Positions 1 through 64,000 of a stretch of 64,000 bases of DNA are shown one piece after another. The stretch covers positions 558,001 to 622,000 of the forward strand of contig JAEBUN010000028.1 in NCBI GenBank assembly GCA_023014365.1, given 5' to 3'. The notes below the pieces were generated by a model. That model was given only the letters and a program-made list of their open reading frames with translations. It did not search any database and was not told where the DNA came from. The position numbers and the translations under genes were made by a program. Within the stretch, counting starts at the first letter, position 1. Every line of letters starts with the position of its first letter. The stretch is from Lepiota brunneoincarnata. Taxonomy: Eukaryota; Basidiomycota; Agaricomycetes; Agaricales; Agaricaceae.

Positions 1-500
1 CCTGGTCCGGACCACATCACGTGGACGCACCTCAAGTCCGTTCTGGCGGGCCCGGCGGTTACCCGTTTGGTCTGTCGGATCGCCGATGCCTGCATGGAGT
101 GCGGACATTGGCCTCGTCACTTCAAGGAGAGTGTGTCGGTTATCATACCGAAGCCTGGCAAGCCCTCCTATGCTACTCCGAAGGCGTTCAGACCGATTGT
201 CCTTCTTAACACTCTCGGTAAGCTTATCGAGAAAATGATCTCGCGCCGCTTGCAGTTTGAGGCTGTCAAGTTTGGCGTGTTCCATCCGAACCAGTTCGGC
301 GGTGTGATCCAGCGGTCCACCGAGGATGCTGGTGCCTACCTCGTGCACCTTGTCCGTGCCGGGTGGGCCCGCGGGTTGAAGACGAGTGTTCTTGCCTTCG
401 ATATCGCACAGTTTTTCCCATCCCTGAATCATGGGATGCTTCTGGCGGTTCTGGCTCGGCAGGGGTTTTCCCCTTGCGTGGGCCGGTTCTTTGCTTCCTA

Positions 501-503
<3 letters not shown>
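1..503 (+). pseudogene. LN1 LINE ORF2, left part (reverse transcriptase), split by an insertion
   Basis: Open in frame 1 from the window edge. It encodes the start of the reverse transcriptase domain, with the conserved blocks SVIIPKPGKPSYATPKAFRP, LLNTLGKLIEKMISRRLQ and the first catalytic aspartate block LAFDIAQFFPSLNH. It is nearly identical to residues about 463-630 of the intact ORF2 at 19,120-23,004. Reading stops at a poly-T run at 503, where a full-length sibling copy has inserted in antisense. The frame resumes at 7,077 after the duplicated target site (490-503 and 7,077-7,090). The upstream endonuclease part lies outside the window. This copy was therefore probably uninterrupted until the nested insertion. 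Confidence 0.9.
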
Positions 504-540
<37 letters not shown>

Positions 541-879
541 TCCAATTTATTACACGGGCCGCGTAGGGAGGCCATGCGCAGCAACGTACTACAGTACAAA
601 CGACCGAGCCGTACACTACGGGGTATCTGTACATACAACACGTGACCGCGGATGCGGGCATGCGTTTCCCCATGCCCAGGATGAAGCCGCCCCGAATGAA
701 CGGAGGCGGGAAGACGGCTGCCGCCCAGCGCGCGGCACGGGAACCAAACCGGAGCGAGGTCCCCCCCCTTATCGGGGGCTAGGGGTCAATTCCCACGCAA
801 ATCCCTACACGCCACCCGAAGGCAGCGGGGGAATAACCAACGCCCCAGCCCGGACCCAACCGGGCGCCAGGCAGAGCTA

Positions 880-3800
880 CTAGCCGATACCCCCCGGGGG
901 GGGCCCGGCCCTCTCAGCGAACGCGAACGTGGTCGGGGACGCCTCGAGGAAAGCAATGAGAGCCTCGACCGTAGCCGGGACCCCCGCCATGGAGTGCCTA
1001 GGGCAACTCCGGAACACGTGCTCACGGGTTTCCTCCCGAAACCCGCAGCGACAGGAATAATCTTCCTGCGGGAAAAAAACGCCTCCGATAGCCCCCTATC
1101 GGCGCGTGATTAAGAATAGCACGCGTCATCCGGGCCATTACTGACACCGAGTGAGCGTGCGGGATCCAGGCACCACCGTGGAGATACGTGGGCCGCAGGG
1201 GACGGTCATCGTCCCTGGCGAGCTGGAGGAAACCATGCCCGCAATGGTCAGGATCCTGGAACAGATCGATCCAGCGGTCCTGACACGACCGTACTTCCTC
1301 CTTGCGGAGGTAGTCAAGTGAGGCCCGGGGACGAGCCCCTACCCCAACGGGAGGCAACGACCTCGCGAAGTCGTGCACCTGAGTGTGGAAAGGCCACCTC
1401 GCGCGCGAAGGGACCTCCCAGAAGTGGACCAAGCGGGCCGGATCCCCGGCAAACCACTTGGCGAGAAGGCGGCAGACCGCCAAGGAATGACCCTGGGCAG
1501 AGTGCACCGACGGGTCCACCGCCCGCCTGGCCGAGGCCATCGAGTCGGTGAACAAGACAAGACCAGCGGCGCCCTCGACAGAAACTGCCTTGGACACCGC
1601 CAGCCGGATGGCGAAAAGCTCGGCCTCGGGAGCCGTAACCTTCCCCCCCGGAAGCCGGACCGCATGGATGCAGCCCAGCCCCTGGAACACTTGGGCGGCC
1701 GAAACCGCCTGGTGGGCCCGGCGGGGCGGCAGACTCGCGTCCGTCGCTGCTACCAGAGCCCCCGGATCAGCCTGCGCCCGGGCCAGGACCCGGTCGAGAG
1801 CTGCGACATGGGCCGTGAGGGCGTCCTCCGCCCCCCGGTCGTAAGAGTGGAAGCGGACCCGGTCGGGGTACACATCCAGGAGACGGCGCCCCGGCCAGGC
1901 CTCCGGTGCCACCGCGTCGAAGGGCCCAGCAAGGGCAGCAAGACGCTGGTTAGCGTCGACAACAGGCCCCTTCACCTTGATCAGCTCGCGGGGAGGGAGC
2001 CTGGCTATGGACCGGACATGAGACCGGAGATCACCGCTGTAGCCCCAGCCAAGGAGGGCACGAACGGGGTGGCCCGGAGCAAGCGTGGCGTACCGCAACT
2101 CGGCACGGTCGCGAAGCTTCCGGAGATGAAGATGAATGGGGATCAGGCCCGCAATGGCCCCAACCCCCCCATCGGGTGACGTCCTAAAGGCGCCGGTGAT
2201 CCAGAGTGCAGCCCGACGCTGCATCCGGCGGAGGTGGTCCAAAGCGCCCTTACACCTGGCGCCCCGGTAATACCACAGACGAAAGCCGTATGTGGCTATC
2301 GGAACCACGCACGACCGATACAGAAGGCGCTTCTGGTCTGGCAGAAGCCCCCGGACGGAATTACCAAGCATCCCCATGGCCTTGACCGTGGAAATAGCCT
2401 TAGTAGAGTAGAAGCGAACATGCTCCTTAAACGTAAGGGCACGATCAAAATAGAAGCCCAAGTACCTCCAATAGGTCTTGGGCCGAAGAGGAGTAGCGCC
2501 AGTGAACGGGGGAAACCCCAAGTCCACCGGGGGATTCTCACCGGAACGATCCCGTGAGAAATGGAAGAGCTCGGACTTATCGTGCTCCACGACCAGCGCG
2601 AACCGAGTGAAGGTGTCATGGACAACCTCGTAAGATCTGCGGAGCAGGACGCAATTAGCGTCCAAGTCCCAGGCCTGCGCCACGATGGTGCCATCGTCGA
2701 CGTAAGACAGGAGCGAGAGGCCCGGCTGAGGGAGCCGCCGCTCGATGATGTACATGGCTGGGGCCAAGTAGAGGCCGGACAGGACGGGTGAGAGGGCAGA
2801 CCCCTGGCCCACCCCCACCTCCGCCCGGAACGGTTCAGACAGGAAGGAGTTCCAGGCATAGCTGGTAAACCTCCCCGTGAGATAAGAAGCAAAGAACCGG
2901 CCCACACAAGGGGAGAACCCCTGTCGAGCCAGAACCGCGAGAAGCATCCCATGGTTCAGGGATGGGAAGAACTGTGCGATGTCGAAGGCGAGAACACTCG
3001 TCTTCAACCCGCGGGCCCACCCGGCACGGACAAGGTGCACAAGGTAGGCACCAGCATCTTCGGTGGACCGCTGGATCACACCGCCGAACTGGTTCGGATG
3101 GAACACGCCAAACTTGACAGCCTCAAACTGCAAGCGGCGCGAGATCATTTTCTCGATAAGCTTACCGAGAGTGTTGAGAAGGACGATCGGTCTGAACGCC
3201 TTCGGAGTAGCATAGGAGGGCTTGCCAGGCTTCGGTATGATAACCGACACACTCTCCTTGAAGTGACGAGGCCAATGCCCGCACTCCATGCAGGCATCAG
3301 CGATCCGACAGACCAAACGGGTGACCGTTGGGCCCGCCAGAACGGACTTGAGGTGCGTCCACGTGACGTGGTCCGGACCGGGCGAAGACAGAGAGGAGCA
3401 CGCGCGCAGAGCCTCGTGCATCTCCAAGTCGGAGAAGACCGGCCACTCCCGCGGTGGGAGCGGATCGATCTGATCAAGAACCCTGACATCGACCGGACGG
3501 TCGTTGGCGGCGTTGTACGACCCGTGGAGCCCTTCCCAGAGCTCCTCGAGAGTATTGCAGGGGCGATCGCGGTAACGGATCGCCTCGCAGGGGGGGTAAC
3601 TTGCGCGCCCTGACCCAGTCCATCAGGTCCCAGGGGCGCTTGTTGGAAGAAGCAATCTCCTCGATACGCTCATCGAAGAATCTGCGCTTGGCGGCCTTCC
3701 AGGTCCGCTTAAACGTGCGAGCGTCCTCCCGGTCCCGAGACCGAGAGTACACCGCGTAAGCGCGCGAGCACTCGTCATCCCACCACGGCTTAGACCGCGA

Positions 3801-4766
3801 GACGACGCAGATCTCCTTGGAGTGGGCAAGCCACGCCTCGGAGAAGACCGCAGAGATAGCGCGGGCCACCTTGTCGATCCTGTCGGATGAGCCCAGGTCT
3901 GGGTAGTCCAGACCCACAAGCCCCGTCGAGACCTCAGCTAGGAACTCGGCCTCCTCGTCCGAGTCCCGCTTCAGCGAGCGCCTGGACACAGCCTCCTCGA
4001 AGGCTTCCAGGGGGACAGTGATCCGAAGGGGACAATGGTCAGATTGACCCCGGAGATCGGGACACCGCGTGGGAAGCGGCAGATGGCCCGCAGTCGCCCT
4101 CGCAAACACGAGGTCGATCACAGTAGAAGCAAGCCCCTCCTCAAAGGGGAAATGCGTGGGGCCCGGGTTCTCAGGAAGCGAGAGGTCCAGGCCCAACGAG
4201 TCCGCCGTTTCCAGCAGGGAGGCGGCAGCAGCAGGATTGTGGGGAGCCCACGGGTCCCACTGCGGCGAACGGCAGTTAAAGTCCCCCGACATGAGGGCGC
4301 ACTGCGGGAGAGAGTCAGCTGCATCCACAAGATAGCGAATGCCCGACTGCCGGTCGTCTGAGTAGACGTTGAGAAAGTACACGGCCTCCCCATGCAAAAA
4401 CATGGAGATGGCCATGACGTCACGGTGGTCGACGACGTCACGTCGAAGCGAGGGGCGGAGCCGCATCATCCGGTTATGTACATACGCCATAACCCGAGGA
4501 GGCTGATCCGGGGAAGAAGGAGGGCGGAACAAGCACAGCCACTCCGGATGCTTAGGCGCTCCAACAACCTCATCCCCGTCAGGGTCAGAGGAGGACGGAA
4601 CGCGGCGGATGGAGCGCCAAGGCGGCTCCTGTAGTAAGAACATATCAACTTCATCTTTGAATTGTTCCAGAAGAGAGTCCACAAGAATGTAACTACGGAA
4701 TACATTCTGAGACCAGACACGACACGCTCTCCTCAATCTCCTAGGTTCCTGACGGTCCCTATTCAT
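880..4766 (-). pseudogene. LN1 ORF2 polyprotein with two homopolymer frameshifts
   Basis: Copy of the 1,294-residue ORF2 (endonuclease, reverse transcriptase, RNase H). The start overlaps the ORF1 stop as ATGA at 4,763-4,766. Two single-base length differences break the frame relative to the intact copy at 19,120. Near 3,590 a run has seven G instead of six, ending the first reading frame after about 410 correct residues. Near 1,073 a run has seven A instead of six, so the terminal zinc-binding motif and last 70 or so residues are lost. Between them all reverse transcriptase and RNase H blocks are present, including YVDD. Both lesions sit in homopolymers, so sequencing or assembly error is as likely as real mutation. 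If they are errors, this copy is also coding-competent. Confidence 0.85.
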
Positions 4767-6955
4767 TGGGGTAAGCGAGGTTGACGTGGCGGGGAACGAA
4801 CCCTTACCGGAGAATCATACCGGCGCTCAATCCACTCCCGATCGAAGCGGTGAGCCCAGAATGGGCAGGCCGAAGCCGAAGCGGCGTGAGCGCCTCCGCA
4901 ATTCACGCAAACGGGAGCGTGAGGGCAGGGGCGGTCAGCGGGGGTGGGGGGAATGGGCGGCCTGTGGTTGGGCTGCCCCTTGCAACATGACGCAAACGCC
5001 CGATGGTTAGTCGGGGAATGCGGGCCGCCGCAATGAGAGCAGCGGATAGCCTCGCGTCGGCAGGCTAGAGAGGGGTGCCCCCACTTCCAGCAGCGCTGGC
5101 AGAGGGGGACGCCGGGATTGGCCTTGGCAGGGATAATCCTGCACGGGGTGCCGTCGATGGTGATGACGCGTCGAGAGACCGTCTTCGCGTTAGAACCCTG
5201 TTGAGAGTCCCAGATCTCAAAGAACACGGTCGCCGTGTCGGCGGCGCGCGAGTTCTTGACGATGCGTGGCCTGGTGGCCAACACAAAATACTCAGACCAC
5301 ACAGAGCGCTGCATGGCCTCGACAACCCGGTCGGGCGTGAGCCAGGGCTGCCCGCCCCGGAACATAGGTGCGTCGAGAAGCTTGAGATAGCTCTTCGAGC
5401 GGGGGAGGTTCGCGTCGACGACGGCGTTAGGCCAGTTGCCGCGGACCGCGTTCCTGATAGTGCCAATGTCCAGTTCACTGGGCACGGCGGTGGTGTAGCA
5501 GGCTACATGTGAATCCATCTGCTGGACCCGCTCGATACGAACGAGCGAGCCCGCGGACGCCAGAGCGGCTGCCGCCACCCGATGAACCTCCGCGCAGACG
5601 ACGGGGCCCAGGTTAACCGGGAGACCGCCCCCTGCGAGGGTGAGCATGACCTGCTTGCGCGAAGGTCCGGACGTGGTCATCCTAGGCTTGAGGGCCTTGG
5701 GTGGCTGCTGGGCGGCTGCTGCCTGCCGATGGAACGAGACCACCTTGTGAGAAGGCAGCCCCGGGAGAGCACGCGCCAGGTCGACGAGACCCGACGGGGA
5801 GGAGACGGCCGCGGCCGCATAAGAGCGGGGCGGGGAATGAGGCTTGGTAGCCAAGTTGACGCGCGGAGGGGGGGGACCAGGAGGCGGCCTCGCAGCCAGC
5901 CGAGCCCTGTCCGCCGCCGACAGCGGAGGAACATTGGCGGCTCGCGCCGCCCTGATGCGAGATGGCCGCTGCCCCGCACCGGGGTTGCGAGCCACTGGGA
6001 CAGGATTGCCCAGCCCTGTGCGGGCCAGGTTCCTGAAGAATTGCTGAGTAGGCGCAGGACGCGCATACCCAGCAGGAAAACGCCCCAAATCCTCCGCCGG
6101 AGCGGGAGGCAGGGGGAGGTTACCCTCCCAAGGGGTGCGGCGCGAGCCACCCACCTGAGGAGCGCCATCCACCTCCATAGGAGCCACAGAGGCCCTAGGA
6201 GAGGGGGCATGCATACTGCCCGCGACCCCAACAGGGGCAGCAGGTGCAGCAGAGTCCGGCCGTTTGCCCTTCCCTTGCGCAGGGGTTGGGGTGCTCGGCC
6301 TGGACGGACCATACACCTCAGAGGCCCACTCATGGAGCCTCAGGGTGCGCTTGCCCTCCTCGAAGGGGATATCGTCCCAGTCATGCTCTTCCACCTCGCG
6401 AAAGAGCCTGGCCAGGGAACGGGCGACCTCCGCGCTGCCGCCCTGAGAAAGGTTGCCGCGCTTGGCTCTCTCCAGCCACAGCGCGACGACGTCGAGAGCG
6501 TCCGCCACGATCCCAGCCTCACCCTCTGCATCCGCGGGACTGCGGGAAAGGGCGAGAAAGGTGGGGACGAACTCGGGATCCTCCTCCTCCACAAAAACGG
6601 GGCCGGGGGACGGCTCGGCTCCAGGATCTACAGCCATCCTGGAGGAACCGGAGACCGATTCGAGGTCGAGCTCCTGCCTCAGAGGGGCGGAGGGCTCGGG
6701 CGTGCGGGTGCGCTTGGGACGGGGGGTCACCGGGGCGTCATCCGGGTAAACAGCGGACTCGCGAGGCCTCTTGGGGGCCTCGGCAGCCGGAGTGGGGGCA
6801 GCAGCCTGCGATGCAGAGCTGTAGCCGGGTCGAGAGGAGCCGGAGGGGGCATCCTGAGTGCGGACGATAGCCATAGCGAGGGGGTCCGGCGACGAAGGAT
6901 CCGCCGGCGGAGGCGCCCCCGCTCCCTGAGAAGAGCGAGTAGACCTAAGAGGCAT
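4763..6955 (-). CDS. LN1 ORF1, gag-like RNA-binding protein with CCHC knuckles (copy A)
   Basis: 730 codons, uninterrupted, nearly identical to the ORF1 at 16,931-19,123; differences seen include MPLRS for MPPRS at the start and MFRGG for MFQGG. The N-terminal half is rich in proline, serine and charged residues. The conserved core lies at about residues 430-610. Three CCHC-type knuckles follow, beginning near residues 619 (CQRCWKWGHPSLAC), 639 (CSHCGGPH) and 683 (CVNCGGAHAASASAC). Proteins of this kind coat the LINE RNA to form the transposition particle. The start follows an about 116-nt leader. The stop overlaps the ORF2 start by four bases, which suggests translation of ORF2 by termination and reinitiation. 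Confidence 0.88.
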   Translation of the reverse strand: MPLRSTRSSQGAGAPPPADPSSPDPLAMAIVRTQDAPSGSSRPGYSSASQAAAPTPAAEAPKRPRESAVYPDDAPVTPRPKRTRTPEPSAPLRQELDLESVSGSSRMAVDPGAEPSPGPVFVEEEDPEFVPTFLALSRSPADAEGEAGIVADALDVVALWLERAKRGNLSQGGSAEVARSLARLFREVEEHDWDDIPFEEGKRTLRLHEWASEVYGPSRPSTPTPAQGKGKRPDSAAPAAPVGVAGSMHAPSPRASVAPMEVDGAPQVGGSRRTPWEGNLPLPPAPAEDLGRFPAGYARPAPTQQFFRNLARTGLGNPVPVARNPGAGQRPSRIRAARAANVPPLSAADRARLAARPPPGPPPPRVNLATKPHSPPRSYAAAAVSSPSGLVDLARALPGLPSHKVVSFHRQAAAAQQPPKALKPRMTTSGPSRKQVMLTLAGGGLPVNLGPVVCAEVHRVAAAALASAGSLVRIERVQQMDSHVACYTTAVPSELDIGTIRNAVRGNWPNAVVDANLPRSKSYLKLLDAPMFRGGQPWLTPDRVVEAMQRSVWSEYFVLATRPRIVKNSRAADTATVFFEIWDSQQGSNAKTVSRRVITIDGTPCRIIPAKANPGVPLCQRCWKWGHPSLACRREAIRCSHCGGPHSPTNHRAFASCCKGQPNHRPPIPPTPADRPCPHAPVCVNCGGAHAASASACPFWAHRFDREWIERRYDSPVRVRSPPRQPRLPQ

Positions 6956-7076
6956 GCGCGTAGGACTTTAAGATCGAGGATCGGGCTAGCAGAGCTCGTT
7001 GCAGAGTAGAGTGAGTAGGGGTAGGCAGTGGCTGTGCAGCGAGATGGTGGCGGTTGAAGTCCAAGAAGGGATGCTG

Positions 7077-9089
7077 TTTGCTTCCTATCTCACGGGGAGG
7101 TTTACCAGCTACGCCTGGAACTCCTTCCTGTCCGAACCGTTCCAGGCGGAGGTGGGGGTGGGCCAGGGGTCTGCCCTCTCACCCGTCCTGTCCAGTCTCT
7201 ACCTGGCCCCAGCCATGTATATTATCGAGCGGCGGCTCCCTCAACTGGGCCTTTCGCTCTTGTCTTACGTCGACGATGGTACCATCGTGGCGCAAGCCTG
7301 GGACCTGGACGCTAACTGCGTCCTGCTCCGCAGGTCCTACGAGGTTGTCCATGACACCTTCACCCGGTTCGCGCTAGTCGTGGAGCACGACAAGTCCGAG
7401 CTCTTCCATTTCTCATGGGATCGTTCCGGTGAGAATCCCCCGGTGGACTTGGGGTTTCCCCCGTTCACCGGCGCTACTCCCTTACGGCCCAAGACCTATT
7501 GGAGGTACTTGGGTTTCTATTTCGATCGTGCCCTTACGTTTAAGGAGCATGTTTGCTTCTATTCTACTAAGGCTATCTCCACGGTCAAGGCCATGGGGAT
7601 GCTTGGTAATTCCGTCCGAGGGCTTCTGCCAGACCAGAAGCGCCTCCTATATCGGTCGTGTGTGGTTCCTATAGCCACATACGGCTTTCGCTTGTGGTAT
7701 TACCGGGGCGCCAGGTGCAAGGGCGCTTTGGACCACCTTCGCCGGTTGCAGCGTCGGGCTGCGCTCTGGATCACCGGCGCCTTTAGGACGTCACCCGATG
7801 GGGGGGTTGGGGCCATCGCGGGCCTGATCCCCATTCATCTTCATCTCCGGAAGCTTCGTGACCACGCCGAGTTGCGGTATGCCACGCTTGCTCCGGGCCA
7901 CCCCGTTCGTGCCCTCCTTGGCTGGGGCTACAGCGGTGATCTCCGGTCCCACGTCCGGTCTATAGCCAGGCTCCCTCCCCGCGAGCTGATCAAGGTGAAG
8001 GGGCCTGTTGTCGACGCTAACCAGCGTCTTGCTGCCCTTGCTGGGCCCTTCAACGCGGTGGCGCCGGAGGCCTGGCCGGGGCGTCATCTCCTGGATGTGT
8101 ACCCCGAGCGGGTCCGCTTCCACTCCTACGACCGGGGGGCGGAGGACGCCCTCTCGGCCCATGTCGCGGCTCTCGACCAGGTATTGGCCCGGGCGCAGGC
8201 TGATCCGGGGGTTCTGGTGGCAGCGACGGACGCGAGTCTGCCGCCCCGCCGGGTCCACCAGGCGGTCTCGGCCGCCCAGGTTTTCCGGGGGCTGGACTGC
8301 ATCCATGCGGTCCGGCTTCCGGGGGGGAAGGTCACGGCTCCTGAGGCCGAGCTTTTCGCCATCCGGCTGGCGGTGTCCAAGGCAGTTTCTGTCGAGGGGG
8401 CCGCTAGTCTCGTCTTGTTCACCGACTCGATGGCCTCGGCCAGGCGGGCGGTGGACCCGTCGGTACACTCCGCCCAGGGTCACTCCTTGGTGGTCTGTCG
8501 CCTTCTTGCCGAGTGGTTCACCGGGGGTCTGGCCCGCTCAGTCCATTTCTGGGAGGTCCCCTCGCGTGCGAGGTGGCCTTTCCACGCTCAGGTGCACGAC
8601 TTTGCCCGGTCGTTGCCTCCCGTTGGGGTAGGGACTCGTCCCCAGGCCTCGCTTGACTACCTCTGCAAGGAGGAAGTACGGTCGTGTCAGGACCGCTGGA
8701 TCGATTTGTTCCAGGATCCTGACCATTGCGGGCACGGTTTCCTCCAGCTCGCCAGGGACGATGGCCGTCCCCTGCGGCCCACGTATCTCCACGGTGGTGC
8801 CTGGATCCCGCACGCTCAATCGGTGTCAGTAATGGCCCGGATGACGCGTGCTATTCTTAATCACGCGCCGATAGGGGGCTATCGGAGGCGCTTCTTCCCA
8901 CAGGAGGATTATTCCTGTTGCTGCGGGTTTCGGGAGGAAACTCGTGGGCACGTGTTCCGGAGCTGCCCTAGGCACTCCATGGCGGGGGTCCCGGCTACGG
9001 TCGAGGCCCTCATTGCTTTCCTTGAGGCATCCCCGACCGCGTTCGCGTTCGCCGAGAGGGCCGGGCCCCCCCCGGGGGGTATCGGCTAG
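7077..9089 (+). pseudogene. LN1 ORF2, right part (RT, RNase H, C-terminal zinc motif)
   Basis: Open to the normal TAG stop, with no internal stop. Visible are GVGQGSALSP, the catalytic LSYVDDGTIV, WRYLGFYFDRALTF, the RNase H blocks LVAATDAS, PEAELFAIRLAV, LFTDSMASARRAV and HAQVHDFARS, and the terminal CCCGFREETRGHVFRSC motif. Together with 1-503 it would have been a full ORF2 domain set before copy A split it. The apparent open frame upstream of 7,077 reads through the tail-to-head junction with copy A and is not real coding sequence. Confidence 0.88.
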
Positions 9090-9455
9090 TAGCTCTGCCT
9101 GGCGCCTGGTTGGGTCTGGGCCGGGGCGATGGTTATTCCCCCGCTGTCTTCGGACGGCGTGTAGGGATTTACATGGGAATTGACCCCTAACCCCCGGTAA
9201 GGGGGGGGACCTCGCTCCGGTTTGGTTCCCGCGCCGCGCGCTGGGCGGCAGCTGTCTTCCCGCCTCCGTTCATTCGGGGCGGCTTTGTCCTGGGCATGGG
9301 GAAACGCATGCCTGCGTCCGCGGTCATGCGTTGTATGTACAGATACCCTGTAGTGTACGGCTCGGTCGTTTGTACTGTAGTACGTTGCTGCACGCGGCCT
9401 CCCTACGCGGCCCGCGTAATAAATTGGAGATTTAAAAAAAAAAAAAAAAAAAAAA
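7077..9455 (+). mobile_element. LN1 LINE, right part of the copy split by copy A
   Basis: Continuation of the element at 1-503. It begins with the duplicated target site, then carries the reverse transcriptase from FASYLTGRFTSYAWN onward, RNase H, C-terminus, 3' untranslated region and a poly-A tail at 9,434-9,455. The sequence is CG-rich and close to copies A and B, so it is young. Downstream of the tail lies an SN1 fragment, presumably the target of this insertion; its other half would be left of the window. Confidence 0.9.
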
Positions 9456-9541
9456 GAACACCCACGGGGGATCTAACCCCAGGGCATGCCCAGATACGGA
9501 CTCACCCAGAGCTCCAAGGTCCGGGCGGCGGACCTCCCCAG
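9456..9541 (-). repeat. SN1 SINE fragment
   Basis: About 85 bp matching the middle of SN1 in antisense (compare 15,358-15,450 in the same orientation). It lies between the poly-A tail of an LN1 copy and LN2 coding sequence, so it is a remnant of an SN1 broken by the LN1 insertion. Confidence 0.75.
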
Positions 9542-11256
9542 ATACGAATCTGTTACCATCGGTGATTGATCTCGTCTTCCTCCCGATGGCTCGAGATCCT
9601 GATCTCAGGCCCCTGATCGATCTGGAGATGCATGGTCCTTCGGACCATGCTCCTCTTACTTTGGTTCTTCCGGTCACTCGTTTTATGACTGGAGTGATCC
9701 GCCGTGTTCTGAAGCCCGATAGCAACGAGGAGTTGAAGTTTGTGGTGCAGATATGTGAGGGGCTCGCTGCTCTGCGGATGCCCTTGGACACCCTTGCGGA
9801 GGTAGAGTCTGCGGCTTCGGCTGTGGCTCATATCATCTCCCAGGCATGGGATGCCTTCTCTGAGGAGGTGTTCATTGTTGGTCGGTCTAATCCCTGGTGG
9901 AATGACGACTGTACCGCTGCCATTAGGGCGTATCGGGCCTCCCCCTCGGGGGAGGCATGGTACGAGTTCCAGCGGGCCGCTAAGGCCGTCAAACGCAAGT
10001 TCTTTAATGAGAAGATCGAGGAAATTGCTTCTGCAAACAAGCACCCCTAGGACCTAATGGCCTAGGTTAAGCAGCGCAAGTTGCCTGCGTGTGACGCAAT
10101 TCAGCACGATGGTGTGCCGTGTCATGATATGGGCTCCCTATGGGATGCTCTTCATGGGACCTACAACGTGGCCTCCGGCCGCGCTGTGGATCCCTCTGTG
10201 CTGGACGCTCTCCCTACGCATGCAGAGAGGGCGTGGTATCCTTTCTCCACTTTGGAGCTTGAGGACGCTCTACGTTCTTGCGCAAAGAAGTCTGCTCCTG
10301 GGCCTGACCACGTTACGTGGTCGTACCTGAAGGACATCGTGGCGGATCGTGCATCCTGCCACGTGTTCGTTGATCTCACTAATGCCTACCTGATGGCAGG
10401 GCATTGGCCTGATTATTTCAAGAAGTCTAACTTGGTGGTCATACCTAAGCTGGGGAAGCCCTCATACTCTACCCCCAAGGCCTTTTGGCCGATTGTGTTG
10501 CTCAACACATTGGGTAAACTTATGGAGAAGATGATCTCCAACTGCCTCCAGTTTGACTGCGTCAAATGGGGGGTGTTTCATGCCAACCAGGTTGGCAGTA
10601 TCCGCCAGAAGTCCACTGAGGACGCCGGGTTGATCCTCACCCATCTCGTTCATGCGGGGTGGGCTTTGGAGACTGCGGACTAACGTTGTAGCCTTTGACA
10701 TCGCTCAGTTCTTCCCTTCGCTGATTCATGATATGATTCTGGCAGTGCTGTCGTGGTCGGGTTTTGCGCCTGAGCTGGTGCGGTTCTTCGGCTCTTACCT
10801 GGTTGGGAGGTCTACCGCGTATTTGTGAAATTCTTTCCAGTCAGATCCTAGGCAGGCAGATGTGGGCGTGGGGCAGGGCTCTGCTCTGTCCCCAGTCTTG
10901 TCTGCCCTGTATCTTGCTCCCCTGGTATACTTGTATTACCAGCGGACCCCCGGCCTCGATGTTGACATGCTTTCGTATGTTGATGATGGGACCCTTATAC
11001 ATAGTCCAGACCAAGACTTGGGAGGACAACGTTTCTGCCCTGCAAGCGGCATACCATTGCGTGCATGGGCTCTTTGACTCTTTTGGCCTCATGCTTGAGC
11101 ATACCAAGTCTGAGGTCTTTCACTTCTCTCATAACCCGAGGGATGCCAACCCGCCCATTGACTTGGGCTTCCATCCGTTTACGGGGGACACCCCCCTGAG
11201 GCCCAAGCTGTTCTGGCGGTACTTGGGTTTCTATTTTGACCGTACTCTCACTTTTC
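9542..11256 (+). pseudogene. LN2 LINE ORF2 fragment: end of endonuclease, linker, start of RT
   Basis: Reads from the end of the endonuclease (VIDLVFLPMARDPDLRPL, then PSDHAPLTL) through the linker (SNPWWNDDCTAAIRAY) into the reverse transcriptase (VIPKLGKPSYSTPKAF, LLNTLGKLMEKMIS). Breaks: TAG in place of TGG at about 10,048 and 10,063, a frameshift near 10,670 just before the FDIAQFFPS block, and a frame disturbance near 11,000 after SYVDDGTLI. It ends at FYFDRTLTFR, where SN1 begins. LN2 is clearly homologous to LN1 but distinct: it has ILTHLVHAGW where LN1 has YLVHLVRAGW. No LN2 ORF1 is present anywhere in the window. Confidence 0.87.
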
Positions 11257-11847
11257 GCCTAGCCTAGTGGTTTCGATCACTAAAGATGGGGAGAGGTGGC
11301 TGCGCACAGCTGCCGGAAAGGTTGGGGATTCAATTCCCTCTCATCCTCCATACCTGTGAAGTGGAGAGAGGTCGCGCAGTTGTCATCGGATACTACCGTG
11401 TGCTCGGTTCTTCGGGTGGGTAAACTATTTCCGAGGAAATTCGATAGTCTCCTTGATCTCAGTTCTCGATTTGGTGACTGGCAATCGCCAATCTGGGGTA
11501 AATCTGGGGGAGAGATCATTGGAGCTCAAAGTGGCAAATCTGGATTGATCTCAATTGGACTAGATTGGCTGTGCCCGATAAGGGAGCGAAAGCACAGGGC
11601 GTGGTAAGCAGGGGAATTCTAACAAAAACAGATCGAACGTCCCGATAAGGGGCCAGGTAACCCCCCACATGGGAAAGCTTGGTCCGGGTGCTGCCGGCTT
11701 AAGCCAAGTAAGTACCGGTCGTTAGTCCATGGTAGTAGGTATCCAGTCGGGTGGCAAAGGGTGGGGCACTGGGGCTTTGGGGTTACCCACAGCTTCTCCC
11801 ATAGGGGCTGCCGATTGGGGAGGTCCGCCACCCAGACCTTGGAGCTC
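11257..11847 (+). mobile_element. SN1 SINE copy 1, 5' part
   Basis: Starts in the tRNA-like head (CTAGCCTAGTGGTTTCG) and lacks the terminal GGGGCCCCT seen in other copies. It continues through the SN1 body to GACCTTGGAGCTC, which is duplicated at 13,959-13,971 by the inserted chimera. The second half is at 13,959-14,455. The flanking LN2 sequence resumes about 700 bp further into LN2 at 14,456, so SN1 insertion may have deleted target DNA. Confidence 0.85.
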
Positions 11848-12290
11848 TTTTTTTTTTTTTTTTTGAAATCAACAATTTATAACGCGGTGCTCGAACACAG
11901 TCCGCATGCACTAGCTACGTACAAAGCAACTAATACATGGTATAACTACCAATGAAGGTAGGGAAGGGAGTCCTGCTGACTCGAAAGGCTACACTCCACA
12001 GAGAAGTGCGCATGGGCGAAGAGTCCGCTGCCCCAACAGAAACCAGGGCGCGGCAGACGAGGGGTGGATAGGGCCAACAGGTCCCCCCCCCAAAGGGGGT
12101 TAGGAGTCGATTCTCTGTAAATCCCTACACCCCGCAGACTCCCGCTCTAAGAACTTCGGGTCTCCACCCCTAAGGGCATTAGGAGTCAATTCTCCATAAA
12201 TCGCTACACCTCACCCAAGGGCGGAGGGCGAATAACCGTCGGCTTCTCGAGATCGAAGTCGCGAGGGGGGAATAACCCGAAGGCCCTCCC

Positions 12291-12728
12291 CTGTTATCCC
12301 ACCCCTTGGGGCTGGGATAGGAACGCAAATGCGGAGGGATTGCATTCCAGAAAGCCCAGAAGGGTGTCGAGGTCGCGGGGTAAGCCGCCACGCCGCGTAT
12401 ACTTTGGACAAGAAGTGAGTATGTGAGTACGGGTTTCAAGCCGCAACCCACAAGGACAGGAGTGGTCCTCCTGGGGATGGAATCTAGCGCGGTACTCCCC
12501 AATAGGGGCATAACCGAGTATAGTGCGGGCGGCCCTCGCTGTGCCAGCAATGGACATCCGAGGACCGATTTCTCGGAGCCACGCACCTCCGGAGAGGTAC
12601 GAGGGTTGGATTGGCTTCCCGAGGGAGTCCAGTAAGGGAAGGAAGTTCCTTCTCCTGTACAAGGGCGAGCAAAACATATTCACCCACTCGTCTATGCACC
12701 CCCTCGTGACCTCAGCACGGAGAGAGCC
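12291..12728 (-). pseudogene. LN2 ORF2 C-terminal fragment (within chimera 1)
   Basis: Uninterrupted C-terminal segment of LN2 ORF2, about 145 residues: AEVTRGCIDEWVNMF, FLPLLDSLGKPIQPSYLSGG, then the zinc-binding motif CPCGLRLETRTHILTSC and the C-terminus near 12,291. There is no start codon of its own. It is a passive 5'-truncated tail of the LINE, now fused to module CM. Confidence 0.85.
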
Positions 12729-13958
12729 CGTCCAAGGAGCCCCTTGCGGGCAAACTCTGCGTGATCCCAACATGGCCCGCTTGGCGTAAGATGAGTGCTA
12801 CGGCGCCCGTTACTCCCATGCCAGACTAAGCTTTACTTGCCATAGACACAGGCAGGGGCCTCCCCTATAGGTGGTGCGCCTGGGGGCATGGGTTGGTACA
12901 CTAACAGCCTCCCTAATTGGTGCGGTACTAAAGCCAACGGGCCGGACTTACATGAGGCGGCGCAAAATCGCAGAACACCCCAAACCTGTTGCCCTCCCAA
13001 CTAGGTAATCCCCGGGGTAGCGGGTCGGTGCAGAAGGCCTTCCTAAAGGGTGTACAAGGCGGGCTAAACTCCGCCACTCAACTCACAGGCTCACGCTAGA
13101 ACCACTGACGTGGTAACAACTCAAACCGATAAACCCAGATCTTACCCGGGATCGATTGACAGTAGATCTTGATCTCTCGAGCCAGTTCGCCATTCTCTGA
13201 ACGAACCGCTACGGCCCAGTGGCTACCCAGGGTGCGACCCCCGGACCACCTTCCCATTACCCAGCAGCTGGTTCGTGATCGAGATCCGGTCGCCCAGATC
13301 TACAATAAGCACGGATCCCCGTATAACTGTCCGGGCTTACTGTCTCGCAGGGGCTGCTACCGGGATGGAAGTCGCAGTGTGAGAGCTGCCCCAGAGTTTG
13401 GGTGATCCCTACTAACGTCCTGCACCCGGCTGAGCTTTACTCGCTTGGAATGCAGGAGGGGGATGGCCTGTCCTCTCGGTCAGCTTGTTTTCACAGCTAT
13501 GCCCCCTCTTACCGTCCCCTATCCTCTCGGTCCCTTGTGGGCGTGCCCTCGTTTTCAAGCGGGAGACTCCCTACTCACGAGGGGGTATTTGGGGGAAGCG
13601 CACTCGCTACAGGTTTCGTGAGAGCATGGCGAGGAGCACGGTTGTCCCACTGCGAACCCACCCAGGATGTACCCAGGGGGACTCCTGACCCATTTCGGCC
13701 AGCCAGGGATCCACTGACCCCAGCAGAGACCGCCCAGAATCGCCAGCTCACCAGGCAGCCAGCATACCCAGCCATTAAGCACCTTTACCAAGGGCGCACC
13801 CAACTCCCCAACAACCCCAGACAGCCCCAGGACGCTCCAGAAGGGTGAAGAGAGGTGGAATAGTGTAGACAACCCACTAAAAACGGGATGGCTGCCTGTA
13901 GATTAGGAGTAGAAAATAATATAAGAGGGGGATGATGGTGGTAAGAGGGAAAGGAGCG
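12729..13958 (-). repeat. CM module of chimera 1
   Basis: About 1,230 bp, present again at 57,750-58,984 with the same 5' end and the same 3' end. Only the last about 480 bp are present at 45,920-46,399. An A-box/B-box-like pair lies in its second half, in the segment homologous to 45,947-45,994. In module sense a 105-codon frame without ATG runs from 13,872 to 13,555 and is also open, at identical length, in the second copy. No known protein is recognised. Confidence 0.75.
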
Positions 13959-14455
13959 GACCTTGGAGCTCTGGGTGAGTCCGTATCTGGGCATGCCCTG
14001 GGGTTAGATCCCCCATGGGTGTTCCATCCGAAGTGGGCGGCGCAGGCTTAGGGTACTGAAACAACTCCACGCCACTGGTCCACAGACCTCTGGGAGTGCA
14101 ACGTGGTTGGCTGTGGGTGAGGCAGAGACCTGGAACAGGTGGGGATCCACGCCGGTTGACATCAGCGAACCACCTGCCCGGGAACGGGAAGCCCAGTAAG
14201 CGGGGCTCTATACTAACTCCCTGGCGAAGCGTGAGCCGTAGTGGGCCGGGACAGTCTCCCGCGACCCGGCTCGAGTGCACTAAATCCTCTGTTGGTTCTC
14301 CTGACTGACTAAGCCAGGTTAGAGTCTAAGTTGATTCCGGGGTCCGGTGCATCCAGTGCTTGCCTCGCAAGAGCACATAGCAATAGGGTCCTCCCTCACG
14401 GGAGGGCCCTATACCTTGTAAATTGTTGATTTCAAAAAAAAAAACAAAAAAAAAA
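13959..14455 (+). mobile_element. SN1 SINE copy 1, 3' part
   Basis: Continues SN1 from the duplicated GACCTTGGAGCTC to the 3' end: terminal hairpin (ATAGGGTCCTCCC / GGGAGGGCCCTAT), TAAATTGTTGATTTC and an interrupted A-rich tail at about 14,434-14,457. Confidence 0.88.
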
Positions 14456-14937
14456 AGATGTGGAGGGGGACTTGAAGCAACGGCATCTTGATGAATTGCA
14501 CGCCTCCATCTGGAGGGCGCAATCCGACCCGTCATCTGCCTGTATAGCGGCTGGTGCACACCAGCTGCCATGCGGGAGACTGCAGGCTGTCTCGGCAGCT
14601 TGCGTGTTTGCAGGCAGGTGTCTGGTCAGACAGGCTAGGCAGGCCATGGGGAGGGTTCTGCTCGCTGATGTGGAACTCCACTCCATTCGGTTGGGAGTAA
14701 GCATGGTCTTGGACCGTGTGGAAACCAACCACATCTTTATCTACACCAGCTCAGTGGGCTCTGCCCGCAGAGCTGTGGATCCTTCCATACACGCTGGCCA
14801 GGTTCACTCCCTGGAGGTGTGTCGGTCCCTGGACCGCTAGCTGTCTTCCAAGGCCCAGCGGACCGTTACCTTCTGGCAGGTGCCTGTGGGCTCTGTTGCA
14901 GAGCTTCACTCTGACACCGTTGCGATGGCGAAGGAGC
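14456..14937 (+). pseudogene. LN2 ORF2 fragment, RNase H region
   Basis: Encodes the middle of LN2 RNase H: IWRAQSDPSSACIAAGAHQL, VLLADVELHSIRLGV, HIFIYTSSVGSARRAVDPS. A TAG replaces TGG at about 14,838. It ends in the poly-T of an antisense SN1. Confidence 0.8.
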
Positions 14938-15650
14938 TTTTTTTTTTTTTGAAATCAACAATTTACGAGGTATAGGGCCCTCCCGTGAGGGAGGACCCTA
15001 TTGCTATGTGCTCTTGCGAGGCAAGCACTGGATGCACCGGACCCCGGAATCAACTTAGACTCTAACCTGGCTTAGTCAGTCAGGAGAACCAACAGAGGAT
15101 TTAGTGCACTCGAGCCGGGTCGCGGGAGACTGTCCCGGCCCACTACGGCTCACGCTTCACCAGGGAGTTAGTATAGAGCCCTGGTTACTGGGCTTCCCGT
15201 TCCCAGGCAGGTGGTTCGCTGATGCCAACCGGCACAGATCCCCACCTGTCCCAGGTCTCTGCCTTGCCCACAGCCAACTACGTTGCACTCCCAGAGGTCC
15301 GTGGACCAGTGGCGTGGAGTTGTTTCAGTACCCTAAGCCTGCGCCGCCCACTTCGGACGGAACACCCACAGGGGATCTAACCCCAGGGCATGCCCAGATG
15401 TGGACTCACCCAGAGAGCTCCAAGGTCCGGGCGGCAGACCTCCCCAATCGGCAGCCCCTATGGGAGAAGCCGTGGGTAACCCCAAAGCTCCAGTGCCCCA
15501 CCCTTTGCCATCCGACCGGATACCTACTACCATGGACTAACGACCAGTACTTACTTGGCTTAAGCCGGCGGCACCCGGACCAAGCGTTCCCATGTGGGGG
15601 GTTACCTGGCCCCTTATCGGGACGTTCGATCTGTTTTTGTTAGAATTCCC
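14938..15650 (-). mobile_element. SN1 SINE copy 2, 3' part (antisense)
   Basis: Poly-T, then the antisense SN1 3' end and body up to the GGGGAATTCTAAC block. SN1 resumes at 16,484 after an LN1 insertion, with about 75 bp of SN1 missing at the junction. CG-rich, hence young. Confidence 0.85.
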
Positions 15651-16483
15651 CCGCTGGGGTAGGGGCTCGTCCCCGGGCCTCGCTTGACTACCTCCGCAAG
15701 GAGGAAGTACGGTCGTGTCAGGACCACTGGATCGATTTGTTCCAGGATCCTGACCATCGCGGGCATGGTTTCCTCCAGCTCGCCAGGGACGATGGCCGTC
15801 CCCTGCGGCCCACGTATCTCCACGGTGGTGCCTGGATCCCGCACGCTCAATCGGTGTTAGTAATGGCCCGGATGACGCGTGCTATTCTTAACCACGCGCC
15901 GATAGGGGGCTATCGGAGGCGCTTCTTCCCACAGGAGGATTATTCCTGTTGCTGCGGGTTTCGGGAGGAAACTCGTGGGCATGTGTTCCGGAGCTGCCCT
16001 AGGCACTCCATGGCGGGGGTCCCGGCTACGGTCGAGGCCCTCATTGCTTTCCTTGAGGCGTCCCCGACCGCGTTCACGTTCGCCGAGAGGGCCGGGCCCC
16101 CCCCAGGGGGTATCGGCTAGTAGCTCTGCCTGGCGCCCGGTTGGGTCTGGGCCGGGGCGATGGTTATTCCCCCGCTGTCTTCGGACAGCATGTAGGGATT
16201 TACGTGGGAATTGACCCCTAACCCCCGGTAAGGGGGGGGACCTCGCTCCGGTTTGGTTCCCGCACCGCGCGCTGGGTGGCAGCTGTCTTCCCGCCTCCGT
16301 TCATTCGGGGCGGCTTTGTCCTGGGCATGGGGAAACGCATGCCCGCGTCCGCGGTCACGCGTTGTATGTACAGATACCCTGTAGTGTACGACTCGGTCGT
16401 TTGTACTGTAGTACGTTGCTGCACGCGGCCTCCCTACGCGGCCCGCGTAATAAATTGGAGATTTAAAAAAAAAAAAAAAAAAA
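15651..16483 (+). mobile_element. LN1 LINE, 5'-truncated 0.83-kb copy
   Basis: Begins within ORF2 at GVGARPRASLDYLRKEE, runs open to the TAG stop at 16,118-16,120 with the CCCGFREETRGHVFRSC motif, then 3' untranslated region and poly-A at 16,465-16,483. It is 5'-truncated, as is usual for target-primed insertions. It is inserted into antisense SN1. No duplication is seen; instead about 75 bp of target is missing. Confidence 0.88.
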
Positions 16484-16788
16484 GAGATCAATCCAGATCC
16501 GCCACTTTGGGCTCCAACGATCTCTCCCCCAGATTTACCCCAGATCGGCAATTGCCAGTCACCAAATTGAGAACTGAGATCAAGGAGACCATCAAATTTC
16601 CTCGGAGATAGTTTACCTACCTGAAGAACTGAGCACACAGTAGTATCTGATGACAACCGCGCGACCTCTCTCCACTTCGCAGGTATGGAGGATGAGAGGG
16701 AATCGAACCCCCAACCTTTCCGGCAGCCGTGCGCAGCCACCTCTCCCCATCTTTAGTGATCGAAACCACTGGGCTAGAGGGGCCCCTT
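16484..16788 (-). mobile_element. SN1 SINE copy 2, 5' part (tRNA-like head)
   Basis: Antisense SN1 from the middle of the element to its 5' terminus GGGGCCCCTCTAG at 16,788. Both promoter-like boxes of the tRNA-like head are intact. The neighbour at 16,789-16,814 is a sliver of antisense LN2, the target of LN1 copy B. Confidence 0.87.
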
Positions 16789-16814
16789 GGGGTCGGGATA
16801 GGAATGCAAACGCA
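16789..16814 (-). repeat. LN2 sliver and target site of LN1 copy B
   Basis: Antisense LN2 C-terminal coding sequence. GGATAGGAATGCAAACGCA (16,796-16,814) is repeated at 23,374-23,392, giving a perfect 19-bp target-site duplication around LN1 copy B. Confidence 0.88.
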
Positions 16815-16930
16815 TCCCTTCTTGGACTTCAACCGCCACCATCTCGCTGCACAGCCACCGCCTACCCCTACTCACTCTACTCTGCAACGAGCTCTGCTAG
16901 CCCGATCCTCGATCTTAAAGTCCTACGCGT

Positions 16931-19123
16931 ATGCCTCCTAGGTCTACTCGCTCTTCTCAGGGAGCGGGGGCGCCTCCGCCGGCGGATCCTTCGTCGCCGG
17001 ACCCCCTCGCTATGGCTATCGTCCGCACTCAGGATGCCCCCTCCGGCTCCTCTCGACCCGGCTACAGCTCTGCATCGCAGGCTGCTGCCCCCACTCCGGC
17101 TGCCGAGGCCCCCAAGAGGCCTCGCGAGTCCGCTGTTTACCCGGATGACGCCCCGGTGACCCCCCGTCCCAAGCGCACCCGCACGCCCGAGCCCTCCGCC
17201 CCTCTGAGGCAGGAGCTCGACCTCGAATCGGTCTCCGGTTCCTCCAGGATGGCTGTAGATCCTGGAGCCGAGCCGTCCCCCGGCCCCGTTTTTGTGGAGG
17301 AGGAGGATCCCGAGTTCGTCCCCACCTTTCTCGCCCTTTCCCGCAGTCCCGCGGATGCAGAGGGTGAGGCTGGGATCGTGGCGGACGCTCTCGACGTCGT
17401 CGCGCTGTGGCTGGAGAGAGCCAAGCGCGGCAACCTTTCTCAGGGCGGCAGCGCGGAGGTCGCCCGTTCCCTGGCCAGGCTCTTTCGCGAGGTGGAAGAG
17501 CATGACTGGGACGATATCCCCTTCGAGGAGGGCAAGCGCACCCTGAGGCTCCATGAGTGGGCCTCTGAGGTGTATGGTCCGTCCAGGCCGAGCACCCCAA
17601 CCCCTGCGCAAGGGAAGGGCAAACGGCCGGACTCTGCTGCACCTGCTGCCCCTGTTGGGGTCGCGGGCAGTATGCATGCCCCCTCTCCTAGGGCCTCTGT
17701 GGCTCCTATGGAGGTGGATGGCGCTCCTCAGGTGGGTGGCTCGCGCCGCACCCCTTGGGAGGGTAACCTCCCCCTGCCTCCCGCTCCGGCGGAGGATTTG
17801 GGGCGTTTTCCTGCTGGGTATGCGCGTCCTGCGCCTACTCAGCAATTCTTCAGGAACCTGGCCCGCACAGGGCTGGGCAATCCTGTCCCAGTGGCTCGCA
17901 ACCCCGGTGCGGGGCAGCGGCCATCTCGCATCAGGGCGGCGCGAGCCGCCAATGTTCCTCCGCTGTCGGCGGCGGACAGGGCTCGGCTGGCTGCGAGGCC
18001 GCCTCCTGGTCCCCCCCCTCCGCGCGTCAACTTGGCTACCAAGCCTCATTCCCCGCCCCGCTCTTATGCGGCCGCGGCCGTCTCCTCCCCGTCGGGTCTC
18101 GTCGACCTGGCGCGTGCTCTCCCGGGGCTGCCTTCTCACAAGGTGGTCTCGTTCCATCGGCAGGCAGCAGCCGCCCAGCAGCCACCCAAGGCCCTCAAGC
18201 CTAGGATGACCACGTCCGGACCTTCGCGCAAGCAGGTCATGCTCACCCTCGCAGGGGGCGGTCTCCCGGTTAACCTGGGCCCCGTCGTCTGCGCGGAGGT
18301 TCATCGGGTGGCGGCAGCCGCTCTGGCGTCCGCGGGCTCGCTCGTTCGTATCGAGCGGGTCCAGCAGATGGATTCACATGTAGCCTGCTACACCACCGCC
18401 GTGCCCAGTGAACTGGACATTGGCACTATCAGGAACGCGGTCCGCGGCAACTGGCCTAACGCCGTCGTCGACGCGAACCTCCCCCGCTCGAAGAGCTATC
18501 TCAAGCTTCTCGACGCACCTATGTTCCAGGGCGGGCAGCCCTGGCTCACGCCCGACCGGGTTGTCGAGGCCATGCAGCGCTCTGTGTGGTCTGAGTATTT
18601 TGTGTTGGCCACCAGGCCACGCATCGTCAAGAACTCGCGCGCCGCCGACACGGCGACCGTGTTCTTTGAGATCTGGGACTCTCAACAGGGTTCTAACGCG
18701 AAGACGGTCTCTCGACGCGTCATCACCATCGACGGCACCCCGTGCAGGATTATCCCTGCCAAGGCCAATCCCGGCGTCCCCCTCTGCCAGCGCTGCTGGA
18801 AGTGGGGGCACCCCTCTCTAGCCTGCCGACGCGAGGCTATCCGCTGCTCTCATTGCGGCGGCCCGCATTCCCCGACTAACCATCGGGCGTTTGCGTCATG
18901 TTGCAAGGGGCAGCCCAACCACAGGCCGCCCATTCCCCCCACCCCCGCTGACCGCCCCTGCCCTCACGCTCCCGTTTGCGTGAATTGCGGAGGCGCTCAC
19001 GCCGCTTCGGCTTCGGCCTGCCCATTCTGGGCTCACCGCTTCGATCGGGAGTGGATTGAGCGCCGGTATGATTCTCCGGTAAGGGTTCGTTCCCCGCCAC
19101 GTCAACCTCGCTTACCCCAATGA
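16931..19123 (+). CDS. LN1 ORF1, gag-like protein with CCHC knuckles
   Basis: 730 residues. Residues 1-400 are proline-, alanine- and serine-rich and probably disordered. About 430-610 form a conserved folded core (MLTLAGGGLPVNLGPVVCAE; LDAPMFQGGQPWLTPDRVV). CCHC-type knuckles follow at 619-632 (CQRCWKWGHPSLAC), about 639 (CSHCGGPH...C) and 683-697 (CVNCGGAHAASASAC). The C-terminus is basic. By family analogy it binds and packages LINE RNA. The start is the first in-frame ATG after the 5' end. The TGA stop overlaps the ORF2 ATG (ATGA, 19,120-19,123). Confidence 0.92.
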   Translation: MPPRSTRSSQGAGAPPPADPSSPDPLAMAIVRTQDAPSGSSRPGYSSASQAAAPTPAAEAPKRPRESAVYPDDAPVTPRPKRTRTPEPSAPLRQELDLESVSGSSRMAVDPGAEPSPGPVFVEEEDPEFVPTFLALSRSPADAEGEAGIVADALDVVALWLERAKRGNLSQGGSAEVARSLARLFREVEEHDWDDIPFEEGKRTLRLHEWASEVYGPSRPSTPTPAQGKGKRPDSAAPAAPVGVAGSMHAPSPRASVAPMEVDGAPQVGGSRRTPWEGNLPLPPAPAEDLGRFPAGYARPAPTQQFFRNLARTGLGNPVPVARNPGAGQRPSRIRAARAANVPPLSAADRARLAARPPPGPPPPRVNLATKPHSPPRSYAAAAVSSPSGLVDLARALPGLPSHKVVSFHRQAAAAQQPPKALKPRMTTSGPSRKQVMLTLAGGGLPVNLGPVVCAEVHRVAAAALASAGSLVRIERVQQMDSHVACYTTAVPSELDIGTIRNAVRGNWPNAVVDANLPRSKSYLKLLDAPMFQGGQPWLTPDRVVEAMQRSVWSEYFVLATRPRIVKNSRAADTATVFFEIWDSQQGSNAKTVSRRVITIDGTPCRIIPAKANPGVPLCQRCWKWGHPSLACRREAIRCSHCGGPHSPTNHRAFASCCKGQPNHRPPIPPTPADRPCPHAPVCVNCGGAHAASASACPFWAHRFDREWIERRYDSPVRVRSPPRQPRLPQ

Positions 19124-22100
19124 ATAGGGACCGTCAGGAACCTAGGAGATTGAGGAGAGCGTGTCGTGTCTGGTCTCAGAATGTATTCCGTAGTTACATT
19201 CTTGTGGACTCTCTTCTGGAACAATTCAAAGATGAAGTTGATATGTTCTTACTACAGGAGCCGCCTTGGCGCTCCATCCGCCGCGTTCCGTCCTCCTCTG
19301 ACCCTGACGGGGATGAGGTTGTTGGAGCGCCTAAGCATCCGGAGTGGCTGTGCTTGTTCCGCCCTCCTTCTTCCCCGGATCAGCCTCCTCGGGTTATGGC
19401 GTATGTACATAACCGGATGATGCGGCTCCGCCCCTCGCTTCGACGTGACGTCGTCGACCACCGTGACGTCATGGCCATCTCCATGTTTTTGCATGGGGAG
19501 GCCGTGTACTTTCTCAACGTCTACTCAGACGACCGGCAGTCGGGCATTCGCTATCTTGTGGATGCAGCTGACTCTCTCCCGCAGTGCGCCCTCATGTCGG
19601 GGGACTTTAACTGCCGTTCGCCGCAGTGGGACCCGTGGGCTCCCCACAATCCTGCTGCTGCCGCCTCCCTGCTGGAAACGGCGGACTCGTTGGGCCTGGA
19701 CCTCTCGCTTCCTGAGAACCCGGGCCCCACGCATTTCCCCTTTGAGGAGGGGCTTGCTTCTACTGTGATCGACCTCGTGTTTGCGAGGGCGACTGCGGGC
19801 CATCTGCCGCTTCCCACGCGGTGTCCCGATCTCCGGGGTCAATCTGACCATTGTCCCCTTCGGATCACTGTCCCCCTGGAAGCCTTCGAGGAGGCTGTGT
19901 CCAGGCGCTCGCTGAAGCGGGACTCGGACGAGGAGGCCGAGTTCCTAGCTGAGGTCTCGACGGGGCTTGTGGGTCTGGACTACCCAGACCTGGGCTCATC
20001 CGACAGGATCGACAAGGTGGCCCGCGCTATCTCTGCGGTCTTCTCCGAGGCGTGGCTTGCCCACTCCAAGGAGATCTGCGTCGTCTCGCGGTCTAAGCCG
20101 TGGTGGGATGACGAGTGCTCGCGCGCTTACGCGGTGTACTCTCGGTCTCGGGACCGGGAGGACGCTCGCACGTTTAAGCGGACCTGGAAGGCCGCCAAGC
20201 GCAGATTCTTCGATGAGCGTATCGAGGAGATTGCTTCTTCCAACAAGCGCCCCTGGGACCTGATGGACTGGGTCAGGGCGCGCAAGTTACCCCCCTGCGA
20301 GGCGATCCGTTACCGCGATCGCCCCTGCAATACTCTCGAGGAGCTCTGGGAAGGGCTCCACGGGTCGTACAACGCCGCCAACGACCGTCCGGTCGATGTC
20401 AGGGTTCTTGATCAGATCGATCCGCTCCCACCGCGGGAGTGGCCGGTCTTCTCCGACTTGGAGATGCACGAGGCTCTGCGCGCGTGCTCCTCTCTGTCTT
20501 CGCCCGGTCCGGACCACGTCACGTGGACGCACCTCAAGTCCGTTCTGGCGGGCCCGACGGTCACCCGTTTGGTCTGTCGGATCGCTGATGCCTGCATGGA
20601 GTGCGGGCATTGGCCTCGTCACTTCAAGGAGAGTGTGTCGGTTATCATACCGAAGCCTGGCAAGCCCTCCTATGCTACTCCGAAGGCGTTCAGACCGATC
20701 GTCCTTCTCAACACTCTCGGTAAGCTTATCGAGAAAATGATCTCGCGCCGCTTGCAGTTTGAGGCTGTCAAGTTTGGCGTGTTCCATCCGAACCAGTTCG
20801 GCGGTGTGATCCAGCGGTCCACCGAAGATGCTGGTGCCTACCTTGTGCACCTTGTCCGTGCCGGGTGGGCCCGCGGGTTGAAGACGAGTGTTCTCGCCTT
20901 CGACATCGCACAGTTCTTCCCATCCCTGAACCATGGGATGCTTCTCGCGGTTCTGGCTCGACAGGGGTTCTCCCCTTGTGTGGGCCGGTTCTTTGCTTCT
21001 TATCTCACGGGGAGGTTTACCAGCTATGCCTGGAACTCCTTCCTGTCTGAACCGTTCCGGGCGGAGGTGGGGGTGGGCCAGGGGTCTGCCCTCTCACCCG
21101 TCCTGTCCGGCCTCTACTTGGCCCCAGCCATGTACATCATCGAGCGGCGGCTCCCTCAGCCGGGCCTCTCGCTCCTGTCTTACGTCGACGATGGCACCAT
21201 CGTGGCGCAGGCCTGGGACTTGGACGCTAATTGCGTCCTGCTCCGCAGATCTTACGAGGTTGTCCATGACACCTTCACTCGGTTCGCGCTGGTCGTGGAG
21301 CACGATAAGTCCGAGCTCTTCCATTTCTCACGGGATCGTTCCGGTGAGAATCCCCCGGTGGACTTGGGGTTTCCCCCGTTCACTGGCGCTACTCCTCTTC
21401 GGCCCAAGACCTATTGGAGGTACTTGGGCTTCTATTTTGATCGTGCCCTTACGTTTAAGGAGCATGTTCGCTTCTACTCTACTAAGGCTATTTCCACGGT
21501 CAAGGCCATGGGGATGCTTGGTAATTCCGTCCGGGGGCTTCTGCCAGACCAGAAGCGCCTTCTGTATCGGTCGTGCGTGGTTCCGATAGCCACATACGGC
21601 TTTCGTCTGTGGTATTACCGGGGCGCCAGGTGTAAGGGCGCTTTGGACCACCTCCGCCGGATGCAGCGTCGGGCTGCACTCTGGATCACCGGCGCCTTTA
21701 GGACGTCACCCGATGGGGGGGTTGGGGCCATTGCGGGCCTGATCCCCATTCATCTTCATCTCCGGAAGCTTCGCGACCGTGCCGAGTTGCGGTACGCCAC
21801 GCTTGCTCCGGGCCACCCCGTTCGTGCCCTCCTTGGCTGGGGCTACAGCGGTGATCTCCGGTCTCATGTCCGGTCCATAGCCAGGCTCCCTCCCCGCGAG
21901 CTGATCAAGGTGAAGGGGCCTGTTGTCGACGCTAACCAGCGTCTTGCTGCCCTTGCTGGGCCCTTCGACGCGGTGGCACCGGAGGCCTGGCCGGGGCGCC
22001 GTCTCCTGGATGTGTACCCCGACCGGGTCCGCTTCCACTCTTACGACCGGGGGGCGGAGGACGCCCTCACGGCCCATGTCGCAGCTCTCGACCGGGTCCT

Positions 22101-23004
22101 GGCCCGGGCGCAGGCTGATCCGGGGGCTCTGGTAGCAGCGACGGACGCGAGTCTGCCGCCCCGCCGGGCCCACCAGGCGGTTTCGGCCGCCCAAGTGTTC
22201 CAGGGGCTGGGCTGCATCCATGCGGTCCGGCTTCCGGGGGGGAAGGTTACGGCTCCCGAGGCCGAGCTTTTCGCCATCCGGCTGGCGGTGTCCAAGGCAG
22301 TTTCTGTCGAGGGCGCCGCTGGTCTTGTCTTGTTCACCGACTCGATGGCCTCGGCCAGGCGGGCGGTGGACCCGTCGGTGCACTCTGCCCAGGGTCATTC
22401 CTTGGCGGTCTGCCGCCTTCTCACCAAGTGGTTTGCCGGGGATCCGGCCCGCTTGGTCCACTTCTGGGAGGTCCCTTCGCGCGCGAGGTGGCCTTTCCAC
22501 ACTCAGGTGCACGACTTCGCGAGGTCATTGCCTCCCGTTGGGGTAGGGGCTCGTCCCCGGGCCTCGCTTGACTACCTCCGCAAGGAGGAAGTACGGTCGT
22601 GTCAGGACCGCTGGATCGATCTGTTCCAGGATCCTGACCATTGCGGGCATGGTTTCCTCCAGCTCGCCAGGGACGATGACCGTCCCCTGCGGCCCACGTA
22701 TCTCCACGGTGGTGCCTGGATCCCGCACGCTCACTCGGTGTCAGTAATGGCCCGGATGACGCGTGCTATTCTTAATCACGCGCCGATAGGGGGCTATCGG
22801 AGGCGTTTTTTCCCGCAGGAAGATTATTCCTGTCGCTGCGGGTTTCGGGAGGAAACCCGTGAGCACGTGTTCCGGAGTTGCCCTAGGCACTCCATGGCGG
22901 GGGTCCCGGCTACGGTCGAGGCTCTCATTGCTTTCCTCGAGGTGTCCCCGACCGCGTTCGCGTTCGCTGAGAGGGCCGGGCCCCCCCCGGGGGGTATCGG
23001 CTAG
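19120..23004 (+). CDS. LN1 ORF2: endonuclease, reverse transcriptase, RNase H
   Basis: 1,294 residues, intact. The endonuclease/exonuclease/phosphatase domain is at about 13-250, with N21 (WSQN), E47 (LLQEP), D162 (GDFNC) and S242-D243-H244. The reverse transcriptase lies at about 500-780, with D595 (AFDIAQFF), GVGQGSALSP and the active-site Y688-V-D-D691. RNase H lies at about 1000-1140, with D1009, E1049, D1074 and D1132. A terminal CRCGFREETREHVFRSC zinc-binding motif lies at 1238-1254. This order is that of Tad/I/jockey-type LINEs. The enzyme nicks DNA and copies LINE RNA at the nick. Its start overlaps the ORF1 stop, favouring reinitiation over a separate mRNA. Confidence 0.95.
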   Translation: MNRDRQEPRRLRRACRVWSQNVFRSYILVDSLLEQFKDEVDMFLLQEPPWRSIRRVPSSSDPDGDEVVGAPKHPEWLCLFRPPSSPDQPPRVMAYVHNRMMRLRPSLRRDVVDHRDVMAISMFLHGEAVYFLNVYSDDRQSGIRYLVDAADSLPQCALMSGDFNCRSPQWDPWAPHNPAAAASLLETADSLGLDLSLPENPGPTHFPFEEGLASTVIDLVFARATAGHLPLPTRCPDLRGQSDHCPLRITVPLEAFEEAVSRRSLKRDSDEEAEFLAEVSTGLVGLDYPDLGSSDRIDKVARAISAVFSEAWLAHSKEICVVSRSKPWWDDECSRAYAVYSRSRDREDARTFKRTWKAAKRRFFDERIEEIASSNKRPWDLMDWVRARKLPPCEAIRYRDRPCNTLEELWEGLHGSYNAANDRPVDVRVLDQIDPLPPREWPVFSDLEMHEALRACSSLSSPGPDHVTWTHLKSVLAGPTVTRLVCRIADACMECGHWPRHFKESVSVIIPKPGKPSYATPKAFRPIVLLNTLGKLIEKMISRRLQFEAVKFGVFHPNQFGGVIQRSTEDAGAYLVHLVRAGWARGLKTSVLAFDIAQFFPSLNHGMLLAVLARQGFSPCVGRFFASYLTGRFTSYAWNSFLSEPFRAEVGVGQGSALSPVLSGLYLAPAMYIIERRLPQPGLSLLSYVDDGTIVAQAWDLDANCVLLRRSYEVVHDTFTRFALVVEHDKSELFHFSRDRSGENPPVDLGFPPFTGATPLRPKTYWRYLGFYFDRALTFKEHVRFYSTKAISTVKAMGMLGNSVRGLLPDQKRLLYRSCVVPIATYGFRLWYYRGARCKGALDHLRRMQRRAALWITGAFRTSPDGGVGAIAGLIPIHLHLRKLRDRAELRYATLAPGHPVRALLGWGYSGDLRSHVRSIARLPPRELIKVKGPVVDANQRLAALAGPFDAVAPEAWPGRRLLDVYPDRVRFHSYDRGAEDALTAHVAALDRVLARAQADPGALVAATDASLPPRRAHQAVSAAQVFQGLGCIHAVRLPGGKVTAPEAELFAIRLAVSKAVSVEGAAGLVLFTDSMASARRAVDPSVHSAQGHSLAVCRLLTKWFAGDPARLVHFWEVPSRARWPFHTQVHDFARSLPPVGVGARPRASLDYLRKEEVRSCQDRWIDLFQDPDHCGHGFLQLARDDDRPLRPTYLHGGAWIPHAHSVSVMARMTRAILNHAPIGGYRRRFFPQEDYSCRCGFREETREHVFRSCPRHSMAGVPATVEALIAFLEVSPTAFAFAERAGPPPGGIG

Positions 23005-23373
23005 TAGCTCTGCCTGGCGCCCGGTTGGGTCCGGGCTGGGGCGTTGGTTATTCCCCCGCTGCCTTCGGGTGGCGTGTAGGGATTTGCGTGGGAATTGACC
23101 CCTAGCCCCCGATAAGGGGGGGGACCTCGCTCCGGTTTGGTTCCCGTGCCGCGCGCTGGGCGGCAGCCGTCTTCCCGCCTCCGTTCATTCGGGGCGGCTT
23201 CATCCTGGGCATGGGGAAACGCATGCCCGCATCCGCGGTCACGCGTTGTATGTACAGATACCCCGTAGTGTACGGCTCGGTCGTTTGTACTGTAGTACGT
23301 TGCTGCGCACGGCCTCCCTACGCGGCCCATGTAATAAATTGGAGATTTAAAAAAAAAAAAAAAAAAAAAAAAA
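23005..23373 (+). promoter_or_regulatory. LN1 3' untranslated region and poly-A tail
   Basis: Contains a C-run/G-run hairpin (CCTAGCCCCCGATAAGGGGG, near 23,101) about 230 nt before the tail. A related C-run/G-run hairpin occurs in LN2 3' ends. The terminal AATAAATTGGAGATTT is constant in LN1 copies and is the likely recognition end for the LN1 reverse transcriptase. This region is the only LN1 sequence kept in the shortest insertions, such as 24,736-25,057. Confidence 0.7.
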
Positions 23374-24467
23374 GGATAGGAATGCAAACGCAGAAGGATT
23401 GCGTTCCAGAAAGCCCAGGAGGGCGTTGAGGTCGCGGGGCAACCCACCATGTCGCATGTACTTCAGACATGAAGTGAGTATGTGAGTGCGGGTTTCAAGC
23501 CGCAACCCACAGGGACAGGAGTGATCCTCCTGGGGATGGAATCTGGCGCAGTACTCCCCTATGGGGGCGTGACTGAGTATAGTGCAGGCGGCCCTCGCTG
23601 TACCAGCGACGGACATCCGGGGACCGATTTCTTGGAGCCACGCACCTCCGGCAAGGTATGAGGATTGAATTGGCTTCCTGAGGGAGTCCAGCAGGGGGAG
23701 GAAATTCCTCCCCCTATAGAGGGGCAAGTGAAACATATTCACCCATTCGTCAATACACCCTCTCATGACCTTAGCCCAGAGAGAGTCAATAGTAGTCGCC
23801 GGGCAAGTGCCCAGCGATACACGGAGCTCCTTCGCCATCGCGACGGCATCAGAGTGAAGTTCTGCAACAGAGCCCGTAGGCACCTGCCAGAAGGTAACGG
23901 TCCGCTGTGCCTTGGAAGACAACCAGCGGTCCAGGGACCGACACACCTCCAGGGAGTGAACCTGGCCGGCGTGCACGGAGGGATCCACAGCTTTGCGGGT
24001 GGAGCCCGCAGAGCTGGTGTAGATGAAGATGTGGTTGGTTTCCGCACGGTCCAAGACCATGCTTACTCCCAACCAAATGGAGTGGAGCTCCGCATCAGTG
24101 AGCAGAACCCTCCCCGCGGCCTGCCTGGCCTGCTTGACCAGACGCCTGCCTGCAAACATGCAAGCCACCGAGACAGCCTGCAGTCTCCCGCACGGCAGCC
24201 GGTGGGCACCAGCTGCTACACAGACAGACGACGGATCAGACTGTGCTCTCCAAATGGAGGCGTGCAGTCCGTCAAGGTGCCATTGCTTCGAATCTCCCTC
24301 CGGATCAACAGTGTAAAGCTTAAATTTGATCTGCTCCAAGAAGCGGTCCAAAAGACAGAGACCTGGCCTATTCTCGTCTGCAAACGGGGAGAATGGCTCA
24401 GTAAGCTATGGAAGTAGTGCCTGTACCTCCATGAGAGCACTCTTCACCTTAGGCCGAAGCGCAGGGG
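23374..24467 (-). pseudogene. LN2 ORF2 3' half (RNase H, C-terminus), target of LN1 copy B
   Basis: Antisense LN2, open from about 24,351 down to 23,393: FKLYTVDPEGDSKQWHLDGL, LLTDAELHSIWLGVSMV, IFIYTSSAGSTRKAVDPSVH, CPCGLRLETRTHILTSC. The rest of its C-terminus and 3' region lay left of LN1 copy B, but only 26 bp (16,789-16,814) remain before SN1. It is moderately CG-decayed. A TAG interrupts the frame further upstream near 24,415. Confidence 0.85.
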
Positions 24468-24735
24468 TGACTGAACTGTTCTGGGCGGAGGTTGGGGTGG
24501 GCCAGGGGTCTGCCCTCTCACCTGTCCTGTCCGGCCTCTACTTGGCCCTGGCCATGTACATTATCGAGCGGAGGCTCCCACAGCCGGGCCTTTCACTCTT
24601 GTCTTACGTCGATGATGGTACCATCATGGCGCAGGCCTGGGACCTAGACGCTAACTGCGTCCTGCTCCGCAGATCTTACGAGGTGGTCCATGACACCTTC
24701 ACCTGGTTTGCGCTTGTTGTGGAGCATGATAAGTC
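24468..24735 (+). mobile_element. LN1 LINE copy D, left part
   Basis: 5'-truncated LN1 starting in the reverse transcriptase (FWAEVGVGQGSALSP, LSYVDDGTIMAQ). It is interrupted at AGCATGATAAGTC (24,723-24,735), which is duplicated at 25,058-25,070. Confidence 0.85.
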
Positions 24736-25057
24736 TTTTTTTTTTTTTTTTTTTTTTTTAAATCTCCAATTTATAACGCGGGCCACGTAGGGAGGCCGCG
24801 TGCAGCTACTAACTACGGTACAACCCGAGCCGTAAGCTACAGGGTATCTGTACATACAATGCGTGACCGCGGACACGGGCATGCGTTTCCCCATGCCCAG
24901 GACGAAGCTGCCCCGAACAAACGGAGGCAGGAAGACAGCTGCTGCCCAGCGCGCAGCACGGGAATCAAACCGGAGCGAGGTCCCCCCCCTTATCGGGGAC
25001 TAGGGGTCAATTCCCACGTAAATCCCTACACGCTGCCCGAAGACAGCGGGGGAAGAA
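24736..25057 (-). mobile_element. LN1 LINE 3' end only, 0.32-kb antisense insertion
   Basis: Poly-T, then the antisense LN1 3' end and untranslated region only, up to about the CCCCCGCTGTCTTCGGGCAG block. It is flanked by AGCATGATAAGTC / AGCACGATAAGTC (one C/T difference at a CG). It carries no coding sequence and is an example of extreme 5' truncation. Confidence 0.9.
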
Positions 25058-27126
25058 GCACGATAAGTCCGAGCTCTTCCATTTCTCACAGGATTGTTCC
25101 GGTGAGAATCCCCCGGTGGACTTGGGGTTTCCCCTGTTCACTGGCACTACCCCCCTTCGGCCCAAGACCTATTGGAGGTACCTGGGTTTCTATTTCGATC
25201 GTGCCCTTACGTTTAAGGAGCATGTTCATTTCTACTCTACCAAGGCTATTTCCATGGTCAAGGCCATGGGGATGCTAGGTAATTCCGTCCGGGGGCTTCT
25301 GCCAGACCAGAAGCGCCTTCTATATCGGTCGTGCGTGGTTCCTATAGCCATGTATGGCTTTCGCTTGTGGTATTACTGGGGTGCCAGGTGTAGGGGTGCT
25401 CTGGACCACCTCTGCCGGATGCAGCGTCGGGCTGCACTCTGGATAACTGGTGCCTTTAGGATGTCGCCCGATGGGGGGGTTGGGGCCATTGCAGGCCTGA
25501 TCCCCATTCATCTTCATCTCCGGAAACTTCATGACCATGCTGAGTTGCGGTACGCCACGCTTGCTCCGGGCCACCCCGTTTGTGCCCTCCTTGGCTGGGG
25601 CTACAGCGGTGATCTCCGGTCTCACGTCCGGTCCATAGCCAGGCTCCCTCCCCGCGAGTTGGTCAAGGTGAAGGGGCCTGTTGTCGACGCTAACCAGCGT
25701 CTTGCTGCCCTCACTGGGCCCTTCGACGCAGTGGCGCCGGAGGCCTGGCCGGGGCGCCGTCTCTTGGATGTGTTCCCCAAGTGGGTCCGCTTCCACTCTT
25801 ACGACCGTGGGGCGGAGGACGCCCTTGCGGCCCATGTCATGGCTCTCGACCGGATGCTGGCCCGGGCGCAGGCTGATCCGGGGGTTCTGGTGGCGGCGAC
25901 GGACGCGAGTCTACCGCCCCGCCGGGTCCACCAGGCGGTTTCGGCCGCCCAGGTCTTCCGGGGGATGGATTGCGTTCACGCGGTCCGGCTTCCGGGGGGG
26001 AGGGTTACGGCTCCCAAGGCCGAGCTCTTCACCATCCGGCTGGCGGTGTCCAAGGCAGTCTCTGTCGAGGGTGCCGCTAGTCTCGTCCTGTTCACCGACT
26101 CGATGGCCTCGGCCAGGCAGGCGGTGGACCCGTCGGTGCACTCCGCCCAGGGTCACTCCTTGGCGGTCTGCCGCCTTCTCGCTGAGTGGTTTGCCGGAGG
26201 TCCGGCCCGCTCGGTTCACTTCTGGGAGGTCCCCTCGCGTGCGAGGTGGCCTTTCCACACTCAGGTACACGACTTCGCCCGGTCGTTGCCTCCCATTGGG
26301 GTAGGGGCTTGTCCCCGGGCCTCGCTTGACTACCTCCACAAGGAGGAAGTACGGTCGTGTCAGGACCGCTGGGTCGATTTGTTCCAGAATCCTGACCATC
26401 GCGGGCATGGTTTCCTCCAGCTCGCCAGGGACGACGACCGTCCCCTGCGGCCCACGTATCTCCACGGTGGTGCCTGGATCCCGCACGCTCACTCGGTGTC
26501 AGTGATGGCCCGGATGACTCGTGCTATTCTTAACCACGCACCGATAGGGGGCTATTGGAGGCGTTTTTTCCCACAGGAAGACTATTCCTGTCGCTGCGGG
26601 TTTCGGGAGGAAACTCGTGAGCATGTGTTTCGGAGCTGCCCTAGGCACTCCATGGCGGGGGTCCCGGCAACGGTCGAGGCTCTCATTGCTTTCCTCGAGG
26701 TGTCCCCGACTGCGTTCGCGTTCGCTGAGAGGGCCGGGCCCCCCCCGGGGGGTATCGGCTAGTAGCTCTGCCTGGCGCCTGGTTGGGTTCGGGCTGGGAC
26801 GTTGGTTATTCCCCCGCTGTCTTCGGGCAGCGTGTAGGGATTTACGTGGGAATTGACCCCTAACCCCCGATAAGGGGGGGGACCTCGCTCCGGTCTGATT
26901 CCCGTGCTGCACGCTGGGCAGCAGCCATCTTCCTGCCTCCGTTCGTTCGGGGCAGTTTCGTCCTGGGCATGGGGAAACGCATGCCCGCGTCCGCGGTCAC
27001 GCGTTGTATGTACAGATACCCTGTAGCTTACGGCTCGGGTTGTACCGTAGTTAGTAGCTGCACGCGGCCTCCCTACGTGGCCCGCGTTATAAATTGGAGA
27101 TATAAAAAAAAAAAAAAAAAAAAAAA
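25058..27126 (+). mobile_element. LN1 LINE copy D, right part
   Basis: Rest of the split copy: the remaining reverse transcriptase and RNase H coding sequence open to 26,762, 3' untranslated region and poly-A at 27,103-27,126. It lies directly against another LN1 3' segment in the same orientation (27,127). Confidence 0.88.
25071..26762 (+). pseudogene. LN1 ORF2 C-terminal half (copy D)
   Basis: Open frame with no stop through the thumb of the reverse transcriptase, RNase H (LVAATDASLPPRR, LFTDSMASARQAV, HTQVHDFARS) and CRCGFREETREHVFRSC. The RNase H glutamate block reads PKAELFTIRLAV instead of PEAELFAIRLAV, which leaves the likely catalytic glutamate of AEL. It has no ORF1 or endonuclease, so it is not autonomous. 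Confidence 0.82.
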
Positions 27127-27558
27127 GATAGGGGGCTATCGGAGGCGCTTTTTCCCACAGGAAGACTATTCCTGTCGCTGCGGGTTTCGGGAGGAAACTT
27201 GTGAGCACGTGTTTCGGAGCTGCCCTAGGCACTCCATGGCGGGGGTTCTGGCTACAGTCGAGGCTCTCATTGCTTTCCTCGAGGTGTCCCCGACTGCGTT
27301 CGCGTTCGCTGAGAGGGCCGGGCCCCCCCCAGGGGGTATCGGCTAGTAGCTCTGCCTGGCGCCTGGTTGGGTTCGGGCTGGGACGTTGGTTATTCCCCCG
27401 CTGTCTTCGGGCGGCGTGTAGGGATTTACGTGGGAATTGACCCCTAACCCCCGATAAGGGGGGGGACCTCGTCTTGGCTTTGTTCCCGCGCCGCGCGCTG
27501 GGCAGCAGCCGTCTTCCCGCCTCCGTTTGTTCGGGGCGGCTTCATCCTGGGCATGGGG
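27127..27558 (+). mobile_element. LN1 LINE copy E, 3' segment without its tail
   Basis: Starts at GATAGGGGGCTATCGG (ORF2 C-terminus, IGGYRRRFFPQEDYSC) right after the poly-A of copy D. It runs through the stop at 27,343-27,345 into the 3' untranslated region, then ends abruptly at GGGCATGGGG (27,558) about 130 bp short of a normal end. Confidence 0.83.
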
Positions 27559-27913
27559 ATGTTGAAGCAGGAGCGTTGGGGGACTGGTAAGGAGTCCTAA
27601 CAGCAAAGGAACAAGTGTATTACGCGAAGGGAACGACTAGAAACAAAAGGAACAAGCTGTGGACAGCTGTGAGAGACTGGAGTGGAGATAGAACTAACTA
27701 CTCACCTGTGGACAGCTGTGAGAGACTGGAAGTCCCAAAAGCATCCACAGGTGCAAGTCCATGTCTAGATCACATGACTAGCTACCAAAAGCGTCCAGGC
27801 CTATCTACAAGTCCACAAACACAACAACAAACAAGTGGGACTGTTCAGAGCACAATAAGACAAGTGCACACTGCTCACCACAGGAGTGCATATAGCACAT
27901 CCTGGCATGTCAC
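27559..27913. repeat. Unidentified 355-bp segment, possible solo LTR
   Basis: Begins TGTTGAAGCAGG and ends near GGCATGTCACA, so it has the TG...CA termini typical of LTRs. It contains a direct repeat of CTGTGGACAGCTGTGAGAGA (near 27,657 and 27,711). It joins LN1 on the left to LN2 on the right. No clear 5-bp target duplication is seen, so the LTR reading is tentative. Confidence 0.35.
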
Positions 27914-30900
27914 AGGGCACTCCTAACACCGCCATCCTGGCCCTCCGGGGGCTGGTGGACTCTCTGCCTGCCATGACGTATATGGCAGGCGACTTCAACT
28001 ACCACTTGGAGCGGTGGGATCCTAATCAGGTCTCACATCCGGGGATCACCCAGTCTCTTTTGGAGATTGGGATGGATCTGGGGCTTGACTTGGTACTCCC
28101 GGTGGTTCCGGGCCCAACTCATTTCCCGCACGATTCGAATCTGTCACCATCGGTGATCGATCTCGTCTTCCTCCTGATGGCTCGAGATCCTGATCTCAGG
28201 CCCCTGATTGATCTTGAGATGCGTGGCCCTTCGGACCATGCACCTCTCACTCTGGTTCTTCCAGTCACTCGTTTTATGGCTGGAGTGATCCGCCGTGTTC
28301 TGAAGCCCAATAGCGACGAGGAGTCAAAATTCATGGCTTAGATATGTGAGGGGCTTGCCGCTCTGCGGCTGCTCTTGGTCACCCTGTGGAGGTGGAGTCC
28401 ACGGCCCTGGCCGTGGCTCATATCATCTCTCAGGCCTGAGATGCCTTCTCCGAGGAGGTGTTCATTGTGGGGCGGTCTAATCCCTGGTGGAATGACAACT
28501 GCACTGCTGCTATTAGGACATATCGGGCCTCCCCCTCGGAGGAAGCGTGGTATGAGTTCCAGCATGCTGCTAAGGCCATCAAGCGCAAGTTCTTCGATGA
28601 GAAGATTGAGGAAATTGCCTCTGCAAACAAACGCCCCTGGGACTTAATGGCCTGGGTCAAGCAGTGCAAGTTACTGGCATGCGACGCAATTCAGCACAAC
28701 AGCGTGCCATGTCATGATATGGGCTCCTTGTGGGATGCCCTCCACAGTACCTACAACGCAGCCTCCAGCCGCACTGTGGATCCCTCCGTATTGGACGCTC
28801 TCCCCGCGCAGGCAGAGAGGGCGTAGTACCCCTTCTCCACTTTGGAACTTGAGGATGCATTGTGTTCTTGCGCGAAGAAGTCCACTCCCGGGCCCAACCA
28901 TGTTACATGGTCGTACCTGAAGGACATCGTGGCAGACCAGGCATCGTGCTGCGTGTTTGTTGATCTCACCTATGCCTGCCTTATGGCAGGACATTGGCCT
29001 GATTATTTCAAGGAGTCTAACTCAGTGGTCATACCTAAGCCGGGGAAGCCCTCATACTCTACCCCCAAGGCCTTTCAGCCGATTGTGTTGCTTAACACAC
29101 TGGGCAAACTCGTGGAGAAGATGATCTCCAACCACCTCCAGTTTGATTGTGTCAAATGGGGGGTATTTCATTCCAACCAGGTTGGTGGTATCCGCCAGAA
29201 GTCCACTGAGGATGCTGGGTTGATCCTCACCCATCTCGTTCATGCGGGGTGGGCTTGGGGCTTGCGGACTAGCGTTGTGGCCTTTGACATCGCTCAGTTC
29301 TTCCCTTTGCTGAATCACGATATGATTCTGGCGGTGCTGTCACAGTTGGGCTTCGCACCGGAGTTGGTGTGGTTCTTTGGCTCGTATTTGGTTGGGAGGT
29401 CTACCACGTACCTGTGGAATTTGTTCTGATCTGACCCCAAACAGGTGGATGTGAGCGTAGGGCAGGGCTCTGCTCTGTCCCCAGTCTTGTCTGCCTTGTA
29501 TCTCGCCCCCCTGGTTTATTTGTATTACCAGCGGACCCCCAGCCTCGGCGTCGACATGCTTTCGTATGTTGACAATGGGACCCTTATAGTCCAGACCAGG
29601 AAATGGGAGGACAATGTTACTGCCCTGCAGACGGCCTACCGTTGCATGCATGGGCTCTTTGACTCCTTTGGCCTCACACTTGAGCACACCAAGTCTGAGG
29701 TCTTTCACTTCTCTTGTAACCTGAGGGATGCCAATCCGTCCATTGACTTGGGCTTCCATCCGTATACGGGGGATACCCCATTGAGGCCCAAGCCGTTCTG
29801 GCAGTACTTGGGCTTTTACTTTGACCGTGCCCTCACTTTTCGCAAGCACGTCCACTACTATTCTACCAAGGCCTTCTCCACGGTTGGAGCAATGGGGATG
29901 CTTGGTAATTCAACCCGGGGTTTGCTTCCTGACCAGAAGCGCCTCCTTTACCGGTCCTGCGTGGTTCCTATTGCTACGTATGGATTTCGTATGTGGTATC
30001 ACAAGGGCTTCTGCAACAAGGGAATCCTCAAGATGTTTAACTCCATGCAGTGGCGAGCCGCTAATTGGATCATCGGTGCATTTCACACGTCCCCAACTGG
30101 GGGAGCAGAGGCCCTTGTGGGCCTCCTGCACCTTAAGAAGTTGGCCTCCCGAACAATATTCCGGGTTGCCACTCTTGTGGCTAATCATCCACTTCGGTCC
30201 TTGCTGGGCCATGAGTTCAGGGGAAGTTCTCCGGGGCATCCTCAGGCTATCTTGGCTCTCACCCCTGCACTTTGGCTTAAGGTGAAGAGTGCTCTCATGG
30301 AGGTATGGCTGTCTCGGTAGCTTGCATGTTTGCAGGCAGGCCAGGCAGGCCGCGGGGCGGGTTCTGCTTGCTGATGCGGAACTCCACTCCATTCAGTTGG
30401 GAGTAAGCATGGTCCTGGACCGTGCGGAAACTGACCACATCCTCATCTACACCAGCTCCGCAGGCAGAGCCTGCGGAGCTGTGGATCCTTCTGTACACGC
30501 TGGCCAGGTTCACTCTCTGGAGGTGTGTTGGTCCCTGGACCACTGGCTGTCTTCCAAGGCTCAGCGGACTGTTACCTTCTGGCAGGTGCCTTTGGGCTCT
30601 GTTGCAGAGCTTCACTCTGATGCTGTTGTGATGGCGAAGGAGCTCCGTGTGTCGTTGGACGTTTGCCCAGCAACTACTATTGACTCTCTCCGGGCTGAGG
30701 TCACGAGGGGGTGTATCGACAAGTGGGTGGATATGTTTTGCTCGCTCCTCTATAAGGGGAGGAACTTCCTCCCCCTGCTGGACTCCCTTGGGAAGCTAAT
30801 CCAACCCTCATACCTCTCCAGAGGTGCGTGGCTCCGAGAAATCGGCCCCCGGATGTCTGTCGCTGGTACAGCGAGGGCTGCCTGCACTATACTCGGTCAC

Positions 30901-31116
30901 ACCCCTATCAGGGAGTACCGCGCTAGATTCCATCCCCAGGAGGATCACTCCTGTCCCTGTGGGTTGCGGCTTGAGACCCGCACTCACATACTCACTTCTT
31001 GTCCGAAGTACACGTGGCGTGGTGGCTTACCCCACGACCTCGATGCCCTTCTGGGCTTTCTGGAATGCAATCCTTCTGCGTTTGCATTCCTATCCCAGCC
31101 CCAAGGGGTGGGATAA
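27914..31116 (+). pseudogene. LN2 ORF2 with stops and an internal deletion
   Basis: Order: endonuclease end (MTYMAGDFNYHLERWDPNQ, GPSDHAPLTL), linker (SNPWWNDNCTAAIRTY), reverse transcriptase (VVIPKPGKPSYSTPKAF, VVAFDIAQFFPLLNH, SVGQGSALSP, LSYVDNGTLI), partial RNase H, and CPCGLRLETRTHILTSC. Stops replace Trp or Gln codons near 28,340, 28,438, 28,825 and 29,428. The active site reads YVDN instead of YVDD, so the polymerase would be dead even if the frame were open. Near 30,305, ALMEV is joined directly to the region that follows GRLQ in other copies, removing the first RNase H aspartate. Confidence 0.87.
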
Positions 31117-31566
31117 CTGGGGAGGGCCTTCGGGTTATTCCCCCCTCGTGGCTCTGGTCTTGAGGAACCAGTGGTTATTCGCCCCCCACCCTAGGGCGGG
31201 GTGTAGCAATTTATGGGAAACTGACTCCTAATGCCCATTAGGGCGGAGACCCAAAGTTCTTAGAGCCTTAGTCTGTGGGGTGTAGGGATTTACGGAGAAC
31301 TGACTCCTAACCCCCCCTGGGGGGGGGACCTGTTGGCCCTATCCACCCCTCGTCTGCCGTGCTCTGGTTTCTATTGGGGTAGCGGACTCTTCGCCCACGC
31401 GCACTTCTTTATGGAGTGTAGCCTTTCGAGTCAGCAGGACTCTCTTCCCTACCTTTATTGGTAGTTATACCATGTACTAGTTGCTTTGTTGTAGTTAGTG
31501 CACATGGACTGCGTTCAAGCACCGCGTTATAAATTGTTGATTTCAAAAAAAAAAAAAAAAAAAAAA
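27914..31566 (+). mobile_element. LN2 LINE copy F, longest LN2 copy in the window
   Basis: Runs from inside the endonuclease domain to the LN2 3' end TAAATTGTTGATTTC and poly-A (31,545-31,566). It lacks ORF1 and the first part of the endonuclease. The 3' untranslated region (31,117-31,544) holds two C-run/G-run hairpins (near 31,230 and 31,310). About 280 bp at the start of RNase H are deleted near 30,305. Confidence 0.88.
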
Positions 31567-32379
31567 GATCAACTCTCAGGGAGGGAGCCTAGCTATGGAC
31601 AGGGTGTGAGACCAGAGATCACCACTGTACCCCCAGCCAAAGAGGGCGCAAATGGAATGACCTGGAGCAAGTGTGCTGTACCATAACTAGGCATGATCAT
31701 GAAGCTTCCAGAGATGAAGATGGATGGAGATCAGGCCTGCAATGGCCCCAACCCCCCCAGTGGGCAACGTCCTAAAGGCGCCAGTAATCCAGAGTACAGC
31801 CTGACGCTGCATCTGGCAAGGGTGGTCCAGAGTGCTCTTACACCTAGCACCCCAGTAGTACCACAGACAGAAGCTGTATGTGGCAATAGGAACCATGCAC
31901 GACCAATAAAGCAGGCACTTCTGATCAGGTAGAAGCCCCTGGACAGAATTACCAAGTATCTCCATGGCCTTGACCATGGAGATGGCCTTAGTAGAGTAGA
32001 AGCAAACATACTTCTTAAATGTAAGGGTACAATCAAAGTAAAAGCCCAAATACCTCCAATAGGTCTTGGGCCAAAGAGGGGTAGCACCAGTAAACAGGGG
32101 AAACCCCAAGTCCACCAGGGGGTTCTCACCAGACCGATCCCATGAGAAGTGAAAGAGCTCGGACTTGTCATGCTCCACAACAAGTGTGAATCGAGTAAAG
32201 GTGTCGTGAACCATCTTGTAAGATCTGTGGAGAAGGATGCAATTGGCGTCTAGGTCCCAGGCCTGTACCACAATGGTACCATCATCAATGTAAGAGAGGA
32301 GCAAGAGGCCCAGCTGAGGGAGCCCCTGCTCAATAATGTACATGGCTGGAGCCAGATAGAGGCCAGACAGGATGGGTAA
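31567..32379 (-). pseudogene. LN1 LINE copy G, first part (old, CG-poor)
   Basis: Antisense reverse transcriptase of an old LN1, readable as LSGLYLAPAMYIIEQGL, LLSYIDDGTIVVQAWDLDAN, YWRYLGFYFDCTLTF. Most CG sites of the young copies are TG or CA here. The sequence stops at GACAGGATGGGTAA (32,366-32,379), the target of SN1 copy 3, and resumes at 33,457. Confidence 0.82.
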
Positions 32380-33456
32380 AGGGGGCCCCTCTAACCCAGT
32401 GGTTTCGATCACTAAAGATGGGGAGAGGTGGCTGCGCACGGCTGCCGGAAAGGTTGGGGGTTCGATTCCCTCTCATCCTCCATACCTGTGAAGTGGAGAG
32501 AGGTCGCGCAGTTGTCATCGGATACTACCGTGTGCTCGGTTCTTCGGGTGGGTAAACTATCTCCGAGGAAATTCAGTGGTCTCCTTGATCTCAGTTCTCG
32601 ATTTGGTGACTGGCAATCGCCGATCTGGGGTAAATCTGGGGGAGAGATCGCTGGAGCCCAAAGTGGCGGATCTGGATCGATCTTGATTGGACTAGATTGG
32701 CTATGCCCGATAAGGGAGCGAAAGCACAGGGCGTGGTAAGCAGGGGAATTCTAACAAAAACAGATCGAACATCCCGATAAGGGGCCAGGTAATCCCCCAC
32801 ATGGGAACGCTTGGTCCGGGTGCCGCCGGCTTAAGCCAAGTAAGTACCAGTCGTTAGTCCATGGTAGTAGGTATCCAGTCGGGTGGCAAAGGGTGGGGCA
32901 CTGGGGCTTTGGGGTTACCCACGGCTTCTCCCATAGGGGCTGCCGATTGGGGAGGTCCGCCGCCCAGACCTCGGAGCTCTGGGTGAGTCCGCATCTGGGC
33001 ATGCCCTGGGGTTAGATCCCCCGTAGGTGTTCCATCCGAAGTGGGCAGCGTAGGCTTAGGGTACTGAAACAACTCCACGCCACTGGTCCACGGACCTCTG
33101 GGAGTGCAACGTGGTTGGCTGTGGGTGAGGCAGAGACCTGGGACAGGTGGGGATCTGTGCCGGTTGGCATCAGCGAACCACCTGCCCGGGAATGGGAAGC
33201 CCAGTAACCGGGGCTCTATACTAACTCCCTGGCGAAGCGTGAGCCGTAGCGGGCCGGGACAGTCTCCCGCGACCCGGCTCGAGTGCACTAAATCCTCTGT
33301 TGGTTCTCCTGACTGACTAAGCCAGGTTAGAGTCTAAGTTGATTCCGGAGTCCGGTGCATCCAGTGCTTGCCTCGCAAGAGCACATAGCAATAGGGTCCT
33401 CCCTTACGGGAGGGCCCTATACCTCGTAAATTGTTGATTTCAAAAAAAAAAAAAAA
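32380..33456 (+). mobile_element. SN1 SINE copy 3, full length with TSD
   Basis: About 1.07 kb, non-coding. The 5' end is GGGGCCCCTCTAA. A tRNA-like head has an A-box-like TAACCCAGTGG (32,392-32,402) and a perfect B-box GGTTCGATTCC (32,459-32,469). The long body is unrelated to tRNA. A 3' hairpin ATAGGGTCCTCCC/GGGAGGGCCCTAT (33,391-33,420) precedes the LN2-like terminus TAAATTGTTGATTTC and poly-A (33,442-33,456). A perfect 14-bp TSD GACAGGATGGGTAA lies at 32,366-32,379 and 33,457-33,470. Structure and tail indicate transcription by RNA polymerase III and mobilisation by LN2 enzymes (inference). Confidence 0.9.
32392..32469 (+). promoter_or_regulatory. SN1 internal RNA polymerase III promoter (A and B boxes)
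   Basis: TAACCCAGTGG resembles the A-box consensus TRGYNNARNGG, and GGTTCGATTCC matches the B-box consensus. The 57-bp separation fits a tRNA with a long variable arm (Ser or Leu type). Other SN1 copies have TAGCCCAGTGG, for example 37,115-37,125, with the B-box at 37,182-37,192. Confidence 0.75.
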
Positions 33457-33727
33457 GACAGGATGGGTAAGAGGGTAGACCCCTGGCCCACCTCTACCTC
33501 TGCCCAGAATGGTTCAGACAGGAAGGAATTCCAGGCATAGCTGGTAAACCTCCCTGTGAGATAAGAAGTGAAGAACTTGCCAACACAATGGAAGAACCCC
33601 TGCCAGGCGAGAATCGTGAGAAGCATCCCATGATTGAGGAATGGGAAAAACTGTGTGATGTCAAAGGCAAGAACACTTGTCTTCAACCTGTGGGCCCACC
33701 CAGCACAGATAAGGTGCACAAGGTAGG
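33457..33727 (-). pseudogene. LN1 LINE copy G, second part
   Basis: Continues the reverse transcriptase of copy G: VLAFDITQFFPFLNHGML, FTSYLTGRFTSYAWNSFLSE. It stops near GGTAGGAACC, where a 1-kb tandem repeat replaces about 140 bp of LN1. Confidence 0.8.
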
Positions 33728-33738
33728 AACCCGAGTCC

Positions 33739-34734
33739 GTATTTCAGGAAGTCGGGGCCGAAGCGGAGCGAGGCAGAGAGAGAGGAGGATAGGGAACAGG
33801 GGACTGGTCCGCTGCTCGATTCGATTATCAGACTGAGGAGTACAAGCCAAGTGCCTACGGTATATATACTACTAGCTCGACGAATTATGACTCGTACTGA
33901 CTACATGCGGAGCAAAGCGGAGACCCATATGGTTACAAGCGGATTACGAATAATTTCGAATGGAATGGAGACCGGTACGGGTATGGAGACTGGTAATGTA
34001 TTCTGATTACGGACGGAGAATGGAGAACTGGACAATGGGAGCACCGAGGGTCAGGTGATCATGGCACGTGTAGAGGTAGGTCGCGTGATCGGGGCGAAGG
34101 GTTGCGGTCGGAGCCAGTCGGGGCCGAGTCGGAGGGCATAGGGTTGTCGTGTGGAGCACACGTGGAGTCGAGAAGCTGAAGCCTAATGGTTAAGCTCTAG
34201 GTTTGGTGTGGATATGACATGGTTAAGCTCTAGGTTTGGTGTGGATATGACAGTATTTCAGGAAGTCAGAGCTGAAGCAGAGCAAGACAGAAGAGAGGAG
34301 AGGATATGGAACAGGAAGCTGGTCTGCTGCTCGATTTGATTATCAGACTGAGGAGTACAAGCCAAGTACCTACAGTATATATACTACTGGCCTTAGGAAC
34401 TATGACTCATACTGACTACGTGTGGAGCAAAGTGGAGACCAATATGGTTACAAACAGATTATGAATGGGTTACGAATGGAATGGAAACTGGCACAGGTAT
34501 GGAGACTGGTAATGTACCCTGACTACAGGTGGAGAATGGAGAACTGGGATGTAGAGACACCAAGAGTCAGGTGACTATGACATGTGCGGAGGTGATCATG
34601 TGACTGGGGCAATGGGTTGTAGTCGGAGCGAGTTGGGGCTGAATCGGAGGGTGAAGGGTTGTTGTGTGGGAGCATATATGGGGTCGAGAAGCTGAAGTTT
34701 AACGATTAGGCTCTGAGTTGGCATGGATATGACA
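33739..34734. repeat. Unknown 481-bp tandem repeat, two units
   Basis: Unit 1 is 33,739-34,252 and unit 2 is 34,253-34,734, both starting GTATTTCAGGAAGTC and ending GATATGACA. Unit 1 has an extra exact 33-bp duplication at its end (34,187-34,219 and 34,220-34,252); without it both units are about 481 bp. Each has a TATA-rich stretch (GTATATATACTACT). Unit 1 is CG-rich and unit 2 has many of the same sites as TG or CA. No ORF. Candidates are tandem LTRs or a satellite. It sits inside old LN1 copy G with loss of target DNA. Confidence 0.75.
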
Positions 34735-35490
34735 CCTGAACACCTTCCGAATAGCATAGGAGGGCTTGCCAGGCTTTGGTATGATAACTGACATGCTCTC
34801 CTTAAAGTGACAAGGCCAGTGCCTGTACTCCATACAGGTATCAGTGATCTGACAGACCAAATGGGTAATTGTCAGGCCTGCCAGAACGGACTTGAGGTGT
34901 GTTCACGTGACATGGTCTGGACCAGGTGAAGACAAAGAGGAGCACGTGTACAGAACCTTGTGCAACTCCAGGTCGGAAAATACCAGCCACTCCTGCAAGG
35001 GGAGCAGATCAATCTGATCTAGAACCCTGATATCAACTGGGCGGTCATTGGCAGCGTTGTAAGAACTGTGGAGCCCTTCCCAGAGTTCCTTGAGGGTGTT
35101 ACAGGGGTGATCACAATAGCAGATTGCCTTGCACAGGGGCAACTTGCGTGCCCTGACCCAATCTATCAAGTCCCAGGGGTGCTTGTTGGTGGTAGCAATC
35201 TCCTCGATGCGCTCATCAAAGAATTTGCACTTGGCAGCCTTCCAGGTCCGCTTAAACACACAAGTGTCCTCCTAGTCCCAAGACCAAGAATACACTGCAT
35301 AAGTGTGTGAGCACTTGTCATCCCACCATGGTTTAGACCATGAGACAATGCATACCTCCTTGGAGTGGGCAAGCCACACCCCGGAGAAGACTGCTGAGAC
35401 AGCCAGGGCCACCTCATTGATCCTGTCAGATGAGCCAAGGTCCAGAAAGTCCAGACCCATGGGGGGATAATGATCTGAAGGGGGCAGTAA
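34735..35490 (-). pseudogene. LN1 LINE copy G, third part (linker and end of endonuclease)
   Basis: Antisense LN1: RTWKAAKCKFFDERIEEIAT, VLDQIDLLPLQEWLVFSDLE, SPGPDHVT, then PDLGSSDRINEVA and, after an internal deletion near 35,462, a short CPLQIIIP piece. CG-poor, with stops. Confidence 0.78.
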
Positions 35491-36525
35491 TCAGGCTTCA
35501 GAACATGATGGATCACACTGGTCATAAAGTGAGTGACTAGTAGAACCAGAGTAAGAGGAGCATGGTCCTTTGGACCATGCTTCTCAAGATCAATCAGGGG
35601 CCTGAGATCAGGATCTCAAGCTATCAGGAGAAAGACAAGATCAATCACCAATGGTGACAGATTTGTATCATGCAGGAAGTGAGTGGGGCCTAGAACCACT
35701 GGAAGCCCCAGATCCATCCCGACCTCCAAGAGAGATTGGGCAATCCCATGGTAGGCAGAGAGTCCACCAGCTCCCTAAGAGCAAGAATGGTGGTGTGCCA
35801 GTCATCAGAATAGACGTTCATAAGGTTATAGGTGTGTTCCCATCCCCTTGTACCTCTCTGGAGGTACTTGGCTCCAAGAAATTGGTCCTTGGATGTCTGT
35901 TGCTGGCACAGCATGGGTAGCCTGCACTATACTTGGTCACGCCCCTATCAGGGAGTACTGCACTAGATTCCACCCCCAGGAGGATCACTCCTGTCCTTGT
36001 GGGTTACAGCTTGAAACCCGCACTCACATTCTCACTTCTTGCCCAAAGTACATGAGATGTGGTGGCTTACCCCATGACCTTGATGCCCTCCTGGGCTTTC
36101 TGAAACAAAATCCTTCCGCATTTTTGTTCCAATCCCACCCCCCAGAGGGAGTGGGATAACTGGAAAGGGCCTTCAGGTTATTCCCCCCTTGCAGGCTTCG
36201 GCCTTGAGGAGCTGGTGGTTATTTGCCCCTCACCTTTGGACATGGTATAGGGATTTATGGAGAATTGACTCCTAACCCCCATCAGGGGGGGAACCTGTTG
36301 GCCCTATCCACCCCTTGTCTGTCACACCCTGGTTTTTGTTGGGGTAGCAAACTCTTCACCCACATACACTTCTTTACAGAGTGTAGTCTTTCAAGTCAGC
36401 AGAACTCTCTTCTCTACCTTTAGTGGTAGTTATACCCTGTATTAGTTGCCTTGTATGTAGCTAGTGCACCTGGACTGCATTCAAGCACTGTGTTATAAAT
36501 TGTTGATTTCAAAAAAAAAAAAAAG
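35491..36525 (+). mobile_element. LN2 LINE with inverted 5' segment
   Basis: 35,491-35,845 is LN2 endonuclease sequence in antisense (reverse strand reads LMNVYSDDWHTTILALREL and on to RVLKPD). 35,846-36,525 is LN2 3' sequence in sense (YLSGGTWLQEIGPWMSVAG, CPCGLQLETRTHILTSC, TAAATTGTTGATTTC, poly-A). The upstream segment reversed and joined to the 3' segment is the layout expected from twin priming in LINE insertion. Confidence 0.7.
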
Positions 36526-37103
36526 ACCCAATCCATCACATCCCAGGGGCACTTGTTGGTAAAAGCAATCTCTTCAATGCACTCATTGAAGAACTTGTGC
36601 TTAGTGGCCTTCCAAGTCCACTTAAACATATGGGCATCCTCCTGATCCCGAGACCAAGAATATACTGCATAGGCATAAGAGCACTTATCATCCCACCATG
36701 GCTTCAACTGCGAGACAACGCAGATCTCCTTGGAGTGGGCAAGCCATGCCTTGGAGAAGACTGTAGAGATAGTGAGTGCCACCTCATCAATCCTGTGAGA
36801 TGAGCCCAGGTCCGGAAAATCCAGACCTATAAGCCCTGTTAAGACCTCAGTCAGGAACTTGGCCTCCTCATCCAAGTCCCACTTCAGTGAGCGCCTGGGC
36901 ACAGCCTCCTCGAAGGCCTCCAGGGGGACAGTGATCTGGAGGGGATAGTGGTCAGATTGACCCTGCAGATCGGGACACCTTGTGGGAAGTGGAAGATAGC
37001 CCATGATCACCCTTGCAAACACAAGGTTGATCATGGTGGAAGTGAGCCCCTCCTCAAAGGGGAAGTGGGTGGGGCCTGGATTCTCAGGGAGTGAGAGGTC
37101 CAG
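36526..37103 (-). pseudogene. LN1 LINE copy H, endonuclease end and linker
   Basis: Antisense LN1 with a long readable frame: LSLPENPGPTHFPFEEGLTS, RCPDLQGQSDHYPLQITVPL, SRDQEDAHMFKWTWKATKHK. CG-poor. It ends at GAGTGAGAGGTCCAG (37,089-37,103), the SN1 copy 4 target, and resumes at 38,177. It overlaps in LN1 coordinates with copy G, so it is a separate copy. Confidence 0.8.
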
Positions 37104-38176
37104 GGGGGCCCCTCTAGCCCAGTGGTTTCGATCACTAAAGATGGGGAGAGGTGGCTGTGCATGGCTGCTGGAAAGGTTGGGGGTTCGATTCCCTCTCATC
37201 CTCCATACCTGCGAAGTGGAGAGAGGTCACGCGGTTGTCATTGGATACTACCGTGTGCTCGGTTCTTCGGGTGGGTAAACTATCTCTAAGGAAATTTGAT
37301 AGTCTTCTTGATCTCAGTTCTCGATTTGGCGACTGGCAATCGCCGATCTGGGGTAAATCTGGGGGAGAGATCGTTGGAGCCCAAAGTGGCGGATCTGGGT
37401 TGATCTCGATTGGACTAGATCAGCTGTGCCTGATAAGGGAGCGAAAGCACAGGGCGTGGTAAGCAGGGGAATTCTAACAAAAACAGATCGAATGTCCCGA
37501 TAAGGGGCCAGGTAACCCCCCACATGGGAAAGCTTGGTCCAGGTGCCGCCGGCTTAAGCCAAGTAAGTACCGGTCATTAGTCCATGGTAGTAGGTATCCA
37601 GTCGGGTGGCAAAGGGTGGGGCACTGGGGCTTTGGGGTTACCCACGGCTTCTCCCATAGGGGCTGCCAATTGGGGAGGTCCGCTGCCCGGACCTTGGAGC
37701 TCTGGGTGAGTCTGCATCTGGGTATGCTCTGGGGTTAGATCCCCCGTGGGTGTTCCGTCCAAAGTGGGCGGCGCAGGCTTAGGGTACTGAAACAACTCCA
37801 CGCCACTGGTCCATGGACCTCTGGGAGTGCAACGTGGTTGGCTGTGGGCGAGGCAGAGACCTGGGACAGGTGGGGATCTGCGCCGGTTGGCATCAATGAA
37901 CCACCTGCCCGGGAACGGGAAGCCCAGTAACCGGGGCTCTATACTAACTCCCTGGTGAAGCGTGAGCCGTAGCAGGCCGGGACAGTCTCCCGCGACCCGG
38001 CTCGAGTGCACTAAATCCTCTGTTGGTTCTCCTGACTGACTAAGCCAGGTTAGAGTCTAAGTTGATTCCGGGGTCCGGTGCATCCGGTGCTTGCCTCGCA
38101 AGAGCGCATAGCAATAGGGTCCTCCCTCATGGGAGGGCCCTATACCTCGTAAATTGTTGATTTCAAAAAAAAAAAA
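37104..38176 (+). mobile_element. SN1 SINE copy 4, full length with TSD
   Basis: Complete SN1 of 1.07 kb: GGGGGCCCCTCTAGCCCAGT start, A-box-like and B-box at 37,115-37,125 and 37,182-37,192, body, 3' hairpin, TAAATTGTTGATTTC and poly-A (about 38,165-38,176). A perfect 15-bp TSD GAGTGAGAGGTCCAG lies at 37,089-37,103 and 38,177-38,191. It is younger (more CG) than the LN1 copy it split. Confidence 0.9.
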
Positions 38177-38600
38177 GAGTGAGAGGTCCAGACCCAACAA
38201 GTCTGCTGTTTCCAGCAGGGAGGCAGCAGCAGCAGGATTATGGGGGGCCCATGGGTCCCACTGTGGCACATGGCAGTTGAAGTCCCCCAATATAAGGGCA
38301 CACTGTGGGAGAGAGTCAACAGTATCTGCCAAGTAGTGAATACCCGACTGCCTGTTGTCCAAGTAGACATTGAGAAAGTACACCACCTCCCCATGCAGGA
38401 ATATGAAGATGGCCATGATGTCATGGTGATTGATGATATCATGTTGAAGCAATGGCCAGAGCTGTATCACCTGATTATATACATATGCCATAACCTGAGG
38501 AGGCTGATCTAAGGAAGAAGGAGGGCAGAACAAACACAGCCACTCCAGATACTTGCGTGCCCTGACAACCTCATCCCCATCAGGGTCAGAGGAGGACAGA
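38177..38600 (-). pseudogene. LN1 LINE copy H, N-terminal endonuclease part
   Basis: Antisense LN1: VMAYVYNQVIQLWPLLQ, VVYFLNVYLDNRQSGI, ILGDFNCHVPQWDPWAP, SLLETADLLGLDLSL. A small deletion or rearrangement lies near 38,560. It ends near 38,600 where plus-strand LN1 C-terminal sequence starts. Confidence 0.78.
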
Positions 38601-38666
38601 ACACAATACTCCTGTCACTGCAGGTTTCAGGGGGAGACCTGCAAGCATGTGTTCTGGCAGGCACTC
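38601..38666 (+). repeat. LN1 C-terminal sliver
   Basis: Encodes YSCHCRFQGETCKHVFWQA, the terminal zinc-binding motif of ORF2, next to a poly-T of an antisense LN1 3' end. CG-poor. Confidence 0.7.
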
Positions 38667-38957
38667 TTTTTTTTTTTTTGTTTTTTTAAATCTCCAATTT
38701 ATTATGCGGACCATGTAGGGAGGCTGCATGCAGCAATGTACTACAGTACAAACAACCGAGCCATACACTACAGGGTATCTGTACATACAATGTGTGACCA
38801 CAGATGCGGGCATGCGTTTCCCTATGCCCAGGAGGAAGCTGCCCCAAACAAATGGAGGCAGGAGGACAGCTGCCACCCAGCGCATGGCATGGGCACCAGA
38901 CTGGAGCCACAGTCCCCCCCCCCCAGAATGGGCATTAGGGGTCAATTCCCGCGTAAC
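38667..38957 (-). mobile_element. LN1 LINE 3' end, antisense
   Basis: Interrupted poly-T (38,667-38,688), antisense LN1 3' end and untranslated region up to about GCGTAACACC. It carries no coding sequence. It abuts a sense LN1 3' end, giving a head-to-head pair of tails. Confidence 0.8.
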
Positions 38958-39294
38958 ACCTGGTTGGGTCTGGGCCAGAGCACTGGTTATTCCCCCACTG
39001 TTTTCAGGCAGCGTGTAGGGATTTACATGGGAATTGACCCTTAACCCCCTTTAAAGGGGGGACCTCGCCCTGGTCTGGCACCTGCTCTGCATGCTAGGTG
39101 GCAGCTGTCTTCCCGCCTCTGTTCACTTGGGGTGGCTTCTTCCTGGGCATGGGGAAATGCATGCCTGTGTCCACAGTCACATGTTGTATGTATAGATACC
39201 CTGTAGTGTATGGCTCGGTCATTTGTACTATAGTACATTGCTGCATGCAGCCTCCCTACATGGCCCATGTAATAAATTGGAGATTAAAAAAAAA
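38958..39294 (+). mobile_element. LN1 LINE 3' end, sense
   Basis: LN1 3' untranslated region from CTGGTTGGGTCTGGGCC to AATAAATTGGAGATTA and a short A-tail (39,285-39,295). Old, CG-poor. Confidence 0.82.
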
Positions 39295-40061
39295 AGGGAA
39301 GTGTGTGACAGCCTGGAGTAACTCTATGGCTGCCAGCATAAGTTGCTCAGCACCCTCCAATGGGAGAGGCCTTGCAAGTGTAGTGTGTAACTTGGTCAAC
39401 AAGGGAAATAGCAGCATGTATTTACTCAGGGGGTATAATGCCCCAAGGGTGCAGTGGAGGTGGATCAGCAGCAACTACTGTATGTCTGCTACTAATAAAA
39501 GTATCACAGAGCAGATACACAAAATGTTGTGCTCTGCCCATAATAGTGCCCACCTAAGACAGATGGTGTCCTGGTCACTGGAGTCCAGCAACTGGAGAGA
39601 GTGTGTGACTGAGGGATCTAGAAAGTGTTCTGATGCCTCAGACAGAATGAAATCAGCAATGGTATCATCCAAGAATGGATCATACTCATTGTTGAGAGAG
39701 AACTTCATGGTAATGGAAGTTGATAATCAAGAGAGAACAACCTCTTGGTGAATTGCAAGGGAACTGCTAGGTGTATTCCCACACAAATAATAGGATGGAA
39801 GCACACCAATGTGCACTACACACCTGTAAAATTAGGTGCCAAGCACCTAAGAAATATGTGGTATACAGCCCAATTACTCCAGAGAGCAATTAGGGCCATG
39901 TCCAAAAAAGTGGCATTGCAGCTGAACAACTGAGCGCAGCCACATGTAATTATAGGGACAGGAGGGGTACTAGGACCCCTACCATCCTGTAAAATATGGG
40001 GTGAAGCACCTGCCGAATGAGTCCTAAACAAGCCCTGCAATCCAAGGAAGTAGGGCTGTCA
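39295..40061. other. Unassigned DNA with an ORF remnant, left of Copia
   Basis: Matches none of the families named here. On the minus strand a frame beginning MKFSLNNEYDPFLDDTIADF (39,708) runs to a single TAG at 39,475 and continues in the same frame to 39,299 (LLPLEGAEQ-like leucine-rich sequence), about 135 residues in all. I do not recognise the protein. Before the Copia insertion this DNA was continuous with 45,033 onward (5-bp TSD TGTCA at 40,057-40,061 and 45,033-45,037). Confidence 0.45.
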
Positions 40062-40383
40062 TGTCAAGGATTGATGTCGGGACACCTTGTCCATGACATT
40101 TCGCTCATCATACAAGGAGTATGTGAGGAGCACCTGAGTACAGTGGCTCCTCAGTTAAGGAGTAATAAGTTTCACCATTTTCTATATGTTTTCACTTTCT
40201 CCTAATCGTGTATTATAAATATGTCGCATATGCTTGCCTGGAGTCCAGGTTTTATCCCTCGGACTCCAGGTATGTTCTAGCACTCTTATTTGCTGTGTAG
40301 CTTACACTCAGGTTTTGGCCCTCGGACTCCAGTAATAAATCTCTGCTTGATTATCTATACTCTGCGCAAATATCTCTTCGATA
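40062..40383 (+). repeat. Copia 5' LTR
   Basis: Starts TGTCAAGGATTGATG and ends TCTTCGATA (the 3' LTR has TCTTCGACA). It holds a TATTATAAATATG stretch suited as a promoter, two copies of a CTCGGACTCCAG block (each preceded by a CAGGTTT element), and AATAAA downstream. Confidence 0.93.
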
Positions 40384-40398
40384 GGTTATGGGCCCTGG
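40384..40398 (+). promoter_or_regulatory. Copia primer-binding site, internal initiator tRNA-Met type
   Basis: GGTTATGGGCCCTGG directly follows the LTR. GGTTATGGGCCC is complementary to the anticodon stem-loop of eukaryotic initiator tRNA-Met (GGGCCCATAACC), as in Drosophila copia, which is primed by a 5' half of that tRNA rather than by a tRNA 3' end. The gag ATG (40,388) lies inside the site. Confidence 0.7.
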
Positions 40399-43300
40399 CA
40401 GTGAAACTACTTCTGAAACCCTACAGTTTCTGAAGTTGAATGGCACAAATTATTACACATGGGCCAGCAGCATGAAGGCTGCCCTTCAAGCAAAGTATTT
40501 ATGGGGAATCATTTCCAGTCGTGAACACTGTCCCACCAAACCTCCCTCTCATTACCATCCTCCTCAAAGTACCCAAGGATCTCAGACCAATCCCTCATCA
40601 TTTGTAAAAGACAAAGCCAAGGACTTGGGAGGGGTTGATGTTCCTATTGATATTGAGTTGCAGGACTACAAGAACTGGGAAGCTACTACGGAGAAGTACC
40701 TTTGTTGGCTTTGGGCAGATGATGCTGCCCAAGGTCTCATTCTAGGGGCTGTCGACTTTGCTCAACAGGAGCATATTGCCTCATTCGAGACATTGGAGGA
40801 TATGTGGGACCACCTCTGTACGATCTACGTTACACAATGTCAAGGAATCAATGTCCATTATCATTTTCAAGATTTATACTCGAAGAGATGGGATGGTACT
40901 ACACCTATGTCCGACCATATTGGATTCTTCTTGAGTATCCGTCGTCATATCTTGGATGCTGGTCAAACCCTTGATGATTTTCATATTATTCATGCCCTCC
41001 TTTCATCCTTGCCACACTTGCATATCTGGGATGTTGTCAAACAAAACCTCCTTGACAAAGGAAATAATCTTACCCTTGAGATGGTCACTGCCAAATTGAT
41101 TGCTGTACATGATCGAGTTGCTCACGATGAGCAAATGGACCAATCTGAGAAGAAATTTTATGTGAAGCAGCTAGCACTTGCTTTGAGGATGAATGACACA
41201 TTGGGTGGAAGTTATAGTGGTGGTGAAGGAAAGAAAAGAAAGGGTAAATAGAAGGGTAAAGGTAAATGAGAACCCAAACCCAATGATATGTGCCACAACT
41301 GTGGTGAAAAGGGCCATTGGAGTCCTTCTTGTACCAAGCCGAAGAAGCTGAAAAATGAATCAAAGAATATTGGTAATGCAAACATTGCTATTGATGAATT
41401 AAAGCCTACCAAAAGTTGTGAAATTGGACAAGTTTTTGCAACCTTCCATGCTTCCGATATGCCTCTTGGCCTCTTGCTTGATAGCACAGCAACCTGTCAT
41501 ATGGTTGCTGACCATGCATTATTCTCCGATTACCAGAAAATTCACGCACAACATATATCAGTTGGTGGTCAACATCAAGTACCTGTTGAAGGTCATGGAT
41601 CAATCACTATACGAATGATGCACAATCCAAGGAAATTTTCTGACTTAACTCTTGAAGGTGTCCTCCATATCCCATGTCTAGGCATAAATTTGATCAGCCT
41701 AGGAACTCTTCAACATGGTGGTGCGCAAATTAAAGGACTCAATGATGGACTTGCTCTCATTCACAATGGATTGGAGTTCATGCAAGCAAAATTAATTGGG
41801 ACATTGGGCACAATGTATCGGATACTATGCTCTGAAACAATTGGCCATACTGCATATATAGCTCAAGAGTCGACCATGCATCTTTGGCACCATCAAATGG
41901 GCCACCTTGGACCTAGGAGAATCAAGGATATGGCTGATCGTGGACTTGTGAAAGGACTCACAATTCAATCCCCTGGTGAATTTGACTGCTTATGTAGTGG
42001 TTGTGCTCATGGAAAATCAAGTCAAGCTCCTCTTCCTGACACAAGCGAAACTCAATATACGAAGATGGAATTACTTGTTATGGATCTCACCGGTCCTATG
42101 CCTGTCCCCACTTGGGATGGTTGCTTATATGCCCTTGTTGTTGTTGAGGTGAGCTGTCACTATCCAGTTGGAAGACTGCTGAAAAGCAAAGAGGATGTGG
42201 GTATAGCTGTGCGGGATATCGTTTCAATGCTTGAACGACAATCAGGGCTCCAGACACGACATTTACAAACTGATAGCGGAAACGAGTTTGTAAACTCTGA
42301 AATGAACGAATTCTGTCAACAAAATGGTATCATTCATGAAACAACGACCCCATACACACCTCAGCAAAATGGGATTGCTGAATGAGCAATCGCTGTCTTT
42401 TTTGAAATGGTGCATTGTATGATCCATGCCACCAATATCGATGTCAGGTATTGGGGGGAGGCATTCATGTATGCCGTCTACATCCACTCCTTGACCTCCA
42501 CATTGGCTTTAAAAGATAAAGTACCATATGAGGCATGGACTGGTTGCAAGCCAAACATATCACACCTTCAAATTTTCAGATCCCTTGGGTGGGCTCATAT
42601 ACTGAAAGAAGTTTGGCATGGAAAACTCGAATCACAAGCTGTTCGTGTTCGCCTACTTGGCTGGTGGACTGATGAAACCAAAGGCTATCGACTTGAGGAC
42701 CTCAAAAATGGCAAACTTATCACCTCACATGATGTTGACTTCAGCAAGGATGAAACACCAAGCAAGTTGGCTTCAATTGATGTTGGACTCACACAGTCAA
42801 CAGCTGAAGAAGTTGATGAATTAGTGGATACAGTAGTAACTCAAGATGCTCGAGAACTTACTGCACCTCCGGACAGATTTATTGTTGAGGAATCATCGAC
42901 TCCTGAAAGTCCTTCTGTTCCTTTTACCATGCCACCTCAATCCCCTTGAGAGTCAGATGTCCCCCCTCCTCTGAAAAAGTCGAAGAAGTGGGAGAACCTT
43001 CCTAGAAGGGAATTACCCACTTGCAAGTGTCGTCCCCCTCTGCGATATGGTCAAGATAACGAATCTGCACTTGTTAGTGGGCACATGGCTTTTGTTGCTA
43101 TAAATATTGAACCAACTTGCAAGGAAGCCATGTTATCTCCTGATGCTGAAGGATGGAAGACTGCTATACAGTCTGAATATGCTCAATTAGAAAAAAGAAG
43201 GGTTTTTGAACCAGTAGATGTGTTGCTGGAAGGAAAGAAAGCCATGGGAAGTAAAATTGTCCTTTGCCGTAAACTTGACGAGCATGGGAATCATGTCAAG

Positions 43301-44716
43301 TTCAAGGCCCAGATCATTGCCCAGGGATTCTCACAGATTGTGGGAATTGATTTCACTGAAACATTCTCCTCCATTGCAAAATTCACTACCCTTCAAGTGT
43401 TCTTGTCCCTTGCCGCTTCACTTGACTTTGATATCCATCAAATTGATATTGTAGGGGCTTATCTCAAAGGAAATCTCAATGAGGACATCTATATGAAAGT
43501 GCCAAAGGGAGCTGATGGTATTCAGGACAAAGGCTGGTATTGGAAGCTGAAGAAGGCTTTATATGGTTTAAAACAAGGTGGGCAACAATGAAAGAAATGT
43601 TTGCATGAAACACTATCCCAACTTGGCTTCGTTTGTACAACTGCCGATGATTGTCTCTACATCCTATGGAACAATGGAAGGATTGTTCTTATAGTGCTGG
43701 TATATGTGGATGACATGGCAGTAGCAGGTCCTAATTCTTGTAAGATTATTTCCTTCAAGGAAAATCTTGCTGATTGCTTTGACATCACAGACCTTGGTGA
43801 ACTCCGGTACATTCTGGGCATTCAAATCACTTGAGACCGGTTGCATCACTGTATTTATCTCAACCAGACTGCATACATCCACCAAATTCTCAAACACTTT
43901 AATATGCATGACTCACATCCAGTCACTATTCCCCTTGTTGTGAATCATGATCTATCAAACTCTGGTTGTCCGCAATATGTCAATGAGGTTCAAGCTTATG
44001 AAAAATATGCTCGAGGAATTCATTATCTCTCACCTGTCGGCTCTCTTCTTTTCACCATGCAAACATGACCTGATATTCAATTTTCAGTTGGACTTGTTGC
44101 TCAATTTGCAAGCAACCCTGGAATTCCCTATCTGAGTGCCACTAAGCGCATTCTTCGATATCTCAAGGGAATGGCTGACTACCAGCTTGTTTTAGGATGC
44201 CGAAATAATGGAGAAATTAACTTGGTTGGCTGGAGCGATGCTAGCTGGGCTCAGGATCCGGACACTAGGCATTCGGTTAGTGGTTTTGTCTTTGAACTTG
44301 CTGGGAGTTCAATTTCTTGGTCCTCCAAGAAACAAAGCATTGTCGCCACATCATTGATGGAAGCTGAGTACATAGCTTCATCTACAGCTACCAAAGAAGC
44401 AGTTTGGCTCCAAACATTACTTAGAGAACTCGACTACCCACAAGAAACAGCAACCATTATTCATGCCAATAATCAGGGATGTATTGCCCTGTCTGGGAAT
44501 CCAATTTCTCACTCTCGTGCCAAACATATCGATATACGTTTTCACTTCATCTGCCAAGTTATTGAATGTGGTGATATTAAACTTGAATATGTGTCTACCA
44601 AAGACATGTTAGCCAACATTTTCACCAAAGCTTTACCCCGCAAAGCCTTCATCAAGTTTTGGGAGCATTTGGGAATCATACTTGATGTCCCGTTGAGTGG
44701 GAGTGTCAAGGATTGA
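40388..44716 (+). pseudogene. Copia gag-pol polyprotein, one frame with seven stops
   Basis: 1,442 codons in a single frame. Stops lie at 41,249 (TAG), 41,267, 42,383, 42,947, 43,589, 43,832 and 44,066 (all TGA), each one transition from Gln, Arg CGA or Trp. Order: gag (LNGTNYYTWASSMKAALQAK), CCHC knuckle (CHNCGEKGHWSPSC, 41,291), protease (LLLDSTATCHMV), integrase zinc region (HLWHHQMGHL...CLCSGCAHGK), integrase core (VMDLTGPMP, TDSGNEFV, NGIAE), reverse transcriptase (FTETFSSIAKFTTLQ, VDIVGAYLKG-like block, LVYVDDMAV), RNase H (WSDASWAQDPDTRHSVSGF, MEAEYIA, HIDIRFHFI). Two catalytic positions look damaged: protease DST for DSG, and RNase H HANNQG where ADNQG is usual. Not functional now. 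Confidence 0.93.
44692..44703 (+). promoter_or_regulatory. Copia polypurine tract
   Basis: Purine-rich GTTGAGTGGGAG directly before the 3' LTR, the expected primer for plus-strand DNA. Confidence 0.7.
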
Positions 44717-45032
44717 CGTTGGGACACCTTGTCCATGACATTTCGCTTGTCATACAAGGAGTATGTGAGGAGCACCTGAGTACAGTGGCTCGGAGCTCCT
44801 CAGTTAAGGAGTAATAAGTTTCACCATTTTCTATATGTTTTCACTTTCTCCTAATCGTATATTATAAATATGTCGCATATGCTTGCCTGGAGTCCAGGTT
44901 TCGTCCCTCGGACTCCAGGTATGTTCTAGCACTCTTATTTGCTGTGTAGCTTACACTCAGGTTTCAGCCCTCGGACTCCAGTAATAAATCTCTGCTTGAT
45001 TATCTATACTCTGCGCAAATGTCTCTTCGACA
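44704..45032 (+). repeat. Copia 3' LTR
   Basis: TGTCAAGGATTGACG to TCTTCGACA. Compared with the 5' LTR it has seven extra bases (CGGAGCT) and 11 transitions. Several pairs are TG in one LTR and CA in the other, as expected from decay of an original CG. Confidence 0.93.
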
Positions 45033-45918
45033 TGTCAGAAGGAGAACACCTCATAAAAAGTGTGATAAGTCAACGAGATCAGCCTGGACCAGGCTGAAAC
45101 TCGCTGAGAACAGTCTGAGCATACTCCCAAGCCTTTGCTAAGCAGGGGAGAAGCAGCCAAGCCAGGGGGCTGGCAGAACGACTGCAAATACTCAGAGAAT
45201 AGGCTTCTTGGGGGGAGTGCCCCCAAAGAAGCAAGCGTCGAGGCTGCCCCCGTGGGCGCAGTCGCGTATAAACGAGGGATCTAAAGGGGCCTAAGGGCCC
45301 CTACAGTCTTGTGAAGTTTCAGCCAGAACAGCTGAGGAACGAGCTCTGAACGAGCTCCGCAATCTAAGGATCACAGAGAGGTCAGAGGAGAAACATGTGA
45401 AAAATGTGATAACTCAGCGAGATCAGCTCGGAATGAGCTGAAACTTGCTGAGGGTGTGCCCGGAGCTCCTGTGCACACTTTGTTACCCAGTCCAGCACTG
45501 TGGGGCAAGATGTAGCCCCCCCCCAGGATGATGGGGGAGGCTGGAGGAGATGAGACATGCCTGGGCATGCTCAAAATGTCAGTGGAGGTGCCAGAACCTG
45601 GCACAACCACTGGGAGTGGTGTGCAAACACCCTGATAGTGCTTGCCTTCAACCTAGACCTCAGACCAGTGATTTGGAACCCTGCAGAGCTTCCAATCCTT
45701 TCCCACAGCATTTCCTACAAAAAGGGCAAATTTCCGGTGACCTCCTTGATGGATTGACTTGAAATCTGGTATATGGGAGGGCACACAGGGCCGCTACTAC
45801 CATGCTGGATTAGAAGAAAAATGGATAAGAGGAAGGCCATGAATGGGCTTCCCAACTTGAGAGGAGGTGCAATCTGACCAAATATGTATGGTAATGGTTG
45901 CTAATAAAGGAGCTGCCA
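45033..45918 (-). repeat. Y-type element, antisense, left end cut by Copia
   Basis: Homologous to 47,623-48,068 in reverse orientation, with the same 5' end (CAGCTCCTTYATYAGCAACC in Y sense, at about 45,916). It carries about 430 extra bp relative to that copy, including a second version of a stem-loop motif (45,405-45,450; first at 45,068-45,113). A TATA-like GCGTATAAACG and the palindrome GGGGCCTAAGGGCCCC lie near 45,265-45,300. No convincing ORF. Confidence 0.65.
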
Positions 45919-46543
45919 TTAGTGGTTTGTTCAGAGAATGGTGAACTGGCTCAAGAGGTTAAGATCTACTGTTGATCAATCCTGGGTAAGATCCAGGTTT
46001 ATCAGTTTGAGTTGTTACTATGTCAGTTGTTCTAGTGTGAGTCTGTGGGGTGAGTGGTGGAGTTTAGCCCACCTTGTACACCCTTTAGGAAGGCATTGTG
46101 CTGACCTGCTACCCTGGGGATTACCTAGTTGGGAGGGCAATGGGTTTAGGGTGTTCCACATTTTTGTGCTACCCTATGTAAGTCCAGCCCATTGGCTTTA
46201 GTGCTGCACCAATTAGGGAGGCTGTTAGTGTGCCATCCCATGCCCCTGGGTGCACCACCTATAGGGGAGGCCCTCCCCTGTGTCTATAGCAAGTAAAGCT
46301 CAGTCTGGCATGGGAGTAATGGGTGCTGTAGCACTCATCTCATGCTAAGTGGGCCATGTTAGGATTACATGGAGTTTACCTGCAAGGAACTCCTTGGATG
46401 GGTTCAAGCCAGTGGGGCTTTCTCCCTTACCTTAGTTGGTAGTTATACCATGTATTAGTTGCTTTGTTGTAGCTAGTGCACATGGACTGCGTTCAAGCAC
46501 CATGTTATAAATTGTTGATTTCAAAAAAAAAAAACAAAAAAAA
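45919..46543 (+). mobile_element. CM-LN2 chimeric retroelement 3 (short)
   Basis: The last about 480 bp of module CM, from GTGGTTTGTTCAGAGAATGG, ending at CTCCTTGGAT (46,399). It joins only the last about 125 bp of LN2 (TTCAAGCCAGTGGGG to TAAATTGTTGATTTC) and an interrupted A-tail to 46,543. The CM end is the same as in chimeras 1 and 2, but the LN2 part is far shorter. CG-poor. The right flank is LN1 copy M; the left target copy was not found. Confidence 0.8.
45947..45994 (+). promoter_or_regulatory. A-box/B-box-like pair in module CM
   Basis: TGGCTCAAGAGGTTAAG (45,947-45,963) resembles a tRNA A-box region and GGTAAGATCC (45,985-45,994) a degraded B-box, 38 bp apart. The same pair is at about 58,529-58,577 and, reversed, near 13,135-13,185. 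It is weaker than the SN1 head. It could mark a second tRNA-derived unit inside CM. Confidence 0.35.
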
Positions 46544-47622
46544 GACACCCTGACCAGGCCTCCAGCACAACTGCATCAAAAGGCCTGGCCAGGGCAGCAA
46601 GATGCTGGTCAGCATTGACAACAGGTCCCTTCATCTTGATCAACTCTCAGCAAGGAAGCCTCACTATAGACCAGACATAAGACTGGAGATCTCCATTGTA
46701 TCCCCAACCCAGGAGGGCATGAATGGGATGACCTGGAGCAAGCATGGCATACTGCAACTTGACATGATCACAGAGCTTCCAGAGATGAAGATGGATAGGG
46801 ATCAGGCCTGCAATGGCCCTAACCCCCCCATCAGGCAATGTCCTAAAGATGCTAGTGATTCAGAGTGCAGCCCAACACTGCATCTGGCAGAGATGGTCCA
46901 GAGCACCCTTACACCTAGTGCCCCAGTAGCACCACAGATGAAAGTCATATGTGGCTATAAGAACCACACATGACCAATAAAGAAGGCACTTCTGATCAGG
47001 CAGAAGCCCCCAGATGGAGTAGCCTTGGTAGAGTAAAAGTGAATGTGCTCCCTAAATGTAAGGGCACAATCAAAATAGAAGCCCAGGTACCTCCAATAGG
47101 TCTTGGGCCGAAGAGGGGTAGTGCCAGTGAGTGGGGGAAACCCTAAGTCCACTGGGAGATTCTCACTGGAGTGATCCCATGAGAAGTGAAACAGCTTGGA
47201 CTTGTTGTACTCCATACCAAGTGCAAACTGGGTGAAGGTGTCATGAACTACCTCATAAGATCTATGGAGGATGATGCAGTTTGTGCACAAGTCCCAGGCC
47301 TGTGCCACAATTGTACCATTGTCAATATAAGACAGGGGTAAGAGGCCTGGTTGAGGGAGTCCCCACTTAATAATATACATGGCCAGAGTCAGGTAGAGGC
47401 TAGACAGGACAGGTGAAAGAGTGGACCCCTGGCCCACCCCCACCTCTGCCCAGAATGGTTCAGATAGGAAAGAGTTCCAAGTGTTGCTGATAAACCTCCC
47501 CATGAGATATGACACAAAGAACTTGTCAACACAAGGGGAAAACCCCTGCCTGGCAAGAATTGTGAGAAGTATCCCATGATTAAGGGATGGGAAGAATTGC
47601 GCAATGTTGAAGGCAAGAACAC
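46544..47622 (-). pseudogene. LN1 LINE copy M, reverse transcriptase part (old)
   Basis: Antisense LN1, very CG-poor: VGVGQGSTLSPVLSSLYLTL, YIDNGTIVAQAWDLCTN, YWRYLGFYFDCALTF. YIDN replaces YVDD. It ends at AAGGCAAGAACAC (47,610-47,622), duplicated as AAGGTGAGAATAC at 49,624-49,636 around element Y. Confidence 0.82.
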
Positions 47623-48068
47623 CCAGCTCCTTCATCAGCAACCATTACCATATTTGGTCAGATTGCACCTCCTCTTGAGTTGTGAGGCCCATTCATGGCC
47701 TTCCTCTTATCTGTTTTTATGTGTTTCTCATCTGACTTCTCTGTGATCCTTAGATTGTAGAGCCCATTCAGAGCTCATTCCTTGGCCATTCTGGCTGAAA
47801 CTTTGCAGGACTATAGGGGCCCCCAGGCCCCTCCAGATCCCTCATTTATATGCAGCTGCACCCACATTGGCAGCCTCAACATTTGCTTCTTTGGGGGTAT
47901 CCCTCCTAAGAAGCCTGTCTTCTGTGCATTTGCAGTTGTTCTGCCAGCCCCCTGGCTCAGTTGCTTCTCCCTTGCTTAGTGAAGGCTTGGGAGCATGCTC
48001 AGACCATTCTCAGCGAGTTTCAGCCTGTTCCAGGCTGATCCTGTTGATTTATCACATCTTTTATGGGG
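47623..48068 (+). mobile_element. Y element, left part
   Basis: Starts CCAGCTCCTTCATCAGC next to the TSD. Non-coding. It contains TTTATATGCAGC (TATA-like), the GGGGCCCCCAGGCCCC palindromic stretch and a stem-loop motif (about 48,015-48,050) shared with 45,068-45,113. It is interrupted by antisense SN1 and continues at 49,105. Confidence 0.72.
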
Positions 48069-49104
48069 TTTTTTTTGAAATCAACAATTTACAAGGTATA
48101 GGGCCCTCCCATGAGGGAGGACCCTATTGCTATGCACTCTTGCGAGGCAAGCACCAGATGCACCAGACCCCAGAATCAACTTAGACTCTAACCTGGCTTA
48201 GTCAGTCAGGAGAACCAACAGAGGATTTAGTGCACTTGAGCTGGGTTGTGGGAGACTATCCTGGCCTGCTATGGCTCACGCTTTGCTGGGAAGTTAGTAT
48301 AGAGCCCTGGTTACTGGGCTTCCCATTCCCAGGCAGGTGGTTTGCTGATGCTAACCAGTGCGGATTCCCACCTGTCCCAGGTCTCTGCCTTGCCCACAGC
48401 CAACCACATTGCACTCCCAGAGGTCCATGGACCAGTGGTGTGGAGTTGTTTCATTACCCTAAGCCTGTGCCACCCACTTCAGATGGAACACCCATGGGGG
48501 ATCTAACCGCTCCAAGGTCTGGGTGGCAGACCTCCCCAATCAGCAACCCCTATAGGAGAAGCTGTGGGTAACTCCAAAGCCCCAGTGCCCCACCCTTTGC
48601 CACCTGACCGGATACCTACTACCATGGACTAATGACTGGTACTTACTTGGCTTATGCTGGTGGCACCCAGACCAAGCATTCCCATGTGGGGGGTTACCTG
48701 GCCCCTTATTGGGAGGTTCAATCTGTTTTTGTTAGAATTCCCCTGCTTACCATGTCCTGTGCTTTCACTCCCTTATCGGGCACAGCCAATCTGGTCCAAT
48801 TGAGATCGATCCAGATCTGCCACTTTGGGCTCCAATAATCTCTCCCCCAGATTTACCCCAGATCAGTGATTACCAGTCACCAAATTGAGAACTGAGATCA
48901 AGGAGACTGCTGAATTTCCTCAGAGATAGTTTATCCACCTGAAGAACCAAGCACACAGTAGTATCTGATGACAACCATGCAACCTTTCCCTACTTGACAG
49001 GTATGGAGGATGAGAGGGAATTGAACCCCCAACCTTTCCAGCAGCTATGCACAGCCACCTCTCCCCATCTTTAGTGATCAAAACCACTGGACTAGAGGGG
49101 CCCC
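48069..49104 (-). mobile_element. SN1 SINE copy 5, antisense, near full length
   Basis: Short poly-T (48,069-48,076), antisense SN1 3' end, and body to the 5' end GGGGCCCC at 49,104. A deletion of about 50 bp lies near 48,505. Old: the B-box reads GGTTCAATTCC. No clear TSD is seen against Y sequence. Confidence 0.85.
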
Positions 49105-49623
49105 ATCCACCTACATGGGCATTTGCAGTGAATTAACATTGTTGTGCTATGTGCATGGGGACCATGGACCCTTGTTTATTTAGCAGGTCTTCAGACCTGC
49201 CCTTCTGCATTGGGCTCCCAGGGCCTGCCAGATATTATTCCCACAAGAATTCCCTGTGGTCTGCACTGGGCCCTTTTTAGGTTCCAGTATTTATCCAGAG
49301 GGGAGTATGTAGTACATACTCCCCACTCCAGCCACTGTCCTCTGGGAAGGTGTGGTAGCAGAGTGGGCTACTAGATGGGACTCCATGCATCTGGTACCCT
49401 TTGGGTGCAGGTATGTGCTAACCACTGGGTAGTTTTCCACTTGTTTCTTCACTTCTTGTGGGCAGTTCCCTCCTGAGCTTGGGGTGACACAAGCTCACAT
49501 TGGCAGGTATGCCAGTATGTAGGGTGGACTTTGTAGCTACTTGCCCCCTGTAGTAGGTAGTTGCATGCAGCCTCCCATCATGGCCCACATTATAAATTGC
49601 AGATTTAAAAAAAAAAAAAAACA
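49105..49623 (+). mobile_element. Y element, right part with LN1-type 3' end
   Basis: Non-coding Y sequence ending GCATGCAGCCTCCCATCATG...TTATAAATTGCAGATTT plus poly-A. The last about 60 bp match the LN1 3' end (GCACGCGGCCTCCCTACGCG...AATAAATTGGAGATTT). TAGCAGAGTGGG (about 49,348) resembles an A-box. The TSD AAGGCAAGAACAC/AAGGTGAGAATAC differs only by transitions expected at one CG site and one other C. About 960 bp without SN1. Confidence 0.75.
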
Positions 49624-50128
49624 AAGGTGAGAATACTTGTCTTCAACCCATAAGCCCACCCAGCATGGATCAGGTGCACAAGGTAGGCACCAGCATCTTT
49701 GGTGGACCTCTGGATCACACTGCCAAACTGGTTTGGATGGAACATGCCAAACTTGACAGCCTCAAACTGCAAGTGGCACAAGATCATTTTCTTGATAAGC
49801 TTACCAAATGTGTTAAGAAGGATGATTGGTCTGAACACCTTCAGAGTAGAATAGGAGGGCTTGCCTGGCTTTGGTATAATAACTGATATGCTCTTCTTAA
49901 AGTGACAAGGCCAATGCCTGCACTCCATGCAGGCATTGGCAATCCAACAGACCAGACAAGTAACTGTTGGGCCTGCCAGAATTGACTTGAGGTGCATCTA
50001 CATAATGTGGTCCAGACTGGGCAAAGACAGAGAGGAGCATGTGTGCAAGGCCTCATGCATTTCCAAGTTGGAGAACACTGGCCACTCCTGCACTGGCAGT
50101 GAATCAATCTGATCAAGAACCCTGACAT
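49624..50128 (-). pseudogene. LN1 LINE copy M, RT start and linker
   Basis: Continues copy M: SVIIPKPGKPSYSTLKVFRP, LLNTFGKLIKKMILCHLQFE, up to RVLDQIDSLPVQEWPVFSNL. At 50,128 it joins LN1 ORF1 sequence in the opposite orientation. Confidence 0.82.
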
Positions 50129-50791
50129 TGACTGTGCACTCCCAGGGCTGCCTTCTCATAAGGTGGTCTCTTTTCACAAGCAGGCAACAGCCACTCAGCA
50201 GCTGCCCAGGGCCCCCAAGCCTTGGATGACTATGTCTGGACCTTTGTGCAAGCAGGTCATGCTTACCCTCACAGGGGGTGGTCTCCTGGTTAACCTGGGC
50301 CCTATTGTCTGCATGGAGATTCATCAGGTGGCAGTGGCTACCCTGGCATCTGTGGGCTCAATCATTCATATCAAATGGGTCCAACAGATGGATTTGCACA
50401 TTGTGTGCTACACTATGGTGGTGCCCAGTGAACTAGACATTGGCACTATAGGAACACAGTCTGTGCAAACTGGCCTCAGACCATCATGGATGCAAATCTC
50501 TCTCAGTTGAAGAGCTACCTCAAGCTCCTCAACATGCCTATATTCCAGAGCAGTTAGCCCTGGGTCATGCCCACCAGGGTTGTTAAGGCCATGTAGTGCT
50601 CTGTGTGGTCTGAGTATTTTGTGCTGGCCACCAGGCCTCACATTGTCAAGAACTTGCAGTCTGCTGATACAGCCACAGTATTCTTTGAAATCTGGGACTC
50701 TCAACAGGGTCAGAATGGTAAGACCCTTGCTCAGAGGGTTATTACTATTGATGGCACCCTGTGCAGGATTATCCCTGCCAAGGCCAATCCC
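50129..50791 (+). pseudogene. LN1 ORF1 segment, inverted 5' part of copy M
   Basis: Plus-strand ORF1 core: PGLPSHKVVSFHKQ, MLTLTGGGLLVNLGPIVCME, VPSELDIGTI, then after a one-base change WSEYFVLATRPHIVKN and ITIDGTLCRIIPAKANPC. Several TAG/TGA and frame changes. CG-poor to the same degree as the antisense part. It probably belongs to the same insertion (5' inversion). It is cut at 50,791 by a Gypsy LTR. Confidence 0.75.
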
Positions 50792-51300
50792 TGTAAGGGG
50801 AACTTCAGGTCACTGCTCACAACCTCAAATTTGGAAATCCAATTCCTAACCTCCTAGCACTTGGAAATCCAATTCCCTGCCTCTCTATGTTCAGAAACCC
50901 GATCCCCAGCTTCCCTATGCTCAGAAATCTGATTCTTTGCCTTCCTGCATTTGGAAATCTTATCCCCAGCCCCCTTCAGCCTGGAATCCAGTCCTTTAGC
51001 ACTCCAGTGCTTGGAGTTCCTTCTTACACCCCTCCAATGCAGATGTGAACCCTCACTGGCACATGCGACCCTGTTCTGAGCCCATTCCTGACCATACCCA
51101 CTTTAGACATTCCTGACACCTCATGGCCATTTATGTAGAGTAGATTACTTAACTTGGACTTATAGCAAGTAGTATAAGTAGTGTAGGTGAGCTTGGAGAA
51201 ACCTTACTCAATTCTCTAAGGTTTCCTCCTGCTCAGGTATGTACTTGGATAGATGTCCTGGAATGACACTAAGGTTTTCCTCTACTCAGTTGATGCAACA
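50792..51300 (+). repeat. Ty3/Gypsy-type LTR with 30-bp internal repeats
   Basis: TGTAAGGGGAACTTCAGG to GATGCAACA, about 509 bp; ends inferred from TG...CA and from the gag that follows. A 30-bp repeat with exact spacing (GGAAATCC/AGAAACCC cores at 50,833, 50,863, 50,893, 50,923, 50,953) fills its first part. No second LTR is in the window because the element is truncated by LN1 at 52,465. Confidence 0.6.
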
Positions 51301-51434
51301 TGACAACCAGGTTGCCCTTACAGAAGAATCAAGTCTATTCTCAGAGGACTGGCCATTGACAACACTTGGACAAGCTACACCACTTCTCCTGTGCCAACTA
51401 CACCCTTCTTCTACCTCCTGGCACCTTCTCCAAA

Positions 51435-52464
51435 ATGTCCCAAGAGCAGCAGCAGCAACCACCAACTCAAATGACCATTGAGGAGGCTATAGGCTCACTA
51501 CTCACAGACATGGCAGCTGTACAGGCCCAACAAGCTGAAGCCAAATGGAACATGACAGACATGGTGAATGGCATATGTGATACCCTCCAAAACCTCATGG
51601 ACTCAGTAGGACACCAGTACCCTAACACCCCCCCCCCTATCTCAGCCACACCCCTCAACCAAGGAGAGTATGAAACCTGAGCTATGATTCACAACCCCCC
51701 TCCTCCCACTCTCCACTCCCATCCACCATCACCTCCACCACACACCTCTACTAAGGCTAAGGTGGCAACCCCACCTGAATTTGATGGAGAATGTACCAAG
51801 GGTCATGCATTTTTGAATGCATGCCAGCTCTACATCAGGCTCTCAGCAGATCAATTCTGTTCTGATAAACAGAAAATACTGTGGACCCTCTCATACATGA
51901 AGTCAGGATGTGTGGTACAATAGGCCAATGAGTTATTCCACTTGGAAGTGAGTATCAGTGGATTTCCATTTATGGACTGGTGGGACTTCACTGAACAATT
52001 CAAGAGTCAGTTTTTCCCTGGTAATACTGAAGCCAATGCCCTGAATACATTGGAGTCCCTGTTGTACCACCAGTGAGAATGCATAGTCAAGGACTACCTA
52101 GAGACCTTCAAGGTTCTCATCTCCAAGTCTGGGTACCAAGACCCTCAGGTCATTGTGGTCAAATTCTGTTGGGGTTTGCACCCTTCCATCCAGAATGCCA
52201 TCACCACTCTCCCAGCAGGCTGCCCTTCCAACTCAGACCCAGAGGCTTGGTACCCAGCAGCACGACAGGTGGACCAAGCTTGGATGGCAAATGAGGCATT
52301 CTGCTCTAATGCTTGCTCCCCACTTCCTTCCACCTCTAGGCCTCCCCTAGGATATGTCAGACTCCCTCCCTTCATGCTGACAGTCTGACCCTTGGCCCCT
52401 CCATATCCCCTCACCCATTCTAACCCCTCCCCAAGAAATCCAGTCCCTATGGATATTGATACCT
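51435..52464 (+). pseudogene. Ty3/Gypsy gag, truncated, with stops
   Basis: Starts MSQEQQQQPPTQMTIEEAIG and stays in one frame to the LN1 junction. Stops lie at 51,678, 51,921, 52,074 and 52,386. Coiled-coil-like N-terminus, proline-rich linker (PPPPTLHSHPPSPPPHT), then the capsid-type core (PPEFDGECTKGHAFLNACQL, WWDFTEQFKSQFFPG, YQDPQVIVVKFCWGL). It ends at PMDIDTS before any zinc knuckle. No protease or polymerase remains. Recognition as fungal Gypsy gag rests on the core pattern. Confidence 0.75.
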
Positions 52465-52661
52465 CATCCCTTCTTGGACTTCAACCGCCATCAACTTGCT
52501 TGCACAGCCACAGCCTACCCCTACTCATTGTACTCTACAATGAGCTCTACTGGTCCGATCATCAATCTTAAAGTCTAACATGCATGCCTCCTAGGTCTAC
52601 TCACTCCTCTCAGGGGGTTGGGGCTCCTCTGCTGGTAAATCCTTTGTTACCAGACCCCCTC
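52465..52661 (+). mobile_element. LN1 LINE 5' end with start of ORF1
   Basis: CATCCCTTCTTGGACTTC leader, then ATG at 52,581 giving MPPRSTHSSQGVGAPLLVN and LLPDPL. It confirms the LN1 5' terminus seen in copies A and B. It is cut at 52,661 by the A-tail of an antisense LN2. CG-poor. Confidence 0.85.
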
Positions 52662-54429
52662 TTTTTTTGTTTTTTTGTTTTTTTTTTAAAAAAATCAACA
52701 ATTTATAATGTAGTGCTTAAACGCAGTCCATGTGCACTAGCTATGTACAAGGGAACTAATACAGGGTATAACTACCACTAAAGGTAGGGAAGAGAGTCCC
52801 ACTGACTCAAAAGGCTACACTCCATAAAGAAATGTGCATGGGTGAAGAGCTTGCTACCCTGACAAAAACCAGGGTGCAACAGACAAGGGGTGGATAGGGC
52901 CAGCAGGTCCCCCCCCCCCCAAAGGGAGTTAGGAGTCAATTCTCTGTAAATCCCAACACCCTATAGGCAAAGTCTTTAAGAGTTTTAGGTTCCCCTCCTT
53001 ATGAGGTTAGGCATCAGTTCACCACAAATTGCTACACCCCACCCAAAAGTGGAGGGTGAATAACTGTTGACCCCTCAAGGACAAAGCCCACAAGGGGGGA
53101 ATAACCCAAAGGCCCTCCTCAGTTATTACACTCCCTCAGGGGGGTAGGATTGGAACAAAAATGCAGAAGGATTTGGTTCCAGAAAGCCCAGAAGGGTGTT
53201 GAGGTCATGGAGTAAGCTGCCACACTGTGTGTACTTTGGACAAGAAGTGAGGATGTGGGTGCAGGTTTCAAGCCACAACCTATAAGGACAGGAGTGATCC
53301 TCCTGAAGATGGAATCTAGCACAGTACTCCCTGATAGGGACGTGACTGAGTATAGTATGGACTGCCCACACTGTGCCAGCAACAGACATCCGAGGGCCAA
53401 TTTCTTGGAGCCATGTACCTCCGGAGAGATATGAGGGTTGGAGAGGTTTTCCAAGGGAGTCCAATAGGGGGAGGAAATTCCTGCCCTGATACAAGGGCAA
53501 GTGAAACATATTCACCCACTCATTGATGCACCCTCTCATGACCTCAGCTCAGCAAGAGTCAATAGTGGTTGCTGGGCAGACATCCAGTAATACATGAAGC
53601 TCCTTCACCATCACAACAGTGTTAGAGTGAAGCTCTGCAACAGAGCCTGAAGGCACCTGCCAGAAAGTAATGGTCCACTGGGCCTTGGCAGACAACCAGT
53701 GATCCAGAGACCAGCACTCCTCCAGGGAATGAGCCTGGCCAGCATGCACAGAGGGATCCACAGCTCTGCGGGCAGAGCCTATGGAGTTGGTGTAGATAAA
53801 GATGTGATCAGTTTCAGTATGGTCCAGGACCATGCCTACTCCCAATTGAATGGAGTGGAGCTCCACATCAGCAAGCAGAACCCTCCCTGCAGCCTGCCTG
53901 GCCTGCCTGACCAAACACCCACCTGCAAACATGCAAGCCACCAAAACAGCCTGCAGCCTCCCACATGGCAGCCAGTGGGCACCAGCTACTATGCAAGCAG
54001 ACAATAGGTTGGCCTGCACCCTCCAAATAGAGGTGTGTAGACCGTCAAGATGCTGTTGCTTTGAATCCCCCTCTGGATCAATGGTGTAGAGCATAAATTT
54101 GACCCACTCTGAGAAGTGGTCCAAAAGACAGAGACCTGGCCTATTCTCATCCATGAACGGAGAGAACAACTCAGTGAGTTGTGGGAGCATGCTTTGTACC
54201 TCCATAAGAGCACTCTTTACCTTGGGCCAAAGTGCTAGGGTGAGAGAGGAAATAGAATGAGGGTGCTCTGGGGAGCTCCACCTGAACTCATGGCCCAGCA
54301 AGGGCTGAAGTGGATGATTTGCCGCAAGAGTGGTGACCTGGAATATTGTTTGGGAAGCCAGCTTCTTGAGATACAACCAGAAGGGCCTCTGTCCCCCTGG
54401 TGGGGGGTATGCAGAATACACCAACAATT
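52661..54429 (-). pseudogene. LN2 LINE copy N, 3' half (RNase H and 3' end)
   Basis: Antisense: broken poly-T (52,661-52,688), LN2 3' end and untranslated region with a C-run/G-run hairpin (52,908-52,930), C-terminus (CPYRLWLETCTHILTSC, first zinc cysteine pair damaged), RNase H (LLADVELHSIQLGVGMV, IFIYTNSIGSARRAVDPS). Old, CG-poor. It ends at GAATACACCAACAATT, the target of a small LN2 insertion, and continues at 54,950. Confidence 0.83.
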
Positions 54430-54949
54430 GCAATGGCAAAGGAGCTTTGCATCTTGCTGGGTACTCACCCAGTGACCACAATCGACTCCCTCTAGGCTGA
54501 GGTCATGAGGGGGTGTATTGACAAGTGGGTGAACATGTTTTGCTTGCCCTTGTATTGGGGTAGGAATTTCCTCCCCCTGTTGGACCCCCTAGGGAAGCCT
54601 CTCCAACCCTTGTACCTCTCCAGTGGTACCTGGCTCCAAGAAATCAGTCCTCAGATGTCTGTCACTGGCACAGCATGGGCAGCCTGCACTATACTTGGTC
54701 ATGCCCCTATTGGGGAGTACCACACTAGATTCCACCCCCAGGAGGATTACTCCTGTCCTTGTGGGCTGCAGCTTGAAACCCGCACTCACATTCTCACTTC
54801 CTGTCCAAAGTATATATGACATGGCAGGTTACCCCATGACCTCAACATAGTTATACCCTGTATTAGTTGCCTTGTATGTAGCTAGTGCACGCAGACTGCA
54901 TTCAAGCACTGCATTATAAATTGTTGATTTCAAAAAAAAAAAAAAAAAA
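54430..54949 (+). mobile_element. LN2 LINE, truncated and internally deleted
   Basis: 520 bp. Starts in RNase H (AMAKELCILLG-like), keeps the zinc motif CPCGLQLETRTHILTSC, then jumps from the C-terminal codons (about 54,845) to the last about 80 bp of LN2 and poly-A. TSD GAATACACCAACAATT (54,414-54,429) and GAATGCACCAACAATC (54,950-54,965). Confidence 0.83.
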
Positions 54950-56138
54950 GAATGCACCAACAATCTAGTTAGCAGTGTGCCACTGCATGGAGTTAAACAT
55001 CTTGAGGATTCCCTTGTTACGGAAACCCTTGTGATACCACATACAGAACCCATACATGGCAATGGGAACCACACAGGACTGGTAGAGGAGGCGCTTCTGG
55101 TCAGGAAGCAGCCCCTGGGTTGAATTACCAAGCATTTCCATTGTACCAACTGTGGAGAACACTTTAGTAGAATAGTAATGGACATGCTTGTGGAAAGTAA
55201 GAGCATGGTCAAAATAGAAACCCAAGTACTGCCAGTATGGCTTTGGTCTCAAAGGGGGTTGCTCCCATGTACAGACAAAAGCCTAGGTCAATGGGCAGGT
55301 TGGCATCTCTCAGGTTCCAAGAGAAGTGAAAGACCTCAGACTTGGTGTGCTCAAGCATGAGGCCAAAAGAATCAAAAAGCCCATGCATGCAATGGTAAGC
55401 TGCCTGCAGGGCAGAGACATTGTCCTCCCAGGTCTTGGACTGGACTATGAGAGTCCTGTCATCAACATATGAAAGCATATTGATGCCAAGGCCAGGGGTC
55501 CTCTGGTAATACAAATAGACCAGAGGTGCTAAGTACAGAGCAGACAGGACTGGAGACAGAATAGAGCCCTGCCCCATGCCCACATCTGCCTGCCTGGGGT
55601 CAGACTGGAAGGAATTCCACAAATAGGTGGTAGACCTCCTGACCAAGTAGGAGCCAAAGAATCACACCAGCTCCAGTGTGAACCCTGACCATGAAAGAAT
55701 TGCCAGAATCATATCATGATTCAGCGAAGGAAAAAACTGAGCAATGTCAAAAGCAACAATGCTTGTCTGCAGCCCTCATGCCCACCCTGCATGAACAAGA
55801 TGGGTGAGGATCAACCTAGTATCCTCAGTGGACTTCTGGCATATGCCGCCTACCTGGTTAGGATGAAACACCCCCTACTTGATGCAGTCAAATTGGAGGC
55901 GGTTGGAGATCATCTTCTCAACAAGCTTGCCCAATGTGTTAAGTAGCACAATAGGCCTAAAGGCCTTGGGCGTGGAGTATGAGGGCTTCCCCAGCTTTGG
56001 TATGACCACTGAGTTAGACTCCTTGAAATAGTTAAGCCAATGCCCCACTGATGGGCAGGCATTCATGAGGCCAACAAACATGCAGCAAGACACTCGGTCT
56101 GCCACAATGTCCTTCAGGTATGACCACATAACATGGTC
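54950..56138 (-). pseudogene. LN2 LINE copy N, reverse transcriptase part
   Basis: Antisense RT of copy N: VVIPKLGKPSYSTPKAFRP, LLNTLGKLVEKMISNRLQFD, GMGQGSILSPVLSALYLAP, LSYVDDRTLIVQ, YWQYLGFYFDHALTF. It has stops and a frameshift near 55,255. The sequence is cut at CATAACATGGTC by the poly-T of LN2 copy P. Confidence 0.83.
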
Positions 56139-57749
56139 TTTTTTTTTTTTTTTTGAAATCAACAATTTATAATGCAGTGCTCAAATGCAGTCCGCTTGCA
56201 CTAGCTACATACAAGGGAACTAATACAGGGTATAACTACCACTAAAGGTAGGGAAGAGAGTCCCACTGACTCAAAAGGCTACACTCCATAAAGAAGTACA
56301 CATGGGTGAAGAGCTCACTACCCTGATGAAAACTGGGGTGTGACAGATGAGGGGTGGATAGGGCCAACAGGTCCCCCCCCCCCCCAAAGGGGGTTAGGAG
56401 TCAATTCTCCATAAATCCCTACACCCTGCAGACTAAGTCTCTAAGAGCCTCAGGTCCCCCTCTTTACAAGGTTAGGCATCAATTCACCATAAATTGCTAC
56501 ACCCCACCCAAAAGTGGAGGGCAAATAACCATTGACTCCTTGAGGATGAAGCCCACAGGGGGGGAACAATCTGAAGGCCCTCCCCAGTTATCCCACTCCC
56601 TCAAGAGGGCAGGATTGGAACAAAAATGCAGAGGGATTTTGCTCCAGAAAGCCCAAAAGGGCGTCAAGGTCACAGGGTAAGCCGCTACACTGCATGTACT
56701 TTGGACCAGAAGTTGAGTGCAGGTTTCAAGCCGCAACCCACAGGGACGGGAGTGATCCTCCTGGGGGTAGAATCTAGTGCGGTACTCCCCAATAGGGGTG
56801 TGACCAAGTATAGTGCAGACTGCCCACACTGTACCAGTAACAGATATCTGAGGGCCAATTTCCTGGAGCCAGGTACCTCCGGAGAGGTATGAGGGTTGGA
56901 GAGGCTTCCCAAGGGAGTCCAACAGGGGGAGGAAGTTCCTGCCCCAATACAAGGGTGAGCAAAACATATTCACCCACTTGTTGATGCACCCTCTCATGAC
57001 CTTAGCCTGGAGAGAGTCAATAGTAGTTGCCAGGCAAACACCCAGTGACACACAAAGCTCCTTCGCCATTGCAACAGCATCAGAGTGAAGCTCTGTAACA
57101 GAGCCCAAGGGCACCTGCCAGAAAGTAATGGTCCACTGGGCCTTAGCAGACAACCAGTGATCCAGAGACTGGCAAACCTCCAAGGAATGAGCCTGGCCGG
57201 CATGCACAGAAGGGTCCATAGCTCTGCAGGCAGAGCCCATAGAGCTGGTGTAGATAAGGATGTGATCGGTTTTGGCACAGTCCAGGACTATGCCTACTCC
57301 CAGTTGAATGGAGTGGAGCTCCACATCAACAAGCAGAACCCTCCCTGCGGCCTGCCTGACCAAGTGCCTGCCTGCAAACATGCAAGCTGCTGAGACAGCC
57401 TACAGTCTCCCACATGACAGCCAGTGAGCACCAGCTGCTATGCAGGCAGATGAAGGGTTGGCCTGCCCCCTCCAAATAGAGGCATGCAGTCCATTGAGAT
57501 GCCATTGCTTCAAATCCCCCTCTGGATCAATGGTGTACAGCATGAATTTGATCTGCTCCGAGAAGTGGTCCAATAGATGGAGACCTGGTCTATTCTTGTC
57601 TGTGGATGGAGAGAACAGCTCAGTAAGCTGTGGGAGCACAGTCTGTACCTCCATAAGAGCACTCTTCACCTTAGGCCAAAGCACAGGGGTGAGAGAGGAA
57701 ATAGAATGAGGGTGCTCCAGAGAGCTCCCCCTGAACTCATGGCCCAGTA
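56139..57749 (-). pseudogene. LN2 LINE copy P, 3' half
   Basis: Antisense: poly-T (56,139-56,154), LN2 3' end, 3' untranslated region, then the C-terminus and RNase H (LLVDVELHSIQLGVGIV, ILIYTSSMGSACRAMDPS). The zinc motif is damaged by a frameshift near 56,715. It ends at AACTCATGGCCCAGTA (57,734-57,749), the target of chimera 2, and resumes at 61,374. Confidence 0.83.
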
Positions 57750-58984
57750 CATCATGCTTCTTTCCCTCTTACCACCATCATCCCCCTCTTATATTATTTT
57801 CTACTTCTAATCTACAGGTAGCCATCCTGTTTTTAGTGGGTTGTCTACACTATTCCACCTCTCTTCACCCTTCTGGAGTGTCCTGGGGCTGTCTGGGGTT
57901 GTTAGGGAGTTGGGTGTGCCCTTGGCAAAGGTGCTTAATGGCTGGGTATGCTGGCCACCTGATGAGCTGGCAATTCTGGGTGGTCACTGCTGGGGTCAGT
58001 GGATCCCTGGCTGGTCAAAATGGGTTAGGAGTCCCCCTGGGCACATCCTGGGTGGGTTTGCAGTGGGACAACTGCACTCCTTGCCAAGCTCTTGTGAAAC
58101 CTGTAGTGAGTGCACTTCCCCCAAATATCCCCTTGTGAGTAGGGAGTCTCCTGCTTGAAAACGAGGGCATGCCCACAAGGGACCAAGAGGATAGGGGACA
58201 GTAAGAGGGGGCATCAAGGTGAGAACAAGCCAACTGAGAGGACAGGCCACCCCCCTCCTGCATTCCAAGCAAGTAAAGCTTAGCCAGGTGCAGGACATTA
58301 GTAGGGATCACCCAAACTCTGGGGCAGCTCTCACACTGTGACTTCCATCCTGGTAGCGGCCCCTGCAAGACAGTAAGCCCAGACAGTTATATGGGGATCC
58401 ATGCTTATCACAGATCTGGGCAACTGGATCTTGATCATGAACTGGCTGCTGGGTAATGGGAAGGTGGTCCAGGGGTTGCACCCTGGGTAGCCACTGGGCT
58501 GTAGTGGTTCATTCGGAGAATGGCAAACTGGCTCAAGAGATTAAGATCTGCTGTTGATTGATCCTGGGTAAGATCTGGGTTTATCGGTTTGAGTTGTTAC
58601 CATGTCAGTAGTTCTAGCATGAGCCAGTGAGTTGAGTGGTGGAGTTTAGCCCACCTTGTACACCCTTTAGGAAGGCCTTCTGTGCTGACCTGCTACCCCA
58701 GGGATTACCTAGTTTGGAGGGCAACAGGTTTGGGGTGTTCTGCGTTTTTGCACTGCCTCATGTAAGTCTAGCCCATTGGCTTTAGTGCCACACCAATTAG
58801 GGAGGCTGTTAGTGTGCTGACCCATGCCCCCAGGTGCACCACCTATAGGAGAGGCCCCTGCCTGTGTCTATGGTGAGTAAAGCTCAGTCTAGCATGGGAG
58901 TAATAGGCACTGTAGCACTCATCTTATGCCAAGTGGGCCATGTTGGGATCACATGGAGTTTGCCTGCAAGGGGCTCCTTGGACA
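57750..58984 (+). repeat. CM module of chimera 2
   Basis: About 1,235 bp, colinear with the CM of chimera 1 from its 5' start (CTTTCCCTCTTACCACC) to CTCCTTGGAC. A 105-codon frame (57,841-58,158) matches that in chimera 1 in length. It has no ATG. Old, CG-poor. Confidence 0.78.
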
Positions 58985-59068
58985 GGATGTCCATTGCTGG
59001 CACAGCATGGGCAGTCTGCACCATACTTGGTCATGCCCCTATTGGGGAGTACCACGCTAGATTCCATC

Positions 59069-60732
59069 TTTTTTTTTTTTTTTTTGAAATCAACAATTTA
59101 TAATGTGGTGCTCGAATGCAGTCCATATGCACTAGCTACAACAAAGCAACTAACACATGGTATAACTACCAATTAAGGTAGGGGAGAAAGCCCTGCTGGC
59201 TTGAAAGGCTACACTCCATAAAAAAGTGTGTGTGGGTGAAGAGCTCACTACCCCAACGAAAACCAGGGTGTGACAGATGAGGGGTGGATAGGGCCTAAAG
59301 GTCCCCCCCCTGAAGGGGGTTAGGGGTCAATTCCCTGCAAATCCCTACATCCCGCAGGCTAAGGCTTTAAGAGCTTTAGGTCCCCCCCTTATCAGGGTAA
59401 TGTGTCAGTTTGCAGTAAATCACTTCAAGCCACCCAAGGGTGGCTGGTGAATAACTGTGGACTCCTCAAGACCTAAGCTTGTGAGGGGGGAATAATCCAA
59501 AGGCCCTCCCCAGTTATCCCACTCCCTCAGGGGGGCAGGATTGGAATGAAAACGCAGATGGATTTCATTCCAGAAAGCCCAGCAGAGCATCAAGGTTGTG
59601 GGGTAAGCCACCATGCTGTGCATACTTCAGACAAGAAGTGAGTATGTGAGTGCAGGTTTCAAGCTGCAACCCACAGGGACAGGAGTGATCCTCCTGGGGA
59701 TGGAATCTAGCATGGTACTCCCCGATAGGGGCATGACTGAGTATGGTGTGGACTGCCTGCACTGTGCCAGCAACAGACATCCAAGGACCAATTTCCTGGA
59801 GCCAGGTACCTCTAGAGAGGTATGAGGGTTGGAGAGGCTTCCTGAGGGAGTCCAACAGGGGGAGGAAGTTCCTACCCTGATACAAGGGCAAGCAAAACAT
59901 GTTCACCCACTTGTCAATACACCCTCTTGTGACCTTAGCCTGGAGAGAGTCGATAGTAGTCACCAGGCGGACATCCAATGATACACAGAGCTCCTTTGCT
60001 ATTGCAACAGCATCAGAGTGAAGCTCTACAACAGAGCCCAAAGGCACCTGCCAGAAAGTAATGGTCTGCTGGGCCTTGGCAGACAACCAGTGATCCAGAG
60101 ACCAACAAACCTCCAGGGAATGAGCCTGGCCAGTATGCACAGAAGGATCCATAGCTCTGTAGGTGGAGCCTGCAGAGCTGGTGTAGATAAAAATGTGATC
60201 AGTTTCAGCATGATCCAAGACCATGCCTACTCCCAATCTAATGGAGTGAAGCTCCGCATCAGTGAGCAGAACTCTCCCCATGGCCTGCCTGGCCTGTCTG
60301 ACCAAGTGCCCACCTGCAAACATGCAAGCCACCCAAATGGCCTGCAGCCTCCCACATGGCAGCCAGTGAGCACCAGCTGCTATGCAAGCAGATGACAGGT
60401 CAGCCTGCACCCTCTGAATAGAGGCATGCAGTCTGTTGAGATGTCATTGCTTCAAATCCCCTTCCAGATCAATGGTGCACAGCATAATTTGATCTGCTCA
60501 GAAAAGTGGTCCAAAAGATGGAGACCTAGCCTGTTCTCATCCACAAATGGAGAGAATGGCTCAGTAAGCTGTGGGAGTATGTTCTGTACCTCCATGAGAG
60601 CACTCCTCACCTTAGGCTGCAGCACAGGGGTGAGAGAGGAGATAGACTGAGGGTGCTCCAGGGAGCTCCCTCTGAACTCATGGCCTAGTAAGGGCCAAAG
60701 CGGATGATCTGCTACAAGAGTGGCAACCCAGA
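59069..60732 (-). mobile_element. LN2 LINE copy Q, nested in chimera 2
   Basis: 5'-truncated antisense LN2 (1.66 kb) with poly-T at 59,069-59,085. Perfect 13-bp TSD GCTAGATTCCATC at 59,056-59,068 and 60,733-60,745. Its coding part (60,410-59,565) reads VLLTDAELHSIRLGVGMV, IFIYTSSAGSTYRAMDPS, CPCGLQLETCTHILTSC with no stop over about 280 residues. Confidence 0.87.
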
Positions 60733-61373
60733 GCTAGATTCCATCCCTAGGAGGATCACTCCTGTCCTTGTGGTTTGTGGCTTGAAACCCGCACTCACAT
60801 TCTCACTCCCTGTCCAAAGTATACATGGTGTGGCAGCTTACCCTGTGACCTTGACACCCTTCTGGGCTTTCTGGAGTGTAATCCATCTGCATTTTCGTTC
60901 CAATCCTGCCCTCCTGAGGGAGTGGGATAACTGGGAAGTGCCTTATGGTTATTCCCCCCTCATGGGCTTAGGTCTCGAGGAGTCCACAGTTATTCACTGG
61001 CTGCCTTCAGGTGGCTTGAAGTGATTTACTGTGAATTGATATATTACCCTGATCAGGGGGGGACCTAAAGCTCTTAGAGCCTCTGCCTGCAGGGTGTAGG
61101 GATTTACCAGGGAATTGATCCCTAATCCCCTTTGGGGGGGGACCTTTGGGCCCTATCCACCCCTCGTCTGCCATGCCCTGGTTTTTGTTGGGGTAGCAGA
61201 CTCTTCACCTATGCGTACTTCTTTAAGCTGTGTAGCCTTTCAAGCCAGCGGGGCTTTCTCCCCTACCTTCACTGGTAGTTATACCATGTACTAGTTACTT
61301 TGTTGTAGTTAGTGCATGCAGACTGCATTTGAGCACCATGTTATAAATTGTTGATTTCAAAAAAAAAACAAAA

Positions 61374-62325
61374 AACTCATAGCCCAGTAAGGGCCAAAGC
61401 AGGTGATTTGCTGCAAGAGTGGCAACCCAGAATATCATACAGGAGGCCAGCTTCTTGAGATGCAACCAAAAGGGCAGAAGGCCCACCAGTAGGGGATGTG
61501 TGAAATGCACTGACAATCCAATTAGCAGCTCACCACTGCATGGAGTTGAACATCTTGAGGATCCCCTTGTTATGTGGAAACCCTTGTGATACCACATGCA
61601 GAAACCATACATGGCTATAGGAACCATGCAGGACCAGTACAGGAGGCACTTTTGGTCAGGAAGCAACCCCTGGGTTGAATTACCAAGCATCCCCATCACA
61701 CCAACTGTGGAGAATGCCTTGGTAGAATAGTAGTGCACATGCTTGCGGAAAGTGAGAGCATGGTCAAAGTAGAAACCCAAGTACTGCCAATACAGCTTAG
61801 GTTTCAAAGGGGTCACCCCTATGTATGGATGGAAGCCCAGGTCAATGGGCAGATTGGCATCCCTTGGGCTCTGAGAGAAGTGAAAGACCTCAGACTTGGT
61901 GTGCTCAAGTGTGAGGCCAAAAGAATCAAAGAGCCCATGTATGTAATGGTAAGCCACCTGCAGAGCAGATATGTTGTCCTCCCAGGTCTTGGATTGGATA
62001 ATGAGGGTCCTGTCATCAACATATGAAAGCATGTCAATACTGAGGCCAGGGGTCCTCTGGTAATACAGATATACCAGGGGGGCGAGGTACAGTGCAGACA
62101 AGACTGGGGACAGAGCAGAGCCCTACCCCACACCCACATTTGCCTGCCTGGGGTCAGACTGGAAGGAGTTCCACAAATAGGTGGTAGACCTCCTGACCAA
62201 GTAGGAGCTAAAGAATTGCACCAGCTCTGGCATGAACCCCAACCATGAAAGGATCACCAGAATCATATCATGATTCAGTGAAGGGAAGAACTGGGTAATG
62301 TTGAAAGCAACAATGCTTGTCCACA
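61374..62325 (-). pseudogene. LN2 LINE copy P, reverse transcriptase part
   Basis: Resumes copy P at the TSD: LSALYLAPLVYLYYQRTPGL, LSYVDDRTLIIQSKTWED, YWQYLGFYFDHALTF, FSTVGVMGMLGNSTQGLLP. It has stops and a frameshift near 61,560. LN2 similarity ends near 62,325 after the NIAQFFPSLNH region. No TSD matching the left flank CATAACATGGTC is found there. Confidence 0.82.
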
Positions 62326-64000
62326 GCTGGGCATAGTGAATTTACTGCCACCACTACTGCACCTTACTGCACTAGTGTCACAGTAGTATCACAGTAAAGT
62401 GGTGGTAATGTGCAGTAATGTGTGGTAATGTGTGGTAATGTGCAGTAATGTGGCAAAAATTGAGTCTGGGCCCAAGCTGGCCAGGGCCTGCCCTAAAAGA
62501 CTTTGATTTCTGGTAAGGTGCCAAGTAACACATCAAATTTGAGGTTGCCCAATCCCTAGTCAACATAGTTTACTGTTAAGACAACAATGGTAACTGATCA
62601 TTTTCAATCCCCTAACCTTCATTCTTAATTAATGAAAAGATTATTGGCAAATGCTTTTGCAATAGTCAGTCTTGAGTCAATCCAAGAATTTCACCTCTAG
62701 TGACTCAATACCACATCCCCCAACTATTCCATTAAACATAAGAGGAGTATCAATGACTAGGTTCAGAATATGCCAGTCTTCCCCCAGCTATCTATCAAGA
62801 AGTATACTAGATAGGGTCACATATGGTCCCAGCATTCAACCTCCCTAATTCCCAAAACAATGGTACTCACTTACTTGACCAGCCAGTACACTTGGCCTGA
62901 CTGCCTGTTAATGCTTCCCCTTTGTAGAGTGGGAAAGCTGACTTGCTTGGTCCTGTTATATCAAATTGGATGCAAGGTGTGAAAGCTGGTGTCCACCAAT
63001 TGACATCCCCTAGGGAAGGATATACTCTCAGTCCACCCATAGTGACAATGGGGTGGAACTCTCACATAGTCAACCTACATTGTATCGAATGAGTGGGGCC
63101 AGCAAATGCATACACTGTATCAAGTGAATGGGAGCCAGCGGGCCCGCTGGCTCTGCTACCTCACCATAAATCTTCATGCCTGGATCTTATCCCACAGTCA
63201 AAGAGGTCCTAAGAGGTCAGGATCATGGGTACTAGAAATTCCAGGTTAGGGAGTGGAAAGCGGCAATCTGGGAGGGGTGGGCCAGCACAACCTAGATATA
63301 ACTGTCCTTCCATATTAGAATGTATGTGGCAAAGTGACAAGTATGATACATTCACAAATGCCAGAAATATTGACAAATCGAATGCCGGATGTGATACATG
63401 TGCCAGACAATGGGGTGGCAAACAGCGGTATGGGTACTACAATGGTCCATATGACGGCACACCACCAGCCATACATTCTGCAAGACGTAACTTGTGCTGA
63501 GGCCAGCTGGCAGTTGGCCAGCATCATTTCAAGAATTGCTGGGATGTAAGTTGGCAAAATGTCAAGGGCAAAAGCTGATGCAATGTGCTGGGCAGGAGGC
63601 TAATGCTGGATGTGATACATGTGCCAGAGGATGGGTTGGCAAAGGGCAGGAGGAATACCAGACCAAGGTCTATGGGGTCAAGGTGAAAACCATACATTGT
63701 GAGGAATGTTGGCTGTGCCGGGGCCAGCTGTGGTACACCAGTATTGAGTGAGGTTGTAGTGCTAGAATAGTGTAGTGGGTGCCTAGCAATCAACTGACAT
63801 GGATAGTGAACATGTTTGGAATGTAAAGTTGATGAAGCCGAAATGAGCAGCACACATATTGCCAGTGTACCAGTCATATAATTAATACATGGGCCGAATG
63901 CAGGGCCAACACTAAAACTGCCATAAAATGTGCCAAATGTATATGACACAGGATTCAATGAGCAGCAGGAAGGCTGCATGATAGCGAATAATCTGGAGTG
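62326..64000. other. Unidentified non-coding DNA with short repeats
   Basis: No recognised protein. The longest frame (minus, 63,979-63,524) shows no known motif and is probably chance. It contains five 10-bp units (GTGGTAATGT/GCAGTAATGT, 62,402-62,451), a perfect 20-bp palindrome (63,133-63,152) and an imperfect direct repeat of about 155 bp (63,381-63,542 and 63,602-63,753). It lacks LINE tails and LTR ends. Confidence 0.5.
62402..62451 (+). repeat. 10-bp tandem repeat, five units
   Basis: Alternating GTGGTAATGT and GCAGTAATGT, exactly in register. Just upstream (62,341-62,371) TTACTGCCACC and TTACTGCAC are inverted versions of the same words. Such subterminal arrays are common at the ends of DNA transposons. 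Confidence 0.7.

Follow-up and report, generated by a model that had tools for sequence, protein, structure and literature searches.

A family of CM-LINE chimeric retroelements in Lepiota brunneoincarnata, very probably formed by template jumping onto a 1.23-kb non-LINE module

The window analysed here is a stretch of 64,000 nucleotides of the Lepiota brunneoincarnata genome, in a region that is a dense nest of LINE insertions. The chimeric insertion at 11848-13958 is confirmed as real. Read 5' to 3' on the minus strand, it consists of a target-site duplication (TSD), a module here named CM, the truncated 3' end of a LINE of the LN2 family, a poly(A) tail and the other copy of the duplication (Table 1). 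The initial annotation had described a 1.23-kb non-LINE module fused to a truncated LINE and inserted with it as one unit; this corresponds to a CM of 1,232 nt plus the last 862 nt of LN2, enclosed together by a single outer TSD. The duplication had been called perfect and 13 bp long. It is indeed perfect, but its exact length is 14 bp, 13 bp being a lower bound because the 14th base, the last T of the duplication, runs into the poly-T. The end of CM, formerly given as CTCCTTGGAC, was three bases short, the constant end being GGACGGG. The chimera lies within a SINE and in the orientation opposite to it, and an empty copy of this target site is found at 37693 of the same window. The target SINE, whose length is estimated from its copies at ~1.05 kb, has a 3' end similar to that of LN2. 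Judged by eye from its box motifs, it looks tRNA-derived; ARAGORN detected no tRNA.

Table 1. Coordinates of the chimeras, of the target and of LN1 in the window.
Feature	Position	Strand	Remarks
TSD, 3' side of chimera	11835..11848	.	GACCTTGGAGCTCT; exact match to 13959-13972
TSD, 5' side of chimera	13959..13972	.	GACCTTGGAGCTCT
Poly(A) tail of the LINE part	11848..11864	-	poly-T on the plus strand
LN2 LINE 3' end, 5'-truncated	11865..12726	-	862 nt
Module CM	12727..13958	-	1,232 nt; 5' end CGCTCCTTTCCC and 3' end CTCCTTGGACGGG, both fixed
SINE target	11258..14451	+	~11258-11848 plus 13973-14451; start approximate, by eye
Second chimera, full CM	57756..58986	+	then LN2 58987-~59069, at the shared LN2 4605 site
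Third chimera, CM from ~748 to the GGG end	45920..46402	+	LN2 46403-46522; poly(A) to 46543
LN1, LINE with open frames	16815..23373	+	ORF1 16919-19123; ORF2 19072-23004; 19-bp TSD

Two further chimeras are present in the window. The second is very old, with 5 CpG left in its CM, and its LN2 part is broken by a later LINE insertion; in the third the LN2 tail measures ~120 nt. Moreover, the window contains an LN1 element whose ORF2 matches the Pfam endonuclease (EN) and reverse transcriptase (RT) domains and has its best named protein relatives in Candolleomyces (Agaricales), Cyclocybe and Psilocybe. This element carries no CM at its 5' end and is a likely source of the enzyme for the chimeras. 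Two LN1 copies of the window, at 511-7089 (minus) and 16797-23373 (plus), carry different TSDs and are 99.74% identical over 6,580 aligned bases, so LN1 has been active recently. An element at 49106-49625, whose final ~80 nt resemble the LN1 3' end and which is also found fused to CM elsewhere (L017, L018, L051), is possibly an LN1-dependent SINE. A decayed fragment similar to 18S rRNA is located at 62491-63096 on the minus strand and also at L099 (Rfam RF01960, 160.5 bits). It belongs to a dispersed repeat with 26 genome matches from 24 scored candidates, eleven of them full-length at 96-100% identity (window copy counted), and the repeat of the window is common to contig C2 over 3 kb at 96%.

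A genome search with CM yielded at least 41 matches, the best 40 of 106 candidates being scored. Patterns for the two ends of CM, allowing up to 3 mismatches in 26, were located at 68 places (5' end) and 54 places (3' end), while the reversed patterns used as a control occurred at 0 places in the genome. The junctions read amount to 55, namely 53 of the 54 CM 3' ends plus L037 and L071; the 3' end at C9:166802 was left out, its CM copy (L029) having the flanks of L028, whose 3' end is L059. The third chimera of the window provides a 56th junction and agrees with the fixed CM end. The 55 junctions are not all independent, since L035 and L038 share flanks and the pairs L064/L065 and L066/L067 share sites. 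After the GGAC of CM, the next bases are GGG in 38 junctions, AGG in 14, GAG in one and TGT in two, and the full form GGA(C/T)-RGG is found at 51 of the 55 junctions, the other four being L037, L050, L066 and L067. The AGG ends are the expected product of CpG decay of GGACGGG.

A retroelement directly follows CM in 54 of the 55 junctions; in the other one (L063), 37 nt not assigned to any partner stand between CM and a later LINE insertion. The fusion had been described with LN2, and the range of partners turned out to be wider, taking in LN1, a SINE (in L023) and, in L017, L018 and L051, a third poly(A) element whose 3' end is LN1-like. Neither a CM source gene nor a solo CM was met among the 56 junctions read. 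In L066 and L067 the join lacks GGG and the LINE itself reads GGAC at that point; these two may have arisen by switching, or by recombination, at a longer word common to both sides. In L050 and L056 the same short sequence, TGCTCCTGCTTCAACA, precedes CM, and the CM start points differ.

Eighteen chimeras are covered to both ends, and 13 of them have a single outer TSD, as the initial annotation had anticipated: in 11 it is exact, with a length of 14-18 bp, and in two it has one mismatch in 14-15. The remaining five have no convincing TSD (L012, L013, L018 and L030, with shared words of 3-6 nt, and L020, with 8 nt), the 3-6 nt words of the first four being at chance level. When flanks were wrongly paired (306 pairings), shared words reached at most 9 nt if exact and 11 nt with one mismatch, which excludes chance for the TSD of the window chimera. 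No duplication was detected at the inner CM/LINE join of the same 18 chimeras, where the longest shared word is 6 nt. CM is of full length in 27 aligned copies. Nine further junctions were chosen for having no CM 5' end listed nearby; CM starts at 415-1165 in eight of them and is split in one. Among these, L043 retains no more than the final 79 nt of CM, bounded by an exact 14-bp TSD; it is a true 5' truncation of CM, the form predicted if reverse transcription starts at the 3' end of CM and the enzyme drops off. Other copies that start inside CM may have been interrupted by later insertions; L048 and L049, in which CM looks 5'-truncated and the poly(A) ends are covered, showed no TSD.

The statement that CM encodes nothing recognised is borne out by the searches: four CM ORFs gave no Pfam match and the longest sense ORF had no protein homologue at E up to 1, so that CM was rejected as a coding sequence. 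The antisense ORF has a counterpart in one metagenome protein of 116 aa, matched over 42% (E 2e-7); this would most likely reflect a relative of CM elsewhere at the DNA level. In Rfam no match reached the gathering score, which rules out a known RNA family at that threshold, and two chance-level hits appeared at E up to 5. Folding stability of CM shows no excess, either over the full length (z 0.63) or in windows (-1.9 to 1.9), and viral contigs searched with one exact CM 21-mer gave 0 matches. Telomerase RNA was also considered and discarded: assuming a TTAGGG repeat, TAACCC, CCCTAA, CTAACC and ACCCTA are all absent from the sense strand of the CM majority sequence. CM would be best described as the copy of a separate RNA unrelated to the LINEs, presumably a non-coding RNA of the host whose end is not polyadenylated.

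As regards the age of the copies, the CpG counts in the 27 full CM copies range from 92 down to 5, and the changes are mostly C>T and G>A. Among 26 of these copies (one duplicate dropped), 50 non-CpG variants are shared and 153 are singletons, and a few of them track age. In chimeras with LN1 tails, the transversion divergence is 0-0.4% for CM and 0-2.5% for LN1, an uneven comparison in that CM is measured against its own consensus and LN1 against one copy of possibly several subfamilies. This picture suits descent of the CM copies from a single, slowly changing source gene rather than from copies of copies. The source gene was not found among the junctions read. A conserved 18S stretch, sought with up to 2 mismatches, is absent from the assembly, which therefore lacks repeated loci; as a conjecture, the CM source may be among these.

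The LINE side of the junctions is highly variable. The initial annotation had named varied LN2 breakpoints after CM as support and an invariable breakpoint as evidence against it; of the 55 junctions, 48 could be placed cleanly on LN1 or LN2, and these define 36 distinct breakpoints, 17 in LN1 and 19 in LN2, so that the breakpoint is not constant. The seven junctions dropped are those with the third element (L017, L018, L051), with the SINE (L023) and in LN2 ORF1 (L021), and two with a poor or interrupted alignment (L053, L063). The LINE tails of the 48 mapped junctions extend from ~250 to 5,293 nt. Some sites recur: in LN1, 6205 in four copies and 5943 and 6239 in two each; in LN2, for which positions refer to a composite coordinate built on a single decayed copy (L040), 4605 in five copies (two with shared flanks) and 4054, 4176 and 4369 in two each.

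The 36 sites show a marked base preference: C at -3 and G at -2 are each present in 29 of them, and G at -1 in 22. CGG is found at 17 of the 36 sites against a background of 2.4% (binomial p 1e-18, this test and the others below taking sites as independent) and CGA at five, giving CGG or CGA at 22; in the window chimera, the LINE template at the switch is CGA. An exact GG overlap with the end of CM occurs at 20 of the 36 sites, and nGG at 21 against 9.7% in the background (p 7e-13). The GGG is supplied by CM, since it mostly persists in the chimera at sites with CGA, CGC or other bases in the LINE; L066 and L067 are exceptions. In addition, C and G at -3/-2 are enriched even where the GG overlap is missing (7 of 15 sites, p 7e-5), so the overlap alone does not explain them. 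Nine ordinary LINE 5' truncations, gathered by eye and with some starts uncertain by a few bases, served as a control and had CGG in 0 of 9 and CG in 1 of 9 (Fisher p 0.009 and 0.006, respectively). A hairpin stall at the switch sites was not supported (p 0.10-0.44).

From these data, the CM-LINE family is very probably a group of bipartite chimeric retroelements produced through template jumping by the LINE machinery of the fungus. According to the proposed mechanism, target-primed reverse transcription would begin at the poly(A) end of an RNA of either LINE or SINE origin, and the enzyme would halt at a favoured position, which at 22 of the 36 sites lies immediately 3' of CGG or CGA. It would then jump to the 3' terminal GGG of the unrelated RNA of ~1,232 nt, CM, and copy it toward its 5' end, wholly or partly, after which the joined LINE-CM cDNA would be inserted as one unit. 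The CM transcript itself, in its transcription as well as in its ends, is a putative one, read from the genomic copies.

A different order of events, in which a LINE RNA is first cleaved and its 5' end ligated to the 3' end of the CM RNA, the product then being reverse transcribed normally, would likewise generate fixed CM ends, a single outer TSD and 5'-truncated CM. The CGR of the LINE side could in that case reflect a cleavage preference, with which the CG kept at 7 of the 15 sites lacking a GG overlap is in agreement, and both jumping and ligation routes are described for U6/LINE-1 in the available part of PMC13174262. However, RNA ligation does not predict the GG overlap at 20 of the 36 sites, and we regard it as unlikely. 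This two-base overlap accords with the behaviour of the R2 reverse transcriptase, which in vitro jumped best with a complementary overhang of 1-2 nt (PMC8857657, in the portion available), and it favours template jumping over ligation without settling the matter; the joining would thus take place during reverse transcription. The proposed CM mechanism resembles that of R2 in that the enzyme lands on an acceptor 3' end with one or two complementary bases (PMC8857657, same portion), whereas the retroelement is another one and the CM case is a record in a genome, not an assay.

Far less probable is the reading of CM as the 5' untranslated region of a LINE, with the chimeras as internal deletions or splicing products. 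CM does sit 5' of LINE sequence in the sense direction, and in L021 it is joined to a near-complete LN2; yet the L021 site falls inside LN2 ORF1, and L022, inspected by eye, places it ~0.9 kb from the 5' end of LN2. CM as an LN1 or LN2 5' UTR was rejected on the ground that the 5' regions of both differ from it. The best BLAST matches of CM to LN1 and to the available LN2 pieces are 17-19 nt long (E 0.17), which also disposes of the alternative, raised with the initial annotation, of CM as an internal part of a longer LN2. Furthermore, the partners comprise two LINE families and two other elements, and the LINE side is mostly CGR, not the splice acceptor AG. Two adjacent but separate insertions, of a CM element and then of a LINE, might be imagined in such a dense LINE nest, as might an assembly artefact; with an outer TSD in 13 of 18 chimeras and none at their CM/LINE joins, and a CM that lacks poly(A) and keeps one and the same 3' end across many contigs, such an origin is the least credible of all.

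A chimera family of this kind has a fungal counterpart in the MINE elements of Magnaporthe, to which the layout had been likened at the outset. The accessible part of PMC2104539 reports 31 MINE, in which the module WEIRD, of 1,113 nt, is fused to tails of the LINE MGL of 230-5,461 nt; it includes a WEIRD-MgSINE chimera and no solo WEIRD, and gives the switch motif as GCC*A/U with no microhomology found. On that description the plan is the same: a full-length, non-coding 5' module of ~1.1-1.2 kb followed by varied, 5'-truncated LINE 3' parts, a TSD of 10-20 bp, a SINE chimera, no solo module, a short switch motif in the LINE and sites shared among separate copies. The CM system appears to work as MINE does. 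In contrast with MINE, which lives in an ascomycete, the host is an agaricomycete; the partners are drawn from two LINE families and two further elements, and a 5'-truncated module is seen. Moreover, the CM sites have CGG/CGA and do not follow GCC*A/U, and they overlap the CM end by GG, as compared with the same part of PMC2104539. The CGG preference and the two-base overlap with the CM end at the LINE switch are new with respect to the MINE record. Judging from the basidiomycete host, the CM system would have arisen independently of WEIRD. U6/LINE-1 and related mammalian chimeras, as described in the available part of PMC13174262, are likewise formed of a cellular RNA at the 5' side and a LINE at the 3' side, in sense and with a TSD, and differ from CM, which is ~1.23 kb long and has no Rfam match at gathering score. 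Having a 5' module unrelated to the LINEs and seen at full length, a LINE 3' part cut at varied points and, in most copies examined to both ends, a single outer TSD, and with the RNA nature of CM presumed, the CM chimeras belong to the LINE-made bipartite kind of MINE and U6/L1. No fungal case besides MINE, and no earlier one in basidiomycetes, was found among the openly licensed PMC papers listed by the searches.

The occurrence of a second such system, in a different phylum of fungi, would point to LINE fusion with one favoured RNA as a recurrent event in this kingdom. The CM system is an unusually rich record of switch sites: the 36 distinct sites, the constancy of the acceptor end and the graded ages of the copies make testable both the identity of the favoured RNA and what determines the point at which a LINE reverse transcriptase abandons the template. 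On a more tentative level, CM is possibly a non-coding RNA of the host, conserved and processed to a GGG end that carries no poly(A), with its gene at a locus lost from assemblies (e.g., in the rDNA unit); it would represent the basidiomycete counterpart of WEIRD, which LINEs would recruit repeatedly through a site code made of a CGR donor and a GG-pairing acceptor. If this were true, dozens of recruitment events of graded age would be recorded in the genome.

Lastly, two ordinary LN1 copies with different flanks (L077 and L088) are both truncated at LN1 position 5048, a possible truncation hot spot.
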